Of a stretch of 64,000 nt of DNA, positions 1-64,000 are shown piece after piece. Made by a program: the position numbers and the translations under genes. Below the pieces are notes generated by a model, which was given only the letters and a program-made list of their open reading frames with translations, was not told where the DNA came from and did no database searches. Positions within the stretch are counted from its first letter, which is position 1. Each line of letters opens with the position of its first letter. This DNA comes from Nocardioides okcheonensis. GTDB lineage: Bacteria > Actinomycetota > Actinomycetes > Propionibacteriales > Nocardioidaceae. The stretch covers positions 4,340,001-4,404,000 of the forward strand of contig NZ_CP087710.1 of assembly GCF_020991065.1 (NCBI RefSeq), given 5' to 3'.

Positions 1-572
1 CCGGTGCCGACGACCAGCGCGTCGGAGTCGCGGTCGAGCAGCAGCCGGCAGCCGCCGTGCCGACCGGACGACGAGGGGAGCCCGGTGAGCACGGTCCGCT
101 GGTGGCTGAGCCGCTTCCACCTCGCGTCGGCGCGCCAGCGGGTGACCTGGACGTGGTTGCCGCCCTCGGTGCTGCCGTGGCAGGCCCACACGGTGCGTCG
201 CGCCGGGTCGACCGCCAGCGACATCAGGCCGGTCTCGCCGGAGACCCACACCAGCCGCGACAGGTCGGCCAGGGTGCGCCGCTTGCCGTTGCGCACCACG
301 CTGATCCGGGCCCGGTCGCGCTCGGAGACCAGGAGCCGGCCGCCGGGGGCCTGCTGGACGTCCCACGGGTGGTCGAGGCGGCGTACGACGGTGCGCACGC
401 GCAGCGCGGGCACCCTCGCGTGGGCCGCCACGGCGGGCGCCGCGGCGCTCGTCCCGGCCGTCCGAGTCGTCGAGGCGGCCGGACCGGTCGCGAGGGTGAG
501 GGCGCTGCCGACGAGGACGGCGACGAGGCCGGGGACGGCGAGGGCGGGGACGGTGGGCGTGCGCGGCTGCAT
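1..572 (-). CDS. PQQ-dependent sugar dehydrogenase-like protein, N-terminal part (cut by window edge)
   Basis: The reading frame starts at ATG 572 and is still open at base 1, so only about 190 residues are visible. The start (MQPRTPTVPALAVPG...) is an export signal with a hydrophobic stretch at residues 10-30. It is followed by LDHPWDVQQAPGGRLLVSER, the usual first blade of the glucose/sorbosone dehydrogenase (GSDH) beta-propeller family, and by a GLMSLAVDP segment. Members are secreted or lipid-anchored quinoprotein sugar oxidases, but the PQQ and calcium ligands lie beyond the window. A TAGCGT hexamer 7 bases before the ATG suggests a leaderless transcript. Substrate unknown. Confidence 0.75.
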   Translation of the reverse strand, partial: MQPRTPTVPALAVPGLVAVLVGSALTLATGPAASTTRTAGTSAAAPAVAAHARVPALRVRTVVRRLDHPWDVQQAPGGRLLVSERDRARISVVRNGKRRTLADLSRLVWVSGETGLMSLAVDPARRTVWACHGSTEGGNHVQVTRWRADARWKRLSHQRTVLTGLPSSSGRHGGCRLLLDRDSDALVVGT

Positions 573-639
573 CTGCCGCACGCTACGCCCGGCGCGCGCC
601 CCCGGCCAGCACCCGCGACCCGTGCTCAGGTGCGTGACG

Positions 640-2592
640 TCACGGCCAGCTGTCGGGCCAGGCGTCGCTGAACCGCCGTCCGAGGTCCTCGGCTCCGGAC
701 CGCACGCCGTCGACGACCTGACCCGCGCCGTCGACGACACGGCCCGCGCCGTCGACGACGGCGTCGCGCACGCCCTCCAGCGGCTCGACGACGTAGTTCT
801 CGACGGCCTGCTGCGCCTGGTAGGACGCCTCGCTCCCGGCGAAGTCGTAGAGCCGGTCGTGGGCCGGGGTGTCGCGGCCGGGCACGAGGTCCACCTGGTC
901 GTCGCGGTCGATGACGACGTTGGTGATGTTCTCCAGCGACGCCGTGTCGACGTCGAGGTAGCTGGTGTGGCGGTCGAGGATCGCTCCGCCGTCCTGGAGG
1001 TGGAACGGCGTGTCGGTGCCGTCCGAGGAGGTGTCGAAGCGGTGGGCGCCGAACCCTGCCTGGCTGGGGTCGTCGCCGAGGCCGAGGTTGCCGAGGTGGA
1101 CGGTGTCGCCGCCGATGCGGACCGGCACGTCGACGGAGATCTCCCCGCCCAGCCAGGTGACGAAGTCGTTCTCGCGCGACCCGACGAACACCTCGCCCTC
1201 CGGCGCGTGGAGGCCGGACACGTCGTGCACCCCGCCACCGGCGCCGGGACTGCCGATGAGCACCAGGGAGTCCTCGTCGAGGCCGTCGGCGGCGGCGTGA
1301 GCGGCGGTGGTGGAGCCGTAGCTGTGGCCGATCACCGTGAGGTGGGACTGCCCGGTGGGGCTGTCGCCGTCGTAGGTGGCTCGCAGGCCGTCGACGAAGT
1401 CGCTGAGCAGGTGGCCGCCGTTCTCGGCGAGGTCCTCGCGGGTGACCCCGGCGATGTCACCGAGCTCGGCGGTGATGCCCTCCGCGGCGCTGGGGGCGTC
1501 GTAGCCCATCCAGGCGATCGCGGCGATGTCCTCGCCCTTGTCGTGGGCGCTCATGAACAGGTTGAGCGCGTCCTGGCCCTGCGAGCCCATCTTGGTCATG
1601 TCGTTGGTGAGTCCGGGGACGATCACGGCGGTGTCGTCGGCGGTGTCGGGGTCGCCGTAGCTGACCGCCGCCGCGCCGTCGCCGTCGAAGGCGTGGGGCA
1701 GGTAGACCATGAGGTTGGTGTCGACCGGGGTGCCGGCGAGCTCTCCGAGGGCGAGCGCGTCCCGCGTCGCCACCACCCGCTCCAGCCACGCCCGCTCCTG
1801 ATCGGTGAGGGAGCCGTCGGCCTGCCGCTGGCGCAGGTACTCCTCGTCGCGGTCGATCGTCGCGCGGTTGGCCTCGTCCCGGTCACCGGTGGGGATGCCG
1901 TTGGTGTTGCCGACGAGCTCGGGGAACGCGATCGCGAGCGCGGCGCGCTGGGCGTCGGTGAGGGAGAGCCACCAGTCGTTGACCGACCGGGGGTCGGCCT
2001 GCGACGCGAGCTGGCGGCGCAGGCCGTCGACGTCGACGCGCGTCGAGTCGTCGCGCGCGTCCCTGCCCTCGGAGGTCGTGTCGAGCGACGCGAGGACCGC
2101 GATCACGCGGTCCTCGTCGGCGCGGACCCGCTCGAGCCAGGCCTCGCGGTCGGCGACGATCCGGTCGTGCCGGCGCAGCAGCGCCGCGGCCTCGTCCAGC
2201 AGTGCGTCGGCCTGGTCGGCCGGTGCGCCGTCGGCGCGCGACCACAGCGACTCGCGGTCGCGGTTGAAGGCGACGCGCTCGTCGTCGAGCCGGTCGAGCT
2301 CGGCGCGCCGCGTGGCCATCTGGTCGAGGTACGCCTCCACGGCGGTGACGGCCTTCTCCAGCGCGGCGACGGCGGCGTCGGCGCGGCGTCCCATCGCGGT
2401 CATGGCGTGACCGGCGGCGTCGGCGGCGTTGCCGGTCCACCCGGCGGGCACGCCGTGGGCGGACATCCAGGAGGTCACGTCGGAGGTCGCGACGGCGGCG
2501 GCGCGCAGGTCGGTCGCCACGGCCGCGGCCGAGGGGCGTACGTCGGGCTCGGGCCACTCGGGGATCGGGGCAGGGACCTGGATGGTGGTCAT
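640..2592 (-). CDS. DUF1023 alpha/beta hydrolase with WXG-like N-terminus
   Basis: This 650-aa protein has a helical N-terminal part with a WxG turn (GWTGN, residues 51-55) and a long coiled region at about 70-170. A DUF1023 (Abhydrolase_8) domain follows, recognisable from FPELVGNTNGIPTGDRDEAN (about 223-242), the VPGL strand (325-328) and the nucleophile elbow GHSYGS with Ser424. DUF1023 proteins are predicted serine hydrolases often found beside WXG100 proteins of ESX/type VII secretion. The start at 2592 overlaps the stop of the upstream WXG-like gene by 4 bases (ATGA), so the two are translationally coupled. Role inferred: a secreted or secretion-linked hydrolase. No toxin activity can be claimed from the sequence. 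Confidence 0.85.
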   Translation of the reverse strand: MTTIQVPAPIPEWPEPDVRPSAAAVATDLRAAAVATSDVTSWMSAHGVPAGWTGNAADAAGHAMTAMGRRADAAVAALEKAVTAVEAYLDQMATRRAELDRLDDERVAFNRDRESLWSRADGAPADQADALLDEAAALLRRHDRIVADREAWLERVRADEDRVIAVLASLDTTSEGRDARDDSTRVDVDGLRRQLASQADPRSVNDWWLSLTDAQRAALAIAFPELVGNTNGIPTGDRDEANRATIDRDEEYLRQRQADGSLTDQERAWLERVVATRDALALGELAGTPVDTNLMVYLPHAFDGDGAAAVSYGDPDTADDTAVIVPGLTNDMTKMGSQGQDALNLFMSAHDKGEDIAAIAWMGYDAPSAAEGITAELGDIAGVTREDLAENGGHLLSDFVDGLRATYDGDSPTGQSHLTVIGHSYGSTTAAHAAADGLDEDSLVLIGSPGAGGGVHDVSGLHAPEGEVFVGSRENDFVTWLGGEISVDVPVRIGGDTVHLGNLGLGDDPSQAGFGAHRFDTSSDGTDTPFHLQDGGAILDRHTSYLDVDTASLENITNVVIDRDDQVDLVPGRDTPAHDRLYDFAGSEASYQAQQAVENYVVEPLEGVRDAVVDGAGRVVDGAGQVVDGVRSGAEDLGRRFSDAWPDSWP

Positions 2593-2885
2593 CGGTCCGC
2601 CCACGGCACGAGGTCCTGCAGGTCGGTAGACGCCTGCTGGTCGGTGGCGAAGAAGTCGAGCCGCACGGCCGAGAGCGCCTGGGAGTGGTGGCCGGCGGCG
2701 CGCTCCATGGCGTCGATCTCGGTGCGCCACGTCTCGACGAAGCGGGTCGCCGCGGCGGCCACGCGGGGTCCGAGCTCGGAGACCTCGGCCTGGGCGAGGT
2801 TGCGGCTGGCGGAGTGGAGCACGTCGGCCTGCTCGTCCCAGTCGCGCGCGGCCTGGAGGATGACGGGGTAGGGGACCTGGGTCAC
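2589..2885 (-). CDS. WXG100-like small helical protein
   Basis: A 98-aa protein predicted to be almost all helix (RDWDEQADVLHSASRNLAQA ... FVETWRTEIDAMERAAGHHS), with the size and two-helix look of ESX WXG100 partners, although a strict W-x-G turn is not present. It overlaps the genes on both sides by 4 bases (ATGA at 2882-2885 and 2589-2592), so three genes form one coupled unit ending in a DUF1023 hydrolase. It is probably the chaperone or targeting partner of that hydrolase (inference from family context). No ESX ATPase or membrane component is in the window. Confidence 0.65.
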   Translation of the reverse strand: MTQVPYPVILQAARDWDEQADVLHSASRNLAQAEVSELGPRVAAAATRFVETWRTEIDAMERAAGHHSQALSAVRLDFFATDQQASTDLQDLVPWADR

Positions 2886-3379
2886 GACCGGTCACCGTCC
2901 TCGGACCACGCCGCGTCGGCGACCGGGCGCGAGGTGAGGACGAGCTCGACGCCGCCCTCGACGACGCGGGCCACGAGGCGGTGACCGTCGCGGAACGCCT
3001 CGAGCGTGGGCCTCTCCTGCCGCTCCAGCGGCGCCGCCCGCCAGCCCAGGTCGAGGAGCGCCTGGCCCACGCGCCGCAGCTCGGGGACCTCCCGCCCGGG
3101 CGCCGGGAAGGACGTCGCCACCGTGAGGTGCTGCTGCGCGGCCTCCTCGTGGTGCTTCCAGAAGCGGACAGCCACGGGGAGGTCCGTGCCCAGGGCGACG
3201 CCGAGCACCCGCAGCGCCTCGAGCGCGTCGTCGGCCACGGCCTCCGGGTCGCCGGTCCAGGCGTCGGCGTCGGCCGGACGCACCCGCGTCGGTGGGAGCA
3301 GGACGACGTCGACGTCGGGGTGCCGCTCGCGCAGGACCCGGAAGAACGGGTCCGCGGCGGCGGGATCAGCAGCAGCCAT
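2882..3379 (-). CDS. Hypothetical protein, first gene of the WXG/DUF1023 unit
   Basis: A 165-aa soluble protein with no signal peptide or membrane segment. I do not recognise the family. It has a mixed alpha/beta look (VDVVLLPPTRVRP, LPVAVRFWKHHEEAAQQHLT, ending GGVELVLTSRPVADAAW). The C-terminal part resembles the small alpha/beta proteins (EspG- or chaperone-like) that often open WXG clusters, but that is only a guess. It is coupled to the next gene by an ATGA overlap at 2882-2885. Third-position GC and codon use match the core genes. Confidence 0.6.
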   Translation of the reverse strand: MAAADPAAADPFFRVLRERHPDVDVVLLPPTRVRPADADAWTGDPEAVADDALEALRVLGVALGTDLPVAVRFWKHHEEAAQQHLTVATSFPAPGREVPELRRVGQALLDLGWRAAPLERQERPTLEAFRDGHRLVARVVEGGVELVLTSRPVADAAWSEDGDRS

Positions 3380-3466
3380 GCAGGCACCATGCCCCGCCTG
3401 CGGCGGGGGAAACCTCCGCGACGCCGTCCTGTGGGCGGTCCGGCGGGAGGCCGGGGACGCGACGGC

Positions 3467-3976
3467 TCAGAGGTCGCCGGAGAGGTCGACCGTGCCCCGC
3501 AGCCGCGCCTCGTCGGTGTCGGCGTCGGAGAACGCGACGCACGGCGCGGTGAGGGTCAGGCGCCACTCGACGCCGTCGTCGGTGCGACGTCCGCGCTGGA
3601 CGAGGAGGTCGAGGCCCTCGCGGGTGGCGCCGACGCTGGTCTCCTCGACGGTGTCCGTGAGCTCCCAGCCCGCGTCGGCCAGCTCGCTGCGCAGCGCGTC
3701 GGTGCCCCCGCCCCACGACGCTGCGTCGCCGGTCACGCCGCCGGTGACGACGTACTCGAACGTGTGGTTGCCCAGGTCGCACGACAGGTGCCGGCCGCCG
3801 AACGTGCCGGTCGCGGCGCCGAGCGCCGAGGCCATCGCCGGCTTCGCGGACTGCAGCGCGTCGAGACCGGCCTGCTCCTGCGTCGCCGGGTCGCTCAGCT
3901 CGCGCCCCGCCCGCCCATCGCCCCCGCTGCACGCCGTCAGCAGCACCATGACCACCATCGCCCCCAGGATCCGCAT
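3467..3976 (-). CDS. Putative lipoprotein
   Basis: A 169-aa protein with a short lipoprotein signal: hydrophobic MVVMVLLTACSGG with Cys at about residue 16 in an LTAC lipobox, so it should be lipid-anchored outside the membrane. The mature part is acidic and unrecognised. It contains several cysteines (LSCDLGN, APCVAF) that could form disulfides. A TAGGCT hexamer lies 7 bases before the ATG, which supports this start and a leaderless mRNA. No operon partner is clear: the neighbour at 3379 starts 87 bases downstream. Confidence 0.65.
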   Translation of the reverse strand: MRILGAMVVMVLLTACSGGDGRAGRELSDPATQEQAGLDALQSAKPAMASALGAATGTFGGRHLSCDLGNHTFEYVVTGGVTGDAASWGGGTDALRSELADAGWELTDTVEETSVGATREGLDLLVQRGRRTDDGVEWRLTLTAPCVAFSDADTDEARLRGTVDLSGDL

Positions 3977-4012
3977 GCTCCCGAGCCTAGGGCCTCCCTC
4001 CGACGCGCCGGA

Positions 4013-4903
4013 TCAGGTGAGCGGCAGCGCGCGCGCCACCATCGTGCTGCGGCGGGTGGTGGCGTAGCCCAGCCGGGTGTTGAGGGTCCGCATCGCGGCG
4101 TTGCCGTCCTGCGTCCAGGTGTAGACCTCGGCGATGCCGTGCTCGGCGGCCCAGTGCAGGGCGAGGAGCTTGAGGTGGATCGCGAGCCCGCGCCCGCGCC
4201 AGTCGCGGCGTACGGCCGTGAGGGCGTTCTCGGCGCGGTCCGTCACGTCGGTGTCGACCTCGAGGCCCGCGCAGCCGACCACCTCGCCGTCGTGGAGGGC
4301 GAGGAACATCGGGTCGCCGAGCCACGACGTCGCCCACCGGTCGGGCGTGACGTCGAGCGCCGTCGACAGCGCGAAGTCGCCCGTCGCCTCGCGGCCGAAG
4401 CGGTCGTACGACGCCTCCCACAGGCCGGGCCGCTCGCTCGCGAGCACCACCTCGACGCCCTCCGGCGCGTCCGGCACGGGCGGCAGGTCCACGACCGCGC
4501 GGGTCTGCTCGACCTCGTGGTCGGTGTCCTCGAAGCCGAGGCAGTGGGCGAAGGCCAGCGAGTCGTCGTCGTCGACGGTGGCGCGGACCCTCATCAGGTC
4601 GTGGGCCTCGAGGTGGTGCGCGAGCCGCTCGAGGAGGGCGGTGCCGATCCGCCGGCGCCGGTAGCCCGGGAGCACCCGCGGCGCCACCGACCCGGTGCCG
4701 GCGGAGTCGGACAGGTCGGCGAGTCCCGACCCCACCACCACACCGTCCTCCCGGGCGACGAGCATCAGCCGGGTCGCGCGCTCGTCCTGCCGGCGCAGCT
4801 CGTCGGCCGGGTCGCAGCGCTCGTAGGGCAGGACGGCGAGGCGGACCGAGCGCCACGCCTCGTAGTCGGCGTCCGTGCGGCACGCCGTGATCTCGAGGGG
4901 CAT
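4013..4903 (-). CDS. GNAT N-acetyltransferase, probably two-domain
   Basis: A 296-aa protein. The N-terminal half carries a GNAT acetyl-CoA binding motif (VLPGYRRRRIGTALLERLAH; the R/Q-x-x-G-x-G/A motif is RRRIGT). The C-terminal half repeats the fold (TAVRRDWRGRGLAIHLKLLA with RGRGLA, followed by TWTQDGNAAMRTLNTRLGY, typical of motif B). Tandem GNAT proteins of this length are common in actinobacteria. The acceptor substrate is unknown. The gene is divergent from nadE with 67 bases between the starts. A GAGGGT hexamer 6 bases before the ATG, or the purine-rich GGAGAGG, could serve initiation. Confidence 0.8.
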   Translation of the reverse strand: MPLEITACRTDADYEAWRSVRLAVLPYERCDPADELRRQDERATRLMLVAREDGVVVGSGLADLSDSAGTGSVAPRVLPGYRRRRIGTALLERLAHHLEAHDLMRVRATVDDDDSLAFAHCLGFEDTDHEVEQTRAVVDLPPVPDAPEGVEVVLASERPGLWEASYDRFGREATGDFALSTALDVTPDRWATSWLGDPMFLALHDGEVVGCAGLEVDTDVTDRAENALTAVRRDWRGRGLAIHLKLLALHWAAEHGIAEVYTWTQDGNAAMRTLNTRLGYATTRRSTMVARALPLT

Positions 4904-4958
4904 GGGTGCACCCTCTCCGTCCCGCGCGGGGTAGTCCAGCGAGATTCGGCCGCTTCCC

Positions 4959-4964
4959 TAGAGT
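4959..4964 (+). promoter_or_regulatory. -10 element of nadE (leaderless start)
   Basis: TAGAGT ends 6 bases before the GTG at 4971, so a transcript would begin at or within a base of the start codon. There is no Shine-Dalgarno sequence. This supports GTG 4971 as the true start. Confidence 0.55.
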
Positions 4965-4970
4965 GAGCGC

Positions 4971-7000
<2,030 letters not shown>

Positions 7001-7013
<13 letters not shown>

Positions 7014-7059
7014 GGCCCGAGCTTCTGAGGCCGAGCGCCTCGGGCCCGACCTCCTGAGG
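7001..7059. repeat. Tandem ~15-bp repeats overlapping the nadE stop
   Basis: Four imperfect units (15, 15, 14 and 15 bases) of the pattern CCCGAGCTCCTGAGG run from 7001 to 7059. The first unit contains the nadE stop codon (7011-7013). Confidence 0.8.
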
Positions 7060-7063
7060 CCCG

Positions 7064-7198
7064 AGCGGTGCGTGAGGGGGATTCCCAGCCCTCGGAATCC
7101 TCCTCACTCACCGCTGGCGGGCGTGTCGGCGTACGCCACGCCGGTGAGCGGTGCGTGACGGGGATTCCTGGACCGGCAAATCCCCCTCACTCACCGCT
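7064..7198. repeat. Two consecutive long hairpins built from one 22-bp element
   Basis: Arms 7064-7085 and 7094-7115 pair in 20 of 22 positions. Arms 7147-7168 and 7177-7198 pair in about 18 of 22. The left arms of both hairpins are near-identical (AGCGGTGCGTGA then G/C-rich, then ATTCC), so four copies of one element make two stem-loops. No T-tract. The elements fill most of the 304-base gap 7014-7317 and probably terminate nadE transcription. Confidence 0.75.
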
Positions 7199-7217
7199 CA
7201 GGAGGGCGAGTCGGACG

Positions 7218-7257
7218 CCTTAGCCCGGCCTTAGCGGTCGGCTGGAGCGCGGTTAGC
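7218..7257. promoter_or_regulatory. Direct repeats CCTTAGC, 11-bp period, upstream of the secreted pair
   Basis: CCTTAGC occurs at 7218-7224 and again at 7229-7235, exactly one 11-bp step later. GGTTAGC follows at 7251-7257, two further steps away. An 11-bp direct repeat is the usual footprint of an OmpR-family dimer. The same element lies before the response regulator gene at 10206-10223. Inferred to be the binding site of that regulator. Confidence 0.5.
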
Positions 7258-7317
7258 CGCGCTCGTACGAACCTCCTTCCATGACGCCGACCGGCGTCGA
7301 GGACACAGGAGGACATC

Positions 7318-7701
7318 GTGGCGAAGAAGGCAGTCATCGGCGGGGTCGCAGCGGCCGCGGTCGTGGTCGGGCTCGGGACCTGGTGGGTCGTCGACGACCG
7401 CGCCGAGGCCCAGGCGACCGAGCGCGGCACCTGCGGTGGCGCGACCTGGGAGCTGAGCGCGGAGGACGAGGACGGCGGGACCGAGGTCAGCGCCGAGCTC
7501 CAGTCGGCCGGCCCCGGCGAGGCCTGGCAGGTCGAGCTCGTGCGCGGCGACACCGCGCTGCTCACCGGCGAGCGCACCACCGACGAGGACGGCGAGATCG
7601 ACGTCGACGCCTTCGCCTCCGGCGCCCCCGGTGACGCGACCTACGCCGTCACCTTCACCCCCGCTGAGGGCGAGCCCTGCACGGCGACCCTCGGTTCCTG
7701 A
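7318..7701 (+). CDS. Small exported/anchored protein, paralogue of the next gene
   Basis: A 127-aa protein starting at GTG 7318, 6 bases after a strong AGGAGG. Residues 5-24 are a hydrophobic export or anchor segment (VIGGVAAAAVVVGLGTWWVV). The rest is acidic and beta-rich with two cysteines (RGTCGGATWEL and GEPCTATL) that probably form a disulfide. It shares RGTC-GAT-EL, a central W and DEDGEIDVDAF with the following protein, so the pair arose by tandem duplication. Family not recognised. Direct repeats upstream and the two-component system nearby suggest it is a target or signal of that system. Confidence 0.75.
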   Translation: MAKKAVIGGVAAAAVVVGLGTWWVVDDRAEAQATERGTCGGATWELSAEDEDGGTEVSAELQSAGPGEAWQVELVRGDTALLTGERTTDEDGEIDVDAFASGAPGDATYAVTFTPAEGEPCTATLGS

Positions 7702-7756
7702 CGCACCGCACCCCATCCCGAGACCCCCGCACCACCCCCACCCTGAGGAGAGACCC

Positions 7757-8134
7757 ATGAAGAAGACGCTCATCGCCGGCACCGCCGTGCTCGCCACCGC
7801 CGCCGGCAGCGCCGTCGCCCTCGCCGCCCCGGCCAGCGCGGACGTCGAGCGCCGCGGCACCTGCGCCGGCGCGACCTACGAGCTCAACGTCGACCGCGAG
7901 CGCGGCGGCTGGGACGTCGACGCCGACATCGAGGGCGCCCGCGCCTTCAGCGACTGGAAGGTCACCATCCGCCACGACGGCAAGGTCGCCGTGTCGCGGA
8001 CCCTGACGGCCGACGACGAGGGCGAGCTCGACCTCGACGCCTTCCGCCGCAACACCGCCGGCAAGGACGTCTTCAAGCTCACCGTGACGCCGGCCGGTGG
8101 CTCGTCCTGCTCCACGAAGGTCACCGTGCGCTGA
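7757..8134 (+). CDS. Small secreted protein, paralogue of the previous gene
   Basis: A 125-aa protein starting at ATG 7757, preceded by GAGGAGAG. It has a classical signal peptide (KKTLIAGTAVLATAAGSAVA then LAAPASA, cleavage near residue 28). The mature part repeats the architecture of its neighbour: RRGTCAGATYELNVD, W, DDEGELDLDAF, and a C-terminal Cys (SSCSTKVTV). There are 55 bases between the two genes, so they are probably cotranscribed. Family unknown; a small extracellular beta-sandwich with one disulfide is a fair guess. It converges on the histidine kinase gene. Confidence 0.75.
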   Translation: MKKTLIAGTAVLATAAGSAVALAAPASADVERRGTCAGATYELNVDRERGGWDVDADIEGARAFSDWKVTIRHDGKVAVSRTLTADDEGELDLDAFRRNTAGKDVFKLTVTPAGGSSCSTKVTVR

Positions 8135-8149
8135 GCCGCAGCCACGGGC

Positions 8150-8197
8150 AGGAGCCCGGGTCAGCCCGTCCGCAAGGTGACGGCGACCCGGGCTCCT
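8150..8197. terminator. Bidirectional hairpin between convergent genes
   Basis: Perfect 13-bp arms at 8150-8162 and 8185-8197 (AGGAGCCCGGGTC and its complement) with a 22-base loop, overlapping the last codons of the histidine kinase gene. No T-tract. Confidence 0.45.
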
Positions 8198-9462
8198 CCC
8201 ATGTCCGAGGGGCCGGCGACCAGCGCACCGCCGGAGTCCTCGGCGGTGCGCGCCGCGATCGACAGCCCGAGCCCGGTGGAGCCGGCGCCGCTCGCGCCGC
8301 GGCCGGTGACGTCGAGGTCGGGGGGAAGCCCCGGGCCGGCGTCCTCCACGACCAGCTCGACCCGGTCGTCGGCGGCGCCGAGCGTGACCCGCACCGTGGC
8401 GTCGTCGGGCGTGTGTGAGAAGACGTTGTCGAGCAGCACGTCGACCAGCGCCTCGAGGTCGGCACGGCTCGCGCGCAGCAACGGCCCGGCGTCGGCGAGG
8501 TCGGTCTCCCACGGCCGGCCGAGGTCCTCGGCGAGCGGCGCCCAGTGGCGTACGCGCTCGGCGAGCACCGCGACGGCGTCGGTGCGCGGGTCGAGCCCCT
8601 CACGCTCCGAGCGTCGCGCCTCCCGGACGATCTCGTCGACCGTGGCCTGCAGGGCGTCGAGGTCGCCGCCTAGCCGTTCGCGCAGGTCGTCGTCGCGGAC
8701 CGACTCGACCCGCAGGCGCAGCGCCGTGACGGGCGTGCGGAGCCGGTGGGACAGGTCGGCGACGTTCTCGCGCTCGCGCGCCAGCAGCAGCTGGATCCGG
8801 CCGACGAGCCGGTCGATCGCGCCGCCCAGCTCGCGCACCTCGACCGGACCGGACGCGTCCGGCACGGGCGCGATCGACCCGGTGGTCCCGAGGGTCTGGG
8901 TGTGCTCGGCCAGCCGCCGGATCGGCTGGACGAACGAGCGCCCCAGCCGGTCGACGACGACCAGCGAGCCGGCCAGCAGGGTGAGGCCGAGCAGCGCGAG
9001 CAGGCCCCACGCCACGCCGACCGACGAGGTGATGCCGGGCTCCTCGACGACGACCCGGATCACCGGCGTCTGCGCGGGGAGCGCTGAGGAGCCGCCGCGG
9101 GAGACCGGGACGAGGATCTGCGAGCCGCCGGGCACGTCGTCGACGCGGGCCCGCCCGGTGTTGCGGGCGTCGAGGACCCGGTCGTCCTCGCCCTGGTCGG
9201 GCCCGACGTCGGCGCCTGAGGGGTAGAGCACGGTGACCCGGGTGGGGGAGTCGCCGGCGTTGAGCCGGTCGAGGTAGACCGACACCGAGCCGCGGTCGTC
9301 GTAGCGCGAGACCACCGTCTCCACGGCCTGCACCTCCAGCGCGGCCCGGGCCAGCCGGTCCTCGAGGGCATAGCTGCGCACCAGGATCGCCATCGGCACC
9401 AGCATCGCCAGCAGGACCATCGAGATCGCGGCACCGGCGGTGACCAGCAGGCTGCGGCGCAC
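8161..9462 (-). CDS. Sensor histidine kinase
   Basis: A 433-aa membrane kinase from the preferred GTG 9462. The N-terminal segment LLVTAGAAISMVLLAMLVPM and a second membrane span (about 150-175, WGLLALLGLTLLAGSLVVV) enclose an extracytoplasmic sensor of about 120 residues. A HAMP-like linker, the H-box (DLSHRLRTPVTALRL), an N-box (DVLLDNVFSH), G1 (VEDAGPGLPPD) and G2 (GSTGLGLSIA) follow. GTG 9462 starts one base after the regulator's stop; a further upstream GTG at 9516 would overlap that gene by 53 bases and is less likely. It pairs with the OmpR-type regulator. The signal is unknown, but the adjacent small secreted proteins are obvious candidates. Confidence 0.9.
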   Translation of the reverse strand: MRRSLLVTAGAAISMVLLAMLVPMAILVRSYALEDRLARAALEVQAVETVVSRYDDRGSVSVYLDRLNAGDSPTRVTVLYPSGADVGPDQGEDDRVLDARNTGRARVDDVPGGSQILVPVSRGGSSALPAQTPVIRVVVEEPGITSSVGVAWGLLALLGLTLLAGSLVVVDRLGRSFVQPIRRLAEHTQTLGTTGSIAPVPDASGPVEVRELGGAIDRLVGRIQLLLARERENVADLSHRLRTPVTALRLRVESVRDDDLRERLGGDLDALQATVDEIVREARRSEREGLDPRTDAVAVLAERVRHWAPLAEDLGRPWETDLADAGPLLRASRADLEALVDVLLDNVFSHTPDDATVRVTLGAADDRVELVVEDAGPGLPPDLDVTGRGASGAGSTGLGLSIAARTAEDSGGALVAGPSDMGGARVAVTLRTG

Positions 9463-9463
9463 C

Positions 9464-10168
9464 TCAGCCGCCCCGCGGGTCCGGGGGCTCGGGGGCCGCG
9501 AGGCGTACGCCGACACCGCGCACCGTGGTCAGGTAGCGCGGCTCCGCGGCCGTCTCGCCGAGCTTGCGGCGCAGCCACGACAGGTGCACGTCGACGGTCT
9601 TGTCCGACCCGCCCCAGGGCTGGCGCCACACCTCGACCAGCAGGTCGCGCTTGGTGACCACCTCGCCCGGCCGCTCGGCGAGGTGGGCGAGCAGGTCGAA
9701 CTCCCGGGGTGTCAGGTCGACCTCCGCGCCGTCGAGGTGGACCCGGCGACCGGCCACGTCGAGCGAGAGGCCACCGACGGTGAGGGTGGTCGGCCGCTGC
9801 CGCCCGGCCTCCACCCTGCGCAGCACCGCGCGCACGCGCGCGTCGAGCTGGGCGGAGGTGAAGGGCTTGACGACGTAGTCGTCGGCACCGGCGTCGAGCG
9901 CGCCGACCAGCGACGGGTCGTCGTCGCGGGCACTGGCGATGATGACCGGCACCTGGCTGACGCCGCGCAGCATCGAGAGCACCTGGGTGCCGTCGACGTC
10001 GGGCAGGCCCAGGTCGAGCACGACGAGGTCGGGGGAGGAGTCGACGGCGAGCTGCAGGCCGGCCATCCCGCTCGGCGCGGAGGTCACGGTGTGCCCGCAC
10101 TCGCGCAGGCCCTTGACCAGCAACGGCCGGATCCGGTCGTCGTCCTCGATGATCAGCACCTCGGCCAC
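9464..10168 (-). CDS. OmpR-family response regulator
   Basis: A 234-aa protein. The receiver domain has the acidic pair (IEDDD), phospho-acceptor Asp52 (VVLDLGLPDVDG) and the conserved Lys (DYVVKPF). It is followed by a winged-helix DNA-binding domain (LTPREFDLLAHLAERPGEVV ... VDVHLSWLRRKLGE ... YLTTVRGVGVRL). It is first in the operon with the histidine kinase. GTG 10168 is preceded by TAGGTT at 6 bases, so the mRNA looks leaderless. The direct repeat at 10206-10223 sits at the -35 region of this promoter, consistent with autoregulation, and matches the sites upstream of the small secreted proteins. Confidence 0.93.
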   Translation of the reverse strand: MAEVLIIEDDDRIRPLLVKGLRECGHTVTSAPSGMAGLQLAVDSSPDLVVLDLGLPDVDGTQVLSMLRGVSQVPVIIASARDDDPSLVGALDAGADDYVVKPFTSAQLDARVRAVLRRVEAGRQRPTTLTVGGLSLDVAGRRVHLDGAEVDLTPREFDLLAHLAERPGEVVTKRDLLVEVWRQPWGGSDKTVDVHLSWLRRKLGETAAEPRYLTTVRGVGVRLAAPEPPDPRGG

Positions 10169-10205
10169 GCCGAGAACCTACCGGTCGAACCACGCGCGGG
10201 GTCCG

Positions 10206-10223
10206 CCTTAGCCGTCCCTTAAC
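10206..10223. promoter_or_regulatory. Direct repeat CCTTAGC-N4-CCTTAAC between divergent genes
   Basis: CCTTAGC at 10206-10212 and CCTTAAC at 10217-10223 have the same 11-bp period and sequence as the sites at 7218-7235. It lies 38 bases from the regulator start and 46 bases from the divergent gene at 10269, so one dimer could control both. Confidence 0.5.
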
Positions 10224-10268
10224 CACCACCTCACCCCGCGCTGAGGTCGCACCCGGCACGATGTCCGC

Positions 10269-10700
10269 GTGAGGCGTCGGATGCTGCTCGTCGGGCTGTG
10301 GGCGGCCACCACCGCGGTGGCCGTGGTGCTCGGCGTGCTCGCGGTGTCCACCGTCGGCGCGACGATCCGGGACCGCGGGCCCGTCGGTGACGAGGTGGCC
10401 GAGGACCTCTCGGCCCCGCCCGCGCAGCCTCCGTCGACGGACGCCCCGGCGGTGCGCGAGGAGATCACCGGCGAGTACGGCGGCTTCGTCGTGGAGTGCC
10501 GCCGCGCCTGGGCGTACGGCGTCGCGGCCCGCCCCGACCGCGCGGCCGGCTGGCGGGTGGTGAGCTGGGAGAAGGGACCGGACGACGACGTCGACGCCGT
10601 CTTCAGCAACGGCCGCAGCTCCGTCGACCTCGAGGTGTTCTGCAACCAGGGTCGGCCCACGGTCTCCGAGCTCGAGCGCAACACCCTCGGCGAGGACTGA
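10269..10700 (+). CDS. Single-pass membrane-anchored hypothetical protein
   Basis: A 143-aa protein. Residues 5-29 form one membrane span (MLLVGLWAATTAVAVVLGVL), followed by a Pro-rich linker and an extracytoplasmic part with two cysteines (VVECRRAW and EVFCNQG). Family not recognised. Its GTG start is preceded by CACGAT at 6 bases. It is divergent from the two-component operon and shares the regulator-type direct repeat with it, so it may be a target or accessory sensor of that system (inference). Confidence 0.65.
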   Translation: MRRRMLLVGLWAATTAVAVVLGVLAVSTVGATIRDRGPVGDEVAEDLSAPPAQPPSTDAPAVREEITGEYGGFVVECRRAWAYGVAARPDRAAGWRVVSWEKGPDDDVDAVFSNGRSSVDLEVFCNQGRPTVSELERNTLGED

Positions 10701-10774
10701 CCGCCCCGCGGTGCAACGCACCGGGCCCCGCGCGCGTCCTCACCTGTGAGACCTCCTCACGGGAAGACACGACC

Positions 10775-11377
10775 ATGACCTCACGCCTGCTCTCGGGAGC
10801 ACTGCTCACCGCCCTCCTCCTGCCGGCGGCCGCGGCACCGGCCCTCGCCGGACCCGCGCCGGACGCTTCCGACCGCGCCGTCGCCCGGACCACCCTGACG
10901 ATCAACGCCCCGGGCTGCGAGGGGTGCGAGATCACCGCCCAGTCCGCCCTCACCTCCGACTACGAGGACGTGTGGCAGTCGTCGCCCGTCGAGGTCGTCG
11001 ACGGCGTGGCGACCTTCCGCGTCCCCACCGACCGCACCGCCGGCCTGTCCCTGTCGCTCCGAGCCCCGTGGGAGCGGCGCCTGGGCTACGTCACCGTCGT
11101 CGCGATGCGCTACGCCGGCACGCAGGCCGGCGACGTGGTGAGCAAGCGCGAGGCACGCGGCAAGCGGCGGGCCAGCGCGTGCTGGGCCGGCACGACGGAG
11201 CCGTCCTACGAGATGACCCTGCGCACGCGCAAGGTGCGGGTGGTCGGCGTCGGTCCCGGCAGGGTCCCGGGCACGCTCGCGTGGGCGCACACCACCCAGG
11301 ACTGGCTGGCGCCGGTGCGGAGGGTCTTCGACGGCGTGATGGGCGGCCAGGACATCGACTTCTGCGAGCCCGCCTGA
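10775..11377 (+). CDS. Secreted hypothetical protein with CxxC motif
   Basis: A 200-aa protein from ATG 10775 with a signal peptide (LLSGALLTALLLPAAAAPAL, cleavage near ALA-GPA). The mature part starts with a beta strand and a CEGC motif (NAPGCEGCEIT), then a Trp-containing domain ending in DFCEPA. Two more cysteines (ASACWAG and DFC) suggest disulfides. CxxC could also bind a metal or be redox-active, but the fold is not thioredoxin-like as far as I can see. Family not recognised. It lies 74 bases after the 10269 gene on the same strand. Confidence 0.65.
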   Translation: MTSRLLSGALLTALLLPAAAAPALAGPAPDASDRAVARTTLTINAPGCEGCEITAQSALTSDYEDVWQSSPVEVVDGVATFRVPTDRTAGLSLSLRAPWERRLGYVTVVAMRYAGTQAGDVVSKREARGKRRASACWAGTTEPSYEMTLRTRKVRVVGVGPGRVPGTLAWAHTTQDWLAPVRRVFDGVMGGQDIDFCEPA

Positions 11378-11408
11378 CCCGCGCCCCTGGCCCCTCCCGG
11401 CGCCGACG

Positions 11409-13019
11409 TCACGGGATCCGGATCCCCACCCCCGGACCCACGTCGGCGCCGGTGAGGTAGAAGACGGTCAGCACCGCGACCCACGAGATCCAGAACGGCA
11501 CGACGAACGGCAGCATCCTCGAGATCACCGTCCCGAGACCGGCCTCCGGCTCGTAGCGCTTGAGCATCACCAGGAAGATCCAGATGTAGGGGTTCATCGG
11601 CGTGACGACCTGGGTGGCGGAGTCGCCGACCCGGAAGGCGGCCTGGACGAAGCCGGGCTCGTAGCCCAGCAGCGCGAAGAGCGGCACGAACACCGCGCCG
11701 ACCAGCGTCCACATCGACGAGCCGCTGACGATGAACAGGTTGAGCACCGACGCCAGCAGGATGAAGCCGATGATCGCGGGGTAGCCGGTCAGCCCGATCG
11801 ACTCCAGTCCGTCGGCGCCGGCGACGGCGAGGGCCGAGCCGACGTTGCTCCAGTTGAACAGCGCGATGAACTGGCCGAGCATGAACGCCAGCACGATGAA
11901 GGACGACATGTCCTTGATGCCCAGGCCCATCACCTTCGGCACGTCGGCCGCCTCGCGCAGGGAGCCGCTGACGAAGCCGTAGGCCAGCGCGGGCGCGAGG
12001 AACAGCACGAACACGACGAAGACGGTCGAGTCGAGCAGCGGCGACTCGGGCAGGAAACCGCCGTCGTCGTTGCGCCACGGCGACCCGCCGGGCAGCACCG
12101 CCGCCAGGACGACGGCGGCGGTGACGAGGAACACCACGCCGGCCACGCGCAGGCCGCGCCGCTCGGCCGGGTCGAGGTCGGGGGAGAGGTCGGTCGGGGC
12201 GGCGCGCAGCGCGGCGGCGACCTCCTCGTCGTCGGAGCGGGTGTCGAGGACCGCGGCGTCGTCGGCCTCGACCATGTCGACCGGCGCGTCCTCGCGGACC
12301 AGGCGCGGCTCGACGACCTTGTCGATGACCAGCCCGGCGACGAGGGCGAGCACGACCGAGGAGGCGATGTTGAACCACAGGTTCGACACCGGCGTCACGG
12401 TCGCGCCGGCGTCCGGGAGCCCCGCGGTCACCGAGTTGGTGATGCCGGCGAAGAGGGCGTCGAGGCTGGTGACGAGCATCGACGTCGAGTAGCCGGCGCC
12501 GACCGCGGCGAAGCCGCCGACGAGTCCGGCCAGCGGGTGCCGGCCGGCCGCCTTGAACACCATCGCCGCGAGCGGCGGGACGACGATGAAGGCGGCGTCG
12601 GCCATGACGGAGGCGTTGACGCCGACGAGTCCGACGGCGTACGGCAGCAGCCAGCGCGGGGCGGACCCCAGGCTGGCGCGGATGGCGGCGGACAGCAGGC
12701 CGGTGCGCTCGGCGACGGTCACCGCGAGCAGGATCGTCACGACCGTGACCAGCGGCGGGAAGCCGATGAAGTTGGCGCCGAGGTTGACCGTCAGCCAGCT
12801 CAGCCCCTCGCCGGTGAAGAGCCCGCGCACGGCGGTCTCCTCGTCGGCGCCGGGGATCTGCACGGACGTGCCGGCCAGCTGCAGGCCGGTCGACACGACG
12901 CCGACGAGCAGGAACAGGCCCAGGAACAGCAGGAACGGGTCCGGGAGCCGGTTGCCGACGCGCTCGACGGCGGCGAGCGCCCGGTCGGTGCGGGTCGTGG
13001 TGGAGGCGGCGGCGCCCAT
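11409..13019 (-). CDS. AbgT family transporter
   Basis: A 536-aa polytopic membrane protein of the AbgT family (p-aminobenzoyl-glutamate or antimetabolite transporters), beginning RVGNRLPDPFLLFLGLFLLV. Conserved stretches include NASVMADAAFIVVPPLAAMV, AGYSTSMLV and SGSSMWTLVGAVFVPLFALL. It has about 11-12 membrane spans. The start ATG 13019 shares one base with the stop of the upstream M20 amidohydrolase (TGATG), so the two are coupled, matching the E. coli abgAB-abgT logic: import of a glutamate conjugate and its hydrolysis. Some AbgT proteins instead export sulfonamides, so the direction is not settled. Confidence 0.9.
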   Translation of the reverse strand: MGAAASTTTRTDRALAAVERVGNRLPDPFLLFLGLFLLVGVVSTGLQLAGTSVQIPGADEETAVRGLFTGEGLSWLTVNLGANFIGFPPLVTVVTILLAVTVAERTGLLSAAIRASLGSAPRWLLPYAVGLVGVNASVMADAAFIVVPPLAAMVFKAAGRHPLAGLVGGFAAVGAGYSTSMLVTSLDALFAGITNSVTAGLPDAGATVTPVSNLWFNIASSVVLALVAGLVIDKVVEPRLVREDAPVDMVEADDAAVLDTRSDDEEVAAALRAAPTDLSPDLDPAERRGLRVAGVVFLVTAAVVLAAVLPGGSPWRNDDGGFLPESPLLDSTVFVVFVLFLAPALAYGFVSGSLREAADVPKVMGLGIKDMSSFIVLAFMLGQFIALFNWSNVGSALAVAGADGLESIGLTGYPAIIGFILLASVLNLFIVSGSSMWTLVGAVFVPLFALLGYEPGFVQAAFRVGDSATQVVTPMNPYIWIFLVMLKRYEPEAGLGTVISRMLPFVVPFWISWVAVLTVFYLTGADVGPGVGIRIP

Positions 13020-14383
13020 CACGCCTCCCCGAAGTAGGACGGCACGTCGACCGCGCCGCCGGCGGCCTCGAAGTCGGCGGCCGCGGCGGCCCGCAGGTCG
13101 GGGTCGCTCAGCCAGTCGGCGCTCACCGCGGCGAGCGCCCAGGCGGAGTCGACGACGACGCGGTCGGCCTCCTCGCTGACGGCGGCTTCGGCGAACTCGC
13201 GGGTGTGCAGCGACAGGTCGTCGTCGGTGATCCGGACCATCGCGTGCACGCCCGGCACCCGGTAGGACACGTTGCCGAAGTCGGTCGACCCGGCGAACAT
13301 CCGCGGCACCACGTCCGGCGGCAGCACCGTCCGGCCGCGCTCGCCGTAGCGCGTGGTCCACGAGGCGGCCAGCGGGCCGTTGCTGCGCACCGGGAGGTAG
13401 GGCGGCGCCTCGTCCCAGGACAGCTCGACCCCGCAGCCGGTCATCAGCGCCGCCCCGCGGGCGATGTCGGCGAGCCGGTCGCTGAGCACGGCCAGGCTCT
13501 CGGGGTGCTCGCTGCGCAGGTAGAACAGCATCTCGGCGTGCTCGGGGATCACGTTGGGGCGCTCGCCACCGGCGGTGACGACGCCGTGCACCCGGTCGGT
13601 CGCCGGCATCTGCTGGCGGTGCAGGCCGACGCCGGTGTACATCAGGTTGACCGCGTCGAGGGCGTTGCGGCCCATGAACGGCTGGGCCGAGGCGTGCGAG
13701 GTGATGCCGGTGAACGTCGCGCGCAGCTGGCGGCGGCCGAGGAACAGCGGCTCGGCGATGTCGAAGGTGAACGGGTGCACCATCAGCGCGGCGTCGACGC
13801 CGTCGAGGGCGCCGTGACCGGCCATGATCTCCTTGCCGCCACCGCCCTCCTCCGCGGGCGTGCCGAGCCACACCACGCGGCCGGGCAGCCGGTCGCGGAC
13901 CGCCGCCAGCGCGAGGAACGCGCCGAGGCCGGCGGTCGCGATCACGTTGTGGCCGCAGCCGTGGCCGATGCCGGGAAGCGCGTCGTACTCCGAGAGCACC
14001 GCGATGGTGGGTCCGTCCGGGTCGCCGACCTCGGCGCGCAGACCCGTGGCCAGGCCGTGGGCCTCGCGGACCACGTCGACCCCGCGGGACTCGACGAGGT
14101 CGGCGAGTGCGGCCGCGGACCGGTGCTCCTCGAAGGCGACCTCCGGGTGCGCGGACAGGTCGTGGCTGGCCGCCAGCAGCGTCGGGGCGAGGTCGTCGAC
14201 GGCCGCGCGCAGCGCGTCGAGGAGGCCGGGGTCGGCGCCGGCGGCGGTCGACTCCGTCGCGCGGGCGGTGCGTGCCCGGCGTCGCGTCTCCTCGGCCAGG
14301 TGGCCGAGCAGGAACGGGTCCGGCGGCGTCGGCGCGGAGGTGTCGGCGGAGGTCCGGCTGGGCAGGTGGTGGGGGTCGTTCAT
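13019..14383 (-). CDS. M20 family amidohydrolase (AbgB-like)
   Basis: A 454-aa metallopeptidase or amidase of family M20D. It has the Asp/His metal motif and neighbourhood (SEYDALPGIGHGCGHN), the catalytic Glu pair (GTPAEEGGGGK) and a lid-domain segment (FTGITSHASAQPFMGRNALD). AbgB-like enzymes cleave p-aminobenzoyl-glutamate or other N-acyl amino acids in the cytosol. It is the first gene of a two-gene operon with the AbgT transporter, overlapping it by one base. The long N-terminal helix (residues 20-60) is usual for this subfamily. Confidence 0.9.
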   Translation of the reverse strand: MNDPHHLPSRTSADTSAPTPPDPFLLGHLAEETRRRARTARATESTAAGADPGLLDALRAAVDDLAPTLLAASHDLSAHPEVAFEEHRSAAALADLVESRGVDVVREAHGLATGLRAEVGDPDGPTIAVLSEYDALPGIGHGCGHNVIATAGLGAFLALAAVRDRLPGRVVWLGTPAEEGGGGKEIMAGHGALDGVDAALMVHPFTFDIAEPLFLGRRQLRATFTGITSHASAQPFMGRNALDAVNLMYTGVGLHRQQMPATDRVHGVVTAGGERPNVIPEHAEMLFYLRSEHPESLAVLSDRLADIARGAALMTGCGVELSWDEAPPYLPVRSNGPLAASWTTRYGERGRTVLPPDVVPRMFAGSTDFGNVSYRVPGVHAMVRITDDDLSLHTREFAEAAVSEEADRVVVDSAWALAAVSADWLSDPDLRAAAAADFEAAGGAVDVPSYFGEA

Positions 14384-14505
14384 CGTGCAGCATCCCTTTC
14401 CCGTGTGAGCGGGCCCGAGTGGGGCGGCTGGTCCGGCGACGCTAGCACCGAGGGTGCGGCGCGCCCGCGCCTCGGCCGCGCGGCGGGACCGGGACGTACG
14501 GCCCC

Positions 14506-14511
14506 TAGGCT
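14506..14511 (+). promoter_or_regulatory. -10 element of glnA2 (leaderless start)
   Basis: TAGGCT lies 6 bases before the ATG at 14518 with no ribosome binding site. The gap 14384-14517 between the divergent genes shows no clear GlnR-type repeat. Confidence 0.5.
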
Positions 14512-14517
14512 GGGCCC

Positions 14518-15864
14518 ATGGGCAAGCAAGAGGACTTCGTACTCCGCGCGCTCGAGGAGCGTGACGTCCGCTTCGTGCGGCTGTGGTTCACCGACGTGCT
14601 CGGGTTCCTCAAGAGCGTCAGCGTCGCTCCCGCGGAGCTCGAGAACGCCTTCGACGAGGGGATCGGCTTCGACGGCTCGGCGATCGAGGGCTTCGCGCGG
14701 GTCTACGAGTCCGACATGCTCGCCCACCCCGACGCCTCGACGTTCCAGATCCTGCCCTGGCGCACCGGCGACGACGGCTGGCCCGCCACCGCGCGGATGT
14801 TCTGCGACATCCGGATGCCCGACGGCAGCCCGTCCTACGCCGACCCGCGCCACGTCCTCAAGCGCACGCTGAGCAAGGCGGCCGACAGGGGCTTCACCTT
14901 CTACACCCACCCCGAGATCGAGTTCTACCTCTTCAAGGACATGCCCGGCGCCGGCGAGGAGCCGCAGCCGGTCGACCGCAGCGGCTTCTTCGACCACACC
15001 GCGCAGTCGCGCGGCGCGGACTTCCGCCGCGAGGCGATCACGATGCTCGAGGCGATGGGCATCTCCGTGGAGTTCAGCCACCACGAGGGCGGCCCGGGCC
15101 AGCAGGAGATCGACCTGCGCTACGCCGACGCCCTCACGACCGCGGACAACATCATGTCGTTCCGCACGGTGATCCGGGAGGTCGCGCTCGGCCACGGCAT
15201 CTGGGCCTCCTTCATGCCCAAGCCCTACACGACCCACCCGGGCTCGGGCATGCACACGCACGTCTCGCTCTTCGAGGGCGACCGCAACGCCTTCTTCGAG
15301 GCCGGCGCGGAGTACCAGCTGTCGCGGACGGGACGCCAGTTCATCGCCGGCATCCTGCGCCACGCCAGCGAGATCAGCGTGGTGACCAACCAGTTCGTGA
15401 ACTCCTACAAGCGCCTCCTCGGCGGCGGCGAGGCCCCGTCGGGCGTGTGCTGGGGCCACAACAACCGCTCCGCGATGGTGCGCGTCCCGATGTACAAGCC
15501 CAACAAGGGGCAGTCGACGCGCGTCGAGCTGCGCACGATCGACCCGGCCTGCAACCCCTACCTCGCCTTCGCGGTGGTCCTGGCCGCCGGCATGAAGGGC
15601 ATCGAGGAGGGCTACGAGCTGCCGCGCGAGGCCGAGGACGACGTCTGGTCGCTCACCGAGCGCGAGCGCAGGGCACTCGGCATCACGCCCCTGCCGCGCA
15701 GCCTCTGGGACGCGATCGGGATCGCGGAGGACTCCGAGCTGCTGGCCGAGACGCTGGGCGAGCACGTCTTCGACTACTTCCTGCGCAACAAGCGCGCCGA
15801 GTGGGAGGAATACCGCACCCAGGTCTCCTCCTTCGAGCGCGACCGCATGCTGCCGGTGCTCTGA
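14518..15864 (+). CDS. glnA2: Type I glutamine synthetase, GlnA2 subgroup
   Basis: A 448-aa enzyme joining ammonia and glutamate with ATP in the cytosol. The N-terminus (EERDVRFVRLWFTDVLGFLK and FDEGIGFDGSAIEGFARV) and the catalytic KPYTTHPGSGMHTHVSLF and NRSAMVRVP segments are standard GlnA. Length and the C-terminal HVFDYFLRNKRAEWEEYRTQ match the short GlnA2 form of mycobacteria rather than the longer adenylylated GlnA1; the usual NLYDLP adenylylation loop is absent (EEGYELPREAEDDVW instead). Location upstream of glnE is the same as in Mycobacterium. Enzymatic dominance over another GlnA cannot be judged here. Confidence 0.95.
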   Translation: MGKQEDFVLRALEERDVRFVRLWFTDVLGFLKSVSVAPAELENAFDEGIGFDGSAIEGFARVYESDMLAHPDASTFQILPWRTGDDGWPATARMFCDIRMPDGSPSYADPRHVLKRTLSKAADRGFTFYTHPEIEFYLFKDMPGAGEEPQPVDRSGFFDHTAQSRGADFRREAITMLEAMGISVEFSHHEGGPGQQEIDLRYADALTTADNIMSFRTVIREVALGHGIWASFMPKPYTTHPGSGMHTHVSLFEGDRNAFFEAGAEYQLSRTGRQFIAGILRHASEISVVTNQFVNSYKRLLGGGEAPSGVCWGHNNRSAMVRVPMYKPNKGQSTRVELRTIDPACNPYLAFAVVLAAGMKGIEEGYELPREAEDDVWSLTERERRALGITPLPRSLWDAIGIAEDSELLAETLGEHVFDYFLRNKRAEWEEYRTQVSSFERDRMLPVL

Positions 15865-15898
15865 ACCGGCCGGTCGGGTCGGTGGACGAGGGGGTGCG

Positions 15899-16786
15899 GT
15901 GAGCGTGGCGGTGCTGCGTGGCTGGCTGACCTGGGCTGCGGGCTGGACGCTCGGCGCGGAGGCGGTGATGTGGCTGGCGATCGCGCTCGACGCGTGGGAG
16001 GAGCGCACGGAGCAGTCCTACGAGCCGATGAGCGTCGCGTCGTGGCTGCCCGGTCTGTCCTACGCCTGCACGGCGGCGATCCTCGGTGGACTGGTCCTGC
16101 TCGCCCTCGGTCGGCGACGCGAGGTCCTGCGTCGCCCGGGGCTGCTGCTGGGCGCCCTCGGCCTGGTGGGTGCGGCCCTCGGGTTCGCTGGCTGGCCCGA
16201 GCACGACCCCCGCGAGTGGTACGTCGCCCTCAGCGCCCTCGGCGCCGCCTGCGCGCTGGCGGCCGCGCTGCTGCCCGGCAGCCGTCCGGCGCCCCGGGCG
16301 ACCGGACGCGCGCTGGTGCTGCCCGGTGCCGCGCTCGTCGCGAGCGCGGGATTCCTGGCGTGGACGGGCGTGCGGGGCGGGTCCTACTGGCAGTGGTCCG
16401 GGGAGGACGCCGTGAGCTACGAGATCGCGCTCGCGGCCGCAGTCGTCCTCGCCGCCCTCGGGCTGACGCTCGGACGCTGGTCGGAGCTGCGCGGCCGGCT
16501 GCTGCGGTGGTCGCTGGTGGTCGTCGGCGTGCTCGGCGGGCTCTACGGCCTGGCCGGGATCATCGTCCTCCTCTCGATGGAGGGAGTGCTGTACCGCTTC
16601 GAGGAGGACGAGTCGCCGTGGTCCTTCGGCCTCCACCTGCTCCTCGTCGGCACCGGGCTCGCTGCTGCCGGGGTGGCGGCGCTGCGACGTCGCGGTGACC
16701 TGGTGGCGTGGTCGCTCGCCTCGGCGACCGGGTTCGGCCTGCTCGCGCTGTGGCAGGAGTCGACCTGGGGGAGCGTGATGGGGTGA
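15899..16786 (+). CDS. Polytopic membrane protein of the glnA2-glnE cluster
   Basis: A 295-aa protein with about 7-8 hydrophobic spans (for example ILGGLVLLALGRR, LLLGALGLVGAALGFAGW, LAAAVVLAALGLTL, LLLVGTGLAAAGVAALRR). I do not recognise the family. It starts at GTG 15899, 34 bases after glnA2 with GAGGGG upstream. Its stop overlaps the next gene by 4 bases (GTGA), so it is cotranslated with the amidotransferase. Position between glnA2 and glnE hints at a link to nitrogen metabolism, but nothing in the sequence proves it. Confidence 0.75.
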   Translation: MSVAVLRGWLTWAAGWTLGAEAVMWLAIALDAWEERTEQSYEPMSVASWLPGLSYACTAAILGGLVLLALGRRREVLRRPGLLLGALGLVGAALGFAGWPEHDPREWYVALSALGAACALAAALLPGSRPAPRATGRALVLPGAALVASAGFLAWTGVRGGSYWQWSGEDAVSYEIALAAAVVLAALGLTLGRWSELRGRLLRWSLVVVGVLGGLYGLAGIIVLLSMEGVLYRFEEDESPWSFGLHLLLVGTGLAAAGVAALRRRGDLVAWSLASATGFGLLALWQESTWGSVMG

Positions 16787-17499
16787 GCACGCGCGTCCTC
16801 GTCGTCGAGCACCAGGCGTCCTGCCCGCCCCACCTCGTCGGGCGCTGGCTCGAGGGGGCCGGGTGCGTCCTCGAGGTGTGCCGGCCCTACGCGGGCGACC
16901 CGCTGCCCGCGCCGACGGCGTACGACGCCGTGCTGGTGCTGGGCGGCGACATGGGTGCCGACGACGACCACCTGCACGCGTGGCTGGGTCCGCTGAAGGA
17001 GCGGCTGCGCGAGGCGGTCGCGGCGGGCACGCCGGTGCTGGGCGTCTGCCTGGGCCACCAGCTGCTCGCCGTCGCGCTCGGCGGCGAGGTCGCCCGCAAC
17101 CCGCGGGGCCAGACCGTCGGTCTCCAGCCGGTGGGCTGGAGCGCCGCGGCGGCCGACGACCCGTGGGTCGCGGGGCGCACCGGCGACGAGGTGGCGATCC
17201 ACTGGAACAACGACGTCGTGGTGGCGATGCCCGACGGCGGGGTGGTGCTGGCCCGCACCCCCGGCGGCGAGGTGCAGGTCGCCCGCTTCGGCGAGCGTGC
17301 GTGGGGCGTGCAGGCCCACCCCGAGGTCGACGCCGCCGTGGTGGCCGGGTGGGCCGCGGACGACCGCGACGACCTGGTCGCGCTGGGCCTCGACGAGGCC
17401 GCGGTGCTCGCCGCGGTCGAGGAGGCCGAGGCCCGCCTCGAGCAGCACTGGCGACCGCTCGTCGAGCGGTTCGCCTCGATCGCGGGAGCGACCCGGTGA
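16783..17499 (+). CDS. Class I glutamine amidotransferase-like protein
   Basis: A 238-aa stand-alone GATase1 domain. It shows the oxyanion region VLGGDMGADDD, the nucleophile elbow GVCLGHQLLAVALGG with the catalytic Cys, and the His-Glu pair in GVQAHPEVD. Related free-standing proteins are often annotated as GMP synthase-like or gamma-glutamyl hydrolases; the real acceptor is unknown. It overlaps both the membrane protein gene and glnE by 4 bases (GTGA), placing a glutamine-hydrolysing domain inside a glutamine synthesis operon. Start chosen at GTG 16783 because of that coupling. Confidence 0.85.
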   Translation: MSTRVLVVEHQASCPPHLVGRWLEGAGCVLEVCRPYAGDPLPAPTAYDAVLVLGGDMGADDDHLHAWLGPLKERLREAVAAGTPVLGVCLGHQLLAVALGGEVARNPRGQTVGLQPVGWSAAAADDPWVAGRTGDEVAIHWNNDVVVAMPDGGVVLARTPGGEVQVARFGERAWGVQAHPEVDAAVVAGWAADDRDDLVALGLDEAAVLAAVEEAEARLEQHWRPLVERFASIAGATR

Positions 17500-20474
17500 C
17501 CTCCAGCGGCGCGTTCGTGCGCAAGGGCTTCGCGGACGGTGCCGCCGCGGCCGCGGGCATCGCGGCGCTGGGCTCCGCCGGCCGCCCGCTCACCGACGTG
17601 CTGGCCGCCACGGCCGACCCCGACGCCGCGCTCGCCGAGCTGCTGCGCCTCGTCGAGGCGCTGGACGACCGGGCCGAGGGTGCCGGGCGGTCGATGCTGG
17701 CCGAGGTCGCCGACGACGAGGGCACCGCGATGCGGCTGTGCTGCGTGCTGGGCGCGAGCGCCGCGCTGGCCCAGCACCTCGTGCGGCACCCCGACCACTG
17801 GCGCGAGCTCACCGACCCGACCCTCGGCAGCACCCGCCCGGCGGCCTACGCGGTGCGCGCGGCGATGCTCGCCGCGGTCGGCGCCGACACCACTGCGGCC
17901 GAGCCGGTCGCCACGCTCCCGGACGCCGAGGCCGTCGACGCGCTGCGGGTGGAGTACCGCCGGATCCTGCTGCGCCTCGCCGCGCGCGACCTGGCCCACC
18001 ACGTCGGCGTCGACGACGCGGCGGCCGAGCTGTCCGACCTCGCCGGCGCGACGCTCGAGGCGGCGCTCGCGGTGGCCCGCGCGCGGGTCGGGGAGCAGGC
18101 CCACGCCGCGCGGCTCGCGGTGATCGCGATGGGCAAGTGCGGCGGCCACGAGCTCAACTACGTCTCCGACGTCGACGTCGTCTTCGTCCACGAGCCCGCC
18201 GACGACGCCGACGACGGGACGGCGCTCCGGGTCGCGACCCAGCTCGCCTCCCACCTGATGCGGATCTGCTCCGACCACACCCGCGAGGGCGCCATCTGGC
18301 CGGTCGACGCCAACCTGCGTCCCGAGGGGAGCCAGGGGCCGCTGGTCCGCACGCTGGCCAGCCACCGCGGCTACTACGAGAAGTGGGCCAAGACCTGGGA
18401 GTTCCAGGCGCTGCTCAAGGCGCGCCCGGTCGCCGGGGACCTCGCCCTCGGGCAGGCCTACGTCGAGATGATCGAGCCGATGGTGTGGACCGCGGCCGAG
18501 CGCGACGGCTTCGTGGCCGACGTGCAGGCGATGCGGCGCCGCGTCGTCGAGCACATCCCCGCGCACGAGGCGGAGCGCCAGATCAAGCTCGGGTCGGGCG
18601 GGCTGCGCGACGTCGAGTTTGCCGTCCAGCTGCTCCAGCTCGTGCACGGGCGCGCCGACCCGACGCTGCGCGACGGGGCGACGCTGAGCGCCCTCGCCCG
18701 GCTGACCCGCGGCGGCTACGTCGGCCGCGAGGACGGCGAGAAGCTGCACGACGCGTACGCGTTCCTGCGCACCCTCGAGCACCGGGTGCAGCTGCACCAG
18801 CTGCGCCGCACCCACGTGCTGCCCGACGACGAGGCGTCGCTGCGCCGGCTCGGTCGCTCGCTCGGGCTGTACTCCGAGCCGGTCACCCAGCTCGACAAGC
18901 AGTGGCGCCACCACCGCCGCGAGGTGCGGCGGCTGCACGAGAAGCTGTTCTACCGCCCGCTGCTCGGCGCCGTCGCCCGCCTGGCCGGCTCCGAGGCGCG
19001 GCTCTCGCTCGAGGCGGCCGAGGCCCGGCTCGCCGCGCTCGGCTACGCCGACCCGAAGGCGGCGCTGCGCCACCTCGAGGCGCTGACGAGCGGGGTCTCG
19101 CGCACCTCCGACATCCAGCGCACCCTGCTGCCGGTCCTGCTGGAGTGGTTCGCCGACGCCCCCGACCCGGACGCCGGGCTCTTCGGCTTCCGCCGGATCA
19201 GCGAGAGCCTGGGGCGCTCGCCGTGGTACCTCACGATGCTGCGCGACGAGGGCGAGGTCGCCCAGCGGCTCGCCCACGTCCTCGGCACCTCGCGCTACGC
19301 CACCGACCTGCTCGAGCGCGAGCCGCAGGGCGTGAAGATGCTGGGGGAGTCGCTCGTGCCGCTCAGCGCCGAGGCGGCGCTCGCGGAGATGCAGGCGCTG
19401 GTCGAGCGGGCCGACTCGGCCGAGGCGGCGGTCGGCGCGGTGCGCGCCGTGCGCCGGCGCGAGCTGCTGCGGATCGCCACCGGCGAGCTGGTCGCCGGCA
19501 CCGACGTGGCGCTCGTCGGGCAGGGGCTGAGCCGGCTCACCGACGCGACCCTTCAGGCGACCCTCGACATCGCGGCCGAGGCGGTCCGTCGCCAGCGCGG
19601 CCTGGATGCCGCGCCGAGCGCGATCGCGGTCGTCGCGATGGGCCGCTACGGCGGCTTCGAGCTGTCCTACGGCAGCGACGCCGACGTGATGTTCGTCCAC
19701 GACCCGGTCGACGGGGTCGAGCCCCAGGTCGCGTCGTCCTACGCCACGGCCGTCGTCGCCGAGCTGCGCCGGCTGCTGTCGCTGCCCGCCAGCGACCCGC
19801 CGCTCGAGGTCGACCCCGATCTGCGGCCCGAGGGCAAGAACGGGCCGATGGTGCGGACCGTGGAGTCCTACGCCGCCTACTACGCCAAGTGGTCGCACGT
19901 GTGGGAGTTCCAGGCCCTGCTGCGCGCCGACGCGGTGGTCGGCGACGAGGCGCTGCGGCAGCGCTTCACCGAGCTCGTCGACCCGCTGCGGTTCCCCGCG
20001 GGCGGCATCAGCGAGGCCGACGTCGTCGAGGTGCGCCGGATCAAGGCCCGGGTCGACGACGAGCGGCTGCCGCGCGGCGCCGACCGGCACACCCACCTCA
20101 AGCTGGGCCGCGGCGGACTGGCCGACGTCGAGTGGACCGTGCAGCTGCTGCAGATGCGGCACGCCGGCGCGGTCGAGGCGCTGCGCACGCCCCAGACGTT
20201 GCCGGCGCTCGAGGCGGCCGCCGCGGCGGGGCTGGTCGGGGAGGACGACGCGGCGACGCTCGCCGAGGCGTGGCGGCTGGTCAGCCGGGTGCGCAACGCC
20301 GTCACGCTCGTCCGGGGGCGACCGGCCGACCAGCTGCCGCGCGACGCCCGGGAGCGCGCCGCGGTCGCGCGGGTGCTCGGCTACCCCCAGGGCGCGTCCG
20401 ACCAGATGGTCAACGACTACCTGCGCACCACCCGCCGGGCCCACGCGGTGGTCGAACGCGTGTTCTGGGAGTGA
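17496..20474 (+). CDS. glnE: Glutamine-synthetase adenylyltransferase/deadenylase
   Basis: A 992-aa bifunctional enzyme (the mycobacterial one has 994) that adds and removes AMP on glutamine synthetase in answer to nitrogen status. It contains two nucleotidyltransferase domains with the paired motif: GKCGGHELNYVSDVDVVFVH (N-terminal) and MGRYGGFELSYGSDADVMFV (C-terminal). Each is followed by an RPEG motif (LRPEGSQGPL, LRPEGKNGPM), by KWSHVWEFQALL-type helices and by LGRGGLADVEWTVQLLQ. The GTG start at 17496 overlaps the amidotransferase stop. Last gene of the cluster. Confidence 0.96.
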   Translation: MTSSGAFVRKGFADGAAAAAGIAALGSAGRPLTDVLAATADPDAALAELLRLVEALDDRAEGAGRSMLAEVADDEGTAMRLCCVLGASAALAQHLVRHPDHWRELTDPTLGSTRPAAYAVRAAMLAAVGADTTAAEPVATLPDAEAVDALRVEYRRILLRLAARDLAHHVGVDDAAAELSDLAGATLEAALAVARARVGEQAHAARLAVIAMGKCGGHELNYVSDVDVVFVHEPADDADDGTALRVATQLASHLMRICSDHTREGAIWPVDANLRPEGSQGPLVRTLASHRGYYEKWAKTWEFQALLKARPVAGDLALGQAYVEMIEPMVWTAAERDGFVADVQAMRRRVVEHIPAHEAERQIKLGSGGLRDVEFAVQLLQLVHGRADPTLRDGATLSALARLTRGGYVGREDGEKLHDAYAFLRTLEHRVQLHQLRRTHVLPDDEASLRRLGRSLGLYSEPVTQLDKQWRHHRREVRRLHEKLFYRPLLGAVARLAGSEARLSLEAAEARLAALGYADPKAALRHLEALTSGVSRTSDIQRTLLPVLLEWFADAPDPDAGLFGFRRISESLGRSPWYLTMLRDEGEVAQRLAHVLGTSRYATDLLEREPQGVKMLGESLVPLSAEAALAEMQALVERADSAEAAVGAVRAVRRRELLRIATGELVAGTDVALVGQGLSRLTDATLQATLDIAAEAVRRQRGLDAAPSAIAVVAMGRYGGFELSYGSDADVMFVHDPVDGVEPQVASSYATAVVAELRRLLSLPASDPPLEVDPDLRPEGKNGPMVRTVESYAAYYAKWSHVWEFQALLRADAVVGDEALRQRFTELVDPLRFPAGGISEADVVEVRRIKARVDDERLPRGADRHTHLKLGRGGLADVEWTVQLLQMRHAGAVEALRTPQTLPALEAAAAAGLVGEDDAATLAEAWRLVSRVRNAVTLVRGRPADQLPRDARERAAVARVLGYPQGASDQMVNDYLRTTRRAHAVVERVFWE

Positions 20475-20480
20475 AGTCCC

Positions 20481-20511
20481 TTGCTTCATCCGACCCAGAA
20501 GAAGGTATGAT
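20481..20511 (+). promoter_or_regulatory. Promoter of the satD-like gene
   Basis: TTGCTT at 20481-20486 and TATGAT at 20506-20511 (spacing 19) are the best sigma-70-like pair in the core region. TATGAT ends 6 bases before ATG 20518, so the mRNA should be leaderless. Confidence 0.6.
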
Positions 20512-20517
20512 CTTCAG

Positions 20518-21165
20518 ATGAGCGAGATGAAGCCCAAGCCTTCAGTCACCGTGATCGGTGATCTGGTGGGCTCGCGCCGCAGCGCCGACCGTGCCGCCGT
20601 GCACGACCGGTTCGCGCGGGCGGTCGCCGAGGTCAACGCGTCCTTCGCGCCCCCGGTGCCGCTCCGGATCGGGGTCGGGGACGAGTTCCAGGGCATCTTC
20701 GCCACCCTCGGTGACGCGGTCGCCGCGACCCTGCGGCTGCGGCTGGCGCTGCTGCCGGACGTCGACGTGCGCCAGGGCATCGGCTGGGGCAGCGTGCTCG
20801 TGCTCGCCGAGGAGCCGCGCGTCGAGGACGGCCCCGGCTGGTGGGCCGCGCGGTCGGCGATCGACGCCGCCGAGGACTACGGGCGCCGCGCGCCGCTGCG
20901 GGGGGTCCGCACGGCGTACGCGGCGGCCGAGGGCGAGCACGGGCCCGCGCCGGCGCTGGTCAACGCGGCGCTGATGACCCGCGACCAGATCGTCTCCGGC
21001 CTGTCGCCGCGCTCGATGTCGGTGCTGGATGGTCTGCTGAGGGGCAGGCTGCAGCAGGAGATCGCCGACGACCTCGGCATCAGCCCGTCCGCGGTGTCGC
21101 AGCGGGTGCGGGCCGACGGCATGGGCGTCGTGCTGGCCGCCGACGACCTGGTGCGCGGACTGTGA
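20518..21165 (+). CDS. SatD family protein with C-terminal helix-turn-helix
   Basis: A 215-aa protein. The N-terminal SatD-type domain shows TVIGDLVGSRRSADRAAVHD and LRIGVGDEFQGIFATLGDAV, with IGWGS and WWAARSAIDAAE further on. This resembles a nucleotide-cyclase-like fold. The C-terminus (residues 160-200) is a clear helix-turn-helix (RLQQEIADDLGISPSAVSQR). SatD was named in Streptococcus for a gene linked to acid tolerance; biochemical function is not established. The gene is followed after 16 bases by a membrane protein, a usual SatD partner. The promoter suggests leaderless translation from ATG 20518. Confidence 0.85.
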   Translation: MSEMKPKPSVTVIGDLVGSRRSADRAAVHDRFARAVAEVNASFAPPVPLRIGVGDEFQGIFATLGDAVAATLRLRLALLPDVDVRQGIGWGSVLVLAEEPRVEDGPGWWAARSAIDAAEDYGRRAPLRGVRTAYAAAEGEHGPAPALVNAALMTRDQIVSGLSPRSMSVLDGLLRGRLQQEIADDLGISPSAVSQRVRADGMGVVLAADDLVRGL

Positions 21166-21181
21166 CGGAAGGAGGGGTGCG

Positions 21182-21910
21182 ATGAGCTGGCTCGGGATCC
21201 TGCTGATCGGCTTCGCGGTGACCGACCTGACCCACTCGGTGCGCCGCACGCGGCTCCTGCCGGGGTGCGTCGGCGGGCTGGTGGCGCTCGGTGTCGGCCT
21301 GCTCGCCGGCCTGACGTCCGGCCGCGACGTGGCCGCGCTGCTGCTGGTCGCGGCGGTCGTGGTGCTGTGGGACCTGACCGTCACCTGGGGCTTCGGCCAC
21401 CCGGGACCGGCATGGCTCCCGCTGACCCTGTTCGTGCTGGCTGTCGGCGGCGCCGTGGCCTGCTCCGGCCTCGCCCCCGAGGCCGCCGGGCCGCTCGGAC
21501 GCTGGCTCGACGACGTCACCGTGCCCGCCCTCGCCGGCGTCTCGCCCGACCGCTTCCTGCTGGTGCTCGGCGGCTTCGGCGTCCAGCTCTCCACCGGCAA
21601 CGTCCTGGTCCGGCTGGTGCTGAAGACCACCGGCACGATCAACCCCCGCGCGGACGGCGCCATGCCGCCCACCCAGCTCAAGGGCGGCCGGCTGCTCGGC
21701 CCGCTCGAGCGGGTCTTCATCCTCGCGCTGGCGCTGGGCGGGCAGGTCACCGCGGCGTCAATCGTGGTCGCGGCGAAGGGCCTGCTCCGCTTCCCCGAGC
21801 TGTCGTCGCGCCACGAGCAGCAGACCGTCCACGAGATGACGGAGTACTTCCTGCTCGGGTCGTTCGTCTCCTGGCTGGTCGCGCTGGGGTCATACGTGCT
21901 GCTGGCCTGA
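21182..21910 (+). CDS. Membrane protein paired with SatD
   Basis: A 242-aa protein with about six spans (LGILLIGFAVTDL, GGLVALGVGLLAGLTS, VAALLLVAAVVVLWDLTV, LTLFVLAVGGAVACS, VFILALALGGQVTAASIV, YFLLGSFVSWLVALGSYVLL). It includes a polar loop with GRLLGPLERV followed by KGLLRFPELSSR. Similar to the DUF3307-type proteins that accompany SatD in other bacteria (recognition moderate). It begins with ATG 21182 after GGAAGGAGG. The charged RFPEL/HEMTEYFLLG segment is typical of the family. Last core gene before the GC drop. Confidence 0.75.
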   Translation: MSWLGILLIGFAVTDLTHSVRRTRLLPGCVGGLVALGVGLLAGLTSGRDVAALLLVAAVVVLWDLTVTWGFGHPGPAWLPLTLFVLAVGGAVACSGLAPEAAGPLGRWLDDVTVPALAGVSPDRFLLVLGGFGVQLSTGNVLVRLVLKTTGTINPRADGAMPPTQLKGGRLLGPLERVFILALALGGQVTAASIVVAAKGLLRFPELSSRHEQQTVHEMTEYFLLGSFVSWLVALGSYVLLA

Positions 21911-22064
21911 GCGGACGCTGCACCTCGCCCACTATGACGCGGGTTCTCCGGCCGTAGCGGTCTCCGGTCGCGGGGGTCAGCGAGGCCCAACGTGAATACC
22001 GACTTTGCTGCGCGTTCAACGTCCGGGAGCATGGGCACCCTGACCACCATCTGGAGAACGCCCG

Positions 22065-23123
22065 ATGAGCACTACCCGCCTGACCCTCACCGCTGGCGAA
22101 GAGCTGCGGCTCACCCAGGTCATGGGCGACATCCAAGAGGCCGCGGCCGCCTACTACGCCGAGACCGCCTCACGTAGCGACCTCGGACGCCCCGTCCGCA
22201 ACTGGCTCAGTAGCGTTCAAACGCTTAACGACCTCCTCGCCAACGAACTCGGTGACAAGACGACCTACACGTCGCTCTTCGGGACCAGCCCGACGCCTGG
22301 CGCGGCACTCATCAACGCCGTCAAGTACGCCCGCAACGCCGACCAGCACGTCATGCAGATCGTCGCGCCTCCCAAAGCAAACAGCCTCGTCGGCGGACTC
22401 CACGGCCTCCGGGTCTACGCGCTCTGGGAACCTATCCCGCGGGCCGTGCACGACAAGCTCCACGGCCGGACACAGAAGCTCCAGCCCGCGTACGTAGCGA
22501 ACCTCGAAGGTCAAGAAGTCACCGGCACCATGCTTGCGGTCCTGCGGTTTTTCGCTGACCTCGCGCCCCAGATCGTTCACCGTGACCAGCGCGGAGAGTG
22601 GACCGGGTTCCCGTTGAAGCCCCAGCCCGCAGTACTTGCCAACATCCACCCTGACGAGCCGGTCGACGACGTTGAGGCAGCAAACCTGTGGCTCAACAAC
22701 CGCCTCCCGAACGGCGACGCACGCGTCGTCTGCGGCCAGGTCACGAAGGATGGCGCCATCTACCTCGTCGGGTTCACTTTCGCCGACCAGCTCGCGTTCT
22801 CCCCGTTCATCGAGACGACCGACCAGGTCGAGCGCGACATCGCCGCAGGGTTCCCCTACCTGGTGGGTGACCTCGCGGCCAATGTCACGCAGGTCAAAGA
22901 CAAGTTCCCCGGCGCAGAAGGGGTCCTGCACAGCGCCAACGACGTAGCCACCTGGGCTACGCCAGTGACTCAGACCCGGTATGACAAGGACTGGCTCTCA
23001 GTCAACGACCTCGACTGGTGGGGCCACTCGGTCAACATCGAGCACCCCGGCGTCGTCCCGGACTCCATCGCCTACGAACAGCGGCGCGCTTTCCGACTCA
23101 ACGCCCATGCGCCGGCACGCTGA
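22065..23123 (+). CDS. Hypothetical island protein with a HEPN-like R-N-x3-H motif
   Basis: A 352-aa soluble protein, family not recognised. The N-terminal third is helical (residues 10-100), and YARNADQHVMQI at 88-99 contains R90-N-x-x-x-H95, the spacing and Asn typical of HEPN RNase domains. The rest looks alpha/beta (LHGLRVYALWEPIPRAVHDK, GAIYLVGFTFADQLAFSPFI). Start ATG 22065 follows TGGAGAA. The codon use (more A/T at third positions) differs from the core genes upstream, which marks the left side of an accessory island. Assigning it as a HEPN ribonuclease is inference from a short motif. Confidence 0.7.
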   Translation: MSTTRLTLTAGEELRLTQVMGDIQEAAAAYYAETASRSDLGRPVRNWLSSVQTLNDLLANELGDKTTYTSLFGTSPTPGAALINAVKYARNADQHVMQIVAPPKANSLVGGLHGLRVYALWEPIPRAVHDKLHGRTQKLQPAYVANLEGQEVTGTMLAVLRFFADLAPQIVHRDQRGEWTGFPLKPQPAVLANIHPDEPVDDVEAANLWLNNRLPNGDARVVCGQVTKDGAIYLVGFTFADQLAFSPFIETTDQVERDIAAGFPYLVGDLAANVTQVKDKFPGAEGVLHSANDVATWATPVTQTRYDKDWLSVNDLDWWGHSVNIEHPGVVPDSIAYEQRRAFRLNAHAPAR

Positions 23124-23129
23124 CGAGCC

Positions 23130-23284
23130 GTCACCGACGCCCTCGGCCTCGGCGTCCCGATACGAACGCTCAGTTCCTCGCTAGACACTCCGCCCCACGA
23201 ACCACCGAGCACTACGACCGTTCCCGCGGAAACCTCGACCGCCACGGCGTCCACTCTCTCACCGCCTACTTCGCTGGGGTCTAG
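23130..23284 (+). pseudogene. Tyrosine recombinase (phage integrase) C-terminal remnant
   Basis: The reading frame ending at the TAG 23282-23284 encodes HSAPRTTEHYDRSRGNLDRH followed by GVHSLTAYFAGV. This is the classic end of actinophage or island integrases, including the nucleophilic Tyr in TTEHYDRSR. Just upstream another frame encodes TDALGLGVPIR, which fits the segment that normally precedes it, so there is also a single-base frameshift near 23165. No catalytic Arg box or N-terminal part remains. It is a relic of the element that brought in the island. Confidence 0.75.
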
Positions 23285-23427
23285 GCGAGAGGGAGCGGCA
23301 GCTGTGCCGCGAAGGCGCATGCAAAACGCCCAGAACGGGCGTGTCCTGAGCTCGCCACTAGGCGGCATATCGATTTCGTGAATCTTGGCTGTACGTGACT
23401 GCCCCACCGCAGATCCGAACTTCTTCT

Positions 23428-26400
23428 TTACGCGAGACGACTGTCGGAGTCCCGATCGTCCGCCGACAGATCAACCTCCTCGAGTATGGCCAGCACCCGG
23501 CGTACTAGGTCTGGCGCATCGTCAACGGCGCCGCCTTCGGCCAGTAGAGCAGCAGCGCTGGGGAGGCCGCCCGCGGGATCAGGCACACCGAGCTCGGTAG
23601 CGACTTGCCGGGCACGGCGGAGAGAGTCGGCGCGTTCCTCATCGGTCGGCTCGCCACCGAAGGCCACGAGCGCCAGAATCGCCAGTAGTGATGCAGCGGC
23701 TTCGGGCTCGCGGTTGGACGCAGCACCGTACATGGCTGCGGATTGCCAGCCCATGAGCGTCTCTTCAGCCTGTTCTCGCGCGCCCGCGTAGATCGCCATG
23801 AGGAGAGTGAGCGCATTGTCGGTCCAGATCCAGAAGGACCCACGTGACAGCGCAACGGCGGCAGAGGACATTGGGTTCCACGATTCGTCGGCGGCGAGCG
23901 TGTAAACCGTTTCAGCGGGGAGCGGAAGATCGACTATGTGGTCGGCGGCCAGTTCCCTGAGCCAATCGAGACCAGTCTTGACGGCTTGGTCGATTGCGTC
24001 GTGGTCGTGACCGGCTGCCCGAAGGGCAGTGTCTCGCAGGGCGTCGAGGAGCGCCGGGGTACCGAACGCAATCACTCCTACTGCTCGGGCGGCACGTCGG
24101 AGTCCAAGGTCGTCACTCCACAGGGTCAGGCCTTCGTCCTCGGCCAGCTGAATGGGGTCGATCCACACCGAGTGCATGTCGTCGTCATGGAGGTCGGCGT
24201 AGACGGTGGGCTTGCCCGGCGAGCGAACACTGAGGCGGTCGATGTACTCGCTCACGGCCTCCGACCGCCGGAGGAGACGCATGAACTCGTCGTCGGTCAG
24301 TTCTGTGATGACGACCCGGCCACGCGTCTCGTCCCAGTGCATGCTGCCTGGGCTGCCAGCCATCCCACGGACGTCATCACGAAAGCGGTGAAGGTCCAGC
24401 ATGGTTGCTGGTGCTGAGCGTATAGCGAGGAATCGACCGGTAATCGTGTCCGGCCTGCTCAGCGCTGCCAGCGTGATGATAGTTGCCGAGTCAACAATGA
24501 CGGACTTGTTCAGCGCGCTAGCGGCCGCGTCGACCTCAAGTTGATGCTCGTCGTCGTGCTGACTGGCAGCCAATCTGGCTCCGAGGGCGCGTTGGGCTTC
24601 GAGAGTGGCTGTGCTGCGATTGACGACTCGTGCCAAGAGCCCCACAGGGACTCGACCCTGACGTACGAGCTCCGCGACCTCCTTCTTCACTTCGTCGGCT
24701 TCGGCCGCCTCTTTCAGCTGCACCATCATCCGGTCGAGAAGATCGGTCTCGTCCTCACCTTGAAGGATCCGAAGGCCCGTTGCGTCGCCATGACGGGCTA
24801 TCAGTTCCTGGATTAGTTCGAACGCTTGCTTGTGAAGCTCGCCGGGGACGGCGTCCTGTGCGGCGAGCCGTCTCTGCTTGAGGTCATCGTCTTCGTCGGG
24901 GTTACCGACGCCGTGGGTTCGAGTCACGATCGCGGTCACAAGGGCGGTTGATAGACGAGCATCGTCGATGAATCGCTGTGCTAGCGCGAAGGCCTCGAAC
25001 GCGGTGCGCTCATCCCAGACGCTTGCGTTGTTTGCGTTCGTCCAGAGGTAGGCATCTTGGCGGTTGCGTACAGGGGGGCTGTGCTTCCTGAGGCTGTCAG
25101 CGGCCCGAGCGATTCGCGCTTGATTCACCTGACAGGCGACCAGGTTCCAGACGAGCGTCGGACTCGGGTAGGCGTGGAGACCGATCGCCTGGTCAAAGTA
25201 GGACTCTGCGAGCGCCCAGTCCTCGCTCTGGCCGGCGCACTGGCCGAGGAACTCGAACATCTCCGCCCTGTCGACCTCCCGGATGTCGTTGACGGCGACA
25301 GCCACCTTGGCGACTTCCGAAGCCGCTAAGTAGTCATCTGCCCCGATCAGGGCTCGGGCTTGGTGCATCAGATAGTCAGGGGCCTTGGTCCGCTCGAACA
25401 GCGTCTTGGCTTGCTCGGCTGCTTCGCCGTAGCGCTTTGCCAGTCTCAGGTTCCCGAGCAGGTACTCCGCCGCGATCCTGTCGGACAGCGCGAGTTCTCG
25501 AAGCGCGGGGAGCGACGCATCGATGCCGTGACTCGGGATGGTGACGATCGCTTCGCACAGGCGGAGGAGCGATGCAGGTAGGACCCCTGACTCGACGTGG
25601 GGGCGAAGCCGTTCGATGACGTTGACGCCGTCGGCGCACAGTTCCAGACAGTGTTGCCCGATCTCGCTGAAGTCGCGCGCTGTCTCGGCGGTACTGAGAG
25701 CCGCCATGCGAAGGGCGGTTTCCTCGTCGCGCTCCAGGGCCAACGCGCCGCACCTGACCTTCGCCAACTGGTCGTCCGGTTCGTCTCCGAGAAGTTCGAG
25801 AGCTTGATGCAGTGCGTCGGAGTCGCCGAGCCGGTTGGCGGCGTAGGCTGCCAGACGTACGGACTTGGCGTCGATGTCGGCTGTGCCGCTGTCGCCAGCC
25901 GGTGGTGGCAACGCCACGCGCATGGCCGCCTTGTAGTCTCCCGCCATTTCAAGCGCACGGACGAGCCCCGCGCGGATGCTGTCGACTTTCCCTGCCCATC
26001 GGACTCGTTGGTCCAAGGCCTGTTCAAGCACGTTGACGCAGCGGCTCAGGTCCTTCGACGCGGCGCCGCCAAGGACCCAGCGACCTTGGAGACTGTCCGC
26101 TGTCATCACCATCGTTTCGCTCGACAGCGGATCCAACCTCAAGGCGGCCTCGCCATGGTGCACCGCGTCGTCGAATCGTTCTTCCATTCGCGCGTGTACG
26201 CACAACAGCCGCTGCGCAGGCGCGCTGCCTTCGACCTCAGGGCCGCCTTGGAGCAGAAGAGAGTCGACCGTCCAATGTCCTCGGTCGTTGGTGCCGGCGA
26301 CAACGGTGCGACCCACAGCGCGGAGTACCTGCTCACCAGGCATGTCCTCAGCTCGGCGAACGAGATCGTTCGCAGCGGCAGCGTCGTCGAAGTAGCGATG

Positions 26401-27189
26401 TGTCGCTGCAGCCACAAGCGAACGGACTCTGCTGTCTCCTCCGTTGGCGTCTGCTGACAACTCGAAAGCATCAGCCGCCAGCGACGTGAGACCGTGCTCG
26501 CTGCAGTACTGACCGACGATGCCCCACGCCCAGCCTGCGTTGTCTGTGATCCACCGGGGTTGGGCACTTAGGAGGGAGGTAGCCGTCCCTGCGGCGTTCT
26601 TGCGCCCCTCCGCCAGATGCATCGCCAGGAGAGCTGCGTCCGGGCGTTCCTTGGCCGGACGCTCACGGAGGCGCACCGCGACACCTGGCGGGATTCCCTG
26701 CAGGGAAAGTTCGAACACATCGAGAGCGCGGCGTTCGTGCCCAGCGGCTAGGTCGTCCCAGACTGATCCGGCCATGTCCACTGTCTGGTTCGCCGGTACT
26801 TCCACGCGGTACTTGGTCCGCGCTTTAGTGATCGTCGAGGCACTGATGCGCTGCCAGTACACCCGGTCCAACTCGGGGTGGTACATGGCGACGATGACAG
26901 GGAGCGCGTGGTTGAGCCAAAGGTTCCGTTCGCGTTCGCTGAACGAGAACCACCAACCCGCGGGCGTCTTGGACCGGAACCACGACTTCCCGCTCTTGAT
27001 CTGAACGGCGATTAGACGACCGGTTGTCTCCTCATGGGAATTGCGACCATTTCGCGAAACCCAATTGACTTTTTCGATCTGGGCATCGATGCCTTGGTCG
27101 CTTTCGTGCTGGCGGCGAACCTTCCACCCGAGTCTCAACGCGGCGCGCGTGAATTCCGCGACACCGAGTTCGCCCATCTGATCACTCAT
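23428..27189 (-). CDS. Large DUF4365-helical repeat-PIN-like protein
   Basis: A 1253-aa protein. Residues 1-150 match the DUF4365 nuclease-like (PD-(D/E)XK) domain: GELGVAEFTRAALRLGW, then D31 and D35 in SDQGIDAQIE and Q63-x-K65 in AVQIKSGKS, followed by WLNHALPVIVAMYHPELDRV. Residues about 180-880 are a long helical repeat region (TPR-like pairs). From about 910 a PIN-like core is seen: SVIVDSATIITLAAL, an acidic IQLAEDEGLTLWSDDLGLRR, then AVGVIAFGTPALLDAL. So one polypeptide seems to join a DNase-type domain, a sensor or scaffold and an RNase-type domain. It lies 88 bases downstream of the Ymh gene on the same strand, probably one operon. Function inferred as defence; no known system matches that I can name. 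Confidence 0.8.
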   Translation of the reverse strand: MSDQMGELGVAEFTRAALRLGWKVRRQHESDQGIDAQIEKVNWVSRNGRNSHEETTGRLIAVQIKSGKSWFRSKTPAGWWFSFSERERNLWLNHALPVIVAMYHPELDRVYWQRISASTITKARTKYRVEVPANQTVDMAGSVWDDLAAGHERRALDVFELSLQGIPPGVAVRLRERPAKERPDAALLAMHLAEGRKNAAGTATSLLSAQPRWITDNAGWAWGIVGQYCSEHGLTSLAADAFELSADANGGDSRVRSLVAAATHRYFDDAAAANDLVRRAEDMPGEQVLRAVGRTVVAGTNDRGHWTVDSLLLQGGPEVEGSAPAQRLLCVHARMEERFDDAVHHGEAALRLDPLSSETMVMTADSLQGRWVLGGAASKDLSRCVNVLEQALDQRVRWAGKVDSIRAGLVRALEMAGDYKAAMRVALPPPAGDSGTADIDAKSVRLAAYAANRLGDSDALHQALELLGDEPDDQLAKVRCGALALERDEETALRMAALSTAETARDFSEIGQHCLELCADGVNVIERLRPHVESGVLPASLLRLCEAIVTIPSHGIDASLPALRELALSDRIAAEYLLGNLRLAKRYGEAAEQAKTLFERTKAPDYLMHQARALIGADDYLAASEVAKVAVAVNDIREVDRAEMFEFLGQCAGQSEDWALAESYFDQAIGLHAYPSPTLVWNLVACQVNQARIARAADSLRKHSPPVRNRQDAYLWTNANNASVWDERTAFEAFALAQRFIDDARLSTALVTAIVTRTHGVGNPDEDDDLKQRRLAAQDAVPGELHKQAFELIQELIARHGDATGLRILQGEDETDLLDRMMVQLKEAAEADEVKKEVAELVRQGRVPVGLLARVVNRSTATLEAQRALGARLAASQHDDEHQLEVDAAASALNKSVIVDSATIITLAALSRPDTITGRFLAIRSAPATMLDLHRFRDDVRGMAGSPGSMHWDETRGRVVITELTDDEFMRLLRRSEAVSEYIDRLSVRSPGKPTVYADLHDDDMHSVWIDPIQLAEDEGLTLWSDDLGLRRAARAVGVIAFGTPALLDALRDTALRAAGHDHDAIDQAVKTGLDWLRELAADHIVDLPLPAETVYTLAADESWNPMSSAAVALSRGSFWIWTDNALTLLMAIYAGAREQAEETLMGWQSAAMYGAASNREPEAAASLLAILALVAFGGEPTDEERADSLRRARQVATELGVPDPAGGLPSAAALLAEGGAVDDAPDLVRRVLAILEEVDLSADDRDSDSRLA

Positions 27190-27277
27190 CGACCGTCACG
27201 CTTCCCGCTGTTCTGCGGCGATGGTGAAAGCGGTGCCGAAACGTGCGGCAAGGCGGACCATTCCGTGCCCGCGCCGC

Positions 27278-28102
27278 TCAGACTTCGTGCAGTTCGCATT
27301 CGGCTACCCAGCGCGCCAACAGACTCAAGACAGCCAGACGCTCCAACCCGTCCTGCTCCGAGATGGACCCGGTTCCGTGTGCCGCCGTATTGCGGATCGT
27401 CAGTTGGGAGCCTGGGGCGAACTGGCGAAGTCCGTCATTCATCGACGTCACGGTGCGGTCGGTCTGGACGCCTGGCCATCGTAGCCGTGGCTTGCCTGGT
27501 GATGGCTCTCTGTTGGAGAAGACCTCCTGCCACAACGCCGTTTCGGCGACATCGTTGCGCCGGGTGCGGACCTTCACCTGGCTGACGAGTGCTTCAGCTG
27601 CCGCGGCCACTGCTTCCCGGTAGTGGCCGTCTCGCCACAGCGGGCCTGCAGCACCCCAGATGAGGGGGTGCATCGACGTGACACCGATCGTGGGTGGCAA
27701 CTCAGCCTGGGCCTTCTCCGCCATGCCTTCCAGACGGCCGATGGCTTGATCGCAGGCGTCGAGGATGTTCGCGGGTTCCAGGAGGGGCTTGGGTTGCGTG
27801 ATGCTCAGCCATGCCGCGAAGGGGTCGATGCGTCCCAGGCCTTGCACTTGGATGTACATGCCGACGAGAGGTGCGACAGAGGCGATGCGCCCCGAAGCGA
27901 GTGCCACTTCGGAGCGGAGACGTTCGAGTTCGCCGGCGTCCACGCCGTCCTTCTGCATGATGGCGGGCGCGAGGCCGCCCGCCATCGCCATAGGCCCCGT
28001 GTTCTCGACGTGGAGAGCCAAGAACTCTTCAAGGGCTACCTTGAACGCTCTAACTGCGTCCGCCAGCTGGCGCAGATAGTCAGGGTTCCGCTCGGCATCC
28101 AT
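27278..28102 (-). CDS. TIGR02391 (Hypoth_Ymh) family protein
   Basis: A 274-aa protein from ATG 28102. The C-terminal 130 residues carry the Ymh signature: HPLIWGAAGPLWRDGHYREA (145-164), ALWQEVFSN, then R237-N-T-A-A-H242 and ERLAVLSLLARWV. The R-N-x3-H spacing is the HEPN-type motif. The N-terminal half is helical. Ymh-type proteins occur in mobile elements and near restriction genes. It is the first gene of a likely operon with the 1253-aa nuclease/PIN-like protein. Longer upstream starts (to 28318) exist but give a low-complexity extension, so I prefer 28102. Confidence 0.8.
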   Translation of the reverse strand: MDAERNPDYLRQLADAVRAFKVALEEFLALHVENTGPMAMAGGLAPAIMQKDGVDAGELERLRSEVALASGRIASVAPLVGMYIQVQGLGRIDPFAAWLSITQPKPLLEPANILDACDQAIGRLEGMAEKAQAELPPTIGVTSMHPLIWGAAGPLWRDGHYREAVAAAAEALVSQVKVRTRRNDVAETALWQEVFSNREPSPGKPRLRWPGVQTDRTVTSMNDGLRQFAPGSQLTIRNTAAHGTGSISEQDGLERLAVLSLLARWVAECELHEV

Positions 28103-28386
28103 GGCTCGAAGGGTCTCATGCGGGTCCGACAGCTGGGGGCAATCCGGCGTGGTCAGCGAGGTGTTCGCTCTCCGAGCGCTCCAAGAGCTTGAAACCTGCC
28201 AGCGTGCGGATGTGTCACTCGCCGGGGATGCGTCAGGAGGGGGAGACGGGACCGCCACAGCTGCGGTTGTTCCAAGGTCGCGCAGCTCAGGCGAGCGTCC
28301 CCGGTCCACAGCCGTCACTTCATCTACTCGACCATTTCACCGCGATTCTCAGTTGCCACGCGGTCCCTGCCAGGTGCATTGCCTAC
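28103..28386. other. Divergent intergenic region in the island
   Basis: 284 bases between the Ymh start and the broken nuclease-like gene. I found no gene, no clear -10 or -35 pair, and no repeat of note. Promoters for both directions must lie here or just inside the genes. Confidence 0.5.
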
Positions 28387-29227
28387 GTGGAAAGTAAGCG
28401 AGAGCGAGAGAACGCCGCGGCCAACGCCGTGGTGCAGCAGCTGACGGCTGTCACCGGCGCGGGCGTGCGCGGCTGCCTGCACGACGACAATTCCCGCGAT
28501 CGTATGCACGACTTCACCATCACGACTGAGGCAGACACGATCGCGCTCGAAGTCACCACCATCGCAGACGGGGCGTGTCGGGCGAGACCATCGCTGGAAC
28601 CGGGCGGCCGGCGACGATTGGGTCGACATCCCGGAGCTATCAAGCTGCTGGCTTGCCCATCACGCAGGCGTCATCGAGGCCGACGTTGCGATCGCCGCGC
28701 TGCGGACTCGCCTCCCCGCAATGGAGCATCTGGGAGTCGAGCAGATCTACACGCCCCATTGGCAGGAGCATGCGTTCGCGCCAGCCTCAGTTCGGCCACC
28801 CGAATGGGAGGCGGCACGCGCGCTCGCCTGCGCCGGGTTCTCGACCCTCAGTCGCGTAACCGACGCGAGCGCCGCCTTGCTTGAGGAACACGGTGGCCAG
28901 GTTTGGGTGGGCCGAGGGTTTGCGTTCAACCGACCGGTCGACCGAAACCTGCCCGCCGCCTTCGTCTCCGAGGAACTACATAAGGACCACCTCTCAGACG
29001 TGCACAAGCTTCTGGCTGCCGAAAACGTGACGTCGCGACACCTTTGGCTGTGGGTCGAGCTCACCGAGGGATTCGCCATGCTCCGTTCCTTCGAGACGGA
29101 GGGCCTGCCCGAGGTCGGCCTAGATATCGACGGCATCGACGGCGTCTGGCTCGGTCGCACCCCGCCGCCAGCTCGGTCGCCGGCTACGTATGGCCTCGAC
29201 AGCACGGCTGGACCAAGTTCTCGGTAA
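28387..29227 (+). pseudogene. Frameshifted nuclease-like hypothetical gene
   Basis: Frame 1 from GTG 28387 gives a helical start then DRMHDFTITTEADTIALEVT, with the D...E-V-T layout of PD-(D/E)XK-type folds. Near the GGGG at 28570-28573 the frame breaks. The +2 frame then continues naturally with DDWVDIPELSSCWLAHHAGV and on through LWLWVELTEGFAMLRSFETE to 29227. The total length is one base over a multiple of three, as expected for a single inserted base. It is either a true pseudogene or a sequencing error in a G run. Repaired product about 280 aa; family not named. Confidence 0.65.
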
Positions 29228-29746
29228 CACGAAACGGATCCGACCTCGGTGCCGGTTAGCCACGCAGACCGGTGGGACTGTCACAGCGTGACGGGCTTTG
29301 TAAGTGATTTCGCGCGGTCACGCTCACCGGGCAAGCGTCGCTATTCGGGGACCGTCGAAGTTGCGTCATCTCGCCGCCTGTCGGTGCCCTCGCTAACCGG
29401 CGTCGAGTTGCGTCAGCAGGCAGTCCGCCGCCGCCCGACGCACCCCGAGATTGACGAACCGTGGCGTCGCTCGTGCGAGGTTCCTCTGATGGCGCTGGTG
29501 CCTCGAATTGCCGGCTGAGAAGGAGCGTCTGCGCGACGCTCGCGAACCCCGCCATGCTCAGGATCTCCGCGCCGCGTTCAGCAAAGCGTTGCAGCACGTT
29601 CGCCGGTACCGGTCACGCCATCCGGACGATTCTGGGACTGAACTGCTGTCATTTGAGACACGGCCGGTGCGACGGTCAGTGTTCCGCCTGCGGATCATCG
29701 AACGGCCAAGTGCTGTCGCGGCTGCGTTCTAACGCAGGCGGCGTGG
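29228..29746. other. 519-base stretch without a supportable gene
   Basis: Short open frames exist on both strands (one on the minus strand with AERGAEILSMAGFASVAQTL is the most protein-like), but none has a start signal, a family match or continuity. The composition is mixed, as in decayed island DNA. Confidence 0.5.
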
Positions 29747-30670
29747 CTACGTCAGAGCGAGCGCTGCCGCTGTGGCAGCCGCGAGAGCGCGTTGACCGAG
29801 GTAGGCCTTGGCATCGTGAGGCCTCTTTCCGTTGTCGACAACGTAATCATGAACAACTCGACCCCCGGACGCCCCGCCGAAGATCCCTGCAAGGTCTGGT
29901 TCTCCGGCGACGAGGTCGTCGTGGTCCGCCAAATTGAGCCACGACAACGCTGAAAGAGGGAACGCCGGAGGCTGCTGCTCAAGGCGACGCGTGACTGGTC
30001 CGCGGAGGCCGAGCGGCGAGCCCATCGTCACGAAGTGCGGTGTTGCGACCGACGCGCGATGCAGAGCCTCATAAGAGACGACACTACCTAGGGAATGTCC
30101 GATGACTAGCCGGGTGTCGGCGGTCAGAATGCGATTCACACGATCTTGGATTGCCTCGCGCATGTCAGGTTTGGTCAGGTACAACGACGCTTGGCGTAAC
30201 TCTTGCCACACATAGCGCTCACCGAATGCCTGGCCGAGGTCGGCTAGCCATCCGATACGCGCGAGCGCCTCGACAGCGGGACGGATCGTCGCCCGGAAGC
30301 CTTGTGCGTCCACCTGCTCCGGAGCGGTGGCAGCCAAAGCAACGGATGCCCGCGCCTGATCGCGCGGACCTCCGACCTCGGTCGCACGCTCGAGCATGGC
30401 CCGGGCCAGGTCGAGCTCGACAGCCTGCACCTCGGGGTCAACCTCGGGCCGAGAACCGTCTCCCTGCGCGTCTGCGGCGAGGAACAGATCCCCATAGAAC
30501 GCCATCCTCGCCTCGATGCCACTGTCGTTATCCACGGTGATCTTGTCGGCAAGGTCTTCGTGACCGGCTTCGCGGACGCCACATGCGAGTGCCGGAATCC
30601 ATGCTGCTTGGAGCTCCTCCGCGCTGCGCTTCTGCTGCGCTATCCCGTGAACCATCACTACGGTGGCCAT
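29747..30670 (-). CDS. Alpha/beta hydrolase (lipase/esterase-like)
   Basis: A 307-aa protein with the alpha/beta hydrolase hallmarks: an oxyanion strand and turn at the start (VVMVHGIAQQ), nucleophile elbow GHSLGS with Ser193, a late Asp in NLADHDDLVAG and a candidate catalytic His in VVHDYVVDNG. No signal peptide, so cytosolic. It is divergent from the caspase-like/STAND gene with only 26 bases between the start codons. GAGAAT 5 bases before its ATG suggests a leaderless mRNA. Hydrolases of this type sit beside caspase-like and NTPase genes in conflict systems, so an effector that attacks lipids or a signalling ester is plausible (inference). Confidence 0.8.
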   Translation of the reverse strand: MATVVMVHGIAQQKRSAEELQAAWIPALACGVREAGHEDLADKITVDNDSGIEARMAFYGDLFLAADAQGDGSRPEVDPEVQAVELDLARAMLERATEVGGPRDQARASVALAATAPEQVDAQGFRATIRPAVEALARIGWLADLGQAFGERYVWQELRQASLYLTKPDMREAIQDRVNRILTADTRLVIGHSLGSVVSYEALHRASVATPHFVTMGSPLGLRGPVTRRLEQQPPAFPLSALSWLNLADHDDLVAGEPDLAGIFGGASGGRVVHDYVVDNGKRPHDAKAYLGQRALAAATAAALALT

Positions 30671-30696
30671 GGCGCATTCTCACACGGAGGTCGACA

Positions 30697-32595
30697 ATGT
30701 TGAACCGGTTCGCCCTCGTCATCGGAGCGCAATGTGAGGCGCTTCCGCCGCTGCCTTTCGTACCTGAGGTCGCTCAATCGGTCCACGAGACATTGACGGC
30801 GGGACAGGCCGCGGGGTGGCGATCCGTACGAGATATCGATGCGCCTCTCCTAGACGCGTCTAGCGCAGAGACCCGCCAGGCCATCACGGACGCGTTCCAA
30901 CGGGCCCACGACGACGAGGCCGCGCTGGCCCTTTGGTTCATCGGGCACGGTGTGGCGACTGGCGAAGATGACTACTACTTCATGGCAAAGGACAGTCCCG
31001 ACGAAACACCGCGCAGCAACAACGCAGTCCACCTTGTGCAGGTGTTACGCGAAGAACTCGAGGCGGCACCAAGGATCGACGGCCTGGTCGTGGTCGTGGA
31101 CACCTGCGACGGTGGCGAGGTTGCCCGCGGCTCTGCCAGGCGGTTGGTTGACAAGCTGTGGTCTGCGGGAGGCCGCTTGCAGTTCATCACGGCATCGGGT
31201 GACTCCCCTGCATACGGAGCCTGCCTGAGTCGAACGTTCACAACGATGGCTGCGCGGACGGTGTGGAACCCGGTCATCCCTCCCGAAGACTTAGTGTTCG
31301 CCGCTCGCAACAACTGCACCAAGCAGACACCGGGCTGGATGGGCTTCGACGCGCGCACAGGTCCCGTCGCCGACCCGGACCCGTCCCTATGGCTAAAGAA
31401 GAACGTGGCCTACCGCGTCGACTCCGTCAGCGGGACCTCGGGTGAGGCCTTGCTAGCGCTGTCTGCGCCGATTGCCGACGCGGTTGCCCACGGCAGGCAG
31501 TTCGTTCAGGAACAGGCTGATGCAGGTCTCATCTGGATCAAAGGCTCATACGGAAGCGGGAAGTCGGCACTGCTGTCTAGTTTGTACCGCGAGACCGTCT
31601 CCGGGCCGCACAGCGCCTTGGAAGTCCCGTCTGAACGGCCGTTCCTCGATGCATTCGTCGCCCTGTCTGGCCACGAGTCCATCGACTCGCTGCAGGACGA
31701 CATCGTCGAGCAGCTTCTCGCGCACGCACCCAGACCGCGTTCCGCCGAATCTGGGGCCGCAGCAGGGTTCTGGCGGGTGGGACTCGACGGAGTGGATTCG
31801 ATGAGCCCGGAGTTCCGGGTCGAACTCGAGCGGCTCATCTCGGACGCGGCCGCGAGCGACGCCGGCACGGCCGTACGGTTCGTGATCACGAGCAGCGATG
31901 ACATTCCTGACGCCCTAGGCGACGTACACGGGGCGACGCAGTTAGAGCTGACGGCATTGGGCCCGACCCCCGATAGCCCAGTAATGGAATTTAGGCGTAC
32001 CGAGGCAGGCCGTGGGGTACAGACCGCGCTTCTTGCATTCGCTGACTCCGACGACACTCGAGCGGAGCTGTTCGAACTTCTCCGCAGCTCGTTAAGCAGC
32101 TTCACTCTGGATCCTGGCAAGTCGGACCTTCAGTGGCTGGCATCGCAGGTCGCCACCGCGGCCGATCCTGCTCGACCCATGCCGCTCTCCCTCGGGCAGC
32201 GAGCCCTTCGCCGGCGGTCCATCCTAGTAAACCGTCGCGAGCTGCACGACGCGCTCTTCGAATTGCGGAAGCTCATCATTCGTTTGCCCACGGCGGGTGG
32301 AGGTGAAGCCGTCGGCCTCGTTCATCCAGCCTTGGCCGACCTACTCGGAACCGCCCTGGGCAGCCCGGTCGGACAAGAGATGCACGCTGCCGTAGCGGAC
32401 GAGCTGCTGGCGTTCCGCAAAGCGATCATCGAGGGCGAACCTCCGACCGGCGAGCAAGCACTCGACAGCTGGGACCAGTATGTCGGCTCGTTGAGCTATC
32501 ACTTGGTCCGTGCAGGTCGGTTCCAGGAGGCTCGCTCCATTTCGTGGCAAACGTACAACCGCACGGACGGACGCCGGCGTCGACCCATGGACTGA
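30697..32595 (+). CDS. Caspase-like protease fused to a STAND-type NTPase
   Basis: A 632-aa protein from ATG 30697 (CGGAGG 6 bases upstream). Residues 1-220 are a caspase-like (C14/CHAT clan) domain: His84 in LWFIGHGVATGEDDY and Cys137 in VVVVDTCDGGEVARG form the dyad. Residues 260-560 hold a P-loop NTPase: Walker A GSYGSGKS (283-290), Walker B VGLDGVD (361-367), and an RFVITSSDD strand as in STAND proteins. The C-terminus is helical and seems to be cut short by a 4-base duplication (GGAC twice, 32565-32572), after which the +2 frame continues with a natural helical sequence. No superstructure repeats or sensor domain are evident. Likely a regulated suicide or conflict protease (inference). 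Confidence 0.85.
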   Translation: MLNRFALVIGAQCEALPPLPFVPEVAQSVHETLTAGQAAGWRSVRDIDAPLLDASSAETRQAITDAFQRAHDDEAALALWFIGHGVATGEDDYYFMAKDSPDETPRSNNAVHLVQVLREELEAAPRIDGLVVVVDTCDGGEVARGSARRLVDKLWSAGGRLQFITASGDSPAYGACLSRTFTTMAARTVWNPVIPPEDLVFAARNNCTKQTPGWMGFDARTGPVADPDPSLWLKKNVAYRVDSVSGTSGEALLALSAPIADAVAHGRQFVQEQADAGLIWIKGSYGSGKSALLSSLYRETVSGPHSALEVPSERPFLDAFVALSGHESIDSLQDDIVEQLLAHAPRPRSAESGAAAGFWRVGLDGVDSMSPEFRVELERLISDAAASDAGTAVRFVITSSDDIPDALGDVHGATQLELTALGPTPDSPVMEFRRTEAGRGVQTALLAFADSDDTRAELFELLRSSLSSFTLDPGKSDLQWLASQVATAADPARPMPLSLGQRALRRRSILVNRRELHDALFELRKLIIRLPTAGGGEAVGLVHPALADLLGTALGSPVGQEMHAAVADELLAFRKAIIEGEPPTGEQALDSWDQYVGSLSYHLVRAGRFQEARSISWQTYNRTDGRRRRPMD

Positions 32596-33001
32596 GCGCG
32601 CCGACGAGCTCGTCCGCGCGGCCGTCGAGGCGTTGGGACATCTCGTGCATCGCGGCGTCTCAGGTGCGAAAGTCAGAGGACGCGAATGGAGCCGCTGTCG
32701 TCAGGTCGTCTCGTCGGCGCGCCAGCAATGCGCCGAGCCTTGCCGGACCTTCACGGTCAACCGGTTCACGTAAAATTGCTGCGTTCCTGAGGCTGCCCCA
32801 TTCCGCCGCCTTTCGCGTCGCTATCACGCACCTCCGCGTGCGCCGGACGCGATTGCCGCCATCTGTGAGGCGGTGACACCTCCCCGCGCACCGCACATGC
32901 TGGCTCAGGTCTGCTGGCTCTTCCGCCCGACATGTGGAGCTCTAAGCCGAACCGGAACTACACACGCCCACGCCTAAGCCTCGGGCGCTTACGCTGACCC
33001 C
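32596..33001. other. 406-base stretch: out-of-frame tail of the STAND gene, then nothing clear
   Basis: To about 32773 the +2 frame is open and encodes ERADELVRAAVEALGHLVHR, a plausible continuation of the caspase/STAND protein. From there to 33001 I see no gene. TACGCT at 32990-32995, 6 bases before the next GTG, is a likely -10 element. Confidence 0.5.
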
Positions 33002-33856
33002 GTGACTACCGCTCCCCCCGAGAGTTACAACGACGTCTTCAGCCATGACGGACCGGCGACCCTGGATCGCTACCTGTACCACTACACCAACCCATCGACG
33101 GCGGCCTTCATCCTTGAGTCGATGTCCATTCGTCTTGGCCCGCTTACGGCGACGAACGATCCGCGCGAGAACCGAGAGTGGTGGCCCTCAATGTCACTCG
33201 AGCACGGTGAGCCGGCGCTGGAGGAAAGCGAGTTCGTCGGTTTTACTCGTCAGGTCGATCAGGCGATGCGAGGGAGCGTGTATCTTGCGTGCTTCACCCA
33301 AGACCGCGCTGCAGAGGCAGAGTGGAACGGAGTGTGGAACTTCCATCGCGGTTGGGCACGCGCGCGAATGTGGCAGCAGTATGCGGGCGACCATGAGGGA
33401 GCCTGCCTGATCATCGACCGAGCAGCCTGGACAAGTGCGGTTGACCGGCTCGATCAGCCAACCGTTGACGGGGTCCGAGTGATGCAGGGTCGCGTCGAGT
33501 ATGAGGACCGTGCTCTGGGGTGGGAGAACCCAAACGGCCTTAACTATCTGGTGTCGGACTTGAGGCGCGATGGCGGGCGCGCGGTGGCGGGCCAGCGCAT
33601 TCGCGAGAATGCGGAGCAATTATTCTTTCGTAAGAACACGGATTGGATGTCCGAGCAGGAGTTTCGTTCATTGGCCATCGGTCTGGACGGGCCGGCCTAC
33701 ATTTCCCTTGCGGACTGCCTGGCCGCGATAGTCGTCGGCGAGAGGTCAGACGCCACACTCCAGTCCGCCGCAAGGAGTGTCCTGTCAGACCCAAGTCTTC
33801 TGGCGATCTGCCGGTGGCACCTCGGCGCACCGCAGGCTCTTCCCTGCCTGCCATGA
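33002..33856 (+). CDS. DUF2971 domain-containing protein
   Basis: A 284-aa protein that follows the DUF2971 pattern: YLYHYTNPSTAAFILESMSI, TATNDPRE, a YLACFTQDR strand, MWQQYAGDHEGACLIID, and FFRKNTDWMSEQEFRSLAIG. DUF2971 proteins are found scattered in accessory and defence regions; their biochemical role is unknown. GTG 33002 is preceded by TACGCT at 6 bases (leaderless). The gene stands alone on the plus strand. Codon use is island-like. Confidence 0.85.
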   Translation: MTTAPPESYNDVFSHDGPATLDRYLYHYTNPSTAAFILESMSIRLGPLTATNDPRENREWWPSMSLEHGEPALEESEFVGFTRQVDQAMRGSVYLACFTQDRAAEAEWNGVWNFHRGWARARMWQQYAGDHEGACLIIDRAAWTSAVDRLDQPTVDGVRVMQGRVEYEDRALGWENPNGLNYLVSDLRRDGGRAVAGQRIRENAEQLFFRKNTDWMSEQEFRSLAIGLDGPAYISLADCLAAIVVGERSDATLQSAARSVLSDPSLLAICRWHLGAPQALPCLP

Positions 33857-34288
33857 AGGGGTTCGCAAGCGCTGAGGCAGCGAACTACGCTGCTCAGCCC
33901 ACCCGCCCGATCTCAACGGGGTGGGTTCAAAGCTGATCGACCCAAAAGTGAGATCGCATGACCAACACCAAGTACAGCTGAGGTGGGGAACGAACGTCCG
34001 GATCTGCCTTCGGGTCAAGAGGCGTACGCCATCGGTGGGTCATTCCGCCGCGAGCCGGGGTGTCGGCAGCGCCTCCTACAGAACGGGTCTGATGAAGTTT
34101 GTGGTGATCGCGGCGGGCGAGTTGGTGGCCACAGGCCAATCGGGCGCCGCCATGCAATCACCATCGATCGGTGGCGCCACCTTGATCTGCGACCCGACCG
34201 CTCTCAGCCGAAACTCTTCAGGCCCACCGCACGTAAAGACGTCGGTGTTCGACCGGGATTGGGTGATTCATTGGTGTAGCTTCACCCG
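33857..34288. other. 432-base stretch without a supportable gene
   Basis: Open frames on both strands lack start signals and family features. TAGCTT at 34277-34282 is the likely -10 of the small membrane protein that follows. Confidence 0.5.
34277..34282 (+). promoter_or_regulatory. -10 element of the small membrane protein gene
   Basis: TAGCTT ends 6 bases before GTG 34289, the same layout as at many other genes of the window. Confidence 0.45.
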
Positions 34289-34603
34289 GTGCGGGACTTA
34301 CAGAAAGTCTGTGTGATCGTCAGCGGCGCCCTGCTGGCACTTGGCATTGGTCTCGGATTCTTCCGGGTTGTCTACGACATCCAAGGGGTCAAGTGCGGAA
34401 CGGCCTTCTTGAAGGAACCGCCATCGGCGTACCAGTTTGCCGATCGTCCAGCCGGTCCGTGGCCGTCGTGCCAGTCGCCGCTGTCAGATGCTCGGGTGCT
34501 CCCGATCGTCTTGATCGGTTTGGGCATGGCTGGCTCGGGGGCGGCCTTCGCCATCCGCCAGTCCCGTAGCAATGCCACGGGCGCTGCGAGCGCGTCGACG
34601 TAG
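34289..34603 (+). CDS. Small two-span membrane protein
   Basis: A 104-aa protein with two hydrophobic spans (VCVIVSGALLALGIGLGFF at about 7-25, and VLPIVLIGLGMAGSGAAFAI at about 70-89). A 45-residue extracytoplasmic loop holding two cysteines (VKCGTAFL and PSCQSP) separates them. Family not recognised. The GTG start is supported by TAGCTT 6 bases upstream. Right-most gene of the island. Confidence 0.6.
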   Translation: MRDLQKVCVIVSGALLALGIGLGFFRVVYDIQGVKCGTAFLKEPPSAYQFADRPAGPWPSCQSPLSDARVLPIVLIGLGMAGSGAAFAIRQSRSNATGAASAST

Positions 34604-34818
34604 TGCCGCCGCCAGAGGCTGACTTGGGCCACGGCTGCGTGGCTGGCTCGCCTCGCAAGCGGCCGCCGACCGGATTTTTCCGCAATGAGCAGCGCTCCTG
34701 CCGCGTCTATCCGCCGCTAAGGGGCTAGGCCGAAGGCACTGAGCAACGGTCTCTTCCACCGGCACCGTACGAACGGCATGTGCACGTAAACAGCGTCTCG
34801 CCTCACGCGACGGGTCGT

Positions 34819-35586
34819 TCACCCCGGCTCCAGCACCCGTCGCAGGAACTGCTTCGTACGCTCGTGCTGCGGGTCGTGGAGCACCTCGGAGCCACCCTGC
34901 TCGGCGATGACGCCTCCGTCGAGGAAGAGCACCTGGTCGGCGACGTCGCGGGCGAAGCGGATCTCGTGGGTGACGATCATGAGGGTCCACCCCGACGTCG
35001 CGAGGTCGCGGATGACGGCCAGCACCTCACCGACCAGCTCGGGGTCGAGCGCGGAGGTGGGCTCGTCGAGCAGGACCACCTTGGGGTTGAGGGCGAGCGC
35101 GCGGGCGATGCCGACGCGCTGCTGCTGGCCGCCGGAGAGCTGCGAGGGGTACTGGTCCTCAAGACCGGTGAGGCCGACCTGCTCGAGCAGCCGGCGAGCG
35201 TCGGCGGTGGCCTCGTTGACGTCGCGGCCCTGCACCTGCACCGGCCCCTCGAGGAGGTTCTGCAGGACGGTCTTGTGCGGGAAGAGGTGGTGCGACTGGA
35301 AGACCATGCCGCTGTGCGAGCGCAGCGCCTCGACCTCGCGGCGCCGGGTGGAGCGGTCGACCGACGCGCCGAAGTCGACGGTGGCGTCAGCGATGCGTAC
35401 GGTCCCGCTGTCCGGCACCTCGAGGACGTTGAGCGAGCGCAGGATGGTCGTCTTGCCCGAGCCCGACGGGCCGATGATCGCGGTGGCGGTGCCCTCGTCG
35501 GCGCGGAGGTCGACGCCCCGGAGCACCTCGGTGTCACCGAAGGTCTTGCGCAGCCCGCGGGCCTCGACCAGTGGCGTGGTGCTCAT
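34819..35586 (-). CDS. Polar amino-acid type ABC transporter ATP-binding protein
   Basis: A 255-aa ATPase. Walker A is GPSGSGKTT, the Q-loop is MVFQSHHLFPH, the signature is LSGGQQQR, Walker B is VVLLDEPTSALD, and the switch His is in IVTHE. It closely follows the GlnQ/HisP pattern (TVLQNLLEGPVQVQGRDVNE). It overlaps the binding protein-permease gene by 4 bases (ATGA, 35583-35586) and works with it to import a polar amino acid. This is the first core gene right of the island. Confidence 0.93.
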   Translation of the reverse strand: MSTTPLVEARGLRKTFGDTEVLRGVDLRADEGTATAIIGPSGSGKTTILRSLNVLEVPDSGTVRIADATVDFGASVDRSTRRREVEALRSHSGMVFQSHHLFPHKTVLQNLLEGPVQVQGRDVNEATADARRLLEQVGLTGLEDQYPSQLSGGQQQRVGIARALALNPKVVLLDEPTSALDPELVGEVLAVIRDLATSGWTLMIVTHEIRFARDVADQVLFLDGGVIAEQGGSEVLHDPQHERTKQFLRRVLEPG

Positions 35587-37073
35587 GCGGCGTACCTCCC
35601 GAGTCGCTTCTCCAGCGGTCCTTGTGCCTGCGAGACGAGGAAGCAGACGATCCAGTAGTAGAGCGCCGCGAAGAGGTAGAGCGGCATGAACTGCCCGCTC
35701 GACGAGGCGGCGTTCGTCGCCTGTCTGAGCAGCTCGGGCACGAGGATGATCGACGTCAGCGCCGTGTCCTTGATGAGGGACAGCAGCGTGTTGGACAGGG
35801 GTGGCACGGCGATCCGCGCGGCCTGCGGCAGCACGATGCGACGCATCAGCTGCGGGTAGCGCATGCCGATCGTGGTCGCTGCCTCGTACTGCCCGCGCGG
35901 GACGGACAGGATCGAGCCGCGGATGATCTCCGCGGCGTAGCCGCCGACGTTGAGGCTGAGCGCGAGGATCGCCGCCCCCACCGGCGAGAGCTTGAGCCCG
36001 ACCTGCCCGAGGCCGTAGAAGGCGATGAAGAGCTGGACCAGCAGCGGGGTGCCGCGGATGGCGGAGATGTAGATGCGTGCCGGCAGCTGCACCAGCCGGT
36101 TCGACGACATCCGGGCGAGTGCCGTCACCAGCGCGAGGACGAGGCCGATCGCGAAGCTGGCGGCGGTCAGCGGGATCGTGTAGATCAGCAGCGCCCTCAG
36201 CATCGGCCACGCGGCGTCCTGGACGATCTCCGTGGTGGAGCGGGTGTCGGAGCCCTTCACGTCGGTGACCTTGGCGGCGTCCTCGACCGTCACGTCCGCG
36301 CCGAAGTACTTCTCCGAGATCTTCGCGAGCGTGCCGTCGTCGGTGAGCTGGGTGAGCGCGTCGTCGGCCTCCTGCTGCAGCTCCGGGCTGTCCTGGCGGA
36401 AGGTCAGCGCCTGCTTGCTGACCTCGTCGCCGGCCTCGCCGACGATCTCGATCTCGTCGGACCCGGTGGAGGCGAGGTAGTCGAGGACCGCGATGTTGTC
36501 GTTGACGACGACGTCGACGCGCCCCTGCACGAGCAGCTCGGCCGCTTGGGCGAACTGGTCGACCACGCGGATCTCGGCGCCGGCGTCGCGGGCGACCTGC
36601 GCCCAGTTGCTCGTCTCCGACTCGGCGGCCACCAGGCCGTCGATGTCGTCGAGCGTCTTCACGTCCTCGTTGCCGGCGGCGGTGACGATCACGCCGCGGG
36701 AGTAGGTGTAGGGCGTCGAGAAGAGGTAGCGCGCCTCGCGCTCGGGATTGATCGTGATCTGGTTGGCGATGACGTCGACGCGTCCGGAGTCGAGCGCCGG
36801 GAAGATCGAGTCGAAGGGCGCCTCGACGAACTCGAGGTCCCACCCGGCCTCGTCGGCCACGGCGCGGATCACCTCGATGTCGAAGCCGGTGAGCTGGTCC
36901 GTGTCGGGGTCGTGGAAGGTGAACGGCGGGTACGTCCCCTCCGTGCCGACGCGGACCGTGCGCGCCTCCGCTGCGGCCGCCGACTCGGCCGACGCCGCGC
37001 TCCCGGTGAGGGCCAGTGCGGCGACGAGCCAGCCGAGGACCACGAGGGCGGTTGCTCGCCGCAGCTGCTGCAT
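35583..37073 (-). CDS. ABC transporter: fused substrate-binding protein and permease
   Basis: A 496-aa protein. A signal peptide or anchor (LVVLGWLVAALALTGSAASA) is followed by a family 3 solute-binding domain (VGTEGTYPPFTFHDPDTDQL ... GFDIEVIRAVADEAGWDLEF ... FDSIFPALDSGRVDVIANQI) up to about residue 255. A HisM/GlnP-type permease with about five spans follows, with the EAA-like loop YEAATTIGMRYPQLMRRIVL. Such fusions are known but uncommon. ATG 37073 is chosen because TAGCGT sits 7 bases before it; a GTG at 37082 would add three residues. It lies just downstream of the WYL regulator gene on the same strand, so a link is possible. Confidence 0.92.
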   Translation of the reverse strand: MQQLRRATALVVLGWLVAALALTGSAASAESAAAAEARTVRVGTEGTYPPFTFHDPDTDQLTGFDIEVIRAVADEAGWDLEFVEAPFDSIFPALDSGRVDVIANQITINPEREARYLFSTPYTYSRGVIVTAAGNEDVKTLDDIDGLVAAESETSNWAQVARDAGAEIRVVDQFAQAAELLVQGRVDVVVNDNIAVLDYLASTGSDEIEIVGEAGDEVSKQALTFRQDSPELQQEADDALTQLTDDGTLAKISEKYFGADVTVEDAAKVTDVKGSDTRSTTEIVQDAAWPMLRALLIYTIPLTAASFAIGLVLALVTALARMSSNRLVQLPARIYISAIRGTPLLVQLFIAFYGLGQVGLKLSPVGAAILALSLNVGGYAAEIIRGSILSVPRGQYEAATTIGMRYPQLMRRIVLPQAARIAVPPLSNTLLSLIKDTALTSIILVPELLRQATNAASSSGQFMPLYLFAALYYWIVCFLVSQAQGPLEKRLGRYAA

Positions 37074-37083
37074 GAAAGTCACG

Positions 37084-38112
37084 CTAGTCGCTGCGGTTTG
37101 GGGCGTCGACGACGGTCACCCGTGAAGGTGCGGTGCGGGCGGTGTCGGCGTACCGCTGGGCGAGGACGGCGAAGGCGTCCGCGAGCTCCGCGGGCCCGAC
37201 CACCTCCATGCCGACCTCGAAGCGGCCGAAGGACGCAGCGAGCGAGCCCCAGGACCAGGAGCCGATCTCGAGGCTGCACCGGTGGTCGTCGATGGCGCGG
37301 ACCGTGCCGTCTCCGGCGAAGGGGAGGACGTCGCGGGCGGGAAGGTCGAGGATGACGGTGCCGCGACAGGGCCACTCGTTGACGTCGCGCCCCTTGAAGC
37401 GTGCGGACACGAACTCCTCGACGTCGCCGCCGGGCACCTGTCGTGGTGTGAACCGTGGCCCCGTGGGGATGCGGGGCGCGACCCGGTCGACGCTGAACAG
37501 GCGCCAGTCCTCACGATCCAGGTCCCACGCCAGGAGGAACCAGCGGCCGTGGGAGGTGACGATGCGGTGCGGCTCCACGCGACGCGGCGGTGTGGTCGGG
37601 CCGGCGTCCGGGTCTGCGTCGCGGGCGGCGTAGTCGAGGCGCAGCACCTCCCTGGCGCGGACCGTCTGGGCGAGGGAGACGAGCACCTCGGTGGAGACCC
37701 GAGTGGGGCTGCCGCTGCCGGCGCGGCCGGCGATGGCGGTGACCTCGAGCGCGTCGAGCCGGTGCCGCAGCCGCGAGGGCATGACCTGGCGGATGGTCGC
37801 GAGGGCGCGGATCGCGCCTTCCTCGATGCCGACCCCGGCGGCGGGTGCGGTCTGCAGGGCGACCGCCACGGCGACGGTCTGGTCGTCGTCGAACAGCAGC
37901 GGTGGCAGCTCGCTGCCGGCCCCCAGCCGGTAGCCGCCATCGGGTCCCATCGTCGCCTGGATGCTGTAGCCCATCTCGCGGAGCCGGTCGACGTCGCGTC
38001 GCACCGTGCGGTGGCTGACCTCCAGCCGCTCGGCCAGCAGCGCACCCGGCCAGTCGCGTCGGGTCGGCAACAGGGACAGCAGGCGCAGCAGTCGCGCAGT
38101 CGTCGTGGTCAT
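37084..38112 (-). CDS. WYL-domain (YafY/DeoR-type) transcriptional regulator
   Basis: A 342-aa protein. The N-terminal winged helix-turn-helix (LLAERLEVSHRTVRRDVDRL REMGYSI) is followed by a WYL domain (LRLDYAARDAD, RRVEPHRIVTSHGRWFLLAW, RLFSVDRV) and a C-terminal WCX-like domain. WYL proteins sense nucleotides or other ligands and control divergent genes. GAGACT 6 bases before ATG 38112 suggests a leaderless mRNA, with the palindrome 38131-38153 directly behind it. It is divergent from the VOC gene. Confidence 0.92.
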   Translation of the reverse strand: MTTTTARLLRLLSLLPTRRDWPGALLAERLEVSHRTVRRDVDRLREMGYSIQATMGPDGGYRLGAGSELPPLLFDDDQTVAVAVALQTAPAAGVGIEEGAIRALATIRQVMPSRLRHRLDALEVTAIAGRAGSGSPTRVSTEVLVSLAQTVRAREVLRLDYAARDADPDAGPTTPPRRVEPHRIVTSHGRWFLLAWDLDREDWRLFSVDRVAPRIPTGPRFTPRQVPGGDVEEFVSARFKGRDVNEWPCRGTVILDLPARDVLPFAGDGTVRAIDDHRCSLEIGSWSWGSLAASFGRFEVGMEVVGPAELADAFAVLAQRYADTARTAPSRVTVVDAPNRSD

Positions 38113-38130
38113 GTCTCGAGTCTCGTGATG

Positions 38131-38153
38131 TGTAGGACCGAACCTGTCCTACA
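38131..38153. promoter_or_regulatory. Palindromic operator between WYL regulator and VOC gene
   Basis: TGTAGGAC at 38131-38138 and GTCCTACA at 38146-38153 are a perfect 8-bp inverted repeat with a 7-base spacer. It overlaps the expected -35 region of the regulator gene and lies 62 bases before the VOC start. Probably the site of the WYL protein. Confidence 0.7.
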
Positions 38154-38215
38154 TGCCCGCGAGAGTAGTTCCTGCGGGGCCGATCCGGCCACGGCCACCT
38201 CTCAAGGAGCAAGCG

Positions 38216-38671
38216 ATGACCGTCCAGACCACCACCCACCTCAACTTCCGCGGCGACGCGCGCGCGGCGCTCGAGCACTACCAGTCCGTGTTCGGCGGAC
38301 ACGCCGTCATCAACACCTACGCCGACTTCGGCATGCCGGCCGAGGTCCCCGGCGCCGACCGGGTCGTGTTCGGCGTCGTGGCCGCCGACAACGGCTTCCG
38401 CGTGATGGGCTACGACATCCCGGGCGAGACCGGCGGCAGCATCGTCGGCGGCACCACCACCCGCCGCGAGAACAACACCACGATCACCGACCAGGCGTTG
38501 TTCGTCTCCCTCAACGCCGACACCCTGGACGAGGCGCAGGGCTACTGGGACAGGCTCGCAACCGGTGCCCACGTCGTCGAGCCGCTCGCTGCCTCCGCGT
38601 GGAGTGCGGGCTTCGGCATGCTCACCGACAAGTTCGGCGTCACGTGGAGCGTGGGCGTCACCGCCGCCTGA
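38216..38671 (+). CDS. VOC family protein (PhnB/glyoxalase-like)
   Basis: A 151-aa protein of the vicinal oxygen chelate superfamily, PhnB-like subgroup: TTHLNFRGDARAALEHYQSV, YADFGMP, FGVVAADNGFRVMGYD, VSLNADTLDEAQGYWDRLA and a final FGMLTDKFGVTWSV. The usual metal ligands are only partly visible, as in many PhnB-like proteins, so enzymatic activity is uncertain. It starts at ATG 38216 after AAGGAG. It is divergent from and probably controlled by the WYL regulator. Confidence 0.9.
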   Translation: MTVQTTTHLNFRGDARAALEHYQSVFGGHAVINTYADFGMPAEVPGADRVVFGVVAADNGFRVMGYDIPGETGGSIVGGTTTRRENNTTITDQALFVSLNADTLDEAQGYWDRLATGAHVVEPLAASAWSAGFGMLTDKFGVTWSVGVTAA

Positions 38672-38707
38672 CCCGCCCGACTGCGACACGTCGGGCACAC
38701 TGCACCC

Positions 38708-41227
38708 GTGTCCGACCCGCTGCGCACCCTGCTCGCTGCGCCACCGGACCTCCCGGTCACGGCGGGCCTGCCCGCGCTGGTCGAGGCGCTCGGCAGCCGT
38801 GGGGTCGCGGTGGTCCAGGCGCCGCCGGGCACGGGCAAGACGACCCTGGTGCCACCGGCGGTGGCCGGGGTGGTCGAGGGGCGGGTCGTCGTCACGCAGC
38901 CCAGCCGCATCGCCGCCCGCGCGGCCGCCCGGCGGCTCGCGCACCTGATCGGCGAACCGGTCGGCGAGACCGTCGGCTACTCGGTGCGGGGCGAGCGCCG
39001 CAGCGGGCGGCGTGCGCGCGTCGAGGTCGTCACGACGGGGCTGCTGCTCCGGCGGATCCAGCAGGACCCGGAGCTGGCCGGCGTCGGGGCCGTCGTGCTC
39101 GACGAGGTGCACGAGCGGCACCTCGACGCCGACCTGACCCTCGCGCTGCTCGTCGACATCCGCGCCAACCTCCGCGACGACCTCGCCCTGGTGGCGATGT
39201 CGGCGACCGTCGAGGCCGAGCGGACGGCCGCGCTGCTCGACCCGGCCGGCGCCCCGGTGATCGACGTGCCGGGTGCGCTGCACCCGGTCGAGACGGTGTG
39301 GTGCCCGCTGCCGGCTGGGGCCCGGCGTACGGACGACCGCGGGATCACCCCGGCGTTCCACGACCACGTCGCGGCGACGGTGCGGCGCGCGCTGGCCGAG
39401 CGCGAGGGGGACGTCCTGGTCTTCGTGCCCGGCGTCGCGGAGGTCGACGCGACCGTACGCCGCCTCGCCGGGGTCGACGCGGCCGTGCACGCGCTGCACG
39501 GGCGCCTGTCCGCCGCCGAGCAGGACTGCGCGCTCACCGAGGGCCCGCACCGACGCGTGGTCGTCTCGACCGCGGTCGCCGAGTCGTCGCTCACGGTGCC
39601 CGGGGTGCGGATCGTGGTGGATGCCGGGTTCTCCCGCGAGCCGCGCACCGACCACCGTCGCGGGCTGGCCTCTCTCGTCACCGTCGCGGTGAGTCGCGCG
39701 GGCGCCGAGCAGCGAGCGGGACGGGCCGGGCGGCTGGGCCCGGGGACGGTGCTGCGGTGCTGGTCCGAGGCGGAGCACGCGCACCTGGCCGCCCACCCGG
39801 AGCCCGAGGTCGCCACCGCCGACCTGACGGCGTTCGCCCTCGAGGTGGCCTGCTGGGGGAGCGACGTCCGCGACCTCGCGCTGCTCGACCAGCCGCCGGC
39901 ACACGCGCTGTCGGCCGCCACGGAGGTGCTGGTGGGGCTCGGGGCACTGACCGAGGACGGGACGGCCACCGCGCGCGGCCGGCTGATCGCGGGCGTGCCG
40001 GTCGATCCCCGGCTGGCGCGTGCCCTCCTCGACGGGGCCGGTCTCGTCGGCGCCACGCGCGCCGCCGAGGTGGTCGCGATGCTGAGCGAGGACGTACGCG
40101 CTCCCGGCGCTGACCTCGTGGCCGCGCTCCGGTCGCTGCGCGGTGACCGACGTGCCGCAGCGTGGCGCCGCCAGGTCACCCGGCTCGAGGAGGTCGTCGC
40201 GAGGCAGGGCGGCGTGGGCCACCCACCACAGAGCCGCAGCGAGCTGACCGACGACGTCGCGGTGGGACTGGTGGTCGCGCTGGCGCACCCGGACCGGATC
40301 GCCCGCAAGCGCTCCGGCACGTCGAGCTACCTGATGGCGTCCGGGACCGGCGCCGCGCTCGACCCACGCGACCCCGGGTCGCTCGCGGGCCTGGAGTGGC
40401 TCGCGGTCGGTGACGCGGAGCGACGCCCGGGGCAGCGCGAGGCCCGGATCCGCGCGGCGGCCCCGCTCACCGAGGACCTCGCGCTCGAGGCGGCAGGATC
40501 GACGTGGACCGAGGTGGACGAGGTCACCTGGGCTGGCGGGCGGGTCGTGGCGCGCCGGCGTACGTTGCTGGGCGCGATCGAGCTCGGCTCGACCCCGATC
40601 GCCGACCCGCCCGCGCAGGCCGTGAGCGACGCGGTCGCCGAGGCGGTCGCGCGCGAGGAGATCGCCCTCCTCAGCTGGACGGAGGCGCCCACCGCGCTGC
40701 GCGCCCGGCTCGACTTCCTGCACCGCGCGCTCGGTGACCCGTGGCCCGACGTGAGCGACGCGGCCCTGGCGCAGGACCTCGACGGGTGGCTCGGACCGCA
40801 GCTGGCGCGGGTCCGCTCGGCCGAGGACCTCCGGCGCATCGACGTGGCGGCCGCGCTGCGGGCGAGGGTGCCGTGGCCCGAGGCGGGCCGGCTCGATGAG
40901 CTGGCCCCCGAGCGCGTGACGGTGCCCAGCGGGTCGAGCGTGCGGATCGACTACTCGCAGGACCAGCCGGTGCTCGCCGTACGCCTCCAGGAGGTCTTCG
41001 GCTGGACCGCGGCACCGTCCCTCGCGGGCGGCAGGGTCCCGCTCCTGCTGCACCTGCTCTCGCCCGCGGGACGCCCGGCCGCCGTCACCGCGGACCTGGA
41101 GTCCTTCTGGGACAACGGCTACCCGGGCGTGCGGGCCGACCTGCGCGGGCGCTATCCCAGGCACTCCTGGCCCGAGGACCCCCGCACCGCAGAGCCCACG
41201 GCCCGGGCCAGGGCTCGCCGCGGCTAG
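38708..41227 (+). CDS. hrpB: ATP-dependent helicase HrpB
   Basis: An 839-aa DEAH-type RNA helicase of the usual HrpB length. Walker A is PPGTGKTTLVPPA, motif II is DEVHERH, motif III is MSATVEAE, motif V is STAVAESSLTVPGVRIVVDA, and motif VI is AEQRAGRAGR. The HrpB-specific C-terminal region follows (FWDNGYPGVRADLRGRYPRH). Cytosolic; its cellular role is still unclear. GTG start at 38708. Its stop overlaps the stop of the convergent glutaminase gene. Confidence 0.94.
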   Translation: MSDPLRTLLAAPPDLPVTAGLPALVEALGSRGVAVVQAPPGTGKTTLVPPAVAGVVEGRVVVTQPSRIAARAAARRLAHLIGEPVGETVGYSVRGERRSGRRARVEVVTTGLLLRRIQQDPELAGVGAVVLDEVHERHLDADLTLALLVDIRANLRDDLALVAMSATVEAERTAALLDPAGAPVIDVPGALHPVETVWCPLPAGARRTDDRGITPAFHDHVAATVRRALAEREGDVLVFVPGVAEVDATVRRLAGVDAAVHALHGRLSAAEQDCALTEGPHRRVVVSTAVAESSLTVPGVRIVVDAGFSREPRTDHRRGLASLVTVAVSRAGAEQRAGRAGRLGPGTVLRCWSEAEHAHLAAHPEPEVATADLTAFALEVACWGSDVRDLALLDQPPAHALSAATEVLVGLGALTEDGTATARGRLIAGVPVDPRLARALLDGAGLVGATRAAEVVAMLSEDVRAPGADLVAALRSLRGDRRAAAWRRQVTRLEEVVARQGGVGHPPQSRSELTDDVAVGLVVALAHPDRIARKRSGTSSYLMASGTGAALDPRDPGSLAGLEWLAVGDAERRPGQREARIRAAAPLTEDLALEAAGSTWTEVDEVTWAGGRVVARRRTLLGAIELGSTPIADPPAQAVSDAVAEAVAREEIALLSWTEAPTALRARLDFLHRALGDPWPDVSDAALAQDLDGWLGPQLARVRSAEDLRRIDVAAALRARVPWPEAGRLDELAPERVTVPSGSSVRIDYSQDQPVLAVRLQEVFGWTAAPSLAGGRVPLLLHLLSPAGRPAAVTADLESFWDNGYPGVRADLRGRYPRHSWPEDPRTAEPTARARARRG

Positions 41228-42135
41228 AAGACCGTCCAGTCGGAGTACGTCGTGAACGCGTCGAGGGCAGCGAGCCCGGCTGCCGACGAGCCCGACGGCC
41301 CGAGGGCCGGGCTCCACACGCACGCGACGCCGCGGTCGGGGATGACGGCCAGGATGCCGCCGCCGACGCCGCTCTTGGCGGGCAGGCCCACGCGGTAGGC
41401 GAACTCGCCGGCGGAGTCGTAGGTGCCGCAGGTGAGCATGACCGCGTTGATCCGCTTGGTCTCCCGCGGGCTGAGCAGGGCCGTGCCGTCGGAGGCCACT
41501 CCGTCGCCGGCAAGGAAGAGCCCGGCGAGCGCGAGGTCGCGGCAGCTCATCGACAGCGCGCACTGGGCGACGTACTGGTCGATGACCTCGTCGACCGGGC
41601 GCTCGAGGTTGCCGTAGCTGGCCAGCAGGTGGGCGAGCGCGTAGGTCCGGTGCCCGGCCTCGAGCTCGGAACGCGCCACGGCCGGGTCGCTGTCGACGTC
41701 GGGGCGCCCGCTCTCGCGACGCATGAGGTCGCGCAGGGCGCCACTGGCGTCGCCGGTGAGCGACTGGAGGCGGTCGGTGACGACGAGGGCGCCGGCGTTG
41801 ATGAACGGGTTGCGCGGGCGCCCCGCCTCCTGGTCGAGCTGGAGGAAGGAGTTGAACGGGTTGCCCGACGGCTCGCGTGACACCCGGCGCCAGATGTCCT
41901 CGCCCTCGGTGGCGATGACCAGGGCGAGGGTGAAGACCTTGCTGATGCTCTGCACCGAGAACGGCACGTCGGCGTCGCCGATGACGTGGACGGTGCCGTC
42001 GCACGACGCGATCGCCATCCCGAACTGGTGGGGGTCGACCGAGGCGAGCCCGGGGATGTAGTCGGCGAGGTGGCCGCGGCCGACCTCGGGTGCGGCGGCC
42101 TGCTGCGCGCGCAGCAGTGCGTCCTCGATCCTCAT
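41224..42135 (-). CDS. glsA: Glutaminase A
   Basis: A 303-aa serine-type glutaminase of the beta-lactamase-like fold, the normal GlsA length. Landmarks are YIPGLASVDPHQFGMAIASC, the catalytic S-x-x-K (SVQSISKVFTL), NPFNSFLQLDQEAGRPRNPF, INAGALVV, and a C-terminal KSGVGGGILAVIPDRG. It deamidates glutamine to glutamate in the cytosol. Convergent with hrpB, overlapping by 4 bases. Given glnA2/glnE elsewhere in the window, this is the opposing reaction. Confidence 0.95.
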   Translation of the reverse strand: MRIEDALLRAQQAAAPEVGRGHLADYIPGLASVDPHQFGMAIASCDGTVHVIGDADVPFSVQSISKVFTLALVIATEGEDIWRRVSREPSGNPFNSFLQLDQEAGRPRNPFINAGALVVTDRLQSLTGDASGALRDLMRRESGRPDVDSDPAVARSELEAGHRTYALAHLLASYGNLERPVDEVIDQYVAQCALSMSCRDLALAGLFLAGDGVASDGTALLSPRETKRINAVMLTCGTYDSAGEFAYRVGLPAKSGVGGGILAVIPDRGVACVWSPALGPSGSSAAGLAALDAFTTYSDWTVF

Positions 42136-42161
42136 GCCGTCATCCTCGCGCAGGGGCGTCC

Positions 42162-42188
42162 CGCCCCCTGGTCGGAGGTCAGGGGGCG
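42162..42188. terminator. Hairpin at the end of the 42179 gene
   Basis: CGCCCCCTG at 42162-42170 and CAGGGGGCG at 42180-42188 are a perfect 9-bp stem with a 9-base loop, spanning the stop codon of the minus-strand gene. Confidence 0.4.
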
Positions 42189-42871
42189 ACCGGCTCGGCG
42201 AGGACGGCCGCGGCGCGCGGGTCGAGATCGGTGGCGTCCGCGCGGTGCCACAGCAGGAGCAGGAGCCGCTCGGCGGTGGCCCGGACCTCCACGCCGTCCT
42301 CCCTCACCCCGGGGGCGCCGAGGACCGCGACGGCGTCGTCGAGGTCGGTCGCGACCAGCCGCAGCGCGTGCGCGGGCCCCGCGGTGCGGCCGAGCCGGAC
42401 CTGGCGGGGGTGCAGCACGTCGACGACCTCGCGCACGCCGTCCCAGGCGAGCGAGGGGTCGATCGGGCTCGGGTCGCCGACGGCGTGCTCGACGTCCCAG
42501 GCGTGCACCACCACCTCGTGGACCTGACGACGCCGCCAGAACCCGGCCGTCCGGTCGTCGCGGTCGAGGGTCCACGCGTGGGCTCCCGGGGGAGTGGCGG
42601 CGAGCAGCCCGACCAGCGCCCGCGCCTGCCGGGCATACCAGCTCGCCAGGTCCTCTCCGCGCGCCGGCGGCTCCGGGGTCAGGCTCGGGTCACCGGCGAC
42701 GACCGCGTGCACCACCCACTGGTGGACTCCGCCGAGGTGGACCGCGACGTCGCGCACCGTCCACCCGGGGCAGTGCTCGACGGGGGCGTCGAGGTCCGCG
42801 CGTCCGAGCAGGTCGGCGAAGCGGGCGGTGTGGGTGCGGAGGAGCGGGATCCAGTCGTGGGGCGCGGTCAC
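42179..42871 (-). CDS. Maleylpyruvate isomerase family (mycothiol-dependent, DinB-like) protein
   Basis: A 230-aa protein. The N-terminal DinB-type four-helix domain has the expected pattern (CPGWTVRDVAVHLGGVHQWV and RRRQVHEVVVHAWDVEHAVG), in which the His residues form the metal site. Members use mycothiol as a cofactor, and mycothiol is actinobacterial. The C-terminal part is a small sterol-carrier-like domain (VRATAERLLLLLWHR). The exact reaction is not predictable. Stand-alone gene. Confidence 0.85.
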   Translation of the reverse strand: MTAPHDWIPLLRTHTARFADLLGRADLDAPVEHCPGWTVRDVAVHLGGVHQWVVHAVVAGDPSLTPEPPARGEDLASWYARQARALVGLLAATPPGAHAWTLDRDDRTAGFWRRRQVHEVVVHAWDVEHAVGDPSPIDPSLAWDGVREVVDVLHPRQVRLGRTAGPAHALRLVATDLDDAVAVLGAPGVREDGVEVRATAERLLLLLWHRADATDLDPRAAAVLAEPVAP

Positions 42872-42908
42872 GTGGTCTCCTCGGGTCGCTGGTTCCGGGA
42901 CACCAACC

Positions 42909-43046
42909 TAGGCAGTTCGCCAGGCCGGTGGCGTACGCCGCGCTCAGCCGGCGGCTCGGCGGCGCACCATGCAGGCAGTTCGCCGGGAACGCAGCCGACT
43001 CCACGCTCAGCGCGGCGTGAGCTCCGGCGAACTGCCTTCATGGTGC
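42909..43046. repeat. Intergenic repeat: 23-bp inverted repeat plus a third partial copy
   Basis: Arms 42964-42986 and 43024-43046 match in 22 of 23 positions with a 37-base loop. A third copy of the core AGGCAGTTCGCC lies at 42910-42921. The arms hold GCACCATG and GGCAGTTCGCCGG. It sits in the 249-base gap between divergent genes, so it is not a simple terminator. Confidence 0.75.
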
Positions 43047-43120
43047 AGGGGGACGAGGCTCCACAGGACCTCCACACGATGCTTCTTTCGCCTCGCGCCG
43101 ACGTGCCACATGCTGTGACC

Positions 43121-44065
43121 GTGACGATCCCGAGCGCCGCGAGCGCCCCCTGGCGCACCATCGTCGCCGCGTGCTCGGTCGCCGCTGTCGCCACCGCGTG
43201 CGGGACGGCCGGGGCGGACCCGCAGGGCTCGTCGCCTCCGCCGTCGGCCGAGTCGCTCGCCTTTCAGGACCGGGCGGGCGCGGTCTTCGAGCGCTTCGAC
43301 GGCACGCCGGAGCAGCGCGAGGCGAGCGGCCTGCTGCGGGCGTGGGCGATCAACGGGGCGATGGGCACGTGCCTGGCTGCGGAGGGGTTCCCCGAGTGGG
43401 ACTGGTCGCGCGGACGCGATGCCGCGCCGCGGACCGATGCCCTGGGCACCAGCACGTGGTTCGCCGCGCCGCTGGCCCACACCTACAGCGACTCGCCCCG
43501 CGCCTCCGTGCGCTTCCTCCACGACCAGGAGGAACTCGAGTCATCGGAGCCGCCACCCGACCAGGACGCGGCGATCGGGAGGTGCCTCTCCAGCACCCCC
43601 GGCGCGTCGGACGGCACCGTGCGGGCCGCCTCGACTCCTCGCGTCGTGGAGCGGCTCCGCGAGGCGTGGTGGTCGATGCTCGCCGGCTGGGACACGACCT
43701 ACGGAGACCAGCGGGCGTACGACGCCTGCTTCACCGAAGCGTCGGGCGGGATGACGCCCGACGCCGAGGTCGGCTCCTGGCGCGGGGAGCTGGCGCGCCG
43801 GGCACCGCGAGCCGCCGACGTACCGGCTCCGGGCGCCGACGAGCAGATGTACTCAGCCGCGTGGCGGGACTTCCTCGCCCTCGAGGCGTCGTGGGAGGAG
43901 GCCGACTGGTTGTGCCGCGCCGACGTCTACGAGGCGCGCCTCGACCAGGTCGCCCGCGACGTCGAGGAGTTCGCGCGCGAGCACGCCGAGGAGATCGAGC
44001 GCGCCGCGCGGGCGTGGGACGACGTCGTGGCCCGCGCCGCGCTCCTGCCCGACCCGCGCTCGTGA
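43121..44065 (+). CDS. Putative lipoprotein, hypothetical
   Basis: A 314-aa protein from GTG 43121. Its signal (WRTIVAACSVAAVATACGTA) ends in an ATAC lipobox with Cys at about 25, so it should be a membrane-attached lipoprotein. The mature part is helical and acidic with six or so cysteines (MGTCLAAEGFP, IGRCLSS, YDACFTEA, DWLCRADVY), and a long C-terminal helix. Family not recognised. CATGCT lies 6 bases before GTG 43121; GTG 43115 or ATG 43079 are possible alternatives. Confidence 0.7.
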   Translation: MTIPSAASAPWRTIVAACSVAAVATACGTAGADPQGSSPPPSAESLAFQDRAGAVFERFDGTPEQREASGLLRAWAINGAMGTCLAAEGFPEWDWSRGRDAAPRTDALGTSTWFAAPLAHTYSDSPRASVRFLHDQEELESSEPPPDQDAAIGRCLSSTPGASDGTVRAASTPRVVERLREAWWSMLAGWDTTYGDQRAYDACFTEASGGMTPDAEVGSWRGELARRAPRAADVPAPGADEQMYSAAWRDFLALEASWEEADWLCRADVYEARLDQVARDVEEFAREHAEEIERAARAWDDVVARAALLPDPRS

Positions 44066-44117
44066 GCCGGTCACGGCGAGGCCATCCAGCAGCCGCCGTC
44101 CCGGAGTTGTCGGCCTC

Positions 44118-44185
44118 TCGCTGAACTTGTCAGGCCGTGCACGGCCTGACAAGTTCAGCGATCCCCGGTCAGCCGGGGATCGCTG
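44118..44185. terminator. Two overlapping perfect palindromes between convergent genes
   Basis: 44118-44161 is a perfect 44-bp palindrome (22-bp arms, no loop; centre GTGCAC). Its right arm is also the start of a second perfect hairpin 44156-44185 (13-bp arms, 4-base loop TCAG). The two stems share six bases, so they compete. No T-tract. Likely a bidirectional terminator for the lipoprotein gene and cobU. Confidence 0.7.
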
Positions 44186-44203
44186 ATGGTCGGTGCAAGC
44201 TCG

Positions 44204-44731
44204 TCAGAGCCGCAGCACGCGGCCGGCGACCACGAGGTGCACCTCGTCGCAGGCGGCGGCGACGCGCTGGTTGAGCAGGCCGAGCAGGTCGCGGAAGAGG
44301 CGGCCCGAGCGGTGCTCCGGGACGACCCCGAGGCCGACCTCGTTGGTCACCAGCACGACGTCGACGGCGCAGGACGACAGCGCGGAGACGAGCGCGTCGG
44401 CGCGGTCGAGGACGAGCGCGTGCACCGCGTCGGAGTCCTGCTCCCACGCGTCGGCGGCGTCGACGACGGCGGTGAGCCAGGTGCCGAGGCAGTCGACGAG
44501 GACCGGGTGCTCGGCCTCCCGCAGCACCGGCGGGAGGTCCTGCGTCTCGACCGTCGACCACGTCGAGGGGCGACGGGCCCGGTGGGCGGCGATGCGGGCC
44601 GCCCAGTCGGGGTCTGCCTCGACGTCGGGGGAGGGGCCGGCGGCGACGTACGTCGCCGGGCCGGTGCCGACCAGCGCCTCGGCGTGGGTGGACTTGCCGG
44701 ACCGCACGCCGCCGGTGACCAGGATCCGCAT
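44204..44731 (-). CDS. cobU: Adenosylcobinamide kinase / adenosylcobinamide-phosphate guanylyltransferase
   Basis: A 175-aa P-loop enzyme with the CobU Walker A variant VTGGVRSGKSTHAEAL at the N-terminus. The Walker B strand DCLGTWL and VVLVTNEVGLGVVPEH before a GRLFRDLLGLLNQRVA helix are CobU-specific. It phosphorylates adenosylcobinamide and transfers GMP, giving AdoCbi-GDP for CobS. Start ATG 44731 (GAGGAT 6 bases upstream). Last gene of cobT-cobS-cobU, 31 bases after cobS, and ends in a large hairpin. Confidence 0.94.
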   Translation of the reverse strand: MRILVTGGVRSGKSTHAEALVGTGPATYVAAGPSPDVEADPDWAARIAAHRARRPSTWSTVETQDLPPVLREAEHPVLVDCLGTWLTAVVDAADAWEQDSDAVHALVLDRADALVSALSSCAVDVVLVTNEVGLGVVPEHRSGRLFRDLLGLLNQRVAAACDEVHLVVAGRVLRL

Positions 44732-44762
44732 GGCGTGATCCTCGCAGAGCCCGGACGGGACC

Positions 44763-45575
44763 TCAGGCGGTGGCGGCGGCGAGGAGCAGCACCGCGAGGG
44801 CGACCTCGACGCTCGCGCCGAGCACGTCGCCGGTGATCCCGCCGAGCCGTCGCGTGCACCGCACGAGCAGCGCCACGACCGCCGCGACCGCGAGCACGCA
44901 CCCGACCAGTCCGGCGGGCGTCGAGCCAACCGCGTGGCCCGCGAGCGCCGCGAGGACCGCGCCGACGACGAGCGCGGCGACCGCGCCGACGACCGGCACC
45001 GCGCCGATGTGGGTGGCGCCGAGGCCGTCGGCACGCGCGGCCGGCACGCCGCGCACGCACGCCACCGCAAGCACCGCCCGCGAGGCGCACACCAGCAGCG
45101 CCACGGCCCACCAGCCGTGGTCGTGGCGCACGACCGCGGTGAGCCCGGCGGCCTGCAGCCCCGCGACCAGCACCACGGCGACGACCCCCGCCGGGCCGAC
45201 CGGGCCGGTGCGCATCACCTCGAGCGAGCGCTCGCGCGAGTAGGAGGCGGTCAGCCCGTCGGCGGTGTCGGCGAGCCCGTCCCAGTGGAAGGCGCGGGTG
45301 CCGAGCGCGAGCACCAGCACCACGACGTACGCCGTCGCGAGCGGCGGCAGGTCGACCAGGTCGGCCACCGCGACGACAAGGCCGGCGGCGACCGCGAGCG
45401 GCACGACCGCCAGCGGGGCGAGCAGCATCGCGAGGCCGGCGACCTGCCGGTCGACGTGCCGCGGGGGCGGGACCCGGACGGCGGTGAGCGTCCCGGCGGC
45501 CAGCAGGAACGCGTCGCGGACGGTGGCCACGCGGGCCGTCGGCGGACCGGTGGGCGGGACAGGTCCCGAGGTCAC
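44763..45575 (-). CDS. cobS: Adenosylcobinamide-GDP ribazoletransferase (cobalamin synthase)
   Basis: A 270-aa polytopic membrane enzyme. It has the CobS signature TRAFHWDGLADTADGLTASY, with the metal-binding DGLADTADGL stretch, followed by MRTGPVGPAGVVAVVLVAGL. It has about six spans. It joins AdoCbi-GDP and alpha-ribazole to form adenosylcobalamin. GTG 45575 overlaps the cobT stop by 4 bases (GTGA), so translation is coupled. Chosen over earlier starts on that basis. Confidence 0.94.
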   Translation of the reverse strand: MTSGPVPPTGPPTARVATVRDAFLLAAGTLTAVRVPPPRHVDRQVAGLAMLLAPLAVVPLAVAAGLVVAVADLVDLPPLATAYVVVLVLALGTRAFHWDGLADTADGLTASYSRERSLEVMRTGPVGPAGVVAVVLVAGLQAAGLTAVVRHDHGWWAVALLVCASRAVLAVACVRGVPAARADGLGATHIGAVPVVGAVAALVVGAVLAALAGHAVGSTPAGLVGCVLAVAAVVALLVRCTRRLGGITGDVLGASVEVALAVLLLAAATA

Positions 45576-46612
45576 GAAGGCAGGACCTCGGAGAGCAGCG
45601 CGACGTCGCGCAGGACCGCCACGCCGGAGCGCAGGACGGGGAGGGCCGCGACCGCGCCCGAGCCCTCGCCGAGTCGCATGCCCAGGTCGAGCAGCGGGTG
45701 CAGGCCGAGCGACTTCAGCGCGTGGGCCTGCGCGGGCTCGGTGGAGCGGTGACCGGCCACCCACCACGCACTCGCGCCCGGGGCCAGCGCCTCGGCGACG
45801 AGCGCGCACGAGACGGACATCAGGCCGTCGAGCAGCACCGGCACGCCGAGCCGCGACGCCTCGGCCTGGAAGCCGACGGTGACCGCGAGGTCGGCGCTGC
45901 CGAGGGCGGCGAGCGCCTCGACCGGGTCGTCCGCCCGCTCGCCCACCCGGGCCAGCGCGGCCGCGACCACGTCGCGCTTGCGGGTCCAGCCGGCGTCGTC
46001 GACCCCGGTCCCGCGCCCGGTGACCTCGTCGGCCGGGAGCCCGAGCTGCGCGGCGACCAGGGCCGCGGCGGGGGTGGTGTTGCCGATGCCGAGGTCGCCG
46101 GTCATCAGCAGCTGGGCGCCGTCCGCGGCGTGCTCGCGGGCCAGCCGGGCACCGAGCGCGAGCGCGGCCTCGGCCTCGGCGCGCGTGGTGGCGTCCTCGA
46201 CGTGGATCGCGCCAGAGCCGCGGCGCAGCTTGTGGGCAGTGACCTCGGCGGGCAGGTCGGACAGGTCGGCGTCGACCGCGACGTCGTGCACGCTCACCGC
46301 GACCCCGTGCGCCGCCGCCAGGGCCGAGACACCGGCCCGGCCGCCGACGATCGTGCGCACCATCGCCTCGGTGACCGCGGCGGGGTAGGCCGAGACCCCG
46401 TGCGCGGCGACGCCGTGGTCGCCGGCCAGCACGACGAGGCGTACGTCGTCGAGCGGGCGTGGCGGCACCTCGCCCTGCACCGCGGCCAGCCAGGCGCCGA
46501 GCTCGCCGACGCGGCCGAGCGCGCCGGCCGGCGTCGCGAGGCCGGCGAGCCGCTCCTGCGCACGGGCGGCGACGGCGGGGGACGGGGGAGCGACGGGCGA
46601 GGTCCGGGTCAT
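45572..46612 (-). CDS. cobT: Nicotinate-nucleotide--dimethylbenzimidazole phosphoribosyltransferase
   Basis: A 346-aa enzyme activating the lower ligand base DMB to alpha-ribazole phosphate. CobT landmarks are VVLAGDHGVAAHGVSAYP, TGDLGIGNTTPAAALVAA, GRGTGVDDAGW, and the catalytic Glu in MRLGEGSGAVAALPVL. First gene of the three-gene late cobalamin operon. The 53-base gap to the divergent 2H phosphoesterase is too short to hold a cobalamin riboswitch, and I saw no B12 box. No earlier corrin genes are in the window, so it could serve salvage or full synthesis. Confidence 0.95.
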   Translation of the reverse strand: MTRTSPVAPPSPAVAARAQERLAGLATPAGALGRVGELGAWLAAVQGEVPPRPLDDVRLVVLAGDHGVAAHGVSAYPAAVTEAMVRTIVGGRAGVSALAAAHGVAVSVHDVAVDADLSDLPAEVTAHKLRRGSGAIHVEDATTRAEAEAALALGARLAREHAADGAQLLMTGDLGIGNTTPAAALVAAQLGLPADEVTGRGTGVDDAGWTRKRDVVAAALARVGERADDPVEALAALGSADLAVTVGFQAEASRLGVPVLLDGLMSVSCALVAEALAPGASAWWVAGHRSTEPAQAHALKSLGLHPLLDLGMRLGEGSGAVAALPVLRSGVAVLRDVALLSEVLPS

Positions 46613-46665
46613 GGTCGCGCCAGCCTAGTGAGGGCCGGGAGCAGCCCGGCTGCCAGTCTTGGCCC

Positions 46666-47214
46666 GTGACCGGCCACTCCGTCCTGCAGCTCCCCGTGCC
46701 GGCGCTCGAGGACTGGGTGCGGGCGCGGACGGCCCACTACGACACGGGGTTCGTCTCCGCCGACCCGCGGTTCGGGCACGCCCACGTCACCGCCCTCGGC
46801 CCCTTCGACCCGGCCCCGACCGCGGAGGTGATCGCCGCCGTGGGGGAGATCGCCGCCACGACCGCGCCGGTCGCGGTCCGGCTCGCCGAGCTCGACCAGT
46901 TCCCGAACGGGATCATCCACCTCGTGCCGCAGCCGGACGACCGGCTGCGCGACCTCACCGCCCGGCTGGTCGCGGCGTTCCCGCAGTGGCCGCCCTACGG
47001 CGGGGAGTTCGGCGGCCCCGCGGACGTCCGCCCGCACCTCACCGTCGACGCCGCGTCCGCGGACGTCGACCTCGCCTCCACCGCCCGGCTGCTCGCCGGG
47101 ACCGTCCCGGTCGACGTGGTGCTCGACTGGCTCCAGCTCGCGTGGTGGGAGTCGGGCGGCTGCCGGGTGCTCCACGAGTGGCGGCTGGGCGAGCCCACCC
47201 CGCCGGTCATCTGA
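46666..47214 (+). CDS. 2'-5' RNA ligase-like 2H phosphoesterase
   Basis: A 182-aa protein with both H-x-T motifs of the 2H superfamily: HAHVTALGPF (about residue 42) and RPHLTVDAA (about 125). These enzymes open cyclic phosphodiesters or join RNA ends; here the substrate is unknown. GTG 46666 is preceded by a weak CAGTCT at 6 bases. An inverted repeat follows the stop. Confidence 0.85.
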   Translation: MTGHSVLQLPVPALEDWVRARTAHYDTGFVSADPRFGHAHVTALGPFDPAPTAEVIAAVGEIAATTAPVAVRLAELDQFPNGIIHLVPQPDDRLRDLTARLVAAFPQWPPYGGEFGGPADVRPHLTVDAASADVDLASTARLLAGTVPVDVVLDWLQLAWWESGGCRVLHEWRLGEPTPPVI

Positions 47215-47266
47215 GGACGTCCTGCAGCTCCGGGCGCCCCCAACGGTTGCACCACGTCCTCAGATG
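47208..47266. terminator. Inverted repeat around the stop of the 2H phosphoesterase gene
   Basis: Perfect 13-bp arms (47208-47220 and 47254-47266; CATCTGAGGACGT and its complement) with a 33-base loop. The first arm contains the stop codon. Confidence 0.5.
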
Positions 47267-47307
47267 CACCGGGGTGGGCGTCGGGTGCGCTGTGGCAGGA
47301 TCGCGGC

Positions 47308-47511
47308 ATGGCTTCATGGGCACACCTCGAGATCACCGTCGACGACCAGGGCAACGTCGAGGTCGGCGGCTACAACGCCGACCCCGAGTCGATCGTGGCC
47401 GGCACCGAGTCGTGGGAGGACCTGCTGTCCTCGCTCGGCAGCAGCGGCTGGGAGCTGGTCCAGGTGATCCCCGGCGTCGAGACGACGTACTGGTTCAAGA
47501 AGCAGGCCTGA
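47308..47511 (+). CDS. DUF4177-like small protein
   Basis: A 67-aa protein. Its end, LLSSLGSSGWELVQVIPGVE then TTYWFKK, is the common DUF4177 pattern (LN-x2-G-x-x-GWELV). Function of the family is unknown. ATG 47308 has CAGGAT 6 bases upstream. It lies 19 bases before the next gene on the same strand. Confidence 0.75.
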   Translation: MASWAHLEITVDDQGNVEVGGYNADPESIVAGTESWEDLLSSLGSSGWELVQVIPGVETTYWFKKQA

Positions 47512-47530
47512 TCCGCCGCCGGTCGACCAG

Positions 47531-48613
47531 GTGAGCGAGCTCCAGGACCGGTTCCGCGCCGCCTCGGCCACCGCCGAGGCGGTGTTCTGGCGCGAGCCGT
47601 TGACGCCCGCGGCGACCTTCCGCGAGCTCGCGGACTTCGCCGAGGAGCACGACGTCGCGTGGGACCGCTACGGCGAGCGGGGCGCCGTCGCCCAGCTCGA
47701 GGCCGAGGTGGCCGAGCTGCTCGGCAAGCCCGCCGCGGTGATGTTCCCCAGCGGCGTGATGGCCCAGCAGGCCACGCTCCGCGCCTGGTGCGACCGCGCG
47801 GGCTCGCGCCGGGTCGCGCTGCCCGACCTCTCCCACCTGCTCCACCACGAGCAGGACGGCCCCCGCCGCGTGATGGGGCTCGAGCTCGAGCCGCTGACGT
47901 CCGGTCGTGAGACCCCGACCGCCGCCGCGCTGGCGAGGGTCCCGGGGCGCCTCGGTGCGGCCATGGTCGAGCTCCCGCTGCGGGACGCGGGCTGCCTGCT
48001 GCCGCCCTGGGAGGACCTGGTCGAGCTGTCCGCCGCGGCCCGCGAGCGCGGCGTCGCGCTGCACGCCGACGGCGCCCGCATCTGGGAGTCCGTGCCGCAC
48101 TGGGGCCGGACGCTCGCCGAGGCCGCCGACCTCGTCGACTCGATGTACGTCTCGCTCTACAAGGGCCTCGGCGCCACCAGCGGCGCCCTCGTGGTGTGCC
48201 CGGAGGACCTGGCCGGCGAGCTGCGCTCGTGGCGGCAGCGGATGGGCGGGACGATCTTCTCGATGACCGCCGCCGCGGTGGGCGGCCTCAAGGGGCTGCG
48301 CGAGCACCTCGACCGGTTCGCCGGCTACCGCGACTGGGCGATCGCCCTCGCCGCCGAGCTCAACGGGCGCGGCATCCGGACCTTCCCCGAGCAGCCGCAC
48401 ATCCCGACCTTCCTGGCCTACGCCCCGGGCGAGGCCGACGAGGTCAACGAGCGGCTCGTCGCCCACGTCGAGGCGCACGGGGTGGTGCCGTCGGGGATGT
48501 GGCAGCCGGCGGACGTGCCGGGCTGGGTCGTCACCGAGCTCACCTGCTACGACGCCGCGGTCGACCGCGATCCCGCGGACGTCGCCGAGCAGGTCGCGGC
48601 GGTCGTGGCCTGA
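47531..48613 (+). CDS. Threonine aldolase-like PLP enzyme (beta-eliminating lyase family)
   Basis: A 360-aa PLP-dependent fold type I enzyme. FPSGVMAQQATLRAWCD binds the phosphate, LHADGARIWES holds the Asp that contacts the PLP ring nitrogen, and MYVSLYKGLGATSGALVV contains the Schiff-base Lys (SLYKGLGA). This is the low-specificity L-threonine aldolase pattern; substrates could be other beta-hydroxy amino acids. It starts at GTG 47531, 19 bases after the DUF4177-like gene. Confidence 0.88.
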   Translation: MSELQDRFRAASATAEAVFWREPLTPAATFRELADFAEEHDVAWDRYGERGAVAQLEAEVAELLGKPAAVMFPSGVMAQQATLRAWCDRAGSRRVALPDLSHLLHHEQDGPRRVMGLELEPLTSGRETPTAAALARVPGRLGAAMVELPLRDAGCLLPPWEDLVELSAAARERGVALHADGARIWESVPHWGRTLAEAADLVDSMYVSLYKGLGATSGALVVCPEDLAGELRSWRQRMGGTIFSMTAAAVGGLKGLREHLDRFAGYRDWAIALAAELNGRGIRTFPEQPHIPTFLAYAPGEADEVNERLVAHVEAHGVVPSGMWQPADVPGWVVTELTCYDAAVDRDPADVAEQVAAVVA

Positions 48614-48638
48614 CTCGCTGTGCGGGAGCGCCGTCCCC

Positions 48639-48644
48639 TAGATT
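48639..48644 (+). promoter_or_regulatory. -10 element of ctlX (leaderless start)
   Basis: TAGATT ends 6 bases before GTG 48651. Confidence 0.5.
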
Positions 48645-48650
48645 CCTCCC

Positions 48651-49685
48651 GTGAGTGCCCAGGCCCCCTCTGCTGTCATCCTCGTCCGCGCGACGAAGTT
48701 CGTCCCCAACCCGGCGACGGCTGCCGACAACGCCTTCCAGGCCGATGCGCCGGCCGGCCAGACCGACGAGGCCACCTCGGCCAAGGCGCTCGCCGAGATG
48801 GACGCCCTCGCCGAGGCGCTGCGCGCCGTCGGCGTGCGGGTGCACGTCTTCGAGGACGACGACCACACCCGTCCCGACAGCGTGTTCCCCAACAACTGGG
48901 TCTCCACGCACGCCGGCGGCACCGTCGCGGTCTACCCGATGTACGCCTCCAACCGGCGCCACGAGCGCCGCGCCGACGTGCTGGAGATGCTCAAGTCGCA
49001 GTACCGCGTCCAGGCCATCGTCGACTACTCCGGCCTGGAGCCGGACGGCATCTTCCTCGAGGGCACCGGCGCGATGGTGCTCGACCACGTCTCGCGGGTG
49101 GCGTACACCGCGCGCAGCCACCGCGCCGACACCGCGGTGCTGGAGCGCTTCTGCACCGACTTCACCTACGAGCCGATGGCCTTCGACGCGGTCGACTCGG
49201 AGGGCGTGCCGGTCTACCACACCAACGTGATCGCCTGCATCGGCACCGACGTCGCGATGATCGCGCTGGAGATGATCCCCGACGTGCAGCGTCGCGAGCA
49301 GGTGCGCGAGCGCCTGGCCGTCACCGGTCGCACCATCGTCGAGCTCACCGAGGAGCAGATCCGCGAGTTCGCCGGCAACGCGGTCGAGCTGTGCGGTCGC
49401 ACCCCCGAGGGCAAGCGGCGCTACGTGATGGCGATGTCGGCCCGGGCCAAGCGCTCGCTGCGTCCCGAGCAGGTCGCGGTGATCGAGGAGTCGTGCGAGA
49501 TCGTCGCCGTCGACATCCCGACCATCGAGCTCGCCGGCGGGTCCGTGCGGTGCATGATCGCGGGCGTCCACCTCGACAAGCGTCCCGAGCAGCTGCCGGA
49601 GCCGGGGGAGAACGTCGTCGCGATCAACGTCGACGACCCGACCACCCCCGACGGCCGCTACGTCGACGGCAACGTCCACGACTGA
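48651..49685 (+). CDS. ctlX: Citrulline utilisation hydrolase CtlX / dimethylargininase family
   Basis: A 344-aa amidinotransferase-fold hydrolase. DSVFPNNWVSTHAGGTVAVY and PMYASNRRHERRADVL are the CtlX signature. The active-site His is in VYHTNVIA and the Cys in GGSVRCMIAGVHL. CtlX converts citrulline to ornithine and ammonia; the fold also includes dimethylarginine hydrolases, so the substrate is inferred by family. The C-terminus ends in an array of inverted repeats. Single gene with its own promoter. Confidence 0.88.
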   Translation: MSAQAPSAVILVRATKFVPNPATAADNAFQADAPAGQTDEATSAKALAEMDALAEALRAVGVRVHVFEDDDHTRPDSVFPNNWVSTHAGGTVAVYPMYASNRRHERRADVLEMLKSQYRVQAIVDYSGLEPDGIFLEGTGAMVLDHVSRVAYTARSHRADTAVLERFCTDFTYEPMAFDAVDSEGVPVYHTNVIACIGTDVAMIALEMIPDVQRREQVRERLAVTGRTIVELTEEQIREFAGNAVELCGRTPEGKRRYVMAMSARAKRSLRPEQVAVIEESCEIVAVDIPTIELAGGSVRCMIAGVHLDKRPEQLPEPGENVVAINVDDPTTPDGRYVDGNVHD

Positions 49686-49796
49686 GCTGACGCGTCTGCG
49701 CACGCGGCGGGGGTCGAGCTGACGCGTCTGCGCACGCGGCGGGGCGTGCAGATGCGTCAGGTCGGCGGGTCCGGGGCGTGCAGACGCGTCAGGTCG
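49684..49796. terminator. Array of four repeat copies forming hairpins between ctlX and mntH
   Basis: A 29-bp unit is repeated directly and perfectly at 49684-49712 and 49716-49744 (core CTGACGCGTCTGC). Two inverted copies of its core follow at about 49745-49760 and 49777-49791 (CGTGCAGATGCGTCAG, CGTGCAGACGCGTCAG). Several alternative stems are possible. It overlaps the ends of both convergent genes. Likely a bidirectional terminator. Confidence 0.65.
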
Positions 49797-51090
49797 CGAG
49801 CTGGACGAGGAGCACGGCGTTGAGGGCGATGATCGCCGCGGCCACCGCGATGCCGGCCGCGGTGGTCACGCGCCGGTTGACCAGCGACCCCATCACGTCG
49901 CGCCGCGCGGTGAACCACACCAGCGGCACCAGCGCGAACGGGATGCCGAAGGACAGCACGACCTGCGAGCCGACCAGGGCCGCGGTCGGGTCGACCCCGA
50001 GGGCCAGGATCACCAGCGCCGGCGCCAGCGTGACGAGGCGGCGCAGGACGACCGGGATCCGGCGGCGGATGAAGCCGTCCATCACGACCTGGCCCGCGAG
50101 CGTGCCGACGCTGCTGGACGCGAAGCCCGAGGCGAGCAGCCCGAGCGCGAAGAGGAGCGCGGCGCCCCGGCCCAGCGAGTCGCCGAGGCCGGCGTGCGCC
50201 CCCTCGATGGTGTCGATGCCCTGACCCGACAGCGCAGCGGCCGCGACGAGGAGCAGCGAGAGGTTCATCAGCCCGGCGATGCCCATCGCGACGACGACGT
50301 CGACGCGCTGGCTCCGCATCACCGTGCGGCGCTCGTCCTCGGTCGCCGGGCGCCCGCGCTCGCTGGTGAGGCCGCTGTGCAGGTAGATCGCGTGGGGCAT
50401 GACGGTGGCGCCGAGCATGCCGGCGGCGAGCATCACGCTCTCGGCGCCGGCGAAGCGCGGGAGGGTGCCGTCGAGCACGGCCATCGAGTCGACGCCGCTG
50501 ATCGCCACGTCGTAGACGAAGCCCACCAGGATCACCGCGAGCAGGCCGACGATGACGGACTCGAAGTGGCGGTGGCCGTGGCCCTTCAGCCCCAGCAGGG
50601 CGAAGGCGACGACGGCGGTGATGGTGCCGCCGACCAGCAGCGGCAGGTCGAAGAGGAGCTTGAGCGCCAGCGCGCCGCCGACGACCTCGGCGAGGTCGGT
50701 CGCGATCGCGACGAGCTCGGCCTGGCCCCACAGCCCGCGGACGACCCGGCGCGGGAGGTGCTCGCGGCACAGCGCCGGCAGGCTCATCCCGGTCGCCACG
50801 CCCGCCTTGGCGGAGAGGTACTGGATGAGCATCGCCATCACGTTGCTGACGACGACCACCCAGACGAGCAGGTAGCCGTAGGCCGAGCCGGCCGCGATGT
50901 TGGTGGCGAAGTTGCCCGGGTCGACGTAGGCCACGGCGGTGACGAACGCCGGGCCGAGCAGCGGCCACAGGCGGCCGCTGCGGGCGACCGACCGCGGCGC
51001 AGCCGCCGGCTCGAGCGTCCCCGTCGCCGCTGCGGTCGAGGTCGTGGTCCGGCGCCGGGGCGGCGCGGCGTACTTCGGGGTCTGGAACAT
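49789..51090 (-). CDS. mntH: Nramp-family divalent metal (Mn2+/Fe2+) transporter
   Basis: A 433-aa Nramp protein with about 11 spans. The two metal-binding motifs are present: DPGNFATN in the first span (AYVDPGNFATNIAAG) and the MPH motif in the sixth (ATVMPHAIYLHS). It is a proton-coupled importer of Mn2+ or Fe2+. ATG 51090 begins one base after the tatC stop, so it is the last gene of tatB-tatA-tatC-mntH. No Mn riboswitch is possible at that spacing. Pairing with Tat export is notable, since Tat often handles metalloproteins. Confidence 0.94.
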   Translation of the reverse strand: MFQTPKYAAPPRRRTTTSTAAATGTLEPAAAPRSVARSGRLWPLLGPAFVTAVAYVDPGNFATNIAAGSAYGYLLVWVVVVSNVMAMLIQYLSAKAGVATGMSLPALCREHLPRRVVRGLWGQAELVAIATDLAEVVGGALALKLLFDLPLLVGGTITAVVAFALLGLKGHGHRHFESVIVGLLAVILVGFVYDVAISGVDSMAVLDGTLPRFAGAESVMLAAGMLGATVMPHAIYLHSGLTSERGRPATEDERRTVMRSQRVDVVVAMGIAGLMNLSLLLVAAAALSGQGIDTIEGAHAGLGDSLGRGAALLFALGLLASGFASSSVGTLAGQVVMDGFIRRRIPVVLRRLVTLAPALVILALGVDPTAALVGSQVVLSFGIPFALVPLVWFTARRDVMGSLVNRRVTTAAGIAVAAAIIALNAVLLVQLAT

Positions 51091-51091
51091 C

Positions 51092-51925
51092 TCAGTCCTC
51101 GTCCGTGAGGAGCGCCGGGACCGGCGACCGGTGGGCACGACGCCTGTCGATGACCCGGCACACGACCTCGGCGAGGACGAAGAGCACCATCATCGGGATG
51201 GCCAGCATCAGCATCGAGAACGGGTCGGTCGACGGCGTCGCGACGGCGGCGAACACGACGGCCGCCATCAGGATGATCGCGCGGTGCCGGCCCAGCTGGG
51301 CGCCGGTGACGACACCGGCGAGGTTGAGCAGCACCAGGAAGAACGGGATCTCGACCGCGAGGCCGAAGACGAGCAGCATCCGGCTGAAGAAGGAGAAGTA
51401 GTCGCCGAACTCGACGAGGTTCTCCATGCCGGCGGGCGTGAAGCCGATCAGGACCCCGAGGCCCTTGGGCAGCACGTAGTAGCCCAGCGCGACGCCGGCG
51501 ATGAACAGCGGACCGGCGATTGCGGCGAAGACCCGCGACCAGCGCTTCTCGCGCGGCAGCAGACCGGGGACGACGAACGCCCAGACCTGCCAGAGCCAGT
51601 ACGGGCTGGCCGCGACGAGCGCGGCGGTGCCGCACAGCTTGAGGTTGAGCATCAGGGGACCCGTCGCACCCGCGACGTACGCGGTGCTGACCGTGTCCTC
51701 ACCGATGAGGGTCTGGGCCTGGTTGTAGGGCCCGAGGACCAGCGAGAGGAGCTGGTCGTAGAAGGGCAGCGCGACGAGGAACGCCACCACGAGGACGAGG
51801 GCGGACCTGATCAGCCTGGCCCGCACCTCGCGGAGGTGGTCGGCCAGGGACATGCTCCCCGGGACCGCGCCCGGTCGGGCTGCGGGTCCGCGGAGCACGT
51901 CCACGACGGTGGCGATCGACATCAC
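51092..51925 (-). CDS. tatC: Sec-independent protein translocase subunit TatC
   Basis: A 277-aa protein with six spans. It has the TatC start MSLADHLREVRARLIRSALV, then LPYWLW-like ASPYWLWQVWAFVVPGL (with PREKRW following), and FAAVATPSTDPFSMLMLAIP in the fifth span. It is the receptor for twin-arginine signal peptides. The standard TatC start would be ATG 51853, so the first 24 residues here are an extra N-terminal extension; GTG 51925 and ATG 51922 are the other options. It lies 9 bases downstream of tatA. Confidence 0.92.
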   Translation of the reverse strand: MMSIATVVDVLRGPAARPGAVPGSMSLADHLREVRARLIRSALVLVVAFLVALPFYDQLLSLVLGPYNQAQTLIGEDTVSTAYVAGATGPLMLNLKLCGTAALVAASPYWLWQVWAFVVPGLLPREKRWSRVFAAIAGPLFIAGVALGYYVLPKGLGVLIGFTPAGMENLVEFGDYFSFFSRMLLVFGLAVEIPFFLVLLNLAGVVTGAQLGRHRAIILMAAVVFAAVATPSTDPFSMLMLAIPMMVLFVLAEVVCRVIDRRRAHRSPVPALLTDED

Positions 51926-51934
51926 GCGCGCCCG

Positions 51935-52252
51935 TCAGCCGCGCTGCGCGTCGTGCTCGCGGGGCGTGTGGACGATGACCGGCTCGGAGACCGGGGTCTC
52001 GTCGACCGGCGCCGTGGCAACCGCCGTGGGCGCGGGCTGCGCGTCCTTGTCCTTGTCCTTGTCCTTGTCGGAGTCGGAGTCCATCAGGCCCTTGGTCTCG
52101 GACTTGAAGATCCGCAGCGCCTGGCCGGAGCCGCGGGCGAGCTCGGGGAGCTTGCTGGCGCCGAACAGCAGGACCAGGACGGCGAGGATGATGAGCAGCT
52201 CCATGCCGCCCAGCCCGCCGACGAGCAGGGGAGCGAGAGTGGTGGACGTCAT
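51935..52252 (-). CDS. tatA: Twin-arginine translocase TatA/E
   Basis: A 105-aa protein with an N-terminal span (MELLIILAVLVLLFGASKLP) and the amphipathic helix ELARGSGQALRIFKSETKG, typical TatA. The tail contains DSDSDKDKDKDKD, coded by a hexanucleotide repeat (52043-52066). It forms the Tat pore. ATG 52252 overlaps the tatB stop by 4 bases. Confidence 0.92.
   Translation of the reverse strand: MTSTTLAPLLVGGLGGMELLIILAVLVLLFGASKLPELARGSGQALRIFKSETKGLMDSDSDKDKDKDKDAQPAPTAVATAPVDETPVSEPVIVHTPREHDAQRG
52043..52082. repeat. Hexanucleotide repeat in tatA
   Basis: GTCCTT (minus strand AAGGAC) repeats four times at 52043-52066, followed by two GTCGGA units. It codes for Asp-Lys and Asp-Ser pairs in the TatA tail. 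Unit loss or gain would keep the frame. Confidence 0.85.
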
Positions 52253-52611
52253 GCTGACTTCCTTTCAACGGGTGCTGCGTGGGGTGGTGCCGGGTGTGAC
52301 GCGCCGGGGGCGTCCACGAGGGCGTCGTCGTCCTCGTCGTCGTCCTCGCGGTCGTCGTCCTCACGCTCGGCGAGGATCTCCTCGACCTGGCGCCGCACCA
52401 TCTGGCGCGGGTCGAGGTCGCGGAGCTCGAGGTCGGAGTACTCCTCACCGAGGGAGGAGCGGAGGTCGTCGCGCACGGAGTCACCCATGCGCCTGGCGGC
52501 CTTGATGCCGTGGGCCAGCTGCCTGGCCAGCCCGGGGAGCTTGTCGGGGCCGAGCAGCACCACGCCGAAGAAGGCGATGACGGCGAGCTCTGGCAGACCG
52601 ATGCCGAACAT
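52249..52611 (-). CDS. tatB: Sec-independent protein translocase TatB
   Basis: A 120-aa protein: a short span (FGIGLPELAVIAFFGVVLLG) with the TatB GPDKLPGLARQ turn and a long helix (HGIKAARRMGDSVRDDL), then an acidic D/E-rich tail. ATG 52611 has GGAGA upstream, so I prefer it over a longer start at 52644. First gene of tatB-tatA-tatC-mntH. A tatB next to tatA and tatC is unusual in actinobacteria, where tatB is often elsewhere. Confidence 0.88.
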   Translation of the reverse strand: MFGIGLPELAVIAFFGVVLLGPDKLPGLARQLAHGIKAARRMGDSVRDDLRSSLGEEYSDLELRDLDPRQMVRRQVEEILAEREDDDREDDDEDDDALVDAPGASHPAPPHAAPVERKSA

Positions 52612-52691
52612 GGGGTCTCCTCTCAGGAGCCGTGCGGCGGCCACTCCGGGGTGGCCCGGACGTCACGGGGACGTCCGGACCACCAGGAGCG

Positions 52692-52871
52692 TCACGCCCG
52701 GTGCTGCGGGCTGTGGCTGCGCAGGACGCGACGGTCGACCTCGGCCGACCACCGTGCGGGCCGCAGTGCGGCGTGGTGGAGGGCCGGGTGTGCGGCGAGC
52801 CAGGCGGCGCGGAGCACCATCAGCCCGAGCACGAGCCAGCCGACCATCTCGATGGCGGGCACGTGGATCAC
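52692..52871 (-). CDS. Small single-span membrane protein coupled to the ferritin-like gene
   Basis: A 59-aa protein with one hydrophobic stretch (VPAIEMVGWLVLGLMVLRAA) and a positively charged tail (RPARWSAEVDRRVLRSHSPQ). GTG 52871 overlaps the stop of the ferritin-like gene by 4 bases (GTGA), which is the main evidence that it is real. Family not recognised. It may anchor or interact with the exported ferritin-like protein (inference). Confidence 0.6.
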   Translation of the reverse strand: MIHVPAIEMVGWLVLGLMVLRAAWLAAHPALHHAALRPARWSAEVDRRVLRSHSPQHRA

Positions 52872-53785
52872 GCGCTCTTGTTCACGGCGCCGTTGACGCC
52901 GCGGGGGAAGAACCCGCCCTTGGTGACCGACTTCGGGTTCAGGTAGACCACGTTGAGCACCTGGCCCGGCGTACGGCTGTAGGCGATGCCGTTCTTGTCG
53001 GTCGGGACCAGGTTGGCCTTGCCGGCGGCGGAGCCGATGCCCTGGTCCTTGGTGCCCTTGCCGTCGAGGCTGTCGCGGGCCTTCGAGATGGCCTTCGCGG
53101 CGTCCTGCAGGCCCTTGGAGTACAGGGCGCTGCGCACGATGCCGGCGTGGTAGGCCTCGACGGCCAGGATGCCGGCGGCCGCCTCCAGGTAGGTCTTGTT
53201 GGTGATCAGCGGGGCCGCGCCCTTGTAGGCCGTGACACCCACGTCCTCGAAGACGAACGCCGCGAGGAGGAAGTTGTCCTCGTTGGCGTAGGGGTCGAAG
53301 GTCTGGCCCGGCTGGATCAGACCGGCCGCGGTGGCCGCGGCGGTGAAGCTCTCCTGGATGTTGATGGCCGGACGGGCCACCTTCGCGCCACCGAGCGCCT
53401 TGCGCAGGAACGCGACGTGGTCGAGCTCGTCCGTGGCGATCTCCTCGGCGTACTTGCGGATCGCCGGGGTGGCGAAGGAGACCTGGCGGCCGCCCTTCAC
53501 ACCGCCCTTCTTGCCCTTGCCCGAGGTGAGCTTGTCGTCGAGGCCCTTGCCGAAGGCGGCGTACTGGTAGAACTCCGCCTCCAGGTACTCGAGGTTGAGG
53601 GCGAAGTTGAGGACCGCGCCGTCGCTGACGCCGCTCGCCGCCATCGCGGGGGCGGTGGCGCCGAGCGCTCCGGCGCCGACGACGCCGAGGCCGGCGACGC
53701 CCGCGGACTTGAGGAAGAGACGACGGTCGGTCTCGTTCTCCGCGCTCCGGTTGATCATGTCTGTGACTACTGCCTTGCCGAACAT
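52868..53785 (-). CDS. Tat-exported ferritin-like (dessication-related family) protein
   Basis: A 305-aa protein from ATG 53785. It begins with a Tat signal (NETDRRLFLKSAGVAGLGVV, RR at 21-22) and ATAPAMAAS cleavage. The mature part fits the Ferritin_2 pattern: VLNFALNLEYLEAEFYQYAA, EEIATDELDHVAFLRKAL (E/H metal ligands), NFLLAAFVFEDVGVTAYKGA and a GILAVEAYHAGIVRSALY helix. Such proteins are exported metal-carboxylate helical bundles of unclear role. It is upstream of the tat operon on the same strand, so the substrate is encoded next to its exporter. Confidence 0.85.
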   Translation of the reverse strand: MFGKAVVTDMINRSAENETDRRLFLKSAGVAGLGVVGAGALGATAPAMAASGVSDGAVLNFALNLEYLEAEFYQYAAFGKGLDDKLTSGKGKKGGVKGGRQVSFATPAIRKYAEEIATDELDHVAFLRKALGGAKVARPAINIQESFTAAATAAGLIQPGQTFDPYANEDNFLLAAFVFEDVGVTAYKGAAPLITNKTYLEAAAGILAVEAYHAGIVRSALYSKGLQDAAKAISKARDSLDGKGTKDQGIGSAAGKANLVPTDKNGIAYSRTPGQVLNVVYLNPKSVTKGGFFPRGVNGAVNKSA

Positions 53786-53897
53786 GCGTACTCCGTTCAG
53801 GGGTGCTCGCTGTGCGTTCAAGGTCGTCGAGGCCTCCGACGGCCCACCGGGACTGAGGCCCGGTTGATGTGTGACAGGGGTCATTCGGGGCGGTCGT

Positions 53898-53914
53898 GGT
53901 CACGGATTGGTCAC
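53898..53914. promoter_or_regulatory. GTGACC direct repeat (11-bp period) upstream of the ferritin-like gene
   Basis: On the minus strand GTGACC-AATCC-GTGACC. The GTGAC-N6-GTGAC layout resembles MtrA- or GlnR-type boxes. It lies about 115 bases before the ferritin-like start. Confidence 0.3.
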
Positions 53915-53969
53915 GGCGGCGACGGATCGTGCGAGGGGTGCTCGGAAGCGCCTCGTGGGCACCCCGGAA

Positions 53970-54010
53970 CGCCACGCACCCTGCCCGGGGACCGGGCAGG
54001 GTGCGTGGCG
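53970..54010 (-). terminator. Strong hairpin downstream of the 5'-nucleotidase gene
   Basis: Perfect 19-bp arms at 53970-53988 and 53992-54010 with a 3-base loop (GGA), 24 bases past the stop codon of the minus-strand gene. No T-tract, as is usual in high-GC actinobacteria. Confidence 0.75.
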
Positions 54011-54033
54011 TGGACGGCTGCTGGAGCCGCCGG

Positions 54034-55872
54034 TCAGGAGATGGTGACCGGCTGGCCGCCCGAGACCAGGCTCCAGTCGGCCGAGGCGAACTGCGCCGGG
54101 TCGATGGTGCCGTGCTCGGTGACCCAGTCGATGATGAGCTGGCGGATCTCGTTCTGCTGGTTGTAGACCACCGGGGCCGTGCTGACGTGCGGGAACCCGC
54201 CACCGCCGGACTGGCGGTAGTTGTTGACCGCCATCGCGAACTCCTGGTCCGCCGCCACCGGCACGCCGTCGTAGGCGAGGCCGACGATCCGTGACCCGAC
54301 CGGCTGGGCGATGTCGATCTGGTAGGTCAGCGGCGCGTCGAGGCCGGCGACGGAGTCGAAGTTGTAGTCGGGCGTGCCGTTCGGCGCGGTCGGCGTGACC
54401 GCACGGGTGACCTGCTCGACGGTGAACGGGCCTGTGCCGGAGACCTGCTGGAAGTAGCGAGCGGAGAACTCGAGGTAGTCCTTGACCTGGGCGCCCGTGA
54501 TCCGCACGCCGAGCAGCGTGTTGTCGTAGATGTACAGCCCGGCGACGTCGCGCACGGTGACCTGCCCGGACGGGAACGACGCGGCCCGGTTGAACGGCGC
54601 GGCGATGGAGAGCACCGGCAGCGCGGCGTCGGCGGCGCCCAGCCCGGCCTTCACGGCGTCGGCCTGGACGTACTGCACGAAGTCGATGATCGGGACGTCC
54701 TCGACCACCGCGCGGTCGGCGGACAGCGCGGTCGTGGAGGTGCCGATGGGGGAGTTGACGTAGTCGACGACCGTCTCGTGCTGCGCGCGGACCGCGGCGA
54801 GCACGCGCGGGTCGCCGTCGACGGTGTTGGAGTTGAGCGTCTGCCCGTGCGTCGCGACGACCTTCCACCGGCCGCGGTGCAGCTCGAGGTCGAGGTCCAT
54901 CACCGCGACGCGCATGCCCCAGTAGAGCGGCTCGCACAGCAGCACCTGCTGGCCGGTGCGGGTGTTGGTGACGTAGCGCTCCGGGATCTCCTTGTGGGCG
55001 TGGCCGACCAGGATGGCGTCGACCCCGGGGACCTGCTCGGCGACGAGCGACGCGGCGTTCTCGGGGTACGGCAGCGCGTCGCCGTAGGACGAGGAGGTGT
55101 CGGCGCCGCTGTGGGCGCTGACCACGACGACGTCGCAGCCACGGCGCTTGAGCTCGGGGACGAACTTCCTCGCCTGCTCGACCAGGCCGGGGAACTCCAT
55201 GCGGCCCTCGACGTTGGCCTTGTCCCACAGCGCGATGCCGGGGTTGGTCAGGCCGAGCACGCCGACGGTGAGGGTCGGGCCGCTCTTCACGCGGAACCGC
55301 TTGATGACGTAGGGCGGGAAGACCGGGCGCTGGGTGGCCGGGTCGACCGCGTTGGCGCCGAGCAGCGGGAAGTCGAGCTGGGACTCGAAGGTGCGCAGGG
55401 TGTCGATGCCGTAGTTGAACTCGTGGTTGCCCAGCGCCGCCGCGTCGTAGCCGACGAGGTTCATCGCGGTCGCCATCGGGTGCCTCGCACCGCCGGTGAT
55501 CGGGTCGATGCGGGCGTAGTAGTAGGCCAGCGGGGTGCCCTGGAGGGTGTCGCCGGCGTCGAGGGTCAGGACCGGCTGGTGGCGCAGCTCCTGGCGGGCG
55601 GCCTTGATCAGCGTGGCGGCCTTGGCGAGCCCGATGTCGTCGTGGGCGGTGTTGTCGAAGTCGGCGTTCTTGAAGTAGTCCCAGTTCAGGACGTTGCCGT
55701 GCAGGTCGGTGGTGCCGAGGACCGTGAGCCGGGTCGTCGGGCGGTGGTGGCCGTGCCGGCCGCGGTGCGCCTGGGCGGGCGCGGGTGCGGCGACGAAGCC
55801 GGCCGCGGCGAGGGCCGCGGCCCCGGTGACGACGGTGCGGCGGGCGGGGATGGTCTGGGTGGGGGTGGGCAT
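54034..55872 (-). CDS. Exported 5'-nucleotidase / 2',3'-cyclic phosphodiesterase (UshA-like)
   Basis: A 612-aa protein with a Tat signal (ARRTVVTGAAALAAAGFVAA, RR at 11-12). The metallophosphatase domain shows TTDLHGNVLNWD, LDAGDTLQGTP, GNHEFNYG, VVSAHSGAD and VGHAHKEIPE. The C-terminal 5_nucleotid_C domain is seen in AAPFNRAASFPSGQVTVRDV, DNTLLGVRITGAQVKDYLEF and the final MAVNNYRQSGGGGFP. It releases phosphate from extracellular nucleotides. It belongs to the block of phosphate-ester genes up to phoX, has GGAAAG before its start, and ends in a strong hairpin. Confidence 0.92.
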   Translation of the reverse strand: MPTPTQTIPARRTVVTGAAALAAAGFVAAPAPAQAHRGRHGHHRPTTRLTVLGTTDLHGNVLNWDYFKNADFDNTAHDDIGLAKAATLIKAARQELRHQPVLTLDAGDTLQGTPLAYYYARIDPITGGARHPMATAMNLVGYDAAALGNHEFNYGIDTLRTFESQLDFPLLGANAVDPATQRPVFPPYVIKRFRVKSGPTLTVGVLGLTNPGIALWDKANVEGRMEFPGLVEQARKFVPELKRRGCDVVVVSAHSGADTSSSYGDALPYPENAASLVAEQVPGVDAILVGHAHKEIPERYVTNTRTGQQVLLCEPLYWGMRVAVMDLDLELHRGRWKVVATHGQTLNSNTVDGDPRVLAAVRAQHETVVDYVNSPIGTSTTALSADRAVVEDVPIIDFVQYVQADAVKAGLGAADAALPVLSIAAPFNRAASFPSGQVTVRDVAGLYIYDNTLLGVRITGAQVKDYLEFSARYFQQVSGTGPFTVEQVTRAVTPTAPNGTPDYNFDSVAGLDAPLTYQIDIAQPVGSRIVGLAYDGVPVAADQEFAMAVNNYRQSGGGGFPHVSTAPVVYNQQNEIRQLIIDWVTEHGTIDPAQFASADWSLVSGGQPVTIS

Positions 55873-55937
55873 GCGTGATCGCTTTCCGAGAGTGTTCCGA
55901 GAGGTCCGAGATCGCCCGCGAGGGACGCTCCATCTAC

Positions 55938-56717
55938 CTACACCGAGGGGGTCGGGGTCAACCTCTCCTCGGACTCGTAGAGCCGGAACAGCCAGTACGC
56001 CGCGACGGCGCACAGCAGGTGCCACGCGGCGTGGCCCTGCAGCAGCGAGCGGGGGTCGCACCAGCCGGCGTTGCTGAGCAGCCAGATGGTGAACGCGACG
56101 AGCATCGCGGCCAGCGCGACCACGCCGTGGCGGAAGACCGTCTTGGTCCGGCCGCGCCGCCAGATCATCGTCTCGAGGACGACCGCCGCGAGCAGCAGCA
56201 CGCCGAAGGCGAGGTTGCCGGAGTAGTGGACGACCGGGACCGGGTCGGGCCACAGCCCGACGACCTCGCAGGCGAGCACGCACGCGGCGTACGCGGTGAG
56301 GAACGCACGCGTGCCGCGCGCCGTCCAGCGGACCCACGCCCAGGCCGCGGCGAAGCCCGCGACGAGGTACATGCTGAGCATGTCGAGGTGGCCGCCCCAC
56401 GCGCTCTGGGTGGCGTGCATGGCCGCCGAGGCGGGACCGAGCAGCACCACCACGCAGGCGTACGCCGTCGCGACGGTCGTCGACATCACCGCGTCGGGCC
56501 CGGCGACGGCGCGCCGCGCGACGGCCAGGCCCGCCACCACGAAGCCGGCGTTGGACAGGGTGTTGGCGGGCTGCCGGACCCAGCCCGGGCGCGGCGCCTC
56601 GCAGAAGCCGGCGCCGCGCCCGACGTCGGGGCCGAGCCAGCCCTGTGCCGCCGCCACGAGCAGCAGCCCGACCGAGGCGACGGCGACGGCGCCGGTGACG
56701 ACGAGCGGGCGGGGCAT
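55938..56717 (-). CDS. Ceramidase-like (CREST family) membrane hydrolase
   Basis: A 259-aa protein with about seven spans. It carries the CREST/alkaline ceramidase signature residues: FCEAPRPGWVRQPANTLSNA, LGPASAAMHATQSAWGGHLD (S and H-x4-G-x2-D) and the final LLQGHAAWHLLCAVAAYWLF (H-x3-H). These coordinate Zn in the membrane. In a bacterium it may attack lipid amides rather than ceramide. TACGAT 6 bases before ATG 56717 suggests its own leaderless promoter. It sits within the phosphate-ester block, 26 bases past the EEP gene. Confidence 0.85.
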   Translation of the reverse strand: MPRPLVVTGAVAVASVGLLLVAAAQGWLGPDVGRGAGFCEAPRPGWVRQPANTLSNAGFVVAGLAVARRAVAGPDAVMSTTVATAYACVVVLLGPASAAMHATQSAWGGHLDMLSMYLVAGFAAAWAWVRWTARGTRAFLTAYAACVLACEVVGLWPDPVPVVHYSGNLAFGVLLLAAVVLETMIWRRGRTKTVFRHGVVALAAMLVAFTIWLLSNAGWCDPRSLLQGHAAWHLLCAVAAYWLFRLYESEERLTPTPSV

Positions 56718-56743
56718 GCCCCGATCGTAGGGACGACCCCGGA

Positions 56744-58042
56744 TCAGCGCCGGTGCGCGCGACCCGCCCGCACGTCGACCCACACCAGCCGGTGGTCGCT
56801 GGCCGGGAACGGGAAGGTGCCGACGAGCCGGAACAGCGGGTCGGTCGACTCCGGCCAGAACACGCCGGCGCCGGTGATCCTGGTCGTGCGGTCGGGCAGC
56901 ACGTAGTCGGCGCGGATGTTGCCCGGCGGCTCGGAGAAGTCGGCCGTGTCGAACCGCGGGTCGCCGAGGTGGGTGAGGTTGACGCCGCCGTCGCGCTGCG
57001 CCGCCTCCACCGCGCCGCGGCTGGTCGGCGTCACCCGGGTGTTGACCGCCGGGTTGTCGAGCAGCTGCTGGGCCGAGCCGGCCACCGAGTCGCCGTCGAG
57101 CGGGTCGGAGTTCTGGTCGCCGGCGATCACGAACCGGCTGCCGCGATCCAGGCCGCCACGCTCGCCCTCGTCGTCGTAGAGGTAGTCGGCCCGGTCGCGC
57201 ACGTAGTCGGCCCACAGCCGGATCTCGTCGTGGTTGCGCTGGCCGTTGCGGTCCTCCGGTCCGTCGAAGACCGGCGGCGTCGGGTGCGACACCAGGAAGT
57301 TGACCGTCTCGCGGCCGATGCGGATCGGCACGTCCCAGTGCGACTTCGACGACAGCCGGACCGCGTCGAGCTCGTCGGGGGAGTACCAGTCGGCCGGCGC
57401 GGGAGTGGCCGGGTCGTCCGGCAGCTTCGCGCCCGGCATGTCCTTCCAGAGGAAGTCCTGGAAGGTGCGCACGGCGTCGGTGTCGATCGGGAACTTCGAG
57501 TAGACGACCATGCCGTACTGCCCCGGGAACGCGCCGAAGCCGAGGGCGTCGTTGCCGCCGCCGACGGAGCCGTCGTTGTCGAGGTCGAGCCCGCTCGGCA
57601 CGCCGGTGTTGACCGGGGCGACGTAGGAGTAGGGGTAGTCGACCGCGGGGGCGCCGTTGTGGGGCACCTCGAGGTAGTTCTCGCGGAACAGGTCGGCCGC
57701 TGCCCCGCCCTCGACGTAGTCGAACTCGTTGACCAGCAGCACGTCGGGGTCGGTGCGCTGGATGGTCTCCGCGACCGCGGCGGCCTGCGCGTCGTCAGGG
57801 GTGGACAGGTCGCGGACCAGGTCGCCGGCCGCCGCGCGGTTGAGCGAGGCGTTGAAGGTCGCGAACCGGACCTCGGCGGGCCTGCCGTGCCCGTGCCCGT
57901 TCCCGTGGCCGTGGCCGTGGCCGTGGTGGTGCCCGCGTCCGTCGTCGCGGTCGCCGGCGACGGCCGGGGCGGTGAGGACGGGGGCGGTCAGGCCGGCGAG
58001 CGCGAGCGTCGCGACGGCGGCCAGGGTGCGTCGGGATGTCAT
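56744..58042 (-). CDS. Exported endonuclease/exonuclease/phosphatase (EEP) protein with Gly-His tract
   Basis: A 432-aa protein with a signal peptide (RRTLAAVATLALAGLTAPVL). Residues 38-53 alternate His and Gly (HHHGHGHGHGNGHGHG), a probable metal-binding tract. The EEP domain follows: VRFATFNASLNR, LLVNEFDYVEGG, a VIAGDQNSDPLDGDS metal site and a final PASDHRLVWVDV. It cleaves phosphodiesters or phosphomonoesters outside the cell; whether DNA, lipid or other is not decided. It lies 32 bases downstream of the phytase-like/GDPD gene, so cotranscribed. Confidence 0.88.
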   Translation of the reverse strand: MTSRRTLAAVATLALAGLTAPVLTAPAVAGDRDDGRGHHHGHGHGHGNGHGHGRPAEVRFATFNASLNRAAAGDLVRDLSTPDDAQAAAVAETIQRTDPDVLLVNEFDYVEGGAAADLFRENYLEVPHNGAPAVDYPYSYVAPVNTGVPSGLDLDNDGSVGGGNDALGFGAFPGQYGMVVYSKFPIDTDAVRTFQDFLWKDMPGAKLPDDPATPAPADWYSPDELDAVRLSSKSHWDVPIRIGRETVNFLVSHPTPPVFDGPEDRNGQRNHDEIRLWADYVRDRADYLYDDEGERGGLDRGSRFVIAGDQNSDPLDGDSVAGSAQQLLDNPAVNTRVTPTSRGAVEAAQRDGGVNLTHLGDPRFDTADFSEPPGNIRADYVLPDRTTRITGAGVFWPESTDPLFRLVGTFPFPASDHRLVWVDVRAGRAHRR

Positions 58043-58074
58043 CGGGTGAGCCTTCCGGAGGGGGTGCGCGCAGC

Positions 58075-60330
58075 CTAGGACGACCAGGAGTCGGCCACGG
58101 CGGCACCGATGTCGGGGTTGTCGGTGAAGAAGTCGTCCATGCCGGCGGCGAGGAACGTGCGGATCTCGCCGGCCAGGTCCCCGGCCGCGGCCGGGTCGGC
58201 GGAGGAGCGGAACTCCAGCGGGAGGAAGGAGTTCTCCCGCCGGAACGTCCAGCCGGTCACGGTGAGCCCGGCGCGGTGGGCGTGGGCGATCGCGTCGGTG
58301 GGGGCGGCGAGGCTGCCGTCGGCGTTGCGCGGGATCATCCGGTCCTTGCACAGCCCGACGCTGTCGGCGTAGCGCGCGATGCGGCGCATGCCGGAGCGGG
58401 TGACCAGGTCGTCGTAGGTCACGCCCGTGCCGGCCTTCACCTGGTCGTAGGGCGCTCCCGTGCAGTCGACGAGCTGGACCAGGTCGAACCGGGTCATCCG
58501 GTCGAGGCGGCGGAGGTTGGAGACCTCGAAGCTCTGGATCACGACGGGCGTGCGCCCGGGGCGTACGCCGTTGCGCGCGAACGTGTCGAGCAGGGCCTGC
58601 TCGGCCGGCAGCCCGGCGTCGGCGAGGTAGGTGCTGTGCTTGATCTCGGGGATGACGCCCATCGGCTCGCCGTCGCAGGTCTCGGTGCGGCGGGCGAACG
58701 CGAGCACCTCGTCGAGGGTCGGGACCTGGTAGAGCCCGTCGAAGGAGCGGCTCTCCGGGCGCAGCTGGGGGAGCCGCTCGACGGCGCGCAGCGTCTTGAG
58801 CTCGGCGAGCGTGAAGTCCTCCACGAACCAGCCGGTCACCGCCCGGCCGTCGACCTGCTTGGTGGTGCGGCGGGCGGCGAACTCCGGTCGGGTCGCGACG
58901 TCGGTGGTGCCGCCGATCTCGGGCTCGTGGCGGTCGACGAGCACGCCGTCGCGGGTCATCACCAGGTCGGGCTCGACGTAGTCGGCGCACTGGCGGGCGG
59001 CGAGCTCGTAGGCGGCGATGGTGTGCTCGGGGCGGTAGCCGGAGGCGCCGCGGTGCGCGAACACGGTCGGGCCGCCGGTGCGGACCCGCTCGCGCCGCAG
59101 GCCCACGTGGACGATCTCGATGTCGTCGGGCTCGCCGTCGACGCGCGCGTCGTCGCCGGGGTAGTTGTTGTCGTTGGCGAGGACGAACGAGCCGTCGCGC
59201 AGCTGCACCACGGTCTCGTCGGAGACGAACGGGAACGCGAAGGGGTCGCCCGTGCCGTAGCCGTCGCCGGCGCCGATGCCGTCGGGGTTGGCGAGGTCGA
59301 GCAGGTCGAGGACCGGCTCGGCGACCAGGTGCCCGCCGGGCTCGGTGCGGTCGAGGTCGACCTCGACGACCCGCTTGGTCACCGCCTGCGCGCCGCCGAA
59401 GTTGTCGCGCTCGAGGACCAGCATCCGGTCGCGGCCGGTCATGAACGCGTCGCCGACGAGGTTGGCTGCCTCGACCGTGCGGTAGACCCACGTGCGGCCG
59501 GTGTAGCGCAGGGTCCGGGTGTCGAGCTGGTGGATGCGGCGCACCCGCTGGTCGGTCTCGGCGGTCAGGGCACCCTCGAGGACCGGGTAGGCGTAGCGCG
59601 AGCCGTCGTAGGCCATCGCCTCGAAGCCCTTGCTGGCCGGCAGCGTCGGTTGGGCGCCGCCGAGGAACGGGTCCTGCGGGGAGCGGACGCCGGGGAGCGG
59701 GATCGGCGCGTCGAGCAGCACGCCGTCGGCGTCGAAGTGCAGGACGAACGGGCCGAACTCGTCGCCGACGAGGAGGCTGCCGTCGCGCAGCCGGACGACC
59801 GACTCGATGTCGAGGTCGGCGCCGGTGAGCAGCCGCTCGTCGGTGGTCTCGTGGACGATGGGGAAGCCGGCGAGGCCGTCGGGGTCGCGGAAGGAGACGA
59901 ACTCGGGCAGGTCGACGGTGCCGTCGCCGCCCTCGCCCTCGAAGCTCGGCTCGAGGAGGTACATCCGCAGCAGGAAGTCGGCGGAGTTGGTCTTCGCGCC
60001 GAACCCGTTGTCGGGCATCGCCCAGAACGTGCCGTCGCCGTTGTCGAGCATCGCGGAGAAGCCCGGCACGACCTGGCCGGCGAAGGGGCCGGTACGCCCG
60101 TTGGCGGGCGTGGCCTGCGCGCCGGACGGCGGGCCGGGGGCGAGGAAGTCGGCGTCGAGGGTGGCCCGGCCGAGCAGCGTCGGGACGTCGACGGTGCGCG
60201 ACCCGTGGTGCCCGCGGTCGCGGTCAGGTTCGTGGTCGCTGTCGGCGTGGGCGGGGGTGACGGTGAGCGTGGTGAGGACGAGCGCGGTGAGGGCGGAGAG
60301 GGCGGAGAGCGCCGGGCGGTGCAGGGGCAT
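58075..60330 (-). CDS. Exported phytase-like/esterase and glycerophosphodiester phosphodiesterase fusion
   Basis: A 751-aa protein with a Sec signal (LSALTALVLTTLTVTPAHA). Residues about 50-425 are a phytase-like beta-propeller (SAMLDNGDGTFWAMPDNGFG, DLDIESVVRLRDGSLLVGDE, ASKGFEAMAYDG). The C-terminal half is a GDPD TIM barrel: VFAHRGASGYRPEHTIAAYE, YVEPDLVMTRDGVLVDRHEP (the catalytic His-Glu-Asp set) and GVIPEIKHSTYL. It would release glycerol-3-phosphate from phosphodiesters. AAGGA precedes ATG 60330. The hairpin 60380-60414 separates it from phoX. Confidence 0.88.
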   Translation of the reverse strand: MPLHRPALSALSALTALVLTTLTVTPAHADSDHEPDRDRGHHGSRTVDVPTLLGRATLDADFLAPGPPSGAQATPANGRTGPFAGQVVPGFSAMLDNGDGTFWAMPDNGFGAKTNSADFLLRMYLLEPSFEGEGGDGTVDLPEFVSFRDPDGLAGFPIVHETTDERLLTGADLDIESVVRLRDGSLLVGDEFGPFVLHFDADGVLLDAPIPLPGVRSPQDPFLGGAQPTLPASKGFEAMAYDGSRYAYPVLEGALTAETDQRVRRIHQLDTRTLRYTGRTWVYRTVEAANLVGDAFMTGRDRMLVLERDNFGGAQAVTKRVVEVDLDRTEPGGHLVAEPVLDLLDLANPDGIGAGDGYGTGDPFAFPFVSDETVVQLRDGSFVLANDNNYPGDDARVDGEPDDIEIVHVGLRRERVRTGGPTVFAHRGASGYRPEHTIAAYELAARQCADYVEPDLVMTRDGVLVDRHEPEIGGTTDVATRPEFAARRTTKQVDGRAVTGWFVEDFTLAELKTLRAVERLPQLRPESRSFDGLYQVPTLDEVLAFARRTETCDGEPMGVIPEIKHSTYLADAGLPAEQALLDTFARNGVRPGRTPVVIQSFEVSNLRRLDRMTRFDLVQLVDCTGAPYDQVKAGTGVTYDDLVTRSGMRRIARYADSVGLCKDRMIPRNADGSLAAPTDAIAHAHRAGLTVTGWTFRRENSFLPLEFRSSADPAAAGDLAGEIRTFLAAGMDDFFTDNPDIGAAVADSWSS

Positions 60331-60379
60331 GACGAGTCCTTCGCGGTGCCGAGGTGGCGAACGGATCGGGGCAGGGGCC

Positions 60380-60414
60380 GACCACGGGCCGGGGGTGGGG
60401 TCCGGCCCGTGGTC
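60380..60414 (-). terminator. Hairpin downstream of phoX
   Basis: Perfect 13-bp arms at 60380-60392 and 60402-60414 with a 9-base loop, 33 bases past the phoX stop and before the next gene's start. Confidence 0.65.
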
Positions 60415-60447
60415 GACGGGGTGGTCAGGTGCGGGTCAGCGGGCGCC

Positions 60448-62493
60448 TCAGCGGCGCGTCACCTGGACCACCGTGGGCCGCGGACCGGCGAACTGGCCGG
60501 GAAGTGCCGTGCCGCCCGCGGGGACGAAGTCGGGGAAGCGGGACTGGGGCGCGTCCCACGTGCCGTCCTCGCCCGGGTGCTGGACGGCGACGAAGACGGA
60601 GCCGTCACGGTCGTGGATGACCGGCCCGCAGGTCTCGGCTCCCGACGGCACCGCGAGGAACTGCTGGACGCGGCCGCGCTCGGGGCCCTCGACCGGGACC
60701 TTGAACAGGCCGTCGCTGAGCCTGATCGCGCTGGGCTGCCCGTCGGTGGAGATCCACAGGTTGCCGACGCTGTCGAAGGCGACGTTGTCGGGGCAGGAGA
60801 TCGGCGAGACCGGGCCGGTCCAGCCGCCGAAGTAGGTGCCGGCGGAGGCGGCGTCGCCGCAGATCAGGAACAGGTTCCAGGCGAAGGTGTCGCTGGTGTG
60901 GTCGCCGGAGGTCGGAGTGATCTCGACGACGTGGCCGTCCTTGTTGGCCGCGCGCGGGTTGGGCTCCGTCGGGCCCTCCTTGCCGACCTTGCCGCGGTCG
61001 GTGTTGTTGGTGCACGCGACGTAGATGCGCCCGTTGACCAGGCTCGGCTGGACGTCCTCGGGGCGGTCCATCTTGGTCGGCATGACCGCGTCGGCCGCGA
61101 GCCGGGTGTAGACCAGCACCTCCTCGAGCGTGAAGCCGGGCACCATCGACTGGCCGTCGCGGGTCAGCGGGATCCACTCGCCGGTGCCGTCGCTGACGCC
61201 GTCCTCGAGGCCGTCGCCGGTGAACCGGGCGACGGAGAGGTCGCCGTCGGCGAGCGGGGAGCGGCTGCCGTGGCGCTTCCAGCTCCCGCCGCGCCCGCGC
61301 AGCCGGTCGCGGGAGACGAAGCGGTAGAGGTAGTCGAAGCGCTCGTCGTCGCCCATGTAGGCCACGACGTGGCCGTCGCGGTTGACGACGACGTTCGCTC
61401 CCTCGTGCTTGAAGCGGCCCATCGCGGTGTGCTTCACCGGCGTCGAGCGCGGGTCGGTCGGGTCGATCTCGACGATCCACCCGAAGCGGTTCGGCTCGTT
61501 GCGGTAGCCCTCGGCGGTGGCGTCCCAGCGCGGGTCGACCGAGCGCCAGTTGCGGGCGTCCTGGGTCGACGACAGGCCGTAGCGCGCCTCGCGCGGGTCG
61601 GTGCCGGTGGCCTTGAAGTACTGGTTGAAGTTCTCCTCGCCGGACAGCACCGTGCCCCACGGGGTGGTGCCGCCCGAGCAGTTGTTCATCGTGCCCCGCA
61701 CCCGCGTGCCGGTGGGGTCCTCGGCGGTCTTCAGCAGGTCAGACCCCGCGGCGGGGCCGTCGACGGAGAAGACGGTGTCGAGGGTGATCCGGCGGTTGAG
61801 CCGGGCCCCGGGGACGTACTGCCAGGTGTCGCCGCGACGGCGTCGGCGCAGCTCGACGACGGACATGCCGTGCGCGGCCCACACGGTCCGGATGACCGTC
61901 TCGGGGTCGGTCCCGGGCGGGAACATGATGGCCTCGTTGGTGTACTCGTGGTTGCACACGAGCAGCGCGCGGGTGCCGGCGCGGTTGGTCTCGATGATGT
62001 CGAGGTAGTCGTTGTTGTAGCCGAACTGTCCGGCCTGCGCCTCGGGGTCCTGCGCCGCCGGGTCGAAGGCGGGAGCGCCGGGCAGCACCGGGTCGCCCCA
62101 GCGGATGATCGGGTCCCACTCGTAGCCGACGGGGACCGTGACGTCGTCGACGGTGGTGGCGACGGGGGCGATGGCGGTGAACGCCAGCCTGTCGCGCGAC
62201 GGGTGCCCGTGGCCGCCGTGCCCGCCGTGGCCGGGCCGGAGGTCGGAGGTCGGTCGGGCCGCCGCGGGCGCGCCCGCCGCGACGCCGATCGCGGCGGCGG
62301 TCAGCGAGGCACCGACGACGGTCCGCCGGCGCAGGGCCTGCGCGGCGACGTCGCGGAAGTAGGTCGTGTCGGTCGTGTTCGGGGCCGCGACCGAGCAGGC
62401 GTCGCCGCACCGGAGGTGACAGGTCACCGGGCTGCGGTTGCCGTGGGTCAGGCCCGCCATCGGGAGGAGCGGGCGCGAGGTGGTGTCCGTCAT
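60448..62493 (-). CDS. phoX: PhoX family alkaline phosphatase (DUF839)
   Basis: A 681-aa protein with a Tat signal deep in the N-terminus (ALRRRTVVGASLTAAAIGVA, RRR at 55-57), as is usual for PhoX. DUF839 landmarks are GRFKHEGANVVVNRDGHVVA, GTMNNCSGGTTPWGTVLSGE followed by ENFNQYF, and the C-terminal GDAASAGTYFGGWTGPVSPI with SCPDNVAFDSVGNLWISTDG. It is a Ca/Fe-dependent phosphomonoesterase made on phosphate starvation. GGAGA precedes the ATG. Three contiguous PHO-box-like repeats lie about 70-100 bases upstream. The first gene of the phosphate-ester block. Confidence 0.94.
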   Translation of the reverse strand: MTDTTSRPLLPMAGLTHGNRSPVTCHLRCGDACSVAAPNTTDTTYFRDVAAQALRRRTVVGASLTAAAIGVAAGAPAAARPTSDLRPGHGGHGGHGHPSRDRLAFTAIAPVATTVDDVTVPVGYEWDPIIRWGDPVLPGAPAFDPAAQDPEAQAGQFGYNNDYLDIIETNRAGTRALLVCNHEYTNEAIMFPPGTDPETVIRTVWAAHGMSVVELRRRRRGDTWQYVPGARLNRRITLDTVFSVDGPAAGSDLLKTAEDPTGTRVRGTMNNCSGGTTPWGTVLSGEENFNQYFKATGTDPREARYGLSSTQDARNWRSVDPRWDATAEGYRNEPNRFGWIVEIDPTDPRSTPVKHTAMGRFKHEGANVVVNRDGHVVAYMGDDERFDYLYRFVSRDRLRGRGGSWKRHGSRSPLADGDLSVARFTGDGLEDGVSDGTGEWIPLTRDGQSMVPGFTLEEVLVYTRLAADAVMPTKMDRPEDVQPSLVNGRIYVACTNNTDRGKVGKEGPTEPNPRAANKDGHVVEITPTSGDHTSDTFAWNLFLICGDAASAGTYFGGWTGPVSPISCPDNVAFDSVGNLWISTDGQPSAIRLSDGLFKVPVEGPERGRVQQFLAVPSGAETCGPVIHDRDGSVFVAVQHPGEDGTWDAPQSRFPDFVPAGGTALPGQFAGPRPTVVQVTRR

Positions 62494-62562
62494 TGAGGTG
62501 TCTCCGATGCCGAGTGAGGTGCGGGGTGTGCTGCCGATCCACCCTGTTCTCCGAGGGCCACG

Positions 62563-62595
62563 CCCGGGCGGACGTCAGGTGCACATCAGGTGAAC
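62563..62595 (-). promoter_or_regulatory. Three contiguous PHO-box-like 11-mers upstream of phoX
   Basis: Reading on the minus strand: GTTCACCTGAT (62595-62585), GTGCACCTGAC (62584-62574), GTCCGCCCGGG (62573-62563). The first two closely fit the actinobacterial PhoP direct repeat (GTTCACC type, 11-bp step); the third is degenerate, as is usual. They end 69 bases before the phoX start. Confidence 0.65.
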
Positions 62596-62647
62596 TGCCG
62601 GACGCCGCTCGGAGTCGTGTGGTGGGAGGGTCCGTAGGGTGATCGGC

Positions 62648-63307
62648 ATGGTCATCGTGGAGGAGCTGTTCCTGCTGCTGCGGCGCGACGACGGCAAGGC
62701 CGAGAGCTCGATGTCGCAGAACGGCTACGGCCTCGCGGCCGCCGTCGTGACCGACCTGGTCCTGGCCGAGCGGATCACGCTCAGCGACGACAAGGACCCG
62801 CGGATGAGCGTGGTGTCGTCCGCGCCCACGGGCCACCCCGCCCTCGACGCGGCCCTGTCCCGGATGGTGGAGAAGGACGGCAGGAAGCTGTCGTCCCTCG
62901 TCACCGACGGCAAGCTGGCCGTCGAGGCGCACGTCGCCGCCGCGCTGTCGGCCGCCGGGGTGATCCGGGTGGAGGAGAAGCGCGCCCTCGGGCTGGTGCC
63001 CGCGCGCTACCCCGTCCTGGACCCCGAGCCCGAGCGCCGGGTGCGCGAGCGGCTGCGCACGGTGCTCGCCGGCGGCACGCCGCAGCCTGCCGACGCCACG
63101 CTGCTGGCGGTGCTCCAGGGCCTCGACCTGGCCGGCAAGGTGCTCGCCGAGGAGAAGGGCGTCCTCGGGAAGCGCGAGCTCAAGAGCCGGATCGAGGAGG
63201 TGTCGACCGACGTACGCGCCGGCGCCGCCGTCGCCAAGGCCGTCCAGGCGATGAACGTCGCCGTCATGACCGCAGTCCTCGTGCCCGTGATCGTCTCGGG
63301 CAGCTGA
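62648..63307 (+). CDS. GPP34 (GOLPH3-like) family protein
   Basis: A 219-aa helical protein of the GPP34 family: VIVEELFLLLRRDDGKAESS at the start, then GLAAAVVTDLVLAERITLSD, SLVTDGKLAVEAHVAAALSA, and ALGLVPARYPVLDPEPERRV. Eukaryotic GOLPH3 binds phosphatidylinositol-4-phosphate; the bacterial role is unknown. TAGGGT 7 bases before ATG 62648 supports this start over GTG 62639. It is divergent from phoX with the PHO-like repeats between them. It is followed at 17 bases by the ABM protein. Confidence 0.85.
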   Translation: MVIVEELFLLLRRDDGKAESSMSQNGYGLAAAVVTDLVLAERITLSDDKDPRMSVVSSAPTGHPALDAALSRMVEKDGRKLSSLVTDGKLAVEAHVAAALSAAGVIRVEEKRALGLVPARYPVLDPEPERRVRERLRTVLAGGTPQPADATLLAVLQGLDLAGKVLAEEKGVLGKRELKSRIEEVSTDVRAGAAVAKAVQAMNVAVMTAVLVPVIVSGS

Positions 63308-63324
63308 TCGAGAAGGAGAGTCCG

Positions 63325-63648
63325 TTGATCTTCATCACCGCCAAGTTCCCCGTCCGGCCCGAGCACGCCGACGACTGGCCCGAGCTCTCGCGGGCCTTCA
63401 CCGAGGCCTGCAACGCCGAGGAGGGCTGCCTGTGGTTCGAGTGGTCGCGCAGCGTCACCGACCCGAACACCTACGTCCTCGTGGAGGCGTTCCGCGACGG
63501 CGACGCCGGCGCCGCCCACGTGCAGTCCGACCACTTCAAGGCCGCGCAGCGCGACCTCCCGCAGTACCTCACCCGCACGCCCGACATCGTCAGCACCGAG
63601 GTCGACCAGACCGGCTGGAACGAGCTCGGCGAGATGCGGGTCGGCTGA
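63325..63648 (+). CDS. ABM-domain monooxygenase-like protein
   Basis: A 107-aa protein of the antibiotic biosynthesis monooxygenase/YgiN type: MIFITAKFPVRPEHADDWPE, ACNAEEGCLWFEWSRSVTDP, YVLVEAFRDGDAGAAHVQSD, HFKAAQRDLPQYL. These small dimers often act on quinols or have no known activity. It uses a TTG start (63325) after AAGGAG at 6-bp spacing; there is no ATG or GTG that fits. It lies 17 bases after the GPP34 gene, so probably cotranscribed. Confidence 0.85.
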   Translation: MIFITAKFPVRPEHADDWPELSRAFTEACNAEEGCLWFEWSRSVTDPNTYVLVEAFRDGDAGAAHVQSDHFKAAQRDLPQYLTRTPDIVSTEVDQTGWNELGEMRVG

Positions 63649-63669
63649 CCGACGCCGCGGACCGGGCGG

Positions 63670-63999
63670 TCAGGCCGACGCCGGCCGCCCGGTCAGCACC
63701 CGCACGGCCAGGTCGGTCGTGAAGTCGTTGTCGAGGAAGCCCACGACCCGCGTCACCCGGTCGAGGTCGAGCGGCAGCAGCCCCCGCGAGCCCGGCACGT
63801 CGGGGGTGAGCCCGAGGTCGAGGTCGTGGCGCCCCGACATCATCTCGACGTTGAAGTCGTAGCGCTCCCGCGCGCCGTCGGCGCGCAGCCGCTTGACGAC
63901 GCTCGCGCCGACCCGCCGGCCCCCGGTCTCGGCCGCCCAGTCGTCGAGGGCGGCGAGGAGGTTGCGCCCCTCCTCGTGGTCGACGTCGGCCCAGGCCGC
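63670..63999 (-). CDS. Hypothetical protein, C-terminal part (cut by window edge)
   Basis: An open minus-strand frame enters at the right edge and ends at TGA 63672-63670, showing 109 residues. They include DHEEGRNLLAALDDWAAETG, SVVKRLRADGARERYDFNVE and VTRVVGFLDNDFTTDLAVRV. Codon use is core-like and the frame is open across the whole stretch, so it is probably real. I do not recognise the family. The 5' end lies beyond the window. Confidence 0.55.
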   Translation of the reverse strand, partial: AAWADVDHEEGRNLLAALDDWAAETGGRRVGASVVKRLRADGARERYDFNVEMMSGRHDLDLGLTPDVPGSRGLLPLDLDRVTRVVGFLDNDFTTDLAVRVLTGRPASA

Positions 64000-64000
64000 G

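Follow-up and report, generated by a model that had tools for sequence, protein, structure and literature searches.

Within the 64,000-nucleotide stretch of the Nocardioides okcheonensis genome analysed here (the window), two adjacent genes on the minus strand lie in a variable island of low GC content (21904..34800; 64.2% GC inside versus 74.4% and 73.6% outside). The left edge of the island is set by loss of synteny, as similarity to three genomes of the same genus ends at 21858-21907, and the right edge is drawn from GC content only; no convincing repeats were found at its ends when 21700-22200 and 33800-35200 were searched separately. The upstream gene (27278..28102) encodes a Ymh protein of 274 amino acids (aa) from its ATG, versus 346 aa under an upstream GTG start; the ATG start matches most of 17 aligned homologues. 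After a gap of 88 bp follows a large gene (23428..27189, ATG start), the 1253-aa product of which is built, in order, of a DUF4365 domain, a TPR region, a short conserved linker, a PIN domain and a C-terminal region. A preliminary description of this DNA had placed the pair at 23428..28102, where both open reading frames are indeed found, on the minus strand, and its three nuclease assignments (Ymh/HEPN, DUF4365 and PIN), all of them predictions, are backed by sequence families and conserved motifs.

The Ymh protein carries a predicted HEPN domain at residues 144-266 (27305-27673; PF09509, E 9.3e-21). The motif R237-N238-x3-H242, to which attention had already been drawn, is invariant in all of the 120 best-scoring of 374 Ymh homologues. 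The domain and the Rx4H motif are those described for HEPN proteins of the Ymh family (PMC3710099), but no fusion to pMORC, AbiJ-NTD1 or AbiTii was detected by Pfam in this gene, and roughly 140 N-terminal residues match no Pfam family. The two genes had been proposed to form one system, in which the HEPN RNase and the large protein would act jointly, for instance one as a toxin and the other as its regulator, or both within a complex of three nucleases. Such a partnership is consistent with the shared strand, the 88 bp spacing and the equally low GC content of both genes, and a consensus scan of 26900-28500 revealed no terminator- or promoter-like site, which says little at high GC. Gene neighbourhoods argue against it. 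An HMM of close Ymh proteins found no Ymh in 18 loci of large-gene relatives, the flanks of which reach up to 10 kb and are in some cases much shorter, nor in six further loci. Among the 25 other genomes that contain a large-gene relative, PF09509 occurs in four, and in three of these four the Ymh and PIN domains lie on separate contigs. The fourth (G784) has no Ymh in a 20-kb locus, and its contigs of Ymh and PIN are not comparable. Side by side, then, the two genes were seen in none of the 25 other genomes, as far as their loci reach; a pairing that arose recently in the sub-branch of P0002-P0009, the closest (metagenomic) homologues of the large protein, would fall outside the loci covered. 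Conversely, the large gene is absent from five Ymh loci, two of them having nearly the same neighbours, and no conserved partner of Ymh was found in seven Ymh loci, the one in the window included. Joint action is thus distinctly unlikely, and a two-gene system, which finds no support in these loci, was rejected on linkage: the Ymh gene appears to be an independent gene for a predicted HEPN RNase in the same island, a neighbour and not a partner. Of what had been expected from the neighbourhood, a Ymh gene beside relatives of the large gene was not seen in the loci of other genomes covered, and the location in a variable locus was borne out.

The large protein opens with a DUF4365 domain of the PD-(D/E)XK nuclease type, resembling the DREN nuclease of SPARDA (residues 7-138; 26776..27171, minus strand; PF14280, E 9.3e-27). 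In an alignment of 65 proteins including the one in the window, of which 62 are close to full length, the predicted catalytic residues D35, Q63 and K65 are invariant (65/65) and align with D41, Q60 and K62, the catalytic residues of DREN-APAZ, a nuclease that is turned on by tetramerisation (PMC12205087). The active site proposed earlier therefore keeps these three residues and loses D31, which aligns with DREN E37 and not with catalytic D41, yet is unchanged in 65/65. The solved DREN-APAZ structure 9jsb matches the profile of the large protein at E 2.7e-11, the match being limited to DREN-APAZ residues 10-115. Likeness to SPARDA (PMC12205087, PMC10810196) thus comprises the domain, the same Asp-Gln-Lys catalytic set and three positions of one tetramer interface: R25, Q27 and E39, aligned with DREN D31, R33 and E45, are invariant in 65/65. 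Other tetramer contacts are not preserved, so that the full contact set was rejected for the large protein. DREN E13, N17, R20 and Q29 fall on E7, A11, T14 and K23 in the window's protein; all four positions are variable in the alignment (47 of the 65 proteins have R at 7, 25 have N at 11 and 33 have E at 14), and the window's protein has none of R7, N11 and E14. SPARDA membership was likewise rejected: the large protein has a TPR and PIN scaffold and no APAZ-type region, and no Argonaute family was found among the eight proteins scanned in the island and its flanks. Among PADLOC models, the Argonaute-associated REase models Aga_REase-PNTD1-PNTD2 match residues 3-133 only (profile positions 9-126 of 423-429), and no model covers the whole large protein.

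The middle of the protein had been described as about 700 residues of helical repeats. Its helical nature stands, and the repeats can now be specified as TPR-like: a TPR-type scaffold extends over approximately residues 165-790 (24820..26697, minus strand), limits that are themselves estimates. Solved TPR proteins match the profile of the large protein, and TPR_19 (Pfam) matches 13 of the 22 proteins in an alignment, with E values no higher than 1. The window's protein itself gives only a weak Pfam match (PF07719, E 0.56), the TPR signal being clearer in homologues, and a PilW-type TPR match at residues 630-735 scores 21.1 bits versus a cut-off of 154. Residues 898-1036 (24082..24498, minus strand) form a predicted PIN ribonuclease domain, as had been suspected: PF20698 matches at E 6.3e-15 (56.1 bits versus a cut-off of 27.8), with conserved acidic residues, and also matches all 22 members of that alignment, again with E no higher than 1. 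From the PIN fold, D900, D932 and D1026/D1027 are presumably the catalytic acids. Position 900 is D or E in 63/65 aligned proteins and position 1026 is D in 62/65, with a gap in the other three; D932 is replaced by G in nine of the 65 and falls on a gap in two, and some PIN domains may therefore be weakened. The C-terminal region (residues 1040-1253; 23431..24072, minus strand) is conserved in the alignment, looks helical on inspection and has no Pfam match.

Between scaffold and PIN lies a short segment conserved in the alignment (approximately residues 829-895; 24505..24705, minus strand) with a VRxGRxPxGLLA-like motif. A GreAB-C domain, not found here, would have its expected place immediately ahead of this segment. 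The segment is possibly related to HTH_upst_double_PIN (PF24407), a family that matches the relative P0066 and, below the cut-off, the relative L174; the window's protein itself has no Pfam match to it and reaches 0.3% by profile comparison. An HTH-like segment in these two relatives, together with the similarity of DUF4365 to PD-(D/E)XK restriction endonucleases (PMC10810196), would suit a restriction-like mode of action, in which the invading DNA itself is recognised and cut and the cell is not killed. That reading seems improbable: no methylase family occurs among the eight neighbouring proteins scanned, each neighbour family is confined to at most two of 25 loci (24 relatives' loci plus the window; home-made gene calls of at least 90 aa), and the DUF4365 proteins tested are described as non-specific, collateral nucleases (PMC10810196, PMC12205087).

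The architecture had been thought to match no named system, a statement that no longer holds. Pfam names PF20698 PIN-TPR-GreABC, that is, a PIN domain assigned to the TPR-GreAB-C-PIN conflict system, and Kaur, Iyer, Burroughs and Aravind (2021) describe this system with varying N-terminal effectors, a REase among them, and a constant GreAB-C domain (PMC8195603). DUF4365 and Ymh are both absent from the main text of the paper; we infer that its REase effector is DUF4365. The large protein shares with this family a PF20698-type PIN on the C-terminal side, a TPR region before it, an exchangeable N-terminal effector (here the REase-type DUF4365) and a mostly standalone gene, as the 25 loci indicate. 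It differs in that GreAB-C was not found in it or in the actinobacterial relatives tested. When compared by hhalign with a profile of 23 GreA sequences, the regions before and after the PIN domain gave 0.3% (residues 770-905) and 0.1% (1036-1250), and a GreAB-C domain hidden elsewhere in the protein was rejected on these two regions. As a positive control, a segment cut from six proteobacterial relatives gave 75.6%, versus 17.2% and 25.8% only for the whole proteins of the same six. A plain HMM search with GreA retrieved one of these six expected positives (L055, E 0.0042) and was too weak to decide, so the profile comparison was relied on. As far as profiles can tell, the known part is the TPR-GreAB-C-PIN architecture, and the remaining novelty is a branch apparently devoid of GreAB-C.

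This difference bears on a mechanism proposed for TPR-GreAB-C-PIN proteins, in which the protein binds RNA polymerase and extrudes the transcript, which the PIN domain then cuts (PMC8195603). Transferred to the large protein, with DUF4365 as a second line, it has in its favour this published proposal and the proteobacterial relatives, which carry the GreA-like segment along with a homologous PIN domain, a TPR region and the same N-terminal DUF4365. The values of 0.3% and 0.1% here, set against 75.6% for the proteobacterial segment, much of which lands on gaps in the profile alignment with the large protein, leave the polymerase-binding step with no visible counterpart, and polymerase targeting is accordingly unlikely in this branch.

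Relatives were collected by an alignment-based search of genome contigs (104 found, 80 loci kept); a single-protein search had returned none. Distribution is patchy, with PF20698 in three of 396 genomes of the phylum, that of the window included, and no match to the large protein in the 19 same-genus genomes listed. This pattern, the location in a variable island and the DUF4365 catalytic residues intact in 65/65 make it very improbable indeed that the protein is degenerate or serves in housekeeping, outside any conflict. Plasmid or phage carriage of the large protein was considered and rejected, as no record covers 80% of it: the matching records (16 plasmid, two phage) concern DUF4365 alone in 15/16 and 2/2, plasmid H1 matches residues 681-1044, and viral contigs hold three DUF4365-only loci and one Ymh locus. 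In six relatives the same core (999 aligned columns, E 6.7e-84) is preceded by a different N-terminal stretch, and Kaur et al. (2021; PMC8195603) describe exchanges of this kind. Frequent swapping of the module was rejected, the 26 DUF4365 rows clustering together in the tree of the core (88/94, on a branch that is not starred), and the exchange looks old or rare. None of the titles returned by literature searches concerns the DUF4365-TPR-PIN protein itself, and in the literature searched PF20698 does not occur by name, whereas DUF4365 occurs in ten papers. A further parallel, judged by description, is DS-3 of DefensePredictor (PMC13092281), a single protein with a PIN domain, the active site of which is needed for phage defence, and with no antitoxin; the DS-3 PIN, unlike the one here, is split between the protein ends, and DUF4365 has no occurrences in the main text of that paper.

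The large gene is best explained, with a probability of roughly 55%, as a standalone biological-conflict protein, probably of the abortive-infection type, of a TPR-PIN branch related to TPR-GreAB-C-PIN and seemingly without GreAB-C. This reading is preferred because the domains could be identified, both predicted active sites are conserved, no GreA-type domain is detectable, the N-terminal module differs in six relatives, the gene lies in a variable island and no neighbour recurs. The defence role in this genome is putative and comes from context and family. In the standalone protein, the TPR superhelix would be both sensor and assembly surface, the protein being inactive in the resting cell. 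An infection-derived ligand, presumably from a phage, would bind the TPR array and cause molecules to assemble; assembly would unite the DUF4365 domains, which may then oligomerise as does the DREN of SPARDA and cleave nucleic acid whatever its sequence. Meanwhile the PIN domain would cut RNA, and the cell would stop or die ahead of phage release. Extended to the whole actinobacterial lineage lacking a detectable GreAB-C, a more tentative proposal, which we hold to be possible at well below even odds, is that the TPR superhelix, and not RNA polymerase, serves as the trigger surface, and that ligand-driven assembly both oligomerises DREN and frees the PIN RNase, so that one polypeptide might combine SPARDA-like collateral cutting with RNA cleavage and need no Argonaute, guide or partner protein.

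In the published model of TPR-GreAB-C-PIN, everything hinges on contact between a GreA-like domain and RNA polymerase. A lineage that keeps both predicted nuclease sites and apparently lacks GreAB-C suggests that the TPR-PIN core can dispense with that domain, and opens the question of what is sensed to testing. With a DREN nuclease, a type known to act through assembly on Argonaute filaments, placed on a different scaffold, the rule by which such nucleases are activated would become testable in a single-gene system.

Both open reading frames of the preliminary description are present on the minus strand with the 88-base spacing that it gave: the Ymh frame (274 aa) lies at 27278-28102 and the large frame (1253 aa) 88 bp downstream of it, at 23428-27189. 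The DUF4365 start, the PIN domain toward the end and the Ymh neighbour were likewise matched by Pfam, at residues 7-138 (E 9.3e-27) and 898-1036 (PIN-TPR-GreABC, E 6.3e-15) of the large protein and residues 144-266 of the 274-aa protein (E 9.3e-21). A protein search with 7992 candidates scored returned at least 66 proteins, the window's own included, and 65 of the 66 (P0001-P0065, own included) were taken into an alignment, in which P0045, P0059 and P0062 are clearly shorter than other members. Since 66 proteins were recovered and 65 aligned, the DUF4365-TPR-PIN architecture is, judged from sequence, a real family rather than a chance fusion. Where source organisms are given, these relatives are actinobacterial (Nocardia, Actinoplanes, Amycolatopsis, Arthrobacter and others).

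The predicted nuclease sites are well conserved. In DUF4365, residues D35, Q63 and K65 are invariant in 65/65 aligned proteins, as are R25, Q27, D31, G33 and E39. A profile of 22 family members matched the solved DREN-APAZ structure 9jsb of SPARDA, a short-Argonaute system whose DUF4365 nuclease is DREN (E 2.7e-11), and, counted along this alignment, D35, Q63 and K65 correspond to D41, Q60 and K62, described as the catalytic residues of DREN (PMC12205087). The nuclease residues first proposed thus stand for these three positions and not for D31, which aligns with DREN E37. Residues R25, Q27 and E39 align with D31, R33 and E45 of DREN, which are described as belonging to one tetramer interface (PMC12205087), and their invariance suggests that the DUF4365 domain may be switched on by oligomerisation. 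What counts against this reading is that the further tetramer contacts described there, E13, N17, R20 and Q29, align with E7, A11, T14 and K23, all four of which are variable in the family (of the 65 proteins, 47 have R and 9 have E at position 7, 25 have N and 14 have A at position 11, and 33 have E at position 14). In the PIN domain, the same 65 proteins have at D900 D in 59, E in 4, P in 1 and a gap in 1; at D932 D in 53, E in 1, G in 9 and gaps in 2; at D1026 D in 62 and gaps in 3; and at D1027 D in 61, E in 1 and gaps in 3.

The earlier view that no named system fits has to be given up, as the PIN family, PF20698, takes its name from the TPR-GreAB-C-PIN conflict system; DUF4365 and Ymh are absent from the main text of its description (Kaur et al. 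2021, PMC8195603). Proteobacterial relatives (L055, L056) and metagenomic kin (P0187-P0190) carry a GreA-like segment between TPR and PIN, which, when cut out, gave 75.6% (E 2.4e-5) against a profile built from 23 GreA sequences; the whole proteins reached only 17.2% and 25.8% in two comparisons. This positive control is of moderate strength. With the same profile, no GreA match was found in the actinobacterial family before PIN (0.3%) or in the C-terminal region (0.1%); the whole family profile gave 0.2% against GreA, at an unrelated place, and 0.1% against the proteobacterial segment. The two families align over their length (E 3.6e-44), with much of the GreA-like segment opposite gaps. Because PIN, TPR region and effector logic agree while one defining feature, GreAB-C, was not found, we call the large protein a putative GreAB-C-less variant of this system and not a member, with the control being moderate.

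Six further relatives (L173-L178) have the core in common with the large protein (999 aligned columns, E 6.7e-84). Pfam detects DUF4365 in none of them at E up to 1, and profile comparison gives no GreA match (0.2%). Where DUF4365 would stand, their N-terminal stretch has no match to any Pfam effector family. A maximum-likelihood tree was built from the C-terminal 560 residues of 36 proteins, hand-picked among those found. In it, the 26 actinobacterial DUF4365 rows form one group (88/94, branch not starred) and the four GreAB-C rows, likewise DUF4365-bearing, a separate one (100/100); the remaining six need two changes, the deep order being unsure owing to several long branches. Since the DUF4365 rows are grouped and two changes are needed, the N-terminal part has been exchanged, but this exchange looks old or rare. 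In other relatives (L015, L019-L023), DUF4365 and the TPR region are present and the family-HMM match stops before the PIN part; of these, L020 and L023 were scanned with Pfam, which detected no PIN in either. A possible double-PIN cousin is P0066, in which DUF4365 is combined with HTH_upst_double_PIN and two PF20698 stretches.

Ymh is described as a HEPN family with an Rx4-6H motif, solo or fused, and found in operons with restriction systems (PMC3710099); the motif is intact in 120/120 homologues (the best 120 of 374). An HMM of these 120, run against 85 loci, of which 18 hold an actinobacterial large-gene relative (flanks up to 10 kb, some much shorter) and two (L055, L056) the GreAB-C form, gave matches confined to the window's own genome, and none in L173-L178 (0/6). 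As this HMM may miss distant Ymh, PF09509 was also run against 26 whole genomes. Besides the window's own, 17 of these carry the DUF4365-TPR-PIN form, two the GreAB-C form and six a different N-terminal part; PF09509 was present in five of the 26, own included. The PIN was found in 24/26 by whole-genome search, not in G784 or G781. In G775, G776 and G787, PF09509 and PIN lie on separate contigs, whose breaks could mask linkage; G784 has PF09509 in its genome, yet no Ymh within its 20-kb large-gene locus. Conversely, the large gene is absent from the fetched stretches around Ymh in five loci (L168-L172; most neighbours are common to L170 and L171). Among 394 genomes sampled from the class, 18 have Ymh relatives and at least 5 the TPR-PIN core (two candidates scored per genome; matches reaching the C-terminal part in frames >1000 aa, which excludes a 234-aa fragment in G591); both occur together only in the window's genome. 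Ymh adjoins a large-gene relative in none of the other loci searched, and the proposed two-gene linkage appears to fail.

The large gene and Ymh lie in an island with a GC content of 64.2% across 21.9-34.8 kb, against 74.4% and 73.6% outside. The left edge is set by the loss of synteny at 21,858-21,907, where nucleotide similarity to three same-genus genomes ends, and the right edge by GC alone. No large-protein match was found among the 19 same-genus genomes listed (two candidates scored per genome), and PF20698 occurs in 3/396 genomes of the phylum, own included. The island's gene content is consistent with a defence island, at matches below curated cut-offs for the caspase and NTPase parts: a 670-aa protein (30583-32595, plus strand) is caspase-like at its N-terminal side (NF047832, the EACC1-associated type; E 1.3e-12, scoring 47.6 bits where the cut-off is 140) and has an AAA/NACHT-like NTPase region, also below cut-off, and a DUF2971 protein (PF11185; 33002-33856, plus strand) matches the PADLOC candidate PDC-S31 (E 1.8e-7). 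A 307-aa alpha/beta-hydrolase-like frame (29747-30670, minus strand; PF06259, E 0.0049, below cut-off) overlaps, as listed, the start of the caspase-like frame on the opposite strand. Beside Ymh, two overlapping open frames (28189-29227, plus strand) are possibly one broken gene; its pieces, searched separately, had no Pfam match at E up to 10. The left-end protein (352 aa, 22065-23123, plus strand) has no Pfam, NCBIfam or PADLOC match. In a Euzebyaceae MAG (L012, 7636-19398), the large gene is flanked by homologues of window frames 14518-15864 and 16863-20474, which we take to be glnA and glnE, and the window's island sits just beyond these frames. As both adjoin the same two genes, this site may be an insertion hotspot.

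Domain identity, active sites, the undetected GreAB-C, the differing N-terminal part of relatives and the solitary occurrence are all read from sequence; the proposed trigger, oligomerisation, targets and cell fate are drawn by analogy from SPARDA and the published family model. The best-supported reading is of a single protein with a predicted nuclease toward each end, in which the TPR region between them would act as sensor and assembly surface and activation would lead to arrest or death of the cell.
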